Source: Actinomycetota bacterium
GTDB lineage: Bacteria > Actinomycetota > Actinomycetes > Streptosporangiales > Streptosporangiaceae
Length of the DNA: 33,836 nucleotides
Assembly: GCA_021324595.1 (NCBI GenBank)
Contig: JAJPIV010000012.1
Location: forward strand, 1 to 33,836
Reading direction: 5' to 3'
Shown in pieces: positions 1 to 33,836 of the stretch. The first letter of the stretch is position 1; every line of letters begins with the position of its first letter. The notes beneath the pieces are model-generated. The model had not been told where the DNA came from, did no database searches, and saw nothing but the letters and a program-made list of their open reading frames with translations. The position numbers were made by a program, and so were the translations under genes.

Positions 1-2
1 AC

Positions 3-98
3 CACCAGAGCTGGTCAGACTGGCGCCGCGCCCACCAGGCCACCGCTCGCCGCAGTCACTACAAACGCCGGATCAAAGATCACGGCCTGTCGCTGTAG
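3..98 (+). CDS. C-terminal fragment of a probable transposase (cut by window edge)
   Basis: An open frame runs in from the left edge and ends at TAG 96-98, giving 31 visible residues. They are very basic (WRRAHQATARRSHYKRR, then ending GLSL). This Trp/Arg/His-rich tail resembles the extreme C-terminus of IS701/IS4-like transposases of actinomycetes, but no catalytic residue is in view. Its start lies outside the window, so I cannot say whether the element is intact. It is followed by non-coding sequence and a hairpin with a T-run in the same direction. Identification rests on composition only and is uncertain. Confidence 0.4.
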   Translation, partial: HQSWSDWRRAHQATARRSHYKRRIKDHGLSL

Positions 99-312
99 TA
101 CTAGAGGGCCGCGGGGGTCGTGTCCGGGGGTACGGCGTTGGTGCTGTTGGGCGTGGGCGGCCTACGGGTGGCTGACGGGGGGCGGGAGCCGGGCGGCATG
201 GTGACGGTGTGGGTGGTCACCGGTCGTCCGGGTGCGGTGGCCTGCCGGGGGTGCGGTGCGGTGCCGGGTGCGTGGCAGGGTGGTGACCGGGCCGGAGGGC
301 GCGCGCCGGGTC

Positions 313-335
313 GGCGGCGCCCCCCAGGCGCCGCC
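313..335. terminator. Perfect 9-bp GC hairpin, possible terminator
   Basis: GGCGGCGCC (313-321) and GGCGCCGCC (327-335) are perfect inverted repeats around a 5-nt loop. The hairpin lies in the gene-free stretch 99-441. No T-run follows on either strand, so it could be an I-shaped actinobacterial terminator or simply part of a GC-rich spacer. Nothing else in 99-312 looks like a gene; that part is strongly G-rich on the + strand. Confidence 0.35.
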
Positions 336-386
336 CACGCCCCGTGACCAACCGGCAACACGACCCCGGTCAACTTCGAAGAGCCC

Positions 387-431
387 CACTTGGTCGCTCA
401 CCACCCGATAAAGAAGGTGAGCGGACAAGTG
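387..431. terminator. Two-tier hairpin downstream of tRNA-Val, probable bidirectional terminator
   Basis: Outer arms CACTTG (387-392) and CAAGTG (426-431) and inner arms CGCTCACC (395-402) and GGTGAGCG (416-423) form a 6+8 bp stem with a 2x2 internal loop and a 13-nt apical loop. On the + strand the stem is followed directly by TTTT (432-435), as in a factor-independent terminator for transcription from the IS side. On the - strand it begins about 10 nt after the 3' end of tRNA-Val and would serve as the tRNA terminator without a U-tract. Confidence 0.6.
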
Positions 432-441
432 TTTTCGCTGG

Positions 442-513
442 TGGGCGCAACTGGGTTCGAACCAGTGACCCCTCGCTTGTAAGGCGAGTGCTCTACCACT
501 GAGCTATGCACCC
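442..513 (-). tRNA. tRNA-Val (anticodon UAC)
   Basis: The reverse strand folds as a 72-nt cloverleaf. The acceptor arm is GGGTGCA paired with TGCGCCC (one G-T wobble). The D-arm contains AGCTCAGTGGTAGAGCA. The anticodon stem CTCGC/GCGAG carries loop CTTACAA, so the anticodon is TAC, reading GUA. The T-arm contains the canonical GGTTCGAACC core. The discriminator is A; a C follows but a full CCA is not encoded. It lies 32 nt downstream of the peroxiredoxin stop codon on the same strand. Confidence 0.95.
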
Positions 514-545
514 GATTCGGCCGCGCGGGCCGTCCCGCGCCCGGC

Positions 546-1007
546 TCAGTCCAGCGCAGCGAGCGCCTTCTGGTACTCGGCGACGTCGCGGGCGTCGGGG
601 ATGGCGTGCACGACCTTCCAGCGCACGGTGCCGGACTTGTCGATGATGAAGGTGCCCCGCAGGGCGACGCCCTTGTCCTCGTCGAACACGCCGTAGTCCC
701 GGGCGACCGCGCCGTGCGGCCAGAAGTCCGACAGCAGCCCGAACGTGTAGCCCTCCTGCTCCGCCCAGGCCCGGTGGACGAAGGTCGAGTCGACCGACAC
801 GGTCAGCAGCTCGACGTCCTCGCGCGCGGCCTCGGGGAAGTTGTCGCGCAGCGCGCACAGCTCGCCGCTGCAGACGCCGCTGAACGCGAGCGGGTAGAAG
901 ACCAGCACCACGTTCTTGCCGCCGCGGAAGTCCGACAGCCGGACCGCGGCCCCGTGCTGGTCCTTCAGCTCGAAGTCCGGTGCCTGGTCACCGATCTGTA
1001 CTCCCAT
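546..1007 (-). CDS. ahpE: AhpE/PrxQ-type peroxiredoxin
   Basis: A 153-aa thioredoxin-fold peroxiredoxin that reduces hydrogen peroxide, peroxynitrite and organic hydroperoxides in the cytoplasm. The N-terminus (GDQAPDFELKD), the active-site block FYPLAFSGVC with peroxidatic Cys46, and SDFWPHGAVARDYGVF are close to mycobacterial AhpE. A second cysteine, Cys51 (CSGELC), lies five residues after Cys46, which is the position of the resolving Cys in PrxQ/BCP enzymes. The enzyme may therefore work as an atypical 2-Cys peroxiredoxin rather than AhpE's 1-Cys mode. Start ATG 1007 has AGGTC upstream on the reverse strand. It lies downstream of the DUF3052 gene on the same strand, with a 174-nt gap. Confidence 0.9.
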   Translation of the reverse strand: MGVQIGDQAPDFELKDQHGAAVRLSDFRGGKNVVLVFYPLAFSGVCSGELCALRDNFPEAAREDVELLTVSVDSTFVHRAWAEQEGYTFGLLSDFWPHGAVARDYGVFDEDKGVALRGTFIIDKSGTVRWKVVHAIPDARDVAEYQKALAALD

Positions 1008-1181
1008 GGGAAGACCTCACCTGTGATCGCACGGGGCCGGGGGCCGCGCCGGCACGCCGCCGGCCGCCCCGCGCTCCTTGGACGGCGGTGCGGGCCGGGG
1101 AGGCGGGCGCCGCCCCGGCGGGCACGGGAAGACACCACGAGTCTGCCACGACCGGGCGCCTCGCGGGAGCCCGGCCCGCGC

Positions 1182-1610
1182 TCAGCGCCGCGCCTTGGGG
1201 GCGACCAGCCTGGTCGCCGACCAGTTCTTGCCCGCGCTGAACGTGGACGTCTGGGACAGCCCGGCGGTCGGCGCCGCCTCCCCGATCTCGCTCGGCTCGA
1301 CGTGGCCCGGCCGGCCGGCCTTCGGGGTGAGGAGCAGGATGTAGCCCCCGTCGGCGAGCGGCGTCAGCGCGTCCACGAGCGCGTCGACGAGGTCACCGTC
1401 CTCGTCGCGCCACCACAGCAGCACGCCGTCCACCACGTCCTCGTAGTCCTCGCCGACCAGTTCGACCCCTTCGCCCGCCGCCACCGACTGGCGGACCTGC
1501 TCGTCGCAGTCGTCGTCCCAGCCGATCTCCTGGACGACATGGCCCGGCTTGACGCCGAGCCGCTCGGCCAGGTCACGCTGCTGTTGCGCCTGGCCAGCGG
1601 TCGCGCTCAC
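1182..1610 (-). CDS. DUF3052 family protein
   Basis: A small acidic protein of 142 aa (from VSATAGQAQQQRDLAERLG to LVAPKARR) of the actinobacterial DUF3052 family, whose function is not established. Visible landmarks are the acidic centre (GWDDDCDEQVRQSV), the run VDGVLLWWRDEDGDLVDALVDAL and a TPKAGRPGHVEPSEI block. I start it at GTG 1608-1610 because GGGGAGGA lies about 6 nt upstream; the frame stays open 35 codons further up, but that extension is low-complexity and overlaps the candidate promoter. It is divergent from aceE across a 262-bp spacer, and this pairing recurs in actinobacteria. A regulatory link to pyruvate dehydrogenase is only inference. Confidence 0.85.
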   Translation of the reverse strand: MSATAGQAQQQRDLAERLGVKPGHVVQEIGWDDDCDEQVRQSVAAGEGVELVGEDYEDVVDGVLLWWRDEDGDLVDALVDALTPLADGGYILLLTPKAGRPGHVEPSEIGEAAPTAGLSQTSTFSAGKNWSATRLVAPKARR

Positions 1611-1686
1611 GAACGTCCTCCCCTTCCCCTTCCCGCTCGCGGCCGGCGGCCGGGGCGAGCGTCGGTACTTCCTGCTGGGACAGTCC

Positions 1687-1717
1687 ACTATGGGGAGCCG
1701 TCCTGCGCAAGTCACAA
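1687..1717 (-). promoter_or_regulatory. Candidate promoter for the DUF3052 gene
   Basis: On the reverse strand TTGTGA (1712-1717) and CATAGT (1687-1692) are separated by 19 nt, a slightly long spacer, and would start transcription about 70 nt before GTG 1610. It lies in the shared 1611-1872 spacer with aceE. I found no convincing -35/-10 pair for aceE in the same spacer. Confidence 0.3.
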
Positions 1718-1872
1718 ATCGTGCAGAGGCAGTTAACCGAGGTCACGGACCGATCGTGCCCCCGGCCGCCTGGCCTGCGCCGGGCGTGCCGGCGGGGGGC
1801 GTGGACGCGGCATCCGGCGGGGAGTACGAGGATGGAACCATCACCACCCGCGACGCGTGAAGGAACTGCCCC

Positions 1873-4635
1873 GTGGTCTCGCAACGCCAGCGCTACTCGA
1901 TCATCAGCGACGGCCTGCCCAACCAGCTCCCGGACATCGACCCGGACGAGACGAGGGAGTGGCTGGAGTCGTTCGACACCGTGGTGCGGACCCGGGGCCG
2001 GGCCCGCGCCCGGTACGTGATGCTCCGCCTGCTCGAGCGCGCCCGCGAGCAGCAGGTCGGCGTGCCGGGCCTGCGCAGCACCGACTACATCAACACGATC
2101 CCGCCGGAGCGGGAACCGTGGTTCCCCGGCGACGAGTACATCGAGCGGCGCATCCGCGCCTACATCCGGTGGAACGCGGCGGTCATGGTCTCCCGCGCGA
2201 ACCGGCCGGGCATGGGCGTCGGCGGCCACATCGCGACCTACGCCTCGGCGGCGAGCCTGTACGAGGTCGGGTTCAACCACTTCTTCCGGGGCAAGGACCA
2301 CGGCGAATCCGGCGACCAGGTCTTCATCCAGGGCCACGCGGCCCCGGGCATCTACGCCCGGGCGTTCCTGGAGGGCCGCCTGACGGAGCAGCAGCTTGAC
2401 GGGTTCCGGCAGGAGATGTCCCATCCCGGTGGCGGGCTGCCGTCCTACCCGCACCCGCGGCTGATGCCGGGCTTCTGGGAGTTCCCCACGGTCTCCATGG
2501 GCCTGGGCGCGATCAACGCGATCTACCAGGCCCGGTTCAACCGGTACCTGCTCGCCCGCCAGATCCGGGACACCAGCCGGTCGCGGGTGTGGGCGTTCCT
2601 CGGCGACGGCGAGATGGACGAGCCGGAGGCGCTGGGCGCGATCGGCCTGGCCGCCCGCGAGGAGCTCGACAACCTCACCTTCGTGATCAACTGCAACCTG
2701 CAGCGCCTGGACGGCCCGGTCCGCGGCAACGGCAAGATCATCCAGGAGCTGGAGGCGATCTTCCGCGGCGCCGGCTGGAACGTGATCAAGGTGATCTGGG
2801 GCCGCGACTGGGACCCCCTGCTGGCCCAGGACGTGGACGGGGTCCTGGTCAACAAGATGAACACCACTCCGGACGGGCAGTTCCAGACCTACGCCGTCGA
2901 GTCGGGCGCCTACACGCGGGAGCACTTCTTCGGCGGCGATCCCCGGCTCCGGGCGATGGTCGCGCACCTGTCCGACCAGCAGATCAGGAACCTGTCCCGG
3001 GGCGGCCACGACTACCGGAAGGTCTACGCGGCGTTCAAGGCCGCGACCGAGCACGTCGGCCAGCCGACCGTGATCCTGGCCCACACGATCAAGGGCTGGA
3101 CGCTCGGCCCGGACTTCGAGGCCAGGAACGCCACCCACCAGATGAAGAAGCTCACGGTCGCCGAGCTGAAGGAGTTCCGCGACCGGCTCTACCTGGACAT
3201 CCCCGACTCGGCGCTGGAGGCGGACCTGCCGCCCTACTACCACCCGGGCGAGGACTCCGACGAGATCGCCTACATGCGGGAGCGCCGCCAGGCCCTGGGC
3301 GGCTACCTGCCCCGGCGGGTCGTCCGCGCCAGGCCGCTGGCGCTGCCCGGCAGCTCGCCCTACGACGAGCTGCGGGCCGGCTCGGGCCGTCAGCCGGTCG
3401 CGACCACGATGGCCTTCGTCCGGCTGCTCAAGGAGCTGATGAAGGACCCCGAGATCGGCGGCCGCTTCGTGCCGGTGGTCCCGGACGAGGCGCGCACGTT
3501 CGGGATGGACTCGCTGTTCCCCACCGCCAAGATCTACTCCCCGCACGGCCAGACTTACGAGGCCGTGGACCGCAACCTGCTGCTGTCGTACAAGGAGTCC
3601 GAGCAGGGCCAGATCCTGCACGAGGGGATCAGCGAGGCCGGCGCGATGGGCTCGGTGATCGCGGCCGGGTCCGCCTACGCCACCCACGGCGCGCACATGA
3701 TCCCGGTCTACGTCTTCTACTCGATGTTCGGGTTCCAGCGGACCGGCGACCAGATGTGGGCGCTCGGCGACCAGATGGGCCGCGGCTTCCTGCTCGGCGC
3801 CACTGCCGGGCGGACCACGCTGACCGGCGAGGGCCTGCAGCACAACGACGGCCACTCCCAGCTGCTCGCCTCGGCGAGCCCGGCCTGCATGGCCTACGAC
3901 CCCGCGTGGGCCTACGAGATCGCCGCGATCGTGGAGGACGGCCTGCGCCGGATGTACGGCTCGACCGCCGAGCATCCCGACGGGGAGGACGTCTTCTACT
4001 ACCTGACCGTCTACAACGAGCCCTACCTGCAGCCCGCCGAGCCCGGGGACTTCCCCGGCGGCACGGCGGCGCTGCGCGAGGGCATCGTGCGGGGCCTGTA
4101 CCGGTACGCCGCGGCCCCGGACGCGGGCCCGAACGGGAACGGCCCCCGGGCCAGGATCCTCGCCTCCGGGGTGGCGCTGCGCTGGGCGCTGGACGCCCAG
4201 CGGCTGCTGGCGCGGGACTGGGGGGTGGCCGCCGAGGCGTGGTCCGCGACCTCCTGGACGCAGCTGCGCCGGGACGCGATCGCCTGCGAGGAGTGGAACC
4301 TGCTGCACCCGGACGAGGCCGCCCGGGTGCCCTACGTGACGCGCGCGCTCGGCGACCCGCCGCTGCCGGTGGTGGCGGTCAGCGACTGGATGCGGGCCGT
4401 CCCGGACCAGATCGCCCGGTGGGTGCCCGGCCCGTACACCTCGCTGGGCACCGACGGGTTCGGCTTCTCCGACACCCGCCCGGCGGCCCGGCGGTTCTTC
4501 CACGTGGACGCCGAGTCGATCGCCCTGGCCACGCTCGCCGAGCTGGCGCGCCTGGGCGAGCTCAAGCACGAGGTCCTCGCCGAGGCGATCGCCAGGTACC
4601 GGCTCGACCTGCCGGTCAGCCAGGCCCTGGGCTGA
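1873..4635 (+). CDS. aceE: Pyruvate dehydrogenase E1 component, homodimeric type
   Basis: A 920-aa thiamine-diphosphate enzyme that decarboxylates pyruvate and acetylates lipoyl-E2 in the pyruvate dehydrogenase complex, supplying acetyl-CoA. Family hallmarks are [21 protein letters not shown], the [23 protein letters not shown] block split around the substrate pocket, and the TPP-binding motif GDGEMDEPE (from residue 244) closing in NCNLQ about 30 residues later. The C-terminal half carries [15 protein letters not shown]-type and [10 protein letters not shown] blocks. Length matches the family. GTG 1873 is preceded by GAAGGAA about 9 nt upstream. It is followed by a hairpin and then fasR and the Fab operon on the same strand, so the acetyl-CoA source sits beside the fatty-acid genes. 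Confidence 0.97.
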
Positions 4636-4678
4636 GGGCGCCGCGGGGGCGAACCCGTGCGGGTCGCTGATCGAGGCG

Positions 4679-4704
4679 GTGCCAGCGGCCCGGCACGCTG
4701 GCGC
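4679..4704 (+). terminator. Hairpin after aceE, probable terminator
   Basis: GTGCCAGCG (4679-4687) pairs with CGCTGGCGC (4696-4704), 9 bp with one G-T wobble and an 8-nt loop, starting 44 nt after the aceE stop. There is no T-run. The 3' arm includes GGCACGCTG, which recurs just before the fasR start, so the site could instead be regulatory. Confidence 0.45.
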
Positions 4705-4747
4705 GCCCCGGGTGCGCCGCGCCCACGGGGCGTGGCACGCTGATGGG

Positions 4748-5950
4748 GTGAATGCGCACGCCGCGCGGGCCGCTCCGGCCCGCGGCCGGGCCGGGGGGCG
4801 GGTCCGGCCCGCCACCGTGAGCCGCCTGGAACGGTCGATGGGCGCGCTCGGCTCGGCAGCGGTGACGTCGATGGACCAGCGGCTGCCGTGGTTCCGCGCG
4901 CTCTCCGCGGAGAACAGGTCCTGGCTCGGCCTGGTCGCCCAGGCGGGCGTGGCCGCGTTCGTCGACTGGGTCAAGCACCCCGAGCGGGCCAGGCCCGCGG
5001 TCGCCGGGGAGGTCTTCGGCACCGCGCCGCGCGACCTGGCCCGGGCGGTCAGCCTGCAGCAGGCCGTGGAGATGGTCAGGATCGTCGTCGACGTGGTCGA
5101 GAGCCAGGTGGACGAGCTGGCCGCCCCGGGCGGCGAGGCCGAGCTGCGGGAGGCCGTGCTCCGCTACACCCGCGAGGTGGCCTTCGCGACCGCGCAGGTG
5201 TACGCCAGGTCCGCCGAGGCGCGGGGCGCGTGGGACGCCCGCCTGGAGGCGCTGGTCGTGGACTCGCTGGTCCGCGGCGAGGCCGACGAGCACCTGCCCT
5301 CCTGGGCCTCGGCGCTCAACTGGTCCTCTGCCCCGGTGACCGTCATCGCCGGGAACGCGGGCGGCGCCGAGCCGGAGGGCCTGGTGGACGAGCTGCGGAT
5401 GATCGCCCGCCGGGCCAGGTTCGACCTGCTGGCGGGCGTGCACGGGCACCGACTCGTGGTGGTGCTCGGCGGCCGCGGCGACCCGATGCCGGTCGCCAGG
5501 CAGCTGGCCTCGAGGTTCGGCCCCGGCCCGGTCGTCGTGGGGCACGCCACCGAGAGCCTGGAGGCGGCCCGGGAGTCCGCCCGCGCCGCCCTGGCCGGGC
5601 TCCGGTCGGCGGCCGCCTGGCCGGACGCGCCCCGCCCGGTGCTCGCCGGCGACCTGCTCCCCGAGCGGGCGCTGGACGGCGACGAGGACTCCCGCGCCCG
5701 GCTCGTCGAGCGGATCTACGAGCCGCTGCGGCGCGGCGGGGCCGCCCTGCTCGACACCGTCACCACCTACCTGGAGCAGGGCAACTCGCTGGAGGCGACC
5801 GCGCGGATGCTGTTCGTCCACCCCAACACGGTCCGCTACCGGCTCCGCCGGGCAGCCGACCTGACCGGGTTCAACCCGGGGGACGGCCGCGGCGGCTTCG
5901 CCATCCGGCTGGCCCTCGCCTACGGCAGGCTCGCTCACAAGCGAACGTAG
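4748..5950 (+). CDS. fasR: PucR/CdaR-type transcriptional activator of fatty-acid synthesis (FasR)
   Basis: A 400-aa regulator of the actinomycete FasR type, which activates fabD-fabH-acpP-fabF in Streptomyces. The N-terminal part has the family signature LPWFRALSAENRSWLGLVAQAGVAAFVDW and FGTAPRDLARAVSLQQAVEMVR. The centre is a GGDEF-like fold without catalytic residues. The C-terminus is the PucR helix-turn-helix: LLDTVTTYLEQGNSLEATARMLFVHPNTVRYRLRRAADLTG. I start at GTG 4748 by analogy with the family. No good ribosome site precedes it, so the mRNA may be leaderless; the frame stays open 23 codons upstream, and ATG 54 codons downstream would cut the conserved N-terminus close. It directly precedes fabD (83-nt gap). 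Confidence 0.88.
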   Translation: MNAHAARAAPARGRAGGRVRPATVSRLERSMGALGSAAVTSMDQRLPWFRALSAENRSWLGLVAQAGVAAFVDWVKHPERARPAVAGEVFGTAPRDLARAVSLQQAVEMVRIVVDVVESQVDELAAPGGEAELREAVLRYTREVAFATAQVYARSAEARGAWDARLEALVVDSLVRGEADEHLPSWASALNWSSAPVTVIAGNAGGAEPEGLVDELRMIARRARFDLLAGVHGHRLVVVLGGRGDPMPVARQLASRFGPGPVVVGHATESLEAARESARAALAGLRSAAAWPDAPRPVLAGDLLPERALDGDEDSRARLVERIYEPLRRGGAALLDTVTTYLEQGNSLEATARMLFVHPNTVRYRLRRAADLTGFNPGDGRGGFAIRLALAYGRLAHKRT

Positions 5951-5955
5951 CTTGT
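5937..5955. promoter_or_regulatory. Perfect palindrome ACAAGC-N7-GCTTGT, candidate FasR operator for fabD
   Basis: The arms 5937-5942 and 5950-5955 are exact inverted repeats, and the fasR stop codon (TAG 5948-5950) lies inside the site. The 83-nt fasR-fabD spacer downstream is clearly AT-richer than its surroundings (GATAAATTCATC, CTTCATATG) and contains TACAGT (6018-6023), a possible -10. The site could also be a weak terminator, but there is no T-run. The operator role is inference from its position. Confidence 0.45.
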
Positions 5956-6033
5956 AGGGTCTGGACAGGAAATCGTGAGATAAATTCATCGGATCTTCTC
6001 TTCATATGGCGGAGTCCTACAGTGCAGGGTGGG

Positions 6034-6978
6034 ATGGTGCTCGTGATCGCCGCGCCCGGGCAGGGCGCCCAGACCCCTGGCTTCCTCGCGCCCTGGCTGG
6101 AGCTGCCCGAGATCGCCGAGCGCATCGGCACCTGGTCCGACCTGGCCGGCTGCGACCTGGCCAGGTACGGGACGGCCGGCTCGGCCGAGGAGATCAGGGA
6201 CACCGCGGTCGCCCAGCCGCTGCTGGTGGCCTCGGCCGTGGCCGCCGCCGGGGTGCTGTTCGGCTGGCGGCCGCCGGGCCGGGGCATCGCCGCCGGCCAC
6301 AGCGTCGGTGAGCTGGCGGCCGGGGCGATCGCCGGGATCTGCTCCCCGGAGGAGGCCATCGCGCTGGTCGGCACCCGCGGCCGGGCGATGGCGCAGGCAG
6401 CCGCGGCGCGGGCCACGTCGATGACCGCGGTGCTCGGCGGGGACGAGGCAGCCGTGCTCGCCGCGATCGAGGCCTGCGGGCTCACCCCGGCGAACATGAA
6501 CGGCGCCGGCCAGATCGTCGCGGCCGGCACCGCCGAGCAGCTCGCGGCCTTCGCCGCCAGCCCGCCGCCGGGGGCCCGGCTGCGCCCGCTGCGGGTCGCC
6601 GGGGCGTTCCACACGGCCCACATGGCGCCGGCGGTCGGCGCGCTGCGCGCCGCCGCCGCCTCGATCACCCTCCGCGACCCGGCGATCACCGTGCTCTCCA
6701 ACCGGGACGGCGCCGCCGTCACCAGCGGCGCGGACTGGCTGGAGCGGATCGTCACCCAGGTCAGCGCCCCGGTCCGGTGGGACCTGTGCCTGCGCGCGAT
6801 GCGGGAGGCCGGCGCGTCCGCGTTCCTTGAGCTGCCCCCCGGCGGCACGCTCGCGGGCATCGCCCGCCGCGCGCTGCCCGGCGTCCAGGTGCTCGCCATC
6901 AAGGACCCGTCCGACCTCGCCCCGGCCCGGGTGCTGGTCGCCGAGCACGCCCGGCTCCAGCCCGTCAGCCCGCAGTAA
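6034..6978 (+). CDS. fabD: Malonyl-CoA:ACP transacylase
   Basis: A 314-aa cytosolic enzyme that transfers malonyl from CoA to ACP, supplying extender units for type II fatty-acid synthesis. It opens with APGQGAQTPGFL; the nucleophile is Ser90 in GHSVGE; the catalytic His is in GAFHTAHM; and RVAGAFHT and the C-terminal ELPPGGTLAGIARR are typical of the family. I start at ATG 6034 because it aligns with family N-termini and has AGGGTGGG immediately upstream; the frame remains open far upstream through fasR only because of base composition. It is the first gene of fabD-fabH-acpP-fabF, 25 nt before fabH. Confidence 0.95.
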   Translation: MVLVIAAPGQGAQTPGFLAPWLELPEIAERIGTWSDLAGCDLARYGTAGSAEEIRDTAVAQPLLVASAVAAAGVLFGWRPPGRGIAAGHSVGELAAGAIAGICSPEEAIALVGTRGRAMAQAAAARATSMTAVLGGDEAAVLAAIEACGLTPANMNGAGQIVAAGTAEQLAAFAASPPPGARLRPLRVAGAFHTAHMAPAVGALRAAAASITLRDPAITVLSNRDGAAVTSGADWLERIVTQVSAPVRWDLCLRAMREAGASAFLELPPGGTLAGIARRALPGVQVLAIKDPSDLAPARVLVAEHARLQPVSPQ

Positions 6979-7003
6979 CCAGCCCGAGAGAGGGAACCAC
7001 GGC

Positions 7004-7966
7004 ATGCGCATCCACGATGGCTCGCCCGGCGCGCGGATCCTGGCGTTCGGCGAGTACCAGCCGGCGAAGGTCGTGACCAACGACGATCTGGCCGGCCTGG
7101 TCGACACCAGCGACGAGTGGATCCGCAGCCGGGTTGGGATCGCCAGCAGGCGGCTGGCCGCCCCGGACGAGACAGTGGCCGACATGGCGGTTGCGGCAGC
7201 CGGCAAGGCGCTGGCCGCCAGCGGGCTGCCGGCCGGCGACATCGACCTGGTGATCGTGGCGACGTGCACGCCCGAGACGCTGATCCCCAACACCGCCGCC
7301 GTGGTCGCCACCCGGCTCGGCATCGCCGCCCCCGGCGCCTACGACCTCAACGCCGCGTGCGCGGGATTCTGCTACGCGCTCGCCGCGGCCAGCGACGCCG
7401 TCCGGGCCGGCTCGGCCAGGCACGTGCTCGTGATCGGCGCCGAGAAGCTGTCCCAGTGGGTCGACTGGACCGACCGATCGACGTGCATCATCTTCGCTGA
7501 CGGGGCCGGGGCAGCGGTGGTCGGCCCGGCCGGCGCCGGCGAGGCGGGGATCGGCCCGGTGGTCTGGGGCAGCGACGGCGGCATGGCCGACAAGATCTAC
7601 ATCAAGGACCGCGACTCGTTCATCGTCCAGGATGGCCAGGCGGTGTTCCGCTGGGCGACCACCGCCCTGCACCCGGTGGCGGCCCGGGCGTGCGAGGAGG
7701 CCGGGGTGGAGCCGGGCGAGCTGGCGGCCTTCGTGCCGCACCAGGCGAACCTGCGGATCATCGAGGCCCTCGCGCGCAGGCTCGGCGCGCCGCAGGCCAA
7801 GGTCGCCACCGACATCGTCACCGCGGGCAACACCTCGTCGGCGTCGATCCCGCTGGCGCTCGCCCGGATGACCGGGCGCGGCGAGCTGGCATCGGGCGAC
7901 AAGGCCCTGCTGATCGGCTTCGGCGCGGGCGTGTGCTACGCGGCGCAGGTGATCACGATACCCTGA
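7004..7966 (+). CDS. fabH: Beta-ketoacyl-ACP synthase III
   Basis: A 320-aa thiolase-fold enzyme that starts fatty-acid synthesis by condensing acyl-CoA with malonyl-ACP; in actinomycetes it accepts branched primers, which sets the iso/anteiso membrane lipids. Catalytic Cys119 is in NAACAGF, the His in PHQANLRI and the Asn in AGNTSSAS. The N-terminus has TSDEWIRSRVGIASRR, the FabH arginine patch. ATG 7004 has GAGAGGGA about 8 nt upstream. Length matches the family. It lies between fabD and acpP in the operon; primer preference cannot be read from the sequence. Confidence 0.96.
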   Translation: MRIHDGSPGARILAFGEYQPAKVVTNDDLAGLVDTSDEWIRSRVGIASRRLAAPDETVADMAVAAAGKALAASGLPAGDIDLVIVATCTPETLIPNTAAVVATRLGIAAPGAYDLNAACAGFCYALAAASDAVRAGSARHVLVIGAEKLSQWVDWTDRSTCIIFADGAGAAVVGPAGAGEAGIGPVVWGSDGGMADKIYIKDRDSFIVQDGQAVFRWATTALHPVAARACEEAGVEPGELAAFVPHQANLRIIEALARRLGAPQAKVATDIVTAGNTSSASIPLALARMTGRGELASGDKALLIGFGAGVCYAAQVITIP

Positions 7967-8041
7967 CCGGCGTCCGGCCGGACGAGGCCGGGCCAGCAGA
8001 ACCGGACGAGAAGAACCGGACCAGCAGAAAGGCGGAACGCG

Positions 8042-8296
8042 ATGGCCATGACCCAGGAGGAGATCCTGGCCGGGCTCGGCGAGATCATCGACGAGATCGC
8101 GGGCGTGCCCGCGAGCGAGGTGACGCCGGAGAAGTCCTTCGTGGACGACCTCGACATCGACAGCCTGTCGATGGTGGAGATCGCTGTCGCGGCGCAGGAC
8201 AAGTTCGGCGTCGAGATCCCGGACGAGCAGCTCAAGGACCTCAAGACCGTCCAGGACGTCATCGATTACGTGGGACGCGCGTCGGTCTCGGCCTGA
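8042..8296 (+). CDS. acpP: Acyl carrier protein
   Basis: An 84-aa acidic four-helix carrier. Ser41 in DLDIDSLSMVE receives the 4'-phosphopantetheine arm that carries growing acyl chains between Fab enzymes. ATG 8042 has AAAGGCGGA upstream; a second ATG two codons on is less well placed. The 75-nt spacer after fabH contains repeated CCAGCAGAA (twice) and AGAACCGGAC (twice), an odd leader for this gene, which is usually the most highly translated of the operon. It is followed 85 nt later by fabF. Confidence 0.97.
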   Translation: MAMTQEEILAGLGEIIDEIAGVPASEVTPEKSFVDDLDIDSLSMVEIAVAAQDKFGVEIPDEQLKDLKTVQDVIDYVGRASVSA

Positions 8297-8381
8297 CCTG
8301 GCCACCGAGCGGCACCGCCCCGGCCGGGGCGCGCGCGGTCGCATGGCGAGCGCCCCAGCAGCGACCAAGGAGATCACAGCA

Positions 8382-9632
8382 GTGCCCAGTGACCGGACCA
8401 GGGTGGTCGTCACCGGCCTCGGCGCGATCACGCCGGTCGGGGCGGACGCCGGCGCCACCTGGCAGTCCATGCTCGCCGGCCGCAGCGGCGTGCAGCGGCT
8501 GACGCAGGAATGGGCGGAACGGCTCCCCTGCCGGATCGCCGCCCCGGCCGCGGCCGACCCGGCCGCGCTGATCGACCGGGTGCAGGCCAGGCGGCTGGAC
8601 CGGTGCGAGATGTTCGCGCTGATCGCAGCCCGGCAGGCGTGGGCCGACGCCGGGTCCCCGCAGGTGGATCCGCTGCGGCTCGGAGTCGTCGTGTCCACCG
8701 GCATCGGCGGGGTCGGCTCGACCCTGTCGGCGTACGACACGCTCAGGGAGAAGGGCTGGCAGCGGGTGTCCCCGTTCACCGTGCCCATGCTCATGCCGAA
8801 CGGGCCGGCCGGCTGGGTCGGCCTTGAGCTCGGGGCGCGCGCCGGCGTCCACACCACGGTCAGCGCGTGCGCCTCGGGCGCGGAGGCGATCGGCTACGGC
8901 ATCGAGATGATCCGCTCCGGCCGGGCCGACGTGGTCGTCGCCGGCGGCACCGAGGCGGCGATCCTCGAGCTGAACGTGGCCGCATTCGCGGCCATGCGGG
9001 CACTGTCGCTGCGCAACGACGAGCCGGCGCGGGCCTCCCGCCCCTTCGACAAGGGCAGGGACGGCTTCGTCCTCGGCGAGGGCGCCGCGGCCCTGGTTCT
9101 GGAGTCCGCGCAGCACGCGGCGGCCCGCGGCGCGCGGGCGTACGCAGTGGCGGCGGGCGCGGGCTACTCGGCCGACGCGTACCACATCGCCCAGCCCGAG
9201 CCCGAGGGGACCGGGGCGACGCTGGCCATGCGCCGGGCGCTGGCCGACGCCGGGGTGTCGCCCGGCCAGATCGTCCACGTCAACGCCCATGCGACGTCGA
9301 CGCCTGCCGGCGACGGGGTGGAGGCGCGGGCGATCGCCGCCGCGCTCGGCGACGCCGCGGACGGCGTCGTGGTCTCCTCCACCAAGTCGATGACCGGGCA
9401 CCTGCTCGGCGGCGCAGGGGCGATCGAGTCGGTCGCGGCGATCCTCGCGCTGCACGACGGCATCGCGCCGCCCACGATCAACCTGGACGATCCCGAGGAC
9501 GACCTGCGCGTCGAGATCGCCGTGAAGCCGACCGAACTGCGCCCGCGGGGCAGCGAGCCGATGGCGGTGCTCAACAACTCGTTCGGATTCGGCGGGCACA
9601 ACGTGGCGGTCGTCTTCACCGCCGCCGGGTAG
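8382..9632 (+). CDS. fabF: Beta-ketoacyl-ACP synthase II
   Basis: A 416-aa condensing enzyme that elongates acyl-ACP with malonyl-ACP. The catalytic triad is complete: Cys163 in SACASGAEAIG, His303 in NAHATSTPAGD and His340 in KSMTGHLLGGAGA. The C-terminus has NNSFGFGGHNV, typical of KASI/II. GTG 8382 is chosen because AAGGAG lies 9 nt upstream and VVVTGLGAITPVG then falls at the normal distance; ATG 8343 is in frame but has no ribosome site. It ends the operon and converges with helY. Confidence 0.96.
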   Translation: MPSDRTRVVVTGLGAITPVGADAGATWQSMLAGRSGVQRLTQEWAERLPCRIAAPAAADPAALIDRVQARRLDRCEMFALIAARQAWADAGSPQVDPLRLGVVVSTGIGGVGSTLSAYDTLREKGWQRVSPFTVPMLMPNGPAGWVGLELGARAGVHTTVSACASGAEAIGYGIEMIRSGRADVVVAGGTEAAILELNVAAFAAMRALSLRNDEPARASRPFDKGRDGFVLGEGAAALVLESAQHAAARGARAYAVAAGAGYSADAYHIAQPEPEGTGATLAMRRALADAGVSPGQIVHVNAHATSTPAGDGVEARAIAAALGDAADGVVVSSTKSMTGHLLGGAGAIESVAAILALHDGIAPPTINLDDPEDDLRVEIAVKPTELRPRGSEPMAVLNNSFGFGGHNVAVVFTAAG

Positions 9633-9661
9633 GACCTGCCCGGGCCGGCCCGGCCACCTGC

Positions 9662-9689
9662 CGGGCCGCTGCGGTCCCGGAGCGGCCCG
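9662..9689. terminator. Bidirectional hairpin between convergent fabF and helY
   Basis: CGGGCCGCT (9662-9670) and AGCGGCCCG (9681-9689) form a perfect 9-bp stem with a 10-nt loop in the 80-bp spacer between two converging genes. No T-run is present on either side. Position makes a shared terminator likely. Confidence 0.6.
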
Positions 9690-9712
9690 CGGGGCCGTCA
9701 GCGGGCGCGGCA

Positions 9713-12433
9713 TCACTCGACCGAGGAGTAGGCCACCACCCCGCGCCGCAGCGCGCGCACGGCCTGCCCGGCCGCGCCCGCCAGCGCCGAGCCGTCGCCG
9801 GCGGCGTCGGCGACCTGGCCCAGCAGGTCGATGAGCTGCCGGACGGCCCGGACGAAGTCACCGGGCGTCAGGTCGTCGCCGAGCACCCGCTCCAGCGGCC
9901 GCCCCGACGCCCAGGCGTGCGCGGCCCGGGCGAAGCCGGCGTCCGGCTCGCGCAGGAACGACAGCCCGTGGGCGCGCTCGACACCGTCGAGCTCGCCCCA
10001 GATCCGGTCCATCGCGGCCAGCGCCGCGCCGGCCCGGCCGCCGGGCAGCGGCGGCGGGCCCGCCTCTGGCTCGCGCCGCGGCTCGAAGGTCAGCGCGGAG
10101 GCGCACGCAGCCAGGTCCGCCGGGCCAAGGCCGTCCCAGACGCCGCGGCGCAGGCACTCGGCGGCCAGCAGGTCGAGCTCGCAGTACAGCCCCGCGAGGA
10201 CCCGGCCGGCCGGGGTCACCGCGTCGCCGTCCAGGTAGCCGAGCTCGCCGAGGACGGAGCAGACCTGGCCGAAGGTCCGGGCGATCACGTGGGTCCGCCC
10301 GGCGACGGCCCGCTCCAGCGCCTGCGCCTCCCGGTCCAGGCGCAGGTACCGCTCGGCCTGCCGGGCATGCTCGGCCGCATCCGGGCACCGGTGGCAGGGG
10401 TGGGCCCGGAGGCGGCGGCGCAGGTCGTCGATCGCGGCCCTGGCCGCCCGCGCCGCGTCGTCGTCATTCTCGCCGCGCCCGGGCCGGCCGTGCGGCGGCA
10501 CTCCTGCGGCGGCAAGCCGGCTGCGCATCGCGGCGGCCAGGTCCCTGCGGTGCTGGGGGGACCGGGGATTGAACCGGCCGGAGACCGTGATCCGCTCCAG
10601 CGGGCTCACCGGCTCGGGGCACTCAGCCGCCGACAGCCGGCGGACCTGCCGCCGCTCGGTGAGCACGACCAGCACGGGCGTGGCGGCGTCCGCAGCGGGC
10701 TCGAGCACCACCGCGCTGCCGGCCCGCCGTCCGGCGGGCACCCGGATGATGTCGCCGCGCCGCAGCGCCAGCAGCGACCTTCGCGCGGCGGCCCGCAGGG
10801 CGGCCGTCCGGGAGCGCGAGGCCAGCCTCTCCCGCCGGCTCAGGTCGGCCTTCAGCCGCGCGTACTCGGCCAGGTCGCCGCGGTCGCAGCCGGCCGCCAG
10901 CCGCTCCAGCTCGCGCCGGATGCCCGACGCCTCCCTGGCCAGCCTCGCCACCGCCCGGTCGGCCTGGAACTGAGCGAAGGAGGACTCAAGGAGCCGCGCC
11001 GCCCGCTCGCGGCCGACCCGCCCGACGAGGTTGACCGCCATGTTGTAGGACGGCCGGAAGCTGGAGACGAGCGGGTACGTCCTGGCCCCGGCCAGGCCGG
11101 CGACCTCGCGCGGATCGATGCCCGGCTGCCAGAGCACCACCGCGTGCCCCTCGACGTCGATGCCCCGCCTGCCCGCCCGGCCGGTGAGCTGGGTGTACTC
11201 GGCGGCCGTCAGGCTCGTGTGGACCTCGCCGTTCCACTTGTCCAGCCGTTCGATCACCACCGTCCGCGCGGGCATGTTGACCCCGACCGCCAGCGTCTCG
11301 GTGGCGAAGACGGCCCGGACCAGCCCGGCGGCGAAGAGCTGCTCGACGGTCTCCTTGAACGCCGGCAGCAGCCCGGCGTGGTGCGCCGCGATGCCGCGCA
11401 GCAGCCCGGACCGCCATTCGTCGAAGCCGAGCACGGCCAGGTCGCCCGGGGGGATCGCCGCGGTCCGCTCCGCGACCACGGCGTCGATCTCGCCGGCCTC
11501 GCCGGGCGTGGTCAGCGCCAGCCCGGCGGCCAGGCACTGCCGCACCGCCGCGTCGCAGCCGGCCCGGCTGAAGATGAACGTGATCGCGGGCAGCAGCCCG
11601 GCCCGGTCGAGCGTCGTGATCACCTCGGGCCGGCGGGGCAGTGCGAACCGGGGGGCGGGCCGGGGCCCGGGCCTGGTGGCTGGCCGGGGCCCGGGCCAGG
11701 GGGCAGCCGGCGCTCCCGCGCGCCCGGTGATGCGGGCCAGCTCGGGATTGACCCGGGGGCCCGCCCCCGCCGCCTCCTCCCGGCCGCCCGGGCCGCCGGC
11801 GGCGAACAGGTCAAGCAGCCGCCGGCCGACCAGCATGTGCTGCCACAGCGGCACCGGGCGGTGCTCCTCGACGATCACCTCCGTGCCGCCTCGCACCGAG
11901 GTGAGCCAGTCACCGAGCTCCTCGGCGTTGCTCACCGTCGCCGACAGCGCGGTCAGCGCCACGGACTCGGGGAGGTTGATGATCACCTCCTCCCAGACCG
12001 GGCCGCGGGCAACGTCGGCCAGGTAGTGGACCTCGTCGAGCACGACGTGGCCGAGGCCGGCCAGCGTGGGCGAGTCGGCGTAGAGCATGTTCCGCAAGAC
12101 CTCGGTGGTCATCACCACCACATCGGCCTCGCCGTTGATGCTGTTGTCGCCGGTCAGCAGGCCGACCCGGGCGGCGCCGTAACGGCGGGCCAGGTCGGCG
12201 TACTTCTGGGTGGACAGCGCCTTGACGGGCGTGGTGTAGAAGCACTTGCGGCCGCGGGCCAGGGCCAGGTGGACGGCGAACTCGCCGACCACCGTCTTGC
12301 CCGAGCCGGTCGGTGCCGCGAGCAGGACGCCATGCCCGGCCAGCAGGGCCCGGCAGGCGGCGAGCTGGAACTCATCGAACGCGAAGTCGTACTGGGCCTG
12401 GAACGCCGTGAGCTCGTGCCCGCCGGTCCCCAT
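9713..12433 (-). CDS. helY: Ski2-like DEVH-box helicase HelY
   Basis: A 906-aa superfamily 2 helicase of the Ski2/Mtr4 group, the HelY type found beside tatC in actinobacteria; its RNA substrate is not established. RecA1 holds Walker A APTGSGKT (residues 40-47), TTPVKALSTQK, and DEVH (133-136), followed by LSATVSN. A Pro/Arg/Ala-rich linker at about residues 240-265 is partly a 24-bp DNA repeat. RecA2 holds AHHAGLLP, ATETLAVGVNMP and QLTGRAGRRGID. The C-terminal third is the usual Ski2-family helical domain. ATG 12433 lies 36 nt after tatC and exactly 7 nt below a TAGGCT hexamer, which suggests its own leaderless start as well as read-through from tatC. Confidence 0.93.
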   Translation of the reverse strand: MGTGGHELTAFQAQYDFAFDEFQLAACRALLAGHGVLLAAPTGSGKTVVGEFAVHLALARGRKCFYTTPVKALSTQKYADLARRYGAARVGLLTGDNSINGEADVVVMTTEVLRNMLYADSPTLAGLGHVVLDEVHYLADVARGPVWEEVIINLPESVALTALSATVSNAEELGDWLTSVRGGTEVIVEEHRPVPLWQHMLVGRRLLDLFAAGGPGGREEAAGAGPRVNPELARITGRAGAPAAPWPGPRPATRPGPRPAPRFALPRRPEVITTLDRAGLLPAITFIFSRAGCDAAVRQCLAAGLALTTPGEAGEIDAVVAERTAAIPPGDLAVLGFDEWRSGLLRGIAAHHAGLLPAFKETVEQLFAAGLVRAVFATETLAVGVNMPARTVVIERLDKWNGEVHTSLTAAEYTQLTGRAGRRGIDVEGHAVVLWQPGIDPREVAGLAGARTYPLVSSFRPSYNMAVNLVGRVGRERAARLLESSFAQFQADRAVARLAREASGIRRELERLAAGCDRGDLAEYARLKADLSRRERLASRSRTAALRAAARRSLLALRRGDIIRVPAGRRAGSAVVLEPAADAATPVLVVLTERRQVRRLSAAECPEPVSPLERITVSGRFNPRSPQHRRDLAAAMRSRLAAAGVPPHGRPGRGENDDDAARAARAAIDDLRRRLRAHPCHRCPDAAEHARQAERYLRLDREAQALERAVAGRTHVIARTFGQVCSVLGELGYLDGDAVTPAGRVLAGLYCELDLLAAECLRRGVWDGLGPADLAACASALTFEPRREPEAGPPPLPGGRAGAALAAMDRIWGELDGVERAHGLSFLREPDAGFARAAHAWASGRPLERVLGDDLTPGDFVRAVRQLIDLLGQVADAAGDGSALAGAAGQAVRALRRGVVAYSSVE
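11658..11697. repeat. Two-copy 24-bp direct repeat inside helY
   Basis: GGCCGGGGCCCGGGCC occurs at 11658-11673 and again at 11682-11697, so the period is 24 bp and in frame. It encodes the Pro-Gly-Pro-Arg-Pro-Ala linker between the two RecA domains, where Ski2 helicases vary in length. Confidence 0.8.
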
Positions 12434-12440
12434 GCGACCC

Positions 12441-12446
12441 AGCCTA
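12441..12446 (-). promoter_or_regulatory. helY: Candidate -10 for leaderless helY mRNA
   Basis: On the reverse strand TAGGCT is followed by 7 nt (GGGTCGC) and then the ATG of helY, the spacing expected if transcription begins at the A of the start codon. The same hexamer precedes the FKBP gene at 18224. No clear -35 is visible. Confidence 0.5.
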
Positions 12447-12469
12447 CGAGCGCCGGCCGCCGCGGCCTG

Positions 12470-13423
12470 CTACCGGCCGGCGTCCACCTCGTCGGCGGCC
12501 AGGGGCCTGGCGCCCAGCGGGCCGGCGTCCAGGCCGTACTCGCTGACCTCCTCGGCGGACAGCCCCGGGTAGGTCGTCCCGCGGCGCGCTCGCCGCCGGT
12601 CGTTGGCCCAGGCGAACACCTCGGCCGCCTCGACCAGGACCACGCACGGCACCGCGAGCAGCAGCATGCTGATCGGGTCGGGGCTGGGCGTCGCCACGGC
12701 GGCGAACGCGAACACCAGGAAGATGATCATCCGCCGCCACCTGGCGAACCGCCGGTGCGTGAGCACCCCGGCCAGGTTCAGCAGCACCATGACCAGCGGC
12801 AGCTCGAACGAGAGGGCGAAGATCAGCAGCATCGCCAGCGCGTAGCTGAAGTAGGAGTCGATCGAGGGCAGCACGGTGACCCCGCCGGGCGTCAGGCCGA
12901 GCAGGAACCGCAGGCCCTTGGTCATCGCGAAGTAGGCGATCACCGCCCCGGCCGCGAACAGCGGCACGGCAGCCCCGGTGAAGAAGTAGGCCCAGCGCCG
13001 CTCCCTGGCGTGCAGCCCCGGCGCGACGAACGCCCACAGCTGGTAGAGCCAGACCGGCGAGGAGACCACGGCGCCGAACGCGATGGCCATCTTGAGCTGG
13101 AAGAACAGGGGGTCGAACAGCCCCGGCGCGTACAGCTCGCAGCGATGCCCGGGCAGCCGGAACGGGTTCACGATGCGCTGCGGCAGCCGGCAGTAGGGCG
13201 CCTCGATGAACGCGAAGATGTGCTGGCGCAGGTACCAGCCGAGCACGGCGCCGGCGGCCACCGCGAGCAGCGCCTTGAGCACCCGGCTGCGCAGCTCGCG
13301 GATGTGCTCCATGAGCGGCATCCGCGCCTCGGGATTGTCGGCGAGGCGGCGGCGCAGCCGGAAGCGCCGGCCGGCGGGGCTCCCGGGCGCGCCGCCGGCC
13401 ATGCCATCCCCGCGAGCCGACAT
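12470..13423 (-). CDS. tatC: Twin-arginine translocase subunit TatC
   Basis: A 317-aa inner-membrane receptor of the Tat pathway, which recognises twin-arginine signal peptides and exports folded proteins with TatA. The cytosolic N-terminus has the signature MPLMEHIRELRSRVLKALLAVA. Six membrane segments follow, with LYAPGLFDPLFFQLKMA and SSPVWLYQLWAFVAPGLHARERRW in the expected loops and VFAFAAVATPSPDPISMLLLAVP near the end. ATG 13423 is preceded by an overlapping GTG (13426); either could start. It lies 14 nt after tatA, and helY follows. The 30-residue basic N-terminal extension and the short acidic tail are variable in the family. Confidence 0.94.
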   Translation of the reverse strand: MSARGDGMAGGAPGSPAGRRFRLRRRLADNPEARMPLMEHIRELRSRVLKALLAVAAGAVLGWYLRQHIFAFIEAPYCRLPQRIVNPFRLPGHRCELYAPGLFDPLFFQLKMAIAFGAVVSSPVWLYQLWAFVAPGLHARERRWAYFFTGAAVPLFAAGAVIAYFAMTKGLRFLLGLTPGGVTVLPSIDSYFSYALAMLLIFALSFELPLVMVLLNLAGVLTHRRFARWRRMIIFLVFAFAAVATPSPDPISMLLLAVPCVVLVEAAEVFAWANDRRRARRGTTYPGLSAEEVSEYGLDAGPLGARPLAADEVDAGR

Positions 13424-13437
13424 CACCGGCCCCGGGC

Positions 13438-13779
13438 TCAGGAAGAGGTGCTGTCGCCGGCCGGCTCGGCCGCGCCCGCCTGGGCCATCCCGTTCCCGGC
13501 GGCGCCGTTCCCGGCGGCACCGCCGGCCGGCTGCCGCTGCAGCTCGGCGACCTGCCGCTGGAGCTCGGCGATCTGCGCCTGGGCCGGGTCGGCCGCCGGC
13601 AGCCGGGCCGGCGCCTGCGGCGCGGCGTCCTTCTCGTCCTCCAGGCCCTTGACCGACCGCCGGAAGATGTGCAGGGACTTGCCGAGTGCCTGGGCCGCCC
13701 CTGGCAGCCGTGTCGAGCCGAACAGGAGCAGCACCACGATGAGCAGGATGATGATGTGTGGTGCGCTGGGATCGAACAT
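13438..13779 (-). CDS. tatA: Twin-arginine translocase subunit TatA
   Basis: A 113-aa pore-forming Tat subunit. One N-terminal membrane helix (HIIILLIVVLLLFG) is followed by the hinge and amphipathic helix FGSTRLPGAAQALGKSLHIFRRSVKGL. Then comes a long tail with a Gln/Glu coiled-coil-like segment (AQIAELQRQVAELQRQ) and a Gly/Ala/Asn-rich end. The start ATG 13779 sits right at the membrane helix as in other TatA proteins. It is the first gene of tatA-tatC-helY, 189 nt downstream of pafC and below a candidate -10. Confidence 0.93.
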   Translation of the reverse strand: MFDPSAPHIIILLIVVLLLFGSTRLPGAAQALGKSLHIFRRSVKGLEDEKDAAPQAPARLPAADPAQAQIAELQRQVAELQRQPAGGAAGNGAAGNGMAQAGAAEPAGDSTSS

Positions 13780-13874
13780 GTTGGGTCCCCATTCAGTCGG
13801 GGAGCATCACCGCGCCGGCCCGCCCGGCCTGCCTGCCCGCGGCGGATCGGCGGCCCCGGTGCTGCCCGTACCGA

Positions 13875-13880
13875 ATTGTA
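13875..13880 (-). promoter_or_regulatory. Candidate -10 for tatA-tatC-helY
   Basis: The reverse strand reads GCATG-TACAAT-TCGG, a near-consensus -10 in the 189-nt gap between pafC and tatA. It would give a leader of about 88 nt. The hexamer is part of the symmetric GTAC-N6-GTAC. No -35 consensus is visible, so the sigma factor is open. It suggests the Tat genes can be expressed apart from pafBC. Confidence 0.45.
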
Positions 13881-13968
13881 CATGCGCGGCCACCCCTGGC
13901 CGAGCCGGCGGCGCCCGCGAGCAGGGCGTCCGCAGCCGCGCGGGCTGGGCGGCGCGACAGGCGCCCGC

Positions 13969-14973
13969 TCAGGAATACTGGGCCAGCGCGGCGGCCGCCG
14001 CCTGCGCGACCTCCCGCGCCAGCGACCCCGGCTCGGCCACCCGGCCGTCCTCGCCGAGCCGCAGCGCGAGCCGGCGGACCCAGCCGGTGTCCGGGGTGCG
14101 CAGCACCACCCGGAGCCTCCCCTCGCCGAGCTCAGCGACCTCCTCGCACGGATAGTACTCGCTGACCCACCGTCCCGCGGCGGACAGCTCGAGCACCACC
14201 CGCACATCGCCCGGCGCTGGCCGGTACAGCGGCCCGGAGTCCACGTCCACGGGCTCGGCCCCCTCGGGGACCTGCGCGGGCACGTCCAGCACCGTCACGC
14301 CGAGCACCCGGTCGAGCCGGAACAGCCGGACCGCCTCCGCCCGGCGGCACCACGCCTCCAGGTAGGAGCGGCCCTCGACGACGAGCAGCCGCATCGGGTC
14401 GGCGTCCCGCTCGGTCGCCTCGTCCCGGCCGGGCACGTAGTACGTCAGGTGGACCCGGCGCCGCCGGCGCAGCGCGTCGGCGACGCGGGCCTGCACGTCG
14501 GCCGGCGCCCGCCCGTCCATGTGCACGGCGACCTGGGCGCTCGGCGCGGCGGCCTCGCCCGCGGCCGCCTCCAGCTTGGCGATCGCGCGGCGCAGCGCCG
14601 AGCGGTCCTGCGGCCCGGGCAGGTCAGCGAGCAGCCGCAGGGCCACCAGGAGCGCGCTCGCCTCGTCGGGGGCCAGGCGCAGCGGCCGGGCGACCGGGTC
14701 GGCCTCCCGGACCGTGATCTCGCCGCCCTCGTAGGACAGGTCGATCGGGCAGTACGGGTCGGGCGAGCGCAGTTCCACGCACCACAGCAGGTTCAGGTCG
14801 TCGACCAGCTCGGCCTCGGTGATGCCGAACGCCGCCGCGGTCTCGGCGAGCCCGGTTGCGCTCCGGCTGGTCACGTACGGCACGAGCGCGAGCAGGCGCT
14901 GCAGCCGGCCGATCGCGGCCGGGGGCCGGCCCGCCCGGCCCGGCCCCCGGCCGGCGACCGCCTCGCCGCTCAC
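13969..14973 (-). CDS. pafC: WYL-domain transcription activator PafC
   Basis: A 334-aa protein with an N-terminal winged helix (RLQRLLALVPYVTSRSATGLAETAAAFGITEAELVDDLNLL), a WYL domain (about residues 140-240, ending EAVRLFRLDRVLG) and the C-terminal WCX segment. PafB and PafC act as a heterodimer that activates the LexA-independent DNA-damage regulon in mycobacteria; the proposed signal is single-stranded DNA. The start GTG 14973 overlaps the pafB stop as GTGA, so translation is coupled and equimolar production is likely. A Gly/Pro-rich tail of about 15 residues precedes the HTH at the N-terminus. Confidence 0.92.
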   Translation of the reverse strand: MSGEAVAGRGPGRAGRPPAAIGRLQRLLALVPYVTSRSATGLAETAAAFGITEAELVDDLNLLWCVELRSPDPYCPIDLSYEGGEITVREADPVARPLRLAPDEASALLVALRLLADLPGPQDRSALRRAIAKLEAAAGEAAAPSAQVAVHMDGRAPADVQARVADALRRRRRVHLTYYVPGRDEATERDADPMRLLVVEGRSYLEAWCRRAEAVRLFRLDRVLGVTVLDVPAQVPEGAEPVDVDSGPLYRPAPGDVRVVLELSAAGRWVSEYYPCEEVAELGEGRLRVVLRTPDTGWVRRLALRLGEDGRVAEPGSLAREVAQAAAAALAQYS

Positions 14974-15923
14974 CCCGCCGCTCCCTTGAGCCGGCCGATC
15001 ACGGCCTCCCGCAGGTCCGGCGGGCCGAGCACGACCACGTCAGCGCCGAACGAGGCGATGTAGCCGGCGTACCAGCCGCAGTCGGTGAACGGCGCGTCCA
15101 CCCTGTCCCAGCCGGGGTGCCCGGAGTCGGGCCGGTCGGACACCGCCCGCCGGCGCAGCCCGAAGCCGGCGCCCTGCCGGACGCGCAGCGCCGCGGTGCG
15201 CACCGGCGGCGGCGCGCCGTCCCACGCCCGCACCGACTCGCGCACGTCGGTGCCCTCCGGCACGGTGACCGACCCCGCGGGCCCGATGAACATGACCGGC
15301 CCGGTGATGCGGCTCAGCCGGAACACCCGCTCCTGCCCGCGGTCCCGGTCGAACCCGACGACGTACCAGCGCCCGTGGCGGTTCACCACGCCCCACGGCT
15401 CCAGGTTCCGCGCCTGCGGCCCGGGCCGGCCCGGCGCCTGGTAGGGGAACGTCACCGGGCGCCGGTCACGCACCGCCCGCCACAACGGCCCGAACGCGGC
15501 CTCCCCGGCGGGCAGCCGGGGCTCGATGCCGGGCTGGGTGGACTCCTCGGCCTCCACGCCGGCCGCCCGGAGCTTCATCAGGCCGCCGGCCGCCGCTCCC
15601 GCCAGCTCAGCCTGCCGCCAGACCCGCGCGGCCAGGCCGAGCACCGCGGCCTCGTCCGGCTCGAGCACGATCTCGGGCAGCTCGTAAGCCTGGCGCGGGA
15701 TCCGGTAGCCCACCTCCTCCTCCGGCCCGGCGGGGCCCGTCTCCAGCGGGATGCCGAGCTCGCGCAGCTCGTCCTTGTCACGCTCGAACATCCGCTTGAA
15801 CGCCTCGGGCGACGACGGGTAACCGGGCACCGCGTCCCGGATCTGCCAGGCGGTCAGGTACCGCCGGGCCGACAGCAGGCAGACCACCAGGCTCAGCAGC
15901 CGCTCGGTCTTCTGCCTCGACAT
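14970..15923 (-). CDS. pafB: WYL-domain transcription activator PafB
   Basis: A 317-aa partner of PafC. The winged helix comes first (MSRQKTERLLSLVVCLLSARRY, then AFKRMFERDKDELRELGIPLE), followed by a WYL domain with NLEPWGVVNRHGRWYVVGFDRDRGQERVFRLSRI, and the WCX C-terminus. I start at ATG 15923 because GAGGGA lies 7 nt upstream and MSRQKTERL is the family N-terminus; ATG 15947 is in frame but less likely. In mycobacteria pafA, pafB and pafC are adjacent; here pafA lies 7.5 kb away beyond the FKBP gene and the glycan cassette. A TACCGT hexamer at 15962-15967 is a possible -10. Confidence 0.93.
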   Translation of the reverse strand: MSRQKTERLLSLVVCLLSARRYLTAWQIRDAVPGYPSSPEAFKRMFERDKDELRELGIPLETGPAGPEEEVGYRIPRQAYELPEIVLEPDEAAVLGLAARVWRQAELAGAAAGGLMKLRAAGVEAEESTQPGIEPRLPAGEAAFGPLWRAVRDRRPVTFPYQAPGRPGPQARNLEPWGVVNRHGRWYVVGFDRDRGQERVFRLSRITGPVMFIGPAGSVTVPEGTDVRESVRAWDGAPPPVRTAALRVRQGAGFGLRRRAVSDRPDSGHPGWDRVDAPFTDCGWYAGYIASFGADVVVLGPPDLREAVIGRLKGAAG

Positions 15924-16011
15924 CGCGCCATCCCTCAGCACCGCCATGCCCCGCGGGTTCGACGGTACCGCGTCCGCGCGCCCGCGTGGCCGGTTGCCGC
16001 GGGTTCGGCGC

Positions 16012-16017
16012 TAGCCT
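16012..16017 (+). promoter_or_regulatory. Candidate -10 for leaderless DUF3866 mRNA
   Basis: TAGCCT is followed by TTCGGTG and then GTG at 16024, so transcription would begin at or next to the second of two adjacent GTG codons. There is no ribosome-binding sequence. The divergent pafB start is about 100 bp away. Confidence 0.5.
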
Positions 16018-16023
16018 TCGGTG

Positions 16024-17151
16024 GTGATCAGGTGGCAGGCCGGGGTGGTGACGGCGGCCGGGCGGGAGTGGGCGGGGGCGCTCGAGCTCGAGGTGACGGC
16101 CGGCGGGGCGGCGGTCCGCGCGCTGGCCTACCCGGAGCTGACCGGGCGGCCCGAGCCAGGCGACCGGGTGCTGCTCAACGTCACCGCGCTGGAGATGGGC
16201 CTGGGCACCGGCGGGTACGCGCTGGTGATCGCCGTCCCCGGCCGGCTCCCGGCCAGCCGCGGCGGGCCGGCCGGCCCGGGCGGTCCCGGCCGCCTGGTCA
16301 AGGCCCGGTACACGCCGCTCCAGGCGGCCGTCGCCGGCGCCGAGGAGCAAGGCAGCCCCTGGCACGAGGCGCTGCGCGAGGCCGACGACCTCGGGGGGAT
16401 GCCGGTCGTGGTGGCGGACCTGCACTCGGCGCTGCCGGCCGTGCTTGCGGGCTTCTTCGGTGAGCGGGCAGGCGGGGCCGGACCGGGCGCCCGGCCCGGT
16501 GAGGCGGCCGCGAGCCGGGCGGCCTACCTGATGCTGGACGGCGGGGCGCTGCCGGCCTGGTTCTCCCGGACCGCGGCGGCGCTGCGCGAGGCAGGATGGC
16601 TGGCCGGGACGGTCACGACCGGGCAGGCGTTCGGCGGGGATGTCGAGGCGGTCACCGTGCACAGCGGCCTGCTCGCCGCGCGGCACGCGCTCGGCGCGCG
16701 GGTGGTCGTGGCCACCCAGGGGCCGGGGAACCTCGGCACCGGCACCCGGTGGGGGTTCTCCGGGGTGGCCTGCGGCGAGGCGGTGAACGCCGCCGCGGTG
16801 CTCGGCGGCCGGCCGGTGGCCTCGCTGCGGGTGAGCCAGGCCGATCCCCGGGAGCGCCACCGCGGCCTGTCCCACCACAGCCTCACCGCCTACGGGCGGG
16901 TGGCGCTGGCCCGCGCCGACGTGGTCGTGCCGGACCTGCCCGGGGAGTTCGGCGCCGCCGTCGCCGCCGCGGCCGCGGCGCTCGGGCGGCGGCACCGGCT
17001 GGTCCGGGTCGGCGTCGGCGGGCTGCGCGAGGCGCTCGCCGCCTGCCCGGTGCCGCTGTCGACGATGGGACGCGGCCTGGAGGAGGACCCGGCCTACTTC
17101 CTGGCGGCCGCCGCCGCGGGCCGCCACGCCGCCCGGCTGGCCGCCGGCTAG
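16024..17151 (+). CDS. DUF3866 family protein
   Basis: A 375-aa protein of the actinobacterial DUF3866 family, function unknown, commonly found near the pup/paf/tat genes. It opens IRWQAGVV and has an OB-like N-terminal region (GDRVLLNVTALEMGLGTGGYALVIA). A Rossmann-like body follows, with LMLDGGALPAWFSRTAAALREAGWLAGTVTTGQAFGGDVEAVTVHSGLLAA and GPGNLGTGTRWGFSGVACGEAVNAAAVLGG, then SQADPRERHRGLSHHSLTAYGRVA. GTG 16021 is also possible; I prefer 16024 from the -10 spacing. It is the only non-IS gene on the + strand in 9.7-33.8 kb, and its last codons and stop lie in the first copy of a tandem repeat. Confidence 0.88.
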   Translation: MIRWQAGVVTAAGREWAGALELEVTAGGAAVRALAYPELTGRPEPGDRVLLNVTALEMGLGTGGYALVIAVPGRLPASRGGPAGPGGPGRLVKARYTPLQAAVAGAEEQGSPWHEALREADDLGGMPVVVADLHSALPAVLAGFFGERAGGAGPGARPGEAAASRAAYLMLDGGALPAWFSRTAAALREAGWLAGTVTTGQAFGGDVEAVTVHSGLLAARHALGARVVVATQGPGNLGTGTRWGFSGVACGEAVNAAAVLGGRPVASLRVSQADPRERHRGLSHHSLTAYGRVALARADVVVPDLPGEFGAAVAAAAAALGRRHRLVRVGVGGLREALAACPVPLSTMGRGLEEDPAYFLAAAAAGRHAARLAAG

Positions 17152-17267
17152 GCCGCGGTGCCGGGGCCGGGCGGCTAGGCCGCGGTGCCGGGGCCGGGCG
17201 GCTAGGCCGCGGTGCCGACCGGGCGGCTAGGCCGCGGTGCCGACCGGGCGGCTAGGCCGCGGTGCCG
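17145..17267. repeat. Five-copy 25-27 bp tandem repeat spanning the ends of two convergent genes
   Basis: CGGCTAGGCCGCGGTGCCG starts at 17145, 17172, 17199, 17224 and 17249, giving periods of 27, 27, 25 and 25 bp. The two long units end GGGCCGGG and the two short ones ACCGGG. The first copy contains the stop codon of DUF3866 and the fifth contains the stop codon of the FKBP gene; the central CTAG puts a stop codon on both strands of every copy. Each unit can also form a GCCGC/GCGGC hairpin with its neighbour, so the array could act as a repeated bidirectional terminator. Confidence 0.92.
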
Positions 17268-18190
17268 AGCACGTCCACGACGAAGACCAGCGTGTCGCTG
17301 CCCGTGATGCCCGCCTGCGGCTGCCCTGCTTTGCCGTAGCCCTCGGCGGGCGGGACCACGAGCATGACCCGGCTGCCCACCGGCACGCCGGGCAGGCCGG
17401 CGTTCCAGCCGGCGATGACGTGGCCGAGCTGGAACACGGTCGGTGGCGCCGACGGCTGGACCGCCGACGGCCAGTTCTCGTCGAAGACCTTGCCGGTCCG
17501 CCAGATCGCGCCGACGTACCGGACGACGACGTCCTGGCCGGCCCGGACCGCCGGGCCGGTCCCCTTGATCAGCGTGACGACGGTGAGCTTGCGCGGCGGC
17601 GCGCCCTTGGGGACGGTGATCGACGGCGGGCCGCCGGGCTTGGCGGTGACGGTCGGCAGGGCGCCGCCGCCGTCGCTGACGTGGGCGCCGGCCGCGGACG
17701 CGGTCACCGGGTAGGCGGCGATCGGGTCGATCACCCAGACCAGGGTGTCGGAGGCGCCGACGCCGATCTGGGAGTTCCCCGCCGCCCCGTAGCCGTACCT
17801 GGGCGGCAGCACCGCGAGCACCCGGCTGCCGACGCGCTGGCCGGCCATCGCCTTCTGCAGGCCGGTCAGGCCGATCTGGACCGGCAGGCCCTGAGGGGTG
17901 GTGGAGTAGGTGGAGTACAGCAGCCGGTGCGTGGCGCCGTGCCAGACGTAGACGGCGAAGTTCGCGACGTAGTCGTCCTTCACGGTGAGCACGGGCCCGT
18001 GGCCCGGGTCGACGGTCCTGACCACCAGGTTGCCGCTGGCGGGCCGGGCCGGGATGCGCACGGTCGGCGCCTTGCCGACGGCTCCGGAGACCACGACCGA
18101 GTCGTTGGCGTTCGAGGCCGGAGAGGAGCACCCGGCCACCGCCGCGGTCACGGCGAGCGGGGCAACGAGCGCGAGGGCGAGGCGTCGCAT
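17252..18190 (-). CDS. Two-domain FKBP-type peptidyl-prolyl isomerase lipoprotein
   Basis: A 312-aa exported lipoprotein. The signal peptide MRRLALALVAPLAVTAAVAGC has lipobox VAGC with lipidated Cys21. Two FKBP domains follow, at about 65-165 and 210-310. The second keeps the active-site pattern (YVGAIWRTGKVFDENW, VFQLGHVIAGWNAGL, PPAEGYG, DTLVFVVDVLG). The first lacks the FD pair and the central Trp (LYSTYS, IGLTGLQKAM), so it is probably a non-catalytic or chaperone module. ATG 18190 has AAGGACC upstream. FKBP genes between pafA and pafB are a recurring actinobacterial arrangement. The stop codon lies in the tandem repeat. Confidence 0.92.
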   Translation of the reverse strand: MRRLALALVAPLAVTAAVAGCSSPASNANDSVVVSGAVGKAPTVRIPARPASGNLVVRTVDPGHGPVLTVKDDYVANFAVYVWHGATHRLLYSTYSTTPQGLPVQIGLTGLQKAMAGQRVGSRVLAVLPPRYGYGAAGNSQIGVGASDTLVWVIDPIAAYPVTASAAGAHVSDGGGALPTVTAKPGGPPSITVPKGAPPRKLTVVTLIKGTGPAVRAGQDVVVRYVGAIWRTGKVFDENWPSAVQPSAPPTVFQLGHVIAGWNAGLPGVPVGSRVMLVVPPAEGYGKAGQPQAGITGSDTLVFVVDVLGTAA

Positions 18191-18223
18191 GGTGGTCCTT
18201 GGGTCGTGGATCGGCCTCTGGCC

Positions 18224-18229
18224 AGCCTA
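18224..18229 (-). promoter_or_regulatory. Candidate -10 for the FKBP gene
   Basis: The reverse strand reads CCCGG-TAGGCT-GGCC, 33 nt before ATG 18190 and immediately downstream of the terminator-like hairpin that ends the glycan cassette. The hexamer is identical to the one before helY. Confidence 0.45.
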
Positions 18230-18242
18230 CCGGGCCGCCCGG

Positions 18243-18273
18243 GCGCCCGGGGCACCGCGCCGCGCCCGGGCGC
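18243..18273 (-). terminator. Terminator-like hairpin ending the glycan cassette
   Basis: GCGCCCGGG (18243-18251) and CCCGGGCGC (18265-18273) are perfect 9-bp arms around 13 nt, only 4 nt downstream of the stop codon of the membrane-protein gene. There is no U-tract. Confidence 0.55.
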
Positions 18274-18277
18274 GCCG

Positions 18278-20236
18278 TCAGGTCCCGGGCGGCGCGGGCA
18301 CCGGGGCCGGCGGCGCGCCCGGCGGCGACCTCGGCGCGGGCGGGGAGCCGGCGGCCAGCCGGGCGAGCAGGTTCCGGCCGTAGGCGAGGATCGTGTAGCG
18401 GCCCAGGTCGTAGATCCTCGACGGCTGCCCGAAGGTCTGCCGGACCGAGGCGGCCGTCATGTAGCGGCCGAACCCGGGTGGCGGGGGGACCAGGACGACG
18501 AACGTCGCGATCGCCGTCCGCGGGTCGTACCAGGCCGTCCGCACCTCCCAGTAGTCGGCAGTGACCCGGGTGCCGTCGGCGAGCGCGGAGCGGAGCCTGA
18601 CCGCCCCGCCTGAGTCAAGGGTGACCACGTTGGCGTCCCAGTACCCGGCCAGGCCGTCGTCGAGGTGGTGCGCGGCCAGCCAGGAGGCCAGCACGGCGCC
18701 GTCCGGCGGGGCAGGCGGGGCGGTGACTGCCTGGCCGAGGCTGACCAGGTAGGCGAGCAGGACCGCGGCGGCCGCCGGGAGCAGCCGCAGCGCGGCCAGC
18801 CGCCCGGCCAGCACCCGGCCTGCCAGGGCGGCGCCGAACGGGAGCACGGCGGTGATGTCCCGGGCCGACGCCAGGTCGACGGCGCGCGTTCCGAGCACGT
18901 AGGCGGCCAGCACGCACGCCACCCCGGCCGCGAGCAGCTGCGAGGCCAGGTCAGCCCGGCCGAACCGGCGGATGGTCGCGCAGGTCGCCCAGGCGGCCAG
19001 GGCGAGGCCGGCCAGGTGGGCGCCGGCGAGCGCGGCGGCCGGGCCGGCCGGCTGGCCGAGGAAACCCGCCCCGAACAGCATCAGCAGCCCCCGGCCGGCG
19101 ATCAGGGCATCGGCCGGCACCTCGCCGGCGGTGGCGAGCATGGGCGAAACCGGCCAGACCCGGAACCCCCCGGCGCCGGCGATCAGGCTGAGCGTGCCCG
19201 CCGCCGCGGGGACGGCGGCCAGCCCGGCGAGCGCCAGGCCGATGCCCGGGGCGGCGTCCCGCCACCGGGCGCCGTCCGCCACCCTGGCGCGGTAGGCGCG
19301 GATCAGCCCGGTCACGGCCATCGGCGCGACGCCGGTGAACAGCACGATCCCGTCGGCGACCAGCGCCCAGGCCAGCACCGCCCAGGCCGCGGCGAGCGCC
19401 CACCAGCGGCGCGGCGCCCGGTCGAGCAGCGCGATCGCGGCCAGCACCGGGATCGCGCTCCCGGTGTGGTCGGGCGAGCCGAGCAGCACGGAGACGGCGG
19501 CGCCCGGCTGCGGCGCGAGCATGACGCCGGCGGCGACCAGGCAGCGGGTCAGGGCGGCCCTGTCGCTCGCGCGGCCCTTGGCGACCGCGGCGGCGAGCAG
19601 CACCAGCGCGGTGTAGGTCAGCGCGCTCGCCACGTGCACCACGGCGGGAGTCAGCCCGCGCAGCCGCTCGATCAGCATGTACTCGGGCAGCTCAGTGGTG
19701 TAGAACGACACGTCGGACAGCTGCCAGCCGTGCAGCAGCAGGTTGCCGTGGAGCATGTCCCAGGCCTGCAGGGCGTTGGACGCGCCGTCGGAGGTGACCG
19801 GCGTGGTCCGCGCGACGTGCAGGTAGCACACGGCGAGCGTCACCGCGGCAAGCGCCCAGCCTGCGGCGGCGGCCGCGACGTGGCGGGCCCGGGACGCGCT
19901 GCGGCCCGCCCGGACGGCGGCGCGGCCACCCCGGACGGCGGCGCGGCCACCCCGGACGGCGGCGCGGCCACCCCGGACGGCGGCGCGGCCACCCCGGACG
20001 GCGGCGCGGCCCGCCCAGGCGGCGGCCCGCGCGGTCGCGCCGGCCGCGGCGTACGCGACCACGCCGGCGGCGACCCCGGCGGCGACGGACCCAGCCATGC
20101 CGATGGCCAGGACCGCCCGGAAGGCGGCGGCCAGCCGCCTGAGGACGGCCGCGGTCTTCCCGGCGGCCGCCGCGGGCTCGCCTGCCCCGGCCGCGGGCCG
20201 GTCGGCCACGGCCGGCCGGCCGTGGCCCGCGCTCAC
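18278..20236 (-). CDS. Large polytopic membrane protein, possible GT-C-type glycosyltransferase
   Basis: A 652-aa protein with about ten or more hydrophobic segments and a soluble C-terminal domain of about 130 residues (from SLGQAVTAPPAP to the Pro/Ala-rich end). After the first membrane pair an extracytoplasmic loop reads VTSDGASNALQAWDMLHGNLLLHGW, with acidic residues where GT-C enzymes carry theirs; this, the topology and the neighbours suggest a polyprenyl-phosphate-sugar-dependent transferase, but I do not recognise a named family. The N-terminal region includes five tandem heptapeptides GRAAVRG between hydrophobic segments. GTG 20236 overlaps the epimerase stop as GTGA. Confidence 0.6.
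   Translation of the reverse strand: MSAGHGRPAVADRPAAGAGEPAAAAGKTAAVLRRLAAAFRAVLAIGMAGSVAAGVAAGVVAYAAAGATARAAAWAGRAAVRGGRAAVRGGRAAVRGGRAAVRGGRAAVRAGRSASRARHVAAAAAGWALAAVTLAVCYLHVARTTPVTSDGASNALQAWDMLHGNLLLHGWQLSDVSFYTTELPEYMLIERLRGLTPAVVHVASALTYTALVLLAAAVAKGRASDRAALTRCLVAAGVMLAPQPGAAVSVLLGSPDHTGSAIPVLAAIALLDRAPRRWWALAAAWAVLAWALVADGIVLFTGVAPMAVTGLIRAYRARVADGARWRDAAPGIGLALAGLAAVPAAAGTLSLIAGAGGFRVWPVSPMLATAGEVPADALIAGRGLLMLFGAGFLGQPAGPAAALAGAHLAGLALAAWATCATIRRFGRADLASQLLAAGVACVLAAYVLGTRAVDLASARDITAVLPFGAALAGRVLAGRLAALRLLPAAAAVLLAYLVSLGQAVTAPPAPPDGAVLASWLAAHHLDDGLAGYWDANVVTLDSGGAVRLRSALADGTRVTADYWEVRTAWYDPRTAIATFVVLVPPPPGFGRYMTAASVRQTFGQPSRIYDLGRYTILAYGRNLLARLAAGSPPAPRSPPGAPPAPVPAPPGT
19911..20015. 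repeat. Five-copy in-frame 21-bp tandem repeat in the membrane-protein gene
   Basis: Units beginning CGGACGGCGGCGCGGCC start at 19911, 19932, 19953, 19974 and 19995, an exact 21-bp period; the last unit diverges at its end. On the coding strand each copy gives the heptapeptide GRAAVRG, adding 10 arginines to one cytosolic or membrane-proximal segment. Copy-number change would keep the frame. Confidence 0.93.
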
Positions 20237-21249
20237 AGCAGCCCCGCCGCCATCGCGTCGGCGACCCAGGCGATCACCTCGTCGAGGACCCGCTCCAGCG
20301 GCGTCGTCGCGGTGAAGCCGAGCACCCGGCGCGCCTTGGCCGTGTCGGGAACGCGCCGCTGCACGTCGCCGGGGTAGGGCGGCTCGGACGCCAGCCTGGG
20401 CGGGTCGTCCGGCCCGCGGACCTTCCGCCAGATCATCGCGGCCAGCTCGGCGACGGTGGTGCCCCGGTCGCTGGCCAGGTTGAAGTCCTCCCCGGCGGCG
20501 TCCGGATGCTCCATCGCCGCGACGATCCCCCGCGCCAGGTCACCGCCGTAGGTGTAGTGCCGGACCTGGCTGCCCGAGCCGAGGATGCGCAGCGGGTCCT
20601 CCCCGGCCAGCACCCGGCGGGCCAGGTCGGGCACGACGTGCCCGGTGGCGAGCCGCAGCGTGCCGGCGTCCCTGGCCGGCCGGACCTCCCCCGTGCCGAC
20701 GCAGTTGAACGGCCGGACGATCGTGAACGGCAGGCCGTACTGGTCGCGGGCGGCCCGCGCGAAGTACTCGACGGCCAGCTTCTGGAAGCCGTAGGCGGTG
20801 GCCGGCGGCGGGATCACGCGCTCGTCGCCTTCCCGCGACGGCCAGGAGCGGGCGCTCTCGTAGACCATCGACGAGGACAGGAACGTCACCTTCCGCAGCC
20901 GTCCCCGCCGACGGGCGGCGATCGCCGCGTCGCAGGCCGCGGCGGTGAGCCGCTCGTTGGCGGCGAGCAGGTCATAGGGGTAGGCGTGGATGTAGCCGAT
21001 CCCCCCGACCATCGCCGCGCCGGCGATGAAGTGGTCGCAGTCGGCGAGCAGGCCGGCCAGCAGCCCGGCATCGGCCGCGTCCCCGCGGACCAGCTGGTAG
21101 CCCGCGCGGCCGGCGTGGGCCGGGCGCACCTGGCCGTACTTGGAGAAGTTGTCCACGCCGCGGACAAGGTAGCCGCGGGAGAGCAGCTCGCCGACCACGT
21201 AGCCGCCGATGAACCCGGCCGCGCCGGTCACCAGCACCCGCCCGGTCAC
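20233..21249 (-). CDS. NAD-dependent sugar-nucleotide epimerase/dehydratase
   Basis: A 338-aa extended short-chain dehydrogenase. The NAD-binding motif is GAAGFIG (residues 9-15), with Asp33 after the second strand. The active site is Ser125-127, Tyr153 and Lys157 (YGFQK). VRPFNCVGTGE, a substrate-lid GSGSQVRHYTYGGDLARGIV and DFNLASDRGTTVAELA follow, as in UDP-glucose/UDP-glucuronate epimerase-like proteins. GTG 21249 overlaps the stop of the glycosyltransferase gene (GTGA), and its own stop overlaps the membrane-protein start in the same way. Which sugar it acts on cannot be read; a UDP-uronic acid made by the dehydrogenase of the same operon is the natural candidate. Confidence 0.88.
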   Translation of the reverse strand: MTGRVLVTGAAGFIGGYVVGELLSRGYLVRGVDNFSKYGQVRPAHAGRAGYQLVRGDAADAGLLAGLLADCDHFIAGAAMVGGIGYIHAYPYDLLAANERLTAAACDAAIAARRRGRLRKVTFLSSSMVYESARSWPSREGDERVIPPPATAYGFQKLAVEYFARAARDQYGLPFTIVRPFNCVGTGEVRPARDAGTLRLATGHVVPDLARRVLAGEDPLRILGSGSQVRHYTYGGDLARGIVAAMEHPDAAGEDFNLASDRGTTVAELAAMIWRKVRGPDDPPRLASEPPYPGDVQRRVPDTAKARRVLGFTATTPLERVLDEVIAWVADAMAAGLL

Positions 21250-22079
21250 TGCAGCGCCTCCCCCGCTCGCGGGACGGCCTCCCCCGCTCGCGGGACGGCC
21301 TCCCCCGCTCGCGGGACGGCCTCCCCCGCTGCCGGGCCAGGCCTGCCCTCGCGGGCTGCCCCCCCGGAGCGCGGGCCAAGGGGCGGGCCGAAGCAGCGGC
21401 GGTACCAGCGCAGGTACTCGGGCAGCCAGGCGATCAGGCGGAACGCCGATTCCCCCGGGCGGCGGTCCACCCAGGTCGTCGGCAGCTCGGCGACCGGCCG
21501 GCGCAGGCGGTGCGCCTTGGCGGTCAGCTCGATGCCGACGGCGAACCCCCGTGTGGTCTCGATCCCGACCTCGCGCACGAACGCGGTCGAGTACGCCTTG
21601 AACGAGTTCGTGGCGTCGCTGGTGCCCGTCCCGGCCAGCAGCCGCAGGGACCGGCCGGCCAGGCGGGACAGCGCCCGCTTGACTGCCGGCCCGCCGACCT
21701 GCCGGCCGCCCGGGGCGTACCGCGACGCGGCCGCCACGACCGCGCCGGCATCCACGAGGGCGGCCAGCGCGTCGATCTGGCCCACGTCGTCGCTGCCGTC
21801 CGCCATCGTCACCACGGCGACCCGGCCGCGCGCCCGGTCCAGGCCGTACCTGATCGCCTGCGCCGGCCCTGGCCCGTACCCGCCGACCAGGCAGCGGACG
21901 CTCAGGCCGGCCGGGGCGTGTCTGCGCACCGCGGCGACGGTCGGGTCGTCGGGAGCGTCGACGACGACGAGCACCTCGCACCGCGAGCGCACGGTGGCGC
22001 CGATGGCGCCGAGCACGGCGGGCAGGCGCTCGGCCTCGTTCCGGGCCGGGATCACCACCGTGACGGCGGGCCCGGTCAC
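21246..22079 (-). CDS. GT2-family glycosyltransferase (polyprenyl-phosphate type)
   Basis: A 277-aa GT-A-fold enzyme: VTVVIPARNEAERLPAVLGAI at the start, VLVVVDAPDDPT, then VAVVTMADGSDDVGQIDAL carrying the DGSDD metal/nucleotide site, and SDATNSFKAYSTAFVREVGIETTRGFAVGIELTAKAHRL. This pattern resembles dolichyl/polyprenyl-phosphate mannosyl- and glucosyltransferases, but there is no C-terminal membrane segment. The C-terminus instead has three GEAVPRA heptapeptides and a fourth partial copy, encoded by a DNA repeat. GTG 22079 overlaps the dehydrogenase stop as GTGA. It probably loads a sugar onto a lipid phosphate for the membrane protein encoded two genes on. Confidence 0.85.
   Translation of the reverse strand: MTGPAVTVVIPARNEAERLPAVLGAIGATVRSRCEVLVVVDAPDDPTVAAVRRHAPAGLSVRCLVGGYGPGPAQAIRYGLDRARGRVAVVTMADGSDDVGQIDALAALVDAGAVVAAASRYAPGGRQVGGPAVKRALSRLAGRSLRLLAGTGTSDATNSFKAYSTAFVREVGIETTRGFAVGIELTAKAHRLRRPVAELPTTWVDRRPGESAFRLIAWLPEYLRWYRRCFGPPLGPRSGGAAREGRPGPAAGEAVPRAGEAVPRAGEAVPRAGEALQ
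21257..21340. repeat. In-frame 21-bp tandem repeat at the 3' end of the glycosyltransferase gene
   Basis: Units beginning CCTCCCCCGCTCGCGGG start at 21257, 21278 and 21299 (three perfect copies); a degenerate fourth begins at 21320. The coding strand gives GEAVPRA repeats ending GEALQ, directly before the GTGA overlap with the epimerase gene. Confidence 0.92.
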
Positions 22080-23245
22080 ACCAGGACCCCCCGGCCGAGC
22101 AGGTTCCAGATGTCGGCGACCGGCTTGTCGGTCCGCAGCGCGCGGTAGCAGGGGTGCGGCGCCGCGATCACCAGCAGGTCGGCACGACCGAGGACGTCCG
22201 CCAGCGGCAGCAGGCCCGGGCCGGTGACCAGCGGGTCGGTGCGCAGCACCGCGCGGCACCGGTCCGCGAGCAGGCCAGCGAGCGGCGCGGCCAGGCTCCC
22301 CCGGGTGTCGGCGCAGCCGCCCTTGAACGCGACGCCGAGCACGCCGACGGTCATCGCGGCCAGCTCGTAGCGCCGTTCCAGGCGGCGGACCAGGTATCCG
22401 GGCAGGCCCTCGTTCACCGCGATCGCGGCCCGCCCCAGGGCGAAGTCCCCGCCGTGCGCGGCGGCCAGGGCGGCGGTGTCCCCGGGCAGGCATGGCCCTC
22501 CGGCCAGGCCCGCCGGGGGCAGGCCGGCGGCGCGCGGGTATCCGAGGGCCACCCCTCGGCGGATCCGCTCGTAGTCCAGGCCCAGGTCGCTGGCGATCAT
22601 GTACAGCTCGTTGGCGGCCGCGAAGCTGAGGTACCGCCAGGCGTTCGCGGCGAGCTTGGCGACCTCGGCCTCCTCCGGCGTCATCGGAACGATCGCCGGG
22701 GCCAGGGAGGCGAAGAGCCGACTGGCCCGTTCCTGGCCCCGGGCCGTCCGGCTGGCCACGATCTGCGGCAGCTCCCGCAGCTCGGCCAGGGCCGCGCCCT
22801 CAGCCAGGCGCTCCGGGCAGTAGGCGACGTCCACGTCGATCCCGAGCCGGGCGATGAGCTTCTCGGCGCCCGCGGTCGCACCCGGCGGCACCGTGCTGCG
22901 CAGGATCAGCGCCTGCCCGTCGCGCAGGTGCGCCGCGCAGCCGCCGAGCGCCTGCCGGACCGGCCCGGCGACCACGACGATGACGTGCTCGGCGCAGGCC
23001 ACCACCGCGGGATCGGCGCTGGCGGCCAGCTGGCCCGCGGCGAGCGCCCGCCGCAGCGCGGCCGCCAGGCCGGGCTCGTCGGCCGGAGCCACGCCGGCCC
23101 GTACCGCGCGCACGGCGGGGGCGCTGACGTCATGGACCACGACGCGCCAGCCGGCGTCCGCCAGGGCGACCGACAGCGGCAGCCCGACGTGCCCGCATCC
23201 CCCGACGACCGCGACGTCATGACGGAAGTGCCCACCACGGCCCAC
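22076..23245 (-). CDS. UDP-glucose/UDP-ManNAc-type nucleotide-sugar dehydrogenase
   Basis: A 389-aa NAD-dependent enzyme that oxidises a nucleotide sugar twice at C6 to a uronic acid. It has a Rossmann motif VAVVGGCGHVGLPLSVALADAG, RSTVPPGATAGAEKLI, YCPERLAEGAALAELRELPQIV (closest in feel to WecC/UDP-ManNAc dehydrogenases), KLAANAWRYLSFAAANEL, the catalytic loop GGPCLPGDT with Cys252, LGVAFKGGCADTRGSLAAPL and a C-terminal VADIWNLLGRG. The Lys usual in GGxCLPKD is Gly here. It is shorter than the usual 420-440 aa. GTG 23245 is chosen (G-run upstream, good distance to the Rossmann strand); the frame is open 68 codons further up. First gene of the cassette. Confidence 0.88.
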   Translation of the reverse strand: MGRGGHFRHDVAVVGGCGHVGLPLSVALADAGWRVVVHDVSAPAVRAVRAGVAPADEPGLAAALRRALAAGQLAASADPAVVACAEHVIVVVAGPVRQALGGCAAHLRDGQALILRSTVPPGATAGAEKLIARLGIDVDVAYCPERLAEGAALAELRELPQIVASRTARGQERASRLFASLAPAIVPMTPEEAEVAKLAANAWRYLSFAAANELYMIASDLGLDYERIRRGVALGYPRAAGLPPAGLAGGPCLPGDTAALAAAHGGDFALGRAAIAVNEGLPGYLVRRLERRYELAAMTVGVLGVAFKGGCADTRGSLAAPLAGLLADRCRAVLRTDPLVTGPGLLPLADVLGRADLLVIAAPHPCYRALRTDKPVADIWNLLGRGVLV

Positions 23246-23309
23246 TGAGAACCGCCCCCCGACCCGTGTCCCCTGACCCCGTTGCCGCCGCTCCCCCGGC
23301 GACACACAG

Positions 23310-23315
23310 ACTCTA
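23310..23315 (-). promoter_or_regulatory. Candidate -10 of the glycan cassette
   Basis: The reverse strand reads CTGGC-TAGAGT-CTGTG, giving a leader of about 58 nt to GTG 23245. It lies just downstream of the two pafA-side hairpins. No recognisable -35. Confidence 0.4.
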
Positions 23316-23322
23316 GCCAGGT

Positions 23323-23373
23323 CCCGCCGGGCGCGGGCGGCGGACGGCGATTCGCCCGCCGGGCGCGGGCGGC
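23323..23373 (-). terminator. Duplicated hairpin downstream of pafA
   Basis: CCCGCCGGGCGCGGGCGGC occurs at 23323-23341 and 23355-23373, a 19-bp direct repeat with a 32-bp period. Each copy folds on itself (CCGCC-7 nt-GGCGG). Together they begin 16 nt after the pafA stop codon and look like tandem terminators separating pafA from the cassette. Confidence 0.5.
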
Positions 23374-23388
23374 TCTGCCGGGCCGCCG

Positions 23389-24747
23389 CTACATCCCGGC
23401 GATCAGCTTCTCGACCCGCTCGTCCACGGAGCGGAACGGGTCCTTGCACAGCACGGTCCGCTGCGCTTGGTCGTTGAGCTTGAGGTGGACCCAGTCCACC
23501 GTGAAGTCCCTCCGGCGCTCCTGGGCGCGCCTGATGAAGTCGCCGCGCAGCCGCGCCCTGGTCGTCTGCGGCGGCACCGACTTCGCCTCGAAGATCGCCA
23601 GGTCGTGGCAGACCCGCTCGACCGCCCCGCGCCGCTGCAGCAGGTAGTACAGGCCGCGGCCGCGGTGCACGTCGTGGTAGGCCAGGTCAAGCTGGGCCAC
23701 CCGGGGCGAGGACAGCGGCAGGTCGTGCTTGGCCCGGTAGCGCTCGATGAGCTGGTACTTGGTCACCCAGTCGATCTCCCGCGCGACCAGGTCGAGGTCG
23801 CCGCTGTCCACCGCCCGGATCGCCCGCTCCCACAGGTCGAGCACCCGGGCGGTGACCTTGTCGCCGCCCCGCAGGTCGATGAACGCGCGCGCCTTCGCCA
23901 GGTACTCCTGCTGGATCTCCAGCGCGCTCATCTCCCGGCCGCTGGCCAGGCGCACCTTGCGCCGGCCGGTCATGTCGTGGCTGACGTCCCGGATCGCCCG
24001 GATCGGGTTCTCCAGCGTGAGGTCCCGCATCACCGTCCCGGCCTCGACCATCCGCAGCACGAGGTCGGTGGAGCCGACCTTCAGCAGCGTGGTGGTCTCG
24101 CTCATGTTCGAATCGCCCACGATCACGTGCAGCCGCCGGAACCGCTCGGCGTCGGCGTGCGGCTCGTCGCGGGTGTTGATGATCGGCCGGGAGCGGGTGG
24201 TGGCCGACGAGACCCCTTCCCAGATGTGCTCGGCCCGCTGGCTGACGCAGTACACCGCGCCGCGCGGGGTCTGCAGGACCTTGCCGGCGCCGCAGATGAT
24301 CTGCCTGGTGACCAGGAACGGGATGAGGATGTCGGCGAGCCGGCCGAACTCGCCGTGCCTGGCCACGAGATAGTTCTCGTGGCAGCCGTAGGAGTTGCCG
24401 GCCGAGTCGGTGTTGTTCTTGAACAGGTAGATGTCCCCGGGGATGCTCTCCTCGCGGAGCCGGCGGTCGGCGTCGACCAGCAGGCCCTCCAGGATCCGCT
24501 CTCCCGCCTTGTCGTGGGTGACCAGGTCGACCAGGTTGTCGCACTCGGGCGTGGCGTACTCGGGGTGGCTGCCCACGTCCAGGTAGAGCCGGGCTCCGTT
24601 GCGCAGGAACACGTTGCTGCTGCGCCCCCAGGAGACCACGCGGCGGAACAGGTACCTTGCCACCTCGTCCGGCGAGAGCCGGCGCTGCCCGCGGAACGTG
24701 CAGGTGACGCCGTACTCGTTCTCCAGCCCGAAGATCCGCCGGTCCAC
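23389..24747 (-). CDS. pafA: Pup-protein ligase PafA
   Basis: A 452-aa carboxylate-amine ligase of the glutamine-synthetase fold. It phosphorylates the C-terminal Glu of deamidated Pup with ATP and joins it to substrate lysines. Glu9 in GLENEYG and the catalytic base Asp57 in [19 protein letters not shown] are present. So are [52 protein letters not shown] and the C-terminal small domain ending VEKLIAGM. Length is typical. The GTG start (24747) lies 11 nt after the aldehyde-dehydrogenase stop, so pafA is probably co-transcribed with it. Unlike Dop it has no insertion after the first beta strands. Confidence 0.97.
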
Positions 24748-24758
24748 CGGTGCTCAGC

Positions 24759-26219
24759 TCACCAGTCGACCGCGATGTACTTGGCCTCGGTGAACTCAAG
24801 CAGGCCCCAGTGGCCGCCCTCGCGGCCCAGGCCGGACTGCTTGACCCCGCCAAACGGGGCGGCGGGGTCGCTGACCACGCCGCGGTTGATGCCAACCATC
24901 CCGGACTCCAGGGCCTCCGAGACCCGCAGCGCGCGCCGGAGGTCCGCGGTGTAGACGTAGGAGACCAGGCCGTACTCGGTGGCGTTGGCCATCGCGATCG
25001 CCTGGTCGGTGTCGGTGAACCGGACGATCGGGGCGACCGGGCCGAAGATCTCCTCGGACAGGATCGCCGCGGTCGGCGGGACCTGGTCAAGCACGGTCGG
25101 CGCGTAGAAGTAGCCCCGCCGGTCCGGCGCGACCCCGCCGGTGACCACCCGGCCGCCCTCCTTCGCGGCGCCCTCGACCAGCGTCGCCACCTTGGACCTG
25201 GTGTCGGCGTTGACCAGCGGCCCGACGTCGGTGCCGTCCTGCAGGCCCGGCCCCACGGTGAGCGCAGCCAGGCGGGCGGCGAACCTGGCGGAGAACTCCT
25301 CCGCGACGGACTCGTGCACGTAGAACCGGTTCGCCGCGGTGCACGCCTCGCCGCCGTTGCGCATCTTGGCGATCATCGCGCCGTCCACGGCGGCATCGAC
25401 GTCAGCGTCGCCGAAGACCAGGAACGGCGCGTTGCCGCCGAGCTCCATCGAGCAGTTCGTGACCGTGCCGGCCGCCGCGCGCAGCAGCACCCGCCCCACC
25501 TCGGTGGAGCCGGTGAAGGAGAGCTTGCGCACCCTCGGGTCGGCGAGCATCGCCGCGACCACCGGTCCGGCGGTGGCGGTGGTCACCACGTTGACCACGC
25601 CGTCCGGAACGCCGGCCTCGCGCAGGATCGCGGCGACCGCCAGGGCGGACAGCGGCGTCTCCTTGGCCGGCTTGAGCACCACCGTGCATCCTGCCGCCAG
25701 TGCGGGGCCGATCTTGCGGGTGGCCATAGCGGCCGGGAAGTTCCACGGCGTGACCAGCACGGCCACGCCGACCGGCTGGTGCAGCACCAGTATCTTGTTG
25801 GCTCCCGAGGGCGCGGTGGTCACCATGCCGTCCAGGCGCACCGCCTCCTCGGCGAACCAGCGGAAGAACTCGGCGGCGTAGGTGACCTCGGCCCTCGCGT
25901 CCTTGAGCGCCTTGCCGTTCTCCAGCACCATCAGCCGGGCGAGCTTCTCGGCGTCGGCGATCATCAGCTCGTAGGCGCGGCGCAGGCACTCGGCCCTGGT
26001 CCGGGGCGGGGTGGCCGACCAGCCGGGCAGCGCGGCGTGCGCGGCGGCGACCGCGTCCAGGGCGTCCTCCACGGTCGCGTTGGCGACCTCGGCGATCGGG
26101 TCCTCGGTTGCCGGGTCGATGACCGGGAGCACCCCGGCCCGCCCGGCCGACCACTGCCCGCCGATCAGCAGCTGCGTCGGCGCGTTCATCCCCGTCATGC
26201 CCGCAAGGTCGGCGGCCAC
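24759..26219 (-). CDS. gabD: NAD(P)-dependent aldehyde dehydrogenase, succinate-semialdehyde type
   Basis: A 486-aa aldehyde dehydrogenase. The cofactor site includes VTPWNFPAAMATRKIGPALAAG, CTVVLKPAKETP and FTGSTEVGRVLL; the general base Glu is in MELGGNAPF; and the nucleophilic Cys is in NGGEACTAANRF, a pattern seen in succinate-semialdehyde dehydrogenases. Substrate is not proven by sequence. I start at GTG 26219 because GGGAGGGG lies about 5 nt upstream; the frame is open to ATG 26285, and ATG 26198 or 26189 are alternatives. The gene precedes pafA by 11 nt and is cut off from the upstream pore-protein gene by the IS. A link between this enzyme and pupylation is not known to me. Confidence 0.82.
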   Translation of the reverse strand: MAADLAGMTGMNAPTQLLIGGQWSAGRAGVLPVIDPATEDPIAEVANATVEDALDAVAAAHAALPGWSATPPRTRAECLRRAYELMIADAEKLARLMVLENGKALKDARAEVTYAAEFFRWFAEEAVRLDGMVTTAPSGANKILVLHQPVGVAVLVTPWNFPAAMATRKIGPALAAGCTVVLKPAKETPLSALAVAAILREAGVPDGVVNVVTTATAGPVVAAMLADPRVRKLSFTGSTEVGRVLLRAAAGTVTNCSMELGGNAPFLVFGDADVDAAVDGAMIAKMRNGGEACTAANRFYVHESVAEEFSARFAARLAALTVGPGLQDGTDVGPLVNADTRSKVATLVEGAAKEGGRVVTGGVAPDRRGYFYAPTVLDQVPPTAAILSEEIFGPVAPIVRFTDTDQAIAMANATEYGLVSYVYTADLRRALRVSEALESGMVGINRGVVSDPAAPFGGVKQSGLGREGGHWGLLEFTEAKYIAVDW

Positions 26220-26293
26220 GGTCCCCTCCCAGTTCTCGCCCGTGCGCGGGGCGGCGGCGCGCCCTCGCATGCCCGACATTACCAACGTCGCGT

Positions 26294-26320
26294 GTCATAC
26301 CCCGCCGGGGCCGCGGTCAA
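26294..26320 (-). promoter_or_regulatory. Weak candidate promoter for the aldehyde dehydrogenase-pafA unit
   Basis: The reverse strand has TTGACC (26315-26320), 15 nt, then TATGAC (26294-26299). The spacing is short, and the -35 lies in the target-site duplication of the IS, so its context changed when the IS inserted. A second TTGACC exists in the other duplicate copy at 28212-28217. Confidence 0.3.
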
Positions 26321-26321
26321 C
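26313..26321. repeat. Left target-site duplication of the IS
   Basis: GCGGTCAAC, identical to 28210-28218. It sits about 93 bp upstream of the aldehyde-dehydrogenase start. Confidence 0.75.
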
Positions 26322-26369
26322 GGGTGTGCGACACGAAGGTAGGGATCCAGGGTAAGTGCAGGTTGCGGT

Positions 26370-26403
26370 CCTAGTCTGGAAGTGCTTTAACTTCCAGACT
26401 AGG
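26370..26403 (+). promoter_or_regulatory. Perfect 14-bp hairpin that overlaps the orfA ribosome-binding site
   Basis: CCTAGTCTGGAAGT (26370-26383) and ACTTCCAGACTAGG (26390-26403) are exact inverted repeats with a 6-nt loop. The Shine-Dalgarno AGGAGG is 26401-26406, so its first three bases are inside the stem, 4 nt before GTG 26411. A transcript entering from outside would form the hairpin and hide the ribosome site, a way several IS elements avoid activation by read-through. Confidence 0.75.
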
Positions 26404-26410
26404 AGGAGCC

Positions 26411-26836
26411 GTGACCGAGCCGTCCCTGCCCGAGCTGGAGCAGCAGCGGGCACAGCTGTTTGAGCGGCTGGCCGCGACCGGGGACATGCGGCCGGGCAGT
26501 GTCAACGCCACCTACCGCAGGTGCGGCAAGCCGAACTGCGCGTGCGCCCGCCCGGGTCATCGGGGCCACGGGCCGCGGTGGCTGTGGACCCGGTCGGCCG
26601 GCGGCAGGACCCGCACCCGCCAGCTGTCGTCCGGCGAGCTGGACAAGGTGCGCGCCGAGCTGGAGAACTACAGGGAGTTCACGGCCCTCAGCGAGCAGAT
26701 CGTGGAGGTGAGCGAGGCGATCTGCGAGGCCAGGCCGGTGCTGGCCGCCGGGCTGGCCGGTGAGCCAGCGGGCCAAAGAAAGGGCTCCGCGATCAGCTCG
26801 CCGCAGCGCTTGCGGCGGAGGCAGCCGCCGAGATAG
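26411..26836 (+). CDS. IS-associated DUF6788-type protein (orfA)
   Basis: A 141-aa protein with the conserved block GSVNATYRRCGKPNCACARPGHRGHGP, containing a Cys-x4-Cys-x-Cys pattern that may bind metal, then RTRQLSSGELDKVRAELENYREFTALSEQIVEVSEAICEARP, a helical stretch. This protein type accompanies ISKra4 transposases. GTG 26411 has AGGAGG 4 nt upstream. The last 20 residues (after GEPAGQRK) are basic and low-complexity; they lie beyond a candidate -1 slippage site, which suggests the functional product is the fusion with orfB rather than this short form. Confidence 0.8.
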   Translation: MTEPSLPELEQQRAQLFERLAATGDMRPGSVNATYRRCGKPNCACARPGHRGHGPRWLWTRSAGGRTRTRQLSSGELDKVRAELENYREFTALSEQIVEVSEAICEARPVLAAGLAGEPAGQRKGSAISSPQRLRRRQPPR

Positions 26837-28179
26837 CGCGGCTAGCCGCAGAAGCAGCCCGTGCGCTGGGCGCCGGGGACGGGCTGGAGGCGGTGGAGCT
26901 GGCGATCCGCACGGCGATGCTCAAGCTGGGCGGCCGGTTGCTGGAGGGCCTGCTGGACATCGACGACGGCCACCGCGGCCCGCGGGCCGGGTGCGGCAGC
27001 GGCCACGACGCGGAGTTCGTCTCCTACCGGGACAAGACCATCGACACCGTGGTCGGCCCGGTCCGGATGCGCCGGGCCTGGTACCACTGCGCCGCCTGCA
27101 GGCATGGCCTGGCTCCCCGGGACGACGAGCTCGCGGTGACCAGCGCGTCGCTGTCTCCCGGCCTGGCCAGGATGACTGCCCGGGCGGCTGCGGCAGTGCC
27201 GTTCGCCAGGGCCGCCGGCCTGCTTGCCGAACTCGCCGGCATCCAGCTGACCGTCAAGCGCATCGAGCGCTCAGCCGAGGCAGCCGGCACCATGGCTGCG
27301 GCGGTCCTGGCCGCCGAGTCCGCTGCGATCCGCGCCCGCCGGGTGATTCCCGCCCCTCCGCCGGCCCCGGTACCGGACATGCTCTACATCGCCGTCGACG
27401 GCACCGGCGTGCCCATGGTCCCGGCCGCCACCCGCGACCGCGCCGGCAAGGCAGAAGACGGCCGGGCACGCACCCGCGAGGTCAAGATGGCATGCCTGTT
27501 CACCCAGACCACCACCGATGATGACGGCTTCCCTGTCCGTGACCCGGGCTCGGCCACCTACCTTGCCACCTTCGACCCCGCTGAGCCGTTCGGCCAGCTG
27601 GTGAGCGCGGAGGCCCGGCGCCGCGGCAGCGAGCACATCCGCCAGCTGGTCATGCTCGGCGACGGCGCGGTCTGGATCTGGAACCTCGCCGACGAGCTGT
27701 TCCCCGCCGCCACCCAGATCGTTGATCTCTACCACGCCCGCGAGCACGTGCACGAGCTGGCAAACCTGGCCGCCCGGCTGCTGGCCGGCCACCGCGACGA
27801 CTGGCTCGCCGAACGGCTAGAAGAACTCGACGCCGGGGACATCCCAGCCCTGCTAGCCGCCGGCCGCGACCTTCGATTCACTGGCTCCCTGGCCCGCGAA
27901 CGCGACAAGGCCCTGCACTACTTCGACGCCAACGCCCACCGGATGCGCTACCGGCACTTCCGCACGCTCGGCATGTTCATCGGCTCAGGCACCGTCGAAG
28001 CCGCCTGCAAATCCGTCATCGGCCAGCGGCTCAAGCTCTCCGGCATGCGCTGGAACATCCCCGGCGCCACCGGCATCGCCACCCTGCGCTGCCAGGAAGC
28101 CAGCAACCGCTGGGAGCAGATCTGGCAGCGACCCCACAGCCAGACCCCGCCCGCCAACCTCACCGCGCATGCGAGCTGA
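26764..28179 (+). CDS. ISKra4-family transposase (orfB)
   Basis: A DDE transposase. The frame is open from 26764 (after TGA 26761-26763); the first good start is GTG 26893, giving 428 aa, but translation may enter by -1 frameshift from orfA, giving about 589 aa. Residues numbered from 26893: a zinc-ribbon-like segment WYHCAACRHGLAP (near 65), then Asp169 in IAVDGTGVPM, Asp257 in MLGDGAVWIWN followed by DLYHAREHVHEL, and Glu369 in GSGTVEAACKSVIGQRLKLSGMRW. All three acidic residues and the C-terminal signature are intact. The stop lies 30 nt inside the right end. Confidence 0.9.
   Translation, partial: ASGPKKGLRDQLAAALAAEAAAEIARLAAEAARALGAGDGLEAVELAIRTAMLKLGGRLLEGLLDIDDGHRGPRAGCGSGHDAEFVSYRDKTIDTVVGPVRMRRAWYHCAACRHGLAPRDDELAVTSASLSPGLARMTARAAAAVPFARAAGLLAELAGIQLTVKRIERSAEAAGTMAAAVLAAESAAIRARRVIPAPPPAPVPDMLYIAVDGTGVPMVPAATRDRAGKAEDGRARTREVKMACLFTQTTTDDDGFPVRDPGSATYLATFDPAEPFGQLVSAEARRRGSEHIRQLVMLGDGAVWIWNLADELFPAATQIVDLYHAREHVHELANLAARLLAGHRDDWLAERLEELDAGDIPALLAAGRDLRFTGSLARERDKALHYFDANAHRMRYRHFRTLGMFIGSGTVEAACKSVIGQRLKLSGMRWNIPGATGIATLRCQEASNRWEQIWQRPHSQTPPANLTAHAS
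26776..26817 (+). promoter_or_regulatory. Candidate -1 programmed frameshift signal
   Basis: In the orfA frame the slippery stretch reads A-AGA-AAG (26776-26782), which can re-pair as AAG-AAA one base back, and the -1 frame is that of orfB. A 6-bp GC stem, CGCCGC (26799-26804) with GCGGCG (26812-26817), begins 16 nt downstream; CTCCGC (26785-26790) with GCGGAG (26815-26820) is an alternative closer stem. The two frames overlap here by about 70 nt. Confidence 0.55.
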
Positions 28180-28209
28180 TCTTGCTACCTACAAAACTGG
28201 CGCGCACCC

Positions 28210-28218
28210 GCGGTCAAC
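28210..28218. repeat. Right target-site duplication of the IS
   Basis: GCGGTCAAC, identical to 26313-26321. It contains TCA (28214-28216), the stop codon of the minus-strand pore-protein gene. Confidence 0.75.
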
Positions 28219-29344
28219 GGCCGGTCCCGCCGGGGCCGCCCGGGCCGGGCGGGCTCCCGCCGGGCGGCCTGCGGTCCTCCGGCCGCTTCGGCGGTGCGGC
28301 GGCGAGCCGTCCAGGCCGGCGCGGCCCGGACCACAGGGCGGGCGGCAGGTCCAGGTGGCGGGCCAGCTGGTAGGCGGCGGACTCGTAGTTGACCCGCCAG
28401 CCGTGGAAGTGCGGCCAGGCGTCGTCTGCGGACCGCTCGGCCCGCCAGCCCGCGTCCCGCAGCCACCGCACCGCCTCGTCGAACTCGGCCCGGGTCAGCT
28501 CGATCGGGTCGCCCGGCGAGGGGTCGCCGGGCACTGCCATGCCGAGGTTGCGCGCCAGCTTGCGCAGGGTGAGGTACCCGACGCGGAGCAGCGGGCGGGC
28601 CTCGTACGGGGCCGAGCCGGGGTTGAGCGCCAGGTGCAGGGCCGCCGCGTCGAGCACGGCGAGCAGCGAGAGCAGCCAGGAGGTAGCCGGGTCGGGCGAG
28701 CGGAAGTAGACCAGCGTCCGGTAGCTGACATGGCTCTCCGACAGGTCCGCCGCCCACTCGGTCCACCGGGCGTACAGGCCGGGCAGCGTCTCGGAGTTGT
28801 CGATCAGCGCCTGGCGGGCGAGCAGCTCCGGGCCCCACGGTGGCGCCCCGGCCAGCGCCTCCAGCATCGCGACCAGCGTCTCCCGGCGGTTGTAGGCGGC
28901 GTAGAGCAGCGGCAGGTAGGAGATCAGCAGCGCGAGCACGGCCAGGCCGGACGCCGCGGCCACGAAGACGACCGCGACCGAGCCGGGCGCAGCCGGGACC
29001 GCGAACCCGAGCGTGAACAGCGCCGACCCCGACTCGCGCAGCGCCGCCGGGAAGCCGCCCGCCAGCGGCCACAGCACTAGCGCGAACCCGAGCAGCAGGC
29101 AGGCCAGCCAGGTGCCGAGCAGGCCGAGCAGGAACGCCGGCGGCCCGGCGGCGAGCACCCGCTCCCGGCGGGCCAGGTCGTCGATCCGCGCGGTGAGCAG
29201 CCAGAAGAACCTGTTGACAGCGGCCGCGAGCAGGTCGTTGAGCCGCGTGCGGGTGGCGCGCGGGATCAGGAAGGTCGTGATCACGCTCGCCGCGGTCAGC
29301 CCGAGCAGCGCGACGCCGCAGGCCAGGCCGGCCCAGGCGATCAC
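28214..29344 (-). CDS. Ion-channel-like membrane protein with a degenerate pore motif
   Basis: A 376-aa protein resembling actinobacterial two-TM potassium-channel-like proteins. Residues 1-30 form one membrane segment. Another lies near 70-95, then a pore-like loop ESGSALFTLGF with TLGF where K+ channels have TVGYG, then a third segment VAVVFVAAASGLAVLALLISYLPLLYAAYNRRE. The remainder is a helical cytosolic domain (AGAPPWGPELLARQAL, DPATSWLLSLLAVLDAAALHLALNP) with a Pro/Gly-rich tail. Ion conduction is inference and the filter is non-canonical. GTG 29344 lies 8 nt after the prcA stop, so it is probably co-transcribed with pup-prcBA. The IS inserted exactly at its stop codon. Confidence 0.68.
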   Translation of the reverse strand: MIAWAGLACGVALLGLTAASVITTFLIPRATRTRLNDLLAAAVNRFFWLLTARIDDLARRERVLAAGPPAFLLGLLGTWLACLLLGFALVLWPLAGGFPAALRESGSALFTLGFAVPAAPGSVAVVFVAAASGLAVLALLISYLPLLYAAYNRRETLVAMLEALAGAPPWGPELLARQALIDNSETLPGLYARWTEWAADLSESHVSYRTLVYFRSPDPATSWLLSLLAVLDAAALHLALNPGSAPYEARPLLRVGYLTLRKLARNLGMAVPGDPSPGDPIELTRAEFDEAVRWLRDAGWRAERSADDAWPHFHGWRVNYESAAYQLARHLDLPPALWSGPRRPGRLAAAPPKRPEDRRPPGGSPPGPGGPGGTGR

Positions 29345-29352
29345 CGGCCCGG

Positions 29353-30240
29353 TTAGCCGCCGGCCCCGCCGTCCCCGGCGGGCGGCCTGGCCTGCTCGCC
29401 GCCGGGCGGCGCCGTCCCGCCGCGGCCGGCCGTGGCGCTTCCGCCATCCGGGGCGCCGCTTCCGCCCACCGGCTCGGCACCCTCCCCTCCGGCCGCCCCT
29501 CCCCCGGCCGCCTCCCCCTCGGCGGCCACGGCCGGGGCAGCCGCCGTCGCCTCGGCGAGCAGCGCCTCAAGCGGGGCGCCGGCGATCCGGCGGAACGTGC
29601 GGTGATCCCGGCCCCGCTCCAGGACGGCCACCTCGAGCTGGCCGGCCGTGATCTCCGCCCGGTCCCCGTTGGCCTGGGCCTGCAGGCCGGCGATCGCGAC
29701 CGCCAGCGCGTCGCTCACCGACGCGCCCTCCACGTACCGTTCCTTCAGCACGGCGGAGATCTTGTCCGCCTGGCCGCCCATCGCACCGTAGCCGTGCTCG
29801 TCGTTGACCGAGCCGTCGAAGGTGATCCGGTAGATCTGGTCCTCCGCCGGGGTCTCGCCGACCTCGGCGACCACGATCTCGACCTCGAACGGCTTGGGGC
29901 TGTCGGTGAAGATCGTCCCGAGCGTCTGCGCGTACCAGTTGGCGAGGCCGCGCGCCGTCACGTCCTGGCGGTCGTACTGGTAGCCGGTCAGGTCGGCATG
30001 GCGGACGCCCGCCTTGCGCAGCGCCTCGTACTCGTTGTACCGGCCGACCGCGGCGAACGCGATCCGGTCGTAGATCTCGCTGATCTTGTGCAGCGCGCGG
30101 GACGGGTTCGGCGCGACGAACAGGATTCCGCCGTCGTACTGGATCACCACTCCGCTGCGGCCTCGCGCGATGCCCTTGCGCGCGTAGTCCGCCTTGTCCT
30201 TCATCGCCTGTTCTGGCGACACGTAGAACGGCATCGACAC
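29353..30240 (-). CDS. prcA: 20S proteasome alpha subunit
   Basis: A 295-aa subunit of the outer heptameric rings, which gate the core and bind Arc/Mpa. It opens [41 protein letters not shown], the alpha-subunit gate and H0 helix, and continues with [38 protein letters not shown] and [19 protein letters not shown]. The recognisable fold ends near residue 235; a Gly/Ala/Pro-rich tail of about 60 residues follows, so the protein is longer than the usual 230-260 aa. GTG 30240 has GAGGAAG 7 nt upstream; ATG two codons on is an alternative. It follows prcB by 68 nt. Confidence 0.95.
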
Positions 30241-30279
30241 CGCTGGGCTTCCTCACTCACGTCATCGGCTGGGGCGGGC

Positions 30280-30299
30280 GGCGGGGCCGGCGCCCCGCC
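30280..30299 (-). other. Hairpin between prcB and prcA
   Basis: GGCGGGG (30280-30286) and CCCCGCC (30293-30299) form a perfect 7-bp stem with a 6-nt loop, 10 nt after the prcB stop codon and about 40 nt before the prcA start. It may stabilise the prcB message or weakly attenuate transcription; no U-tract follows. Confidence 0.4.
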
Positions 30300-30308
30300 G
30301 GGGATGCG

Positions 30309-31205
30309 CTACCCCGCCGGCCCCGCCGGCCCCGCGGGCTGGCGCAGCGCGGAGGTGGGGCCGTCGGGCGAGCGCATGCGGTCGGCGATCACGGCCTCGG
30401 CGACCGCGCCGGACTCGGCGTCGGTGAGCCGCCGGAAGCCGTCGGCGGTGACGGTGACGACCACCGGGTAGATCCGCCTGGTGACGTCGGGGCCGCCGGT
30501 CGCCGCGTCGTCGTCCGCCGCGTCGTAGAGCGCCTGCATGCAGGCGAGCACGGCGTCGGCCTGGCTCATCTGGTCGGCGTAGAGCTTCTTCAGGGACCCC
30601 CGGGCGAAGACCGAACCCGACCCGATCGAGTGGAACCTGTGCTCCTCGTACCGGCCGCCCGCGACATCGTAGCTGAAGATCCGGCCCGTCCCCCGGTCGG
30701 TGTCGTACCCGGCGAAGAGCGGAACCACCACGAAGCCCTGCATGGCGCCGCCGAGGTTGTCCCGGACGATCCGGGCCAGCCGGTTCGCCTTGCCCTCGGT
30801 CGACAGGACCCGGCCCTCCAGCTTCTCGTAGTGCTCAAGCTCCACCTGGAAGAGCCTGACCAGCTCCACGCCGATCCCCGCGACGCCGGCGATGCCGATG
30901 CAGGAGTACTGGTCGCTGCGGAACACCTTCTCGATGTCCCGCTGCGAGATCATGTTCCCGGCCGTCGCGCGGCGGTCGCCGGCCATGACGACCCCGCCGG
31001 CGAACGCGGCGGCCACGATCGTCGTCCCGTGCGGCAGCGCGCCGGGGCCCGCGTCCGCGGCGCCGCCCGCCATCAGCCGGGCGGCCGGCAGCAGGTCCGG
31101 CGCCGCGCTCCGCAGGAACTCGGTGAACGAGGACGTGCCTGCCCCCAGGTAAGCGGCGGCCACCGGCCCGGCACTCCAGTCAGCACCCAAGGCGACCCCT
31201 TCCAC
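30309..31205 (-). CDS. prcB: 20S proteasome beta subunit (with propeptide)
   Basis: A 298-aa catalytic subunit of the inner rings. A 60-residue propeptide precedes [37 protein letters not shown]; autocleavage after Gly60 exposes Thr61 as the N-terminal nucleophile. The Asp/Lys partners (GDRRAT, IEKVF), [32 protein letters not shown] and [16 protein letters not shown] are typical. The C-terminus is extended by [12 protein letters not shown] 31205 has no clear ribosome site; TTG at 31190 with GAAGGGG about 5 nt upstream is an alternative that shortens only the propeptide. The order pup-prcB-prcA is the classical one. Confidence 0.95.
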
Positions 31206-31265
31206 GCGTGCGCGCCTTCGCCACAGACCCTACTGCCAGCGGGTCCCGGCCCGGCCACCGCCCGG

Positions 31266-31475
31266 TCACTGGCCGCCTTTTTGCACATAGGAGCGGACGA
31301 ACTCCTCGGCGTTCTCCTCCAGCACCTCGTCGATCTCGTCGAGGATCGCGTCGACGTCGTCGGTCAGCTTCTCCCGGCGCTCCCGGGTCTCCTCCGGCGG
31401 CTGCTCGGCCACGTCCTCCTCGTCCTGCCCCCGCCGGCCGGCGTAGCGCTGGCCGCCCGCGTCCTTCGTCGCCAT
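31266..31475 (-). CDS. pup: Prokaryotic ubiquitin-like protein Pup
   Basis: A 69-aa, largely disordered, acidic modifier. The N-terminal half (MATKDAGGQRYAGRRGQDEED) is the segment threaded into the proteasome by Arc/Mpa. The central helical part (TDDVDAILDEIDEVLEENAEEFVRSYVQKGGQ) binds the Arc coiled coil, PafA and Dop. The C-terminal GGQ ends in Gln, so Dop must deamidate it before ligation. I start at ATG 31475 because GGAGG lies 8 nt upstream; the 22 in-frame codons further up overlap the candidate promoter. It is the first gene of the pup-prcB-prcA unit, 60 nt before prcB. Confidence 0.97.
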   Translation of the reverse strand: MATKDAGGQRYAGRRGQDEEDVAEQPPEETRERREKLTDDVDAILDEIDEVLEENAEEFVRSYVQKGGQ

Positions 31476-31509
31476 CGCCCAACCTCCATGCTCGTCACCC
31501 GGAACCTTA

Positions 31510-31515
31510 AAGCTA
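31510..31515 (-). promoter_or_regulatory. Candidate -10 for the pup-prcB-prcA unit
   Basis: The reverse strand reads GAGGA-TAGCTT-TAAGG, an AT-rich patch 34 nt before ATG 31475 and downstream of the dop terminator. TTGGGC lies 20 nt upstream, too far for a standard -35. Confidence 0.4.
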
Positions 31516-31575
31516 TCCTCGCCGGGACGCCCGCCGCCCAATCCAGTCAGCCTGCCCCGCCGGGGACAGCGGCAC

Positions 31576-31596
31576 CCGGGCCCGCCCCGGGCCCGG
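31576..31596 (-). terminator. Hairpin between dop and pup
   Basis: CCGGGCCC (31576-31583) and GGGCCCGG (31589-31596) form a perfect 8-bp stem with a 5-nt loop, starting 21 nt after the dop stop codon. It would separate arc-dop from the pup unit; no U-tract. Confidence 0.5.
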
Positions 31597-31617
31597 CGAG
31601 CGTCCGGCGCCGCGGGC

Positions 31618-33132
31618 CTACTTGCCGGTGAGCGCCATCACGAGCTCGGCCGCCGTCGCGCAGCGGTCGATCAGGTCGCCCACGTGCGCCCTGGTCCCCC
31701 GCAGCGGGTCCAGCGTGGGAACCCGCTGCAGCGACTCGTGGCCGGGAAGGTCGAAGATCACCGAGTCCCACGAGGCGGCGGCGACCGCGTCGGGGTACTT
31801 CTGCAGGCACCTGCCGCGGAAGTACGCCCTGGTGTCCTCAGGCGGCTCGGTGACCGCCCGGCGCACCTCGTCCTCCTCCAGCAGCCGCCCGAACCGGCCG
31901 GCCGCGACCAGCCGGTTGTACAAGCCGCGCCCGGCGCGCACGTCGGAGTACTGCAGGTCCACCAGCTGCAGCCGCGGGTGGCTCCAGCCGATCCCGTCCC
32001 TGGCGCGGTACCCCTCCGCCAGCTGCAGCTTGGTCACCCAGTCGAGCTCGCCGGCCAGCCGCATCGGGTCCTCGGCCAGCCGCGTGAGCACGGACTCCCA
32101 CCGCGCGAGCACGTCGGCGGTGAGGTCGTCGACGTCGGGGCCGTACCGGTCCTGGACGTACTTGCGGGCCAGCTCGAGGTACTCCATCTGGACCTGGATG
32201 GCGGTGAGCCTGCGGCCGTCCCGCATCGGGATCAGGTGCCGGCAGGACGGGTCGTGCGAGACGGCGCGCAGCTGGGCGACCGGCCCGTCGATGCCCAGGT
32301 CCGCGGAGATGAACCGGTCCTCGATCATCGACAGGACCAGGGCGGTGGTGCCGAGCTTCAGGTACGTCGCGATCTCGCTCATGTTGGCGTCGCCGATGAT
32401 CACGTGAAGCCTGCGGTACCGCTCGGGGTCGGCGTGCGGCTCGTCCCTGGTGTTGATGATCGGCCGCTTCAGCGTGGTCTCCAGCCCGACCTCGACCTCG
32501 AAGAAATCGGCGCGCTGGCTGATCTGGAAGCCATCCTGCCTGCCGTCGGCGCCGATGCCCACCCGGCCGGCGCCGCAGAACACCTGCCGGGTGACGAAGA
32601 ACGGGGTCAGGTGCCTAACGATCTCGCCGAACGGGGTCGCCCGGCTCATCAGGTAGTTCTCGTGGCAGCCGTAGGAGGCGCCCTTGTTATCGGTGTTGTT
32701 CTTGTAGAGCTGAATCGCAGGGCTGCCCGGCATCGCGCTCGCGTGGGCGGCCGCCTCCTCCATGACCCGCTCCCCGGCCTTGTCCCACAGCGTCGCCGCG
32801 AGCGGGTTGGTGCACTCGGGGCCGGAGTACTCCGGGTGGGCGTGGTCGACGTAGAGCCGGGCGCCATTGGTGAGGATCACGTTCGCCAGCCCGAGGTCCT
32901 CGTCGGTGAGCTGGCTGGCGTCGGCCACGTCACGGGACAGGTCGAACCCGCGGGCGTCCCGCAGCGGGTTCTCCTCCTCGAAGTCCCAGCGGGCCCTGCG
33001 CGCCCTGGCCGCGGTCGCGTGGTGGTACGCGTTCACCACCTGGGACGAGCTGACCATCGCGTTCGCGCCGGGCTGGCCGGGCACGGAGATCCCGTACTCC
33101 GTCTCGATGCCCATGACCCGGCGGACGCTCAT
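31618..33132 (-). CDS. dop: Deamidase/depupylase of Pup (Dop)
   Basis: A 504-aa paralogue of PafA with the glutamine-synthetase fold. It hydrolyses the C-terminal Gln of Pup to Glu and also removes Pup from substrates. Motifs are MGIETEYG (Glu10) and the catalytic Asp96 in [18 protein letters not shown]. Between them lies the Dop-specific loop (about residues 36-75, rich in Arg, Glu and Asp) that PafA lacks. [22 protein letters not shown] and [31 protein letters not shown] follow. Start ATG 33132. Arc precedes it by 34 nt on the same strand, and a hairpin separates it from pup. Confidence 0.97.
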
Positions 33133-33166
33133 GGCTCCCAGCGTAGTGCCGGGCCGGGCGATCGCC

Positions 33167-33836
33167 TCACAGGTACTGGCCGGTGTTCGGGACGGTGTCG
33201 ATCGACCGGCCCGCCTCGCCCCCGCTCTTCCCGGAGACCAGGGTCCTGATGTAGACGATCCGCTCGCCCTTCTTGCCGGAGATCCTGGCCCAGTCGTCCG
33301 GGTTGGTGGTGTTGGGCAGGTCCTCGTTCTCGCTGAACTCGTCCACGCACGCCGAGAGCAGGTGCGCGACCCGCAGCCCCTTCTGCCCGGTCTCCAGGTA
33401 CTCCTTGATCGCCATCTTCTTGGCCCGGTCGACGATGTTCTGGATCATCGCGCCGGAGTTGAAGTCCTTGAAGTACAGGACCTCCTTGTCGCCATTGGCG
33501 TAGGTGACCTCGAGGAACCTGTTCTCCTGCGTCTCGGAGTACATCCGCTCGACCACCCGCTGGATCATCTCGGCGACCGTGGCCTCGGCCGAGCCGCCGT
33601 GCTCGGCGAGGTCGTCCGGATGCAGCGGCAGGTCCGGGACGAGGTACTTGGAGAAGATGTCCCGGGCCGCCTCCGCGTCCGGCCGCTCGATCTTGATCTT
33701 CACGTCGAGGCGGCCCGGCCGCAGGATCGCCGGGTCGATCATGTCCTCCCGGTTCGAGGCGCCGATGACGATCACGTTCTCCAGGCCCTCGACGCCGTCG
33801 ATCTCGCTGAGCAGCTGGGGGACGATCGTGTTCTCC
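33167..33836 (-). CDS. arc: Proteasomal AAA ATPase Arc/Mpa, C-terminal part (cut by window edge)
   Basis: Visible are about 223 C-terminal residues of the hexameric unfoldase that captures pupylated proteins and feeds the 20S core. The frame runs in from the right edge ([47 protein letters not shown]), covering the end of the Walker B side, sensor 1 (GASN) and the arginine-finger region (ILRPGRLD). The helical lid follows ([21 protein letters not shown]), and the tail ends [10 protein letters not shown]. The terminal Gln-Tyr-Leu is the docking motif that opens the PrcA gate. The coiled coil, OB domains and Walker A lie outside the window. Confidence 0.95.

Follow-up and report, generated by a model that had tools for sequence, protein, structure and literature searches.

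A predicted cassette for lipid-linked sugar supply and GT-C transfer between pafA and an FKBP gene in a Streptosporangiaceae genome

The Arn pathway starts from UDP-GlcA, and the rhizobial Rgt system receives its donor through UGD and LpsL. A general scheme for multi-component transmembrane glycosylation, which also notes how little GT-C enzymes resemble one another, is set out in the excerpted text of PMC8035078. GT136 illustrates that a GT-C family can be set up even when its members do not resemble earlier families in sequence (PMC11127046, in excerpt), and a GtrA-dependent cluster has been described in Actinoplanes (PMC13390465, in excerpt). The locus considered here consists of four minus-strand ORFs between pafA and an FKBP gene, inside the Pup-proteasome cluster of Actinomycetota bacterium (Streptosporangiaceae; contig JAJPIV010000012.1); the window, meaning the whole stretch of DNA analysed, is 33,836 nt long. 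We propose, with moderate confidence, that this cassette serves the supply, lipid loading and outside GT-C transfer of a probably acidic sugar, most likely derived from UDP-GalA.

Organisation of the cassette

In the direction of transcription, ORF calls and Pfam matches give the order UGD, GT2, EPI and MEM. The first gene, UGD (22076..23245, minus strand), has a GTG start and encodes a nucleotide-sugar dehydrogenase of 389 aa with the three domains (PF03721, PF00984 and PF03720, all above cut-off) and the NCBI subfamily (TIGR03026, 213.1 bits versus a cut-off of 189.8) of the UDP-glucose/GDP-mannose dehydrogenase family. GT2 (21246..22079, minus strand; 277 aa, PF00535) is a family 2 glycosyltransferase resembling dolichol-phosphate-mannose synthase (DPMS), EPI (20233..21249, minus strand; 338 aa, PF01370) is an extended SDR nucleotide-sugar epimerase with S-Y-K residues, and MEM (18278..20236, minus strand; 652 aa) is a polytopic membrane glycosyltransferase with a GT-C fold according to its predicted model. 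The ORFs and domains agree with the preliminary description of four one-strand genes at this place, MEM being the one without a Pfam match, and the minus-strand overlaps that it listed between UGD and GT2 (22076..22079), GT2 and EPI (21246..21249) and EPI and MEM (20233..20236) all read GTGA. Two 21-bp tandem repeats lie within the coding regions, one of 6 copies in the N-terminal region of MEM (19901..20026) and one of 3.6 copies in the C-terminus of GT2 (21256..21330).

The upstream neighbour is the Pup ligase gene pafA (23389..24747, minus strand; PF03136), and the downstream neighbour encodes an FKBP-type isomerase (17252..18190, minus strand; PF00254) with an N-terminus that looks lipoprotein-like by eye. 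Placement of the cassette between pafA and FKBP/pafBC is thus correct, with the qualification that a plus-strand DUF3866 gene (16021-17151; Pfam) separates FKBP from pafB. Elsewhere in the window, proteasome Pfam matches occur at 29353-30240 and 30309-31205, and an ORF at 28214-29344 has no Pfam match.

The cassette had also been described as closed by hairpins at both ends and preceded by a TAGAGT -10 element. Inverted repeats are present at both ends, but neither region folds better than its dinucleotide-shuffled counterparts (z 0.03 and -0.77), so a hairpin-bounded transcription unit was rejected. The TAGAGT motif is real: it lies at 23310..23315 on the minus strand, 64 nt ahead of the UGD start in a pafA-UGD gap of 143 nt, and is the single copy in the window when both strands are counted; about 0.07 TANNNT sites per strand would be expected in this gap. 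Its status as a possible -10 element drew no backing from the promoter scan, which returned no sigma-70-type match in 17000-24000 (0.1 expected in shuffles), and the same interval gave no terminator-like match (0.5 expected in shuffles). In 1-kb windows, GC content is 0.76-0.80 in the cassette, 0.77-0.79 on the pafBC side and about 0.70 in pafA. Because the cassette resembles the pafBC side and it is pafA itself that is lower, we find no clear foreign signal in its composition and rejected that idea.

Enzyme assignments and the predicted route

MEM matches no Pfam or NCBIfam model, and its family is undescribed in the databases searched. Its AlphaFold model (pLDDT 84.4) is closest to ArnT (5f15; Z 23.3, rmsd 4.7 over 425 residues). 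The first 48 structural matches listed are all GT-C enzymes or GT-C-like subunits (Z 23.3-11.7), comprising ArnT, OST, PglB, AglB, PMT, Aft, Emb, ALG, DPY19, PimE and GPI transamidase, and the next is FtsW at Z 5.0. The predicted model therefore has the GT-C transmembrane fold. Past the first core helix, D175 is invariant among 31 homologues and D150 is kept in at least 90% of them; GT-C enzymes typically have such acidic residues in an extracytoplasmic loop, a position and a catalytic role that are putative here. Together these features support MEM as a GT-C glycosyltransferase, with putative use of a polyprenyl-linked donor, and point to a GT-C family outside the Pfam and NCBIfam models. Sequence searches of the PDB with the MEM profile (A1) returned two matches at E about 0.5, treated as chance, and a Pfam scan of the 31 A1 members hit four families with a single member each, at E 0.034 or weaker. 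A single genome can have as many as 14 places that match MEM, and some other genera have several GT-C copies around pafA.

The sole PDB relative of GT2 at E<=0.001 is a dolichol-phosphate-mannose synthase (5mlz, E 4.7e-8), and the position aligned to the DxD motif of 5mlz reads MAD in 23 aligned rows. We predict from its sequence that GT2 is a polyprenyl-phosphate sugar synthase. A 19-residue hydropathy scan found no hydrophobic segment in GT2, which accordingly lacks the membrane linkage of the prototype GT-A enzyme of multi-component systems; such systems may also use a GT-A enzyme that is cytoplasmic and paired with a distinct membrane partner (PMC8035078, excerpted text).

The other two enzymes are harder to place. 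Window UGD reads CLPGD where the other 20 aligned homologues read CL(F/L)KD: the active-site Cys and Asp are kept, and Lys has become Gly in this one row of 21 (the alignment took tblastn pieces reaching 330 aa and 45% identity, so that the truncated G004 copy and L184-L186, whose copies have 41-44%, fall outside it). The lysine is also present in three PDB chains aligned to UGD, and its loss makes UDP-GlcA production by window UGD uncertain. EPI contains S125-S127, Y153 and K157, the S/T-Y-K set of extended SDRs to which UDP-glucuronate 4-epimerase belongs. Its reaction could not be read from the fold, since the 50 matches listed for its predicted model mix epimerases, dehydratases and decarboxylases within 2.6 Z units and fit about equally. 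A plasmid search with EPI gave 586 records, every one below 60% identity.

UGD, GT2 and EPI recur as a unit in other lineages. EPI orthologues at E<=1e-60 are found in 10 other genomes of the class (own excluded); UGD is adjacent in all 10, GT2 follows in 8 and a large multi-spanning protein lies nearby in 6. Compared by hhalign as single sequences, three distant membrane neighbours of the trio showed no relation to MEM. The trio points to a compact actinobacterial donor module recurring beside different membrane proteins. When the four proteins were sought together, as the preliminary description had advised, the complete quartet was present in 13 of 57 MEM loci (proteins of at least 100 aa, at least 45% identity for the trio), including that of Actinocrinis puniceicyclus, where it lies away from paf genes among flanking genes that look GT2 and nucleotide-sugar type by eye. 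None of the four cassette genes encodes a flippase. The own genome has two GtrA-domain matches, both on contig C46, and in Streptomyces humicola GtrA, SDR and GT2 genes lie within 4 kb of a MEM homologue.

In the route that we infer, UGD would convert UDP-glucose to UDP-GlcA, and EPI would convert this to UDP-galacturonic acid, most likely by epimerization at C4. GT2 would load the sugar onto polyprenyl phosphate at the inner membrane face, a flippase encoded elsewhere would turn the lipid-linked sugar over, and MEM would transfer it outside, where the acceptor may be a polymer of the cell wall, a polysaccharide or a secreted protein. Sequence and model directly give the four protein classes, the order of the overlapping genes, the recurrent trio, the MEM site clade described below and the predicted GT-C fold; the catalytic steps, sugar, flippase and acceptor are all predictions. 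The earlier suggestion of a uronic acid-derived sugar that is made, lipid-loaded and transferred outside gains support from the GT-C model, the DPMS-like GT2 and the recurring trio, with the reactions themselves predicted.

Alternatively, the same machinery could handle another sugar, if EPI makes a UDP-pentose by decarboxylation or a GlcNAc- or ManNAc-derived uronate and the donor is not galacturonate. We regard this as unlikely, though it has points in its favor: UDP-GlcNAc 4-epimerase and UDP-xylose synthase are PDB relatives of EPI with comparable scores, and the best solved relative of UGD in the PDB search is annotated as a UDP-ManNAcA dehydrogenase. Decarboxylation is countered by Met128, which the alignment places where decarboxylases presumably have an acidic residue. 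Furthermore, Arg190 is invariant in 14 rows and could act as the carboxylate-binding arginine, which is Arg185 in the UDP-GlcA 4-epimerase of B. cereus (PMC12338863, in excerpt), although the HMMER alignment to 6zl6 omits the loop of this residue.

Distribution and history of the pafA-FKBP site

The preliminary description had seen the cassette as an imported or relocated unit and an unusual splice, and had allowed that the same four genes might prove ancestral if most relatives had them here. Unusual it is: pafA nearly abuts FKBP in 27 of the 38 genomes examined, with all four genes missing from the short interval (regions from G001-G039 except G024 and G033, plus nine further chosen family genomes; 9 of 47 pieces were left out for lack of a detected FKBP gene). 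Of the four other members of the genus, G002 and G004 have the quartet, with the G004 contig ending inside UGD and its pafA ending another contig; G003 keeps MEM alone at the site, and no cassette gene lies there in G001. In the MEM tree, copies between pafA and FKBP from at least four genera form one clade of 10 rows (support 100/97), within which the four copies of the window's genus group together (100/100). The MEM gene at this site therefore appears to have been passed down within a clade that spans four genera or more.

A second alternative, about as doubtful as a different sugar, is that the UGD-GT2-EPI supply arm is decaying here and that only MEM is working, with a donor made elsewhere. 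This would fit the lost UGD lysine, the G023 locus, where UGD is missing beside GT2-EPI-MEM and EPI reads YxxxR instead of YxxxK, and the long-branched EPI clade of the window, G004, G002 and G023. It would also fit G003, G062, G193 and G130, where MEM occurs between pafA and FKBP without the trio and can thus probably work with other donors. Against decay, all four frames are open, window EPI retains S, Y and K, and dN/dS among congeners is 0.26-0.35 for EPI, 0.29-0.45 for UGD, 0.36-0.47 for GT2 and 0.43-0.51 for MEM, ratios that are inflated if, as is probable, dS is underestimated at the GC content of the cassette. The trio values lie within or below the FKBP range (0.36-0.64), though above pafB and pafC (0.23-0.27), which shows that selection still acts on these genes; pseudogenes or free decay were accordingly rejected. 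The supply of a lipid-linked, probably acidic sugar remains our preferred reading, in a supply arm that may be diverging, given the changed conserved residues of its enzymes in the window genome and G023.

No evidence apart from position links the cassette to pupylation, and the titles and opening abstract lines of the papers retrieved on paf-locus neighbours, PMC2588565 among them, describe no glycosylation genes there. We consider it very unlikely that the cassette is functionally coupled with the Pup-proteasome or with the DNA-damage response of PafBC, for example through co-transcription from pafA: several genera have MEM genes at the paf locus and the gap to pafA is short, but that gap holds its own -10-like motif, quartets such as that of Actinocrinis lie away from paf genes, and pafA-type genes (PafA-query matches, Dop included) are found in 249 of 250 family genomes (own counted) versus 28 of 250 for MEM. 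Least likely of all is that the window genome recently acquired a complete island horizontally, a reading which the patchy occurrence of MEM (28/250 family, 1/150 order and 2/296 class genomes, own counted) might suggest but which is disfavoured by the MEM tree, by the grouping of window, G004 and G002 EPI (100/99) and by the lack of GC contrast to the pafBC side. We regard the cassette beside pafA as a clade-specific genome arrangement, any functional tie to pupylation being hypothetical.

Placement around pafA is a recurrent and puzzling pattern of genome organisation. A rather improbable extension would be that an undescribed GT-C family has expanded and settled around Pup-proteasome genes in a group of actinobacteria represented chiefly by metagenome assemblies, with the trio supplying a shared uronate-lipid donor; diverged paralogues would then mean a different surface decoration per strain, and their location would allow this decoration to be expressed alongside protein quality control. 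The GT-C family and the recurring trio could serve as a simple guide to further actinobacterial systems that modify surfaces with lipid-linked sugars. The quartet of a named, cultured strain, A. puniceicyclus DSM 45618, makes the proposed function testable there.

Comparison with described systems

In predicted chemistry the cassette is closest to the rhizobial Rgt system, a likeness drawn from its description: RgtE is a polyprenyl-phosphate-uronate synthase serving more than one GalA transferase (RgtD and RgtF). The Rgt acceptor differs, being lipid A, a Gram-negative component (PMC7663294, in excerpt for both points). With the three-component systems GtlA/GtcA/GtlB and CsbB/GtcA/YfhO, the cassette shares a GT-A enzyme predicted to load polyprenyl phosphate and a GT-C enzyme predicted to act outside; it differs in having no flippase, no hydrophobic segment in GT2, UGD and epimerase genes of its own, and a MEM from a GT-C family that neither Pfam nor NCBIfam matches, low GT-C similarity being normal for such systems (PMC8035078, excerpted text). 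ArnT is the best structural match of MEM, yet the two are 13% identical, and the amino-sugar and formylation genes of the Arn pathway are absent from the cassette. The three-component pentofuranose systems with GT136 likewise combine a lipid-linked donor, a GT-C enzyme and accessory epimerases, but have a PRPP-derived donor, a MATE flippase and an extra carbohydrate-binding domain (PMC11127046, in excerpt). Finally, mycobacterial AftA, AftB, AftD and Emb are actinobacterial GT-C enzymes that use polyprenyl-phosphate sugars and are among the listed matches of MEM (Z about 12 to 16.5), while differing in what we take, partly from excerpts of PMC11127046, to be another donor route and in the much greater length of several of their chains.

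A four-gene cassette between pafA and the FKBP gene

Genes putatively encoding a nucleotide-sugar dehydrogenase (UGD, 22076-23245), a family 2 glycosyltransferase (GT2, 21246-22079), an extended SDR epimerase (EPI, 20233-21249) and a 652-aa membrane protein (MEM, 18278-20236) form a minus-strand series flanked by pafA (23389-24747, minus) and an FKBP gene (17252-18190, minus), as the preliminary description had placed them. This cassette is real, and it is plausibly a functional glycosylation cassette. Read directly, each of the three junctions is the 4-base GTGA overlap previously claimed, so the quartet shows a usual sign of translationally coupled genes. The TAGAGT said to precede the first gene is also there, 64 nt upstream of the UGD GTG start (23315-23310, minus); the window has no second copy, counting both strands, and the expectation for TANNNT on one strand of the 143-nt pafA-UGD gap is 0.07 matches. 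GC-rich inverted repeats exist where hairpins were thought to close both ends, but their folding does not exceed that of shuffles (z 0.03 and -0.77), and a search of 17000-24000 gave no terminator-like match.

Other features of the locus include 21-bp in-frame tandem repeats in MEM (19901-20026) and GT2 (21256-21330) that encode 7-residue repeats; the MEM ORF of the congener G002 has a low-complexity repeat of another kind. A 25-bp tandem repeat (17145-17267; 4.7 copies, 95% matches) spans the 3' end of a DUF3866 gene, the following gap and the end of the FKBP gene. Between the proteasome genes and pafA lies an aldehyde dehydrogenase gene (24759-26285), similarly placed in several relatives. 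A plus-strand DUF6788 gene and an adjoining 428-aa ORF lacking a Pfam match (26411-28179) separate it from the proteasome genes and are possibly a mobile-element remnant, while a 376-aa ORF (28214-29344), also lacking a Pfam match, adjoins the proteasome subunits and has matches at the corresponding place in the congeners G002 and G004.

UGD contains the three domains of its family (Pfam) and passes the TIGR03026 cut-off (NCBIfam). GT2 matches PF00535 (Pfam), and dolichol-phosphate-mannose synthase (5mlz, E 4.7e-8) is the sole solved relative that the PDB offers at E<=0.001. Alignment places S125-S127, Y153 and K157 in EPI, whose predicted model (pLDDT 77.2, active-site loops low) resembles many SDR enzymes alike (the 50 listed at Z 28.0 to 30.6); the predicted fold singles out no particular reaction. 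MEM matched no Pfam or NCBIfam model, a Pfam scan of a 31-member MEM alignment gave single-member matches only (E 0.034 or weaker), and its profile found nothing better than E about 0.5 among PDB sequences. Its AlphaFold model (pLDDT 84.4, pTM 0.81), however, aligned with ArnT over 425 residues (Z 23.3, rmsd 4.7); among the structure matches listed, the top 48 were GT-C-type (Z at least 11.7), followed by FtsW at Z 5.0, and all 12 Foldseek matches at E<=0.001 were GT-C enzymes. By predicted fold, then, MEM is a GT-C glycosyltransferase, from which we infer its activity, and its family is one with no Pfam or NCBIfam match.

Distribution and history at the paf locus

Within the family, a PafA query, which also detects Dop, matched 249 of 250 genomes, while MEM matched 28 (one weakly: G220, E 5.9e-4) across 12 of 68 genera, own genome included in both counts. 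Among the own genome and 59 relatives, MEM was matched in 11 of 60, own counted and one weak (G030, E 4.4e-4); the 14, 10 and 7 matched places in G006, G017 and G036 are upper bounds on copy number, some being pieces of one gene. An order sample (149 of 150 genomes near-complete) had MEM at E<=1e-15 in the own genome only (1/150) and a class sample in 2/296, own included; both samples are poor in draft genomes, and MEM frequency there may be understated. A scan of named genomes yielded 57 MEM loci; most come from metagenome assemblies, under Streptosporangiaceae or other actinobacterial labels, and named strains or species are represented in Actinocrinis, Catenulispora, Dactylosporangium, Virgisporangium, Rhizocola, Allorhizocola, Micromonospora and Streptomyces humicola. 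In other genera, several MEM paralogues surround pafA, FKBP and pafC, either as tandem copies or dispersed (L119, L121, L137, L196).

Both pafA and FKBP were present in 38 of 47 genome pieces tested; the other nine did not hold both. The spacing was below 800 bp with no quartet gene inside in 27 of the 38, MEM lay inside in 10, and the full quartet in three (own, G002, G108). Excluding seven biased picks (G062, G193, G130, G203, G104, G108 and own), 25 of 31 pieces had the short interval, five had MEM (G002, G003, G006, G017, G023) and one the full quartet (G002); in the last, the congener G001, the interval measures 3.2 kb and the quartet genes are all missing from it. For several actinobacteria, an excerpt of Iyer et al. 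2008 (PMC2588565) describes a DeoR-family regulator and two isomerases of FKBP type in the vicinity of pafA. The quartet is present in two of four congeners: G002 and G004, whose contig reads UGD-GT2-EPI-MEM-FKBP, with pafA at the end of another contig. G003 has MEM alone and G001 other genes; MEM also occurs in the interval without the UGD-GT2-EPI trio in G062, G193 and G130. The view of this arrangement as an unusual splice holds in part: the quartet is missing from the interval in most genomes examined, but MEM recurs here and looks inherited within its clade.

In G001, the interval (L069, 9545-12461) contains plus-strand genes whose products resemble, by eye, a secreted protein of lysozyme type, a sigma factor and another regulator; insertions may therefore be frequent at this site. 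A sigma-factor-like gene also separates pafA from UGD in G002.

An imported or relocated unit, as first proposed, agrees poorly with the MEM tree and with the lack of GC contrast between the cassette and the pafBC side. Among 72 MEM proteins (midpoint rooting only), the copies of the window, G003, G004 and G002 cluster together (100/100), nested in a 10-row clade (100/97) with seven copies between pafA and FKBP, three on cut contigs beside paf genes, and four genera where known (g1, g20, g25, g57), suggesting that MEM was inherited at this site within its clade. When all 72 proteins are considered, copies with and without paf linkage are intermixed (8 to 16 label changes per group), which indicates that copies have also moved. 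EPI of the window (a row flagged for unusual composition), G004, G002 and G023 forms a supported (100/99) clade on a long branch, separate from the 22 remaining rows. The repeated placement of MEM at the paf locus is an unexplained preference; coupling of the cassette to pupylation is suggested by position only and is unlikely.

The trio and quartet elsewhere

EPI orthologues (E<=1e-60) occurred in 10 class genomes besides our own (296 searched, own included). UGD adjoins EPI in all 10 and GT2 is present in eight, in the order UGD-GT2-EPI in six, while in the other two it forms the C-terminal portion of a long ORF that follows EPI and begins with a methyltransferase-like stretch; no GT2 was found at L177 or L182. 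A 521 to 602-aa protein, for which 8 to 11 hydrophobic segments are predicted, adjoins the trio in six (L178, L180, L181, L183, L185, L186). Polytopic ORFs farther off or behind intervening genes were excluded (L179, about 2.3 kb; L182, about 1.7 kb; L184, about 2.8 kb), and none appeared at L177. The neighbours at L178, L181 and L183 had no Pfam match and were unrelated to MEM by hhalign (3/3); from size and topology, our guess is that such proteins are GT-C enzymes.

The quartet itself recurs, as a search for the four proteins together revealed, in 13 of the 57 MEM loci: seven also have paf genes, L156 shares its contig with pafA of G017, and the remaining five, some on short contigs, show no paf gene (L133, L146, L147, L152, L155). 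At L146 (Actinocrinis puniceicyclus), genes judged from their first residues as GT2-like and nucleotide-sugar-like flank the quartet, and at L138 (Streptomyces humicola) genes for GtrA, SDR and GT2 proteins all lie within 4 kb of MEM.

Donor supply and the proposed pathway

Plain decay of the cassette genes is counted against by congener dN/dS (EPI 0.26-0.35, UGD 0.29-0.45, GT2 0.36-0.47, MEM 0.43-0.51; neighbouring FKBP 0.36-0.64, pafB and pafC 0.23-0.27, pafA 0.04-0.11). Several observations nevertheless leave room for a supply arm that is diverging or in part idle. Near 22485, the window UGD reads CLPGD, with glycine replacing the conserved lysine after the catalytic cysteine in this one of 21 aligned rows (lysine precedes Asp in 20/20 other homologues), and judged from sequence it could be an inactive or altered dehydrogenase. 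G023 lacks UGD at the locus and its EPI (L094, 12219-13235) has YxxxR in place of YxxxK, the DxD position of GT2 is MAD in all aligned rows, and four genomes have MEM without the trio in the interval.

UDP-GalA is the donor sugar favoured in our reading, because UGD would be expected to yield UDP-GlcA and residue 128 of EPI is Met rather than the acidic residue typical of decarboxylases. A further pointer to it is Arg190 of EPI. Part of one account (PMC12338863) gives UDP-GlcA 4-epimerase a carboxylate-binding arginine, of which Arg190, at a position the alignment leaves uncovered, is the candidate counterpart. In a three-part scheme outlined in an excerpt of PMC8035078, sugar is loaded on polyprenyl phosphate by a GT-A enzyme, the lipid is turned over by a flippase, and a GT-C enzyme carries out the transfer outside. 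The cassette would follow this scheme but differs in having donor supply (UGD, EPI) built in, and a flippase is not among its genes; contig C46 of the own genome contains two GtrA-domain matches. The nearest working analogue would be rhizobial RgtE and its GalA transferases, described in PMC7663294.
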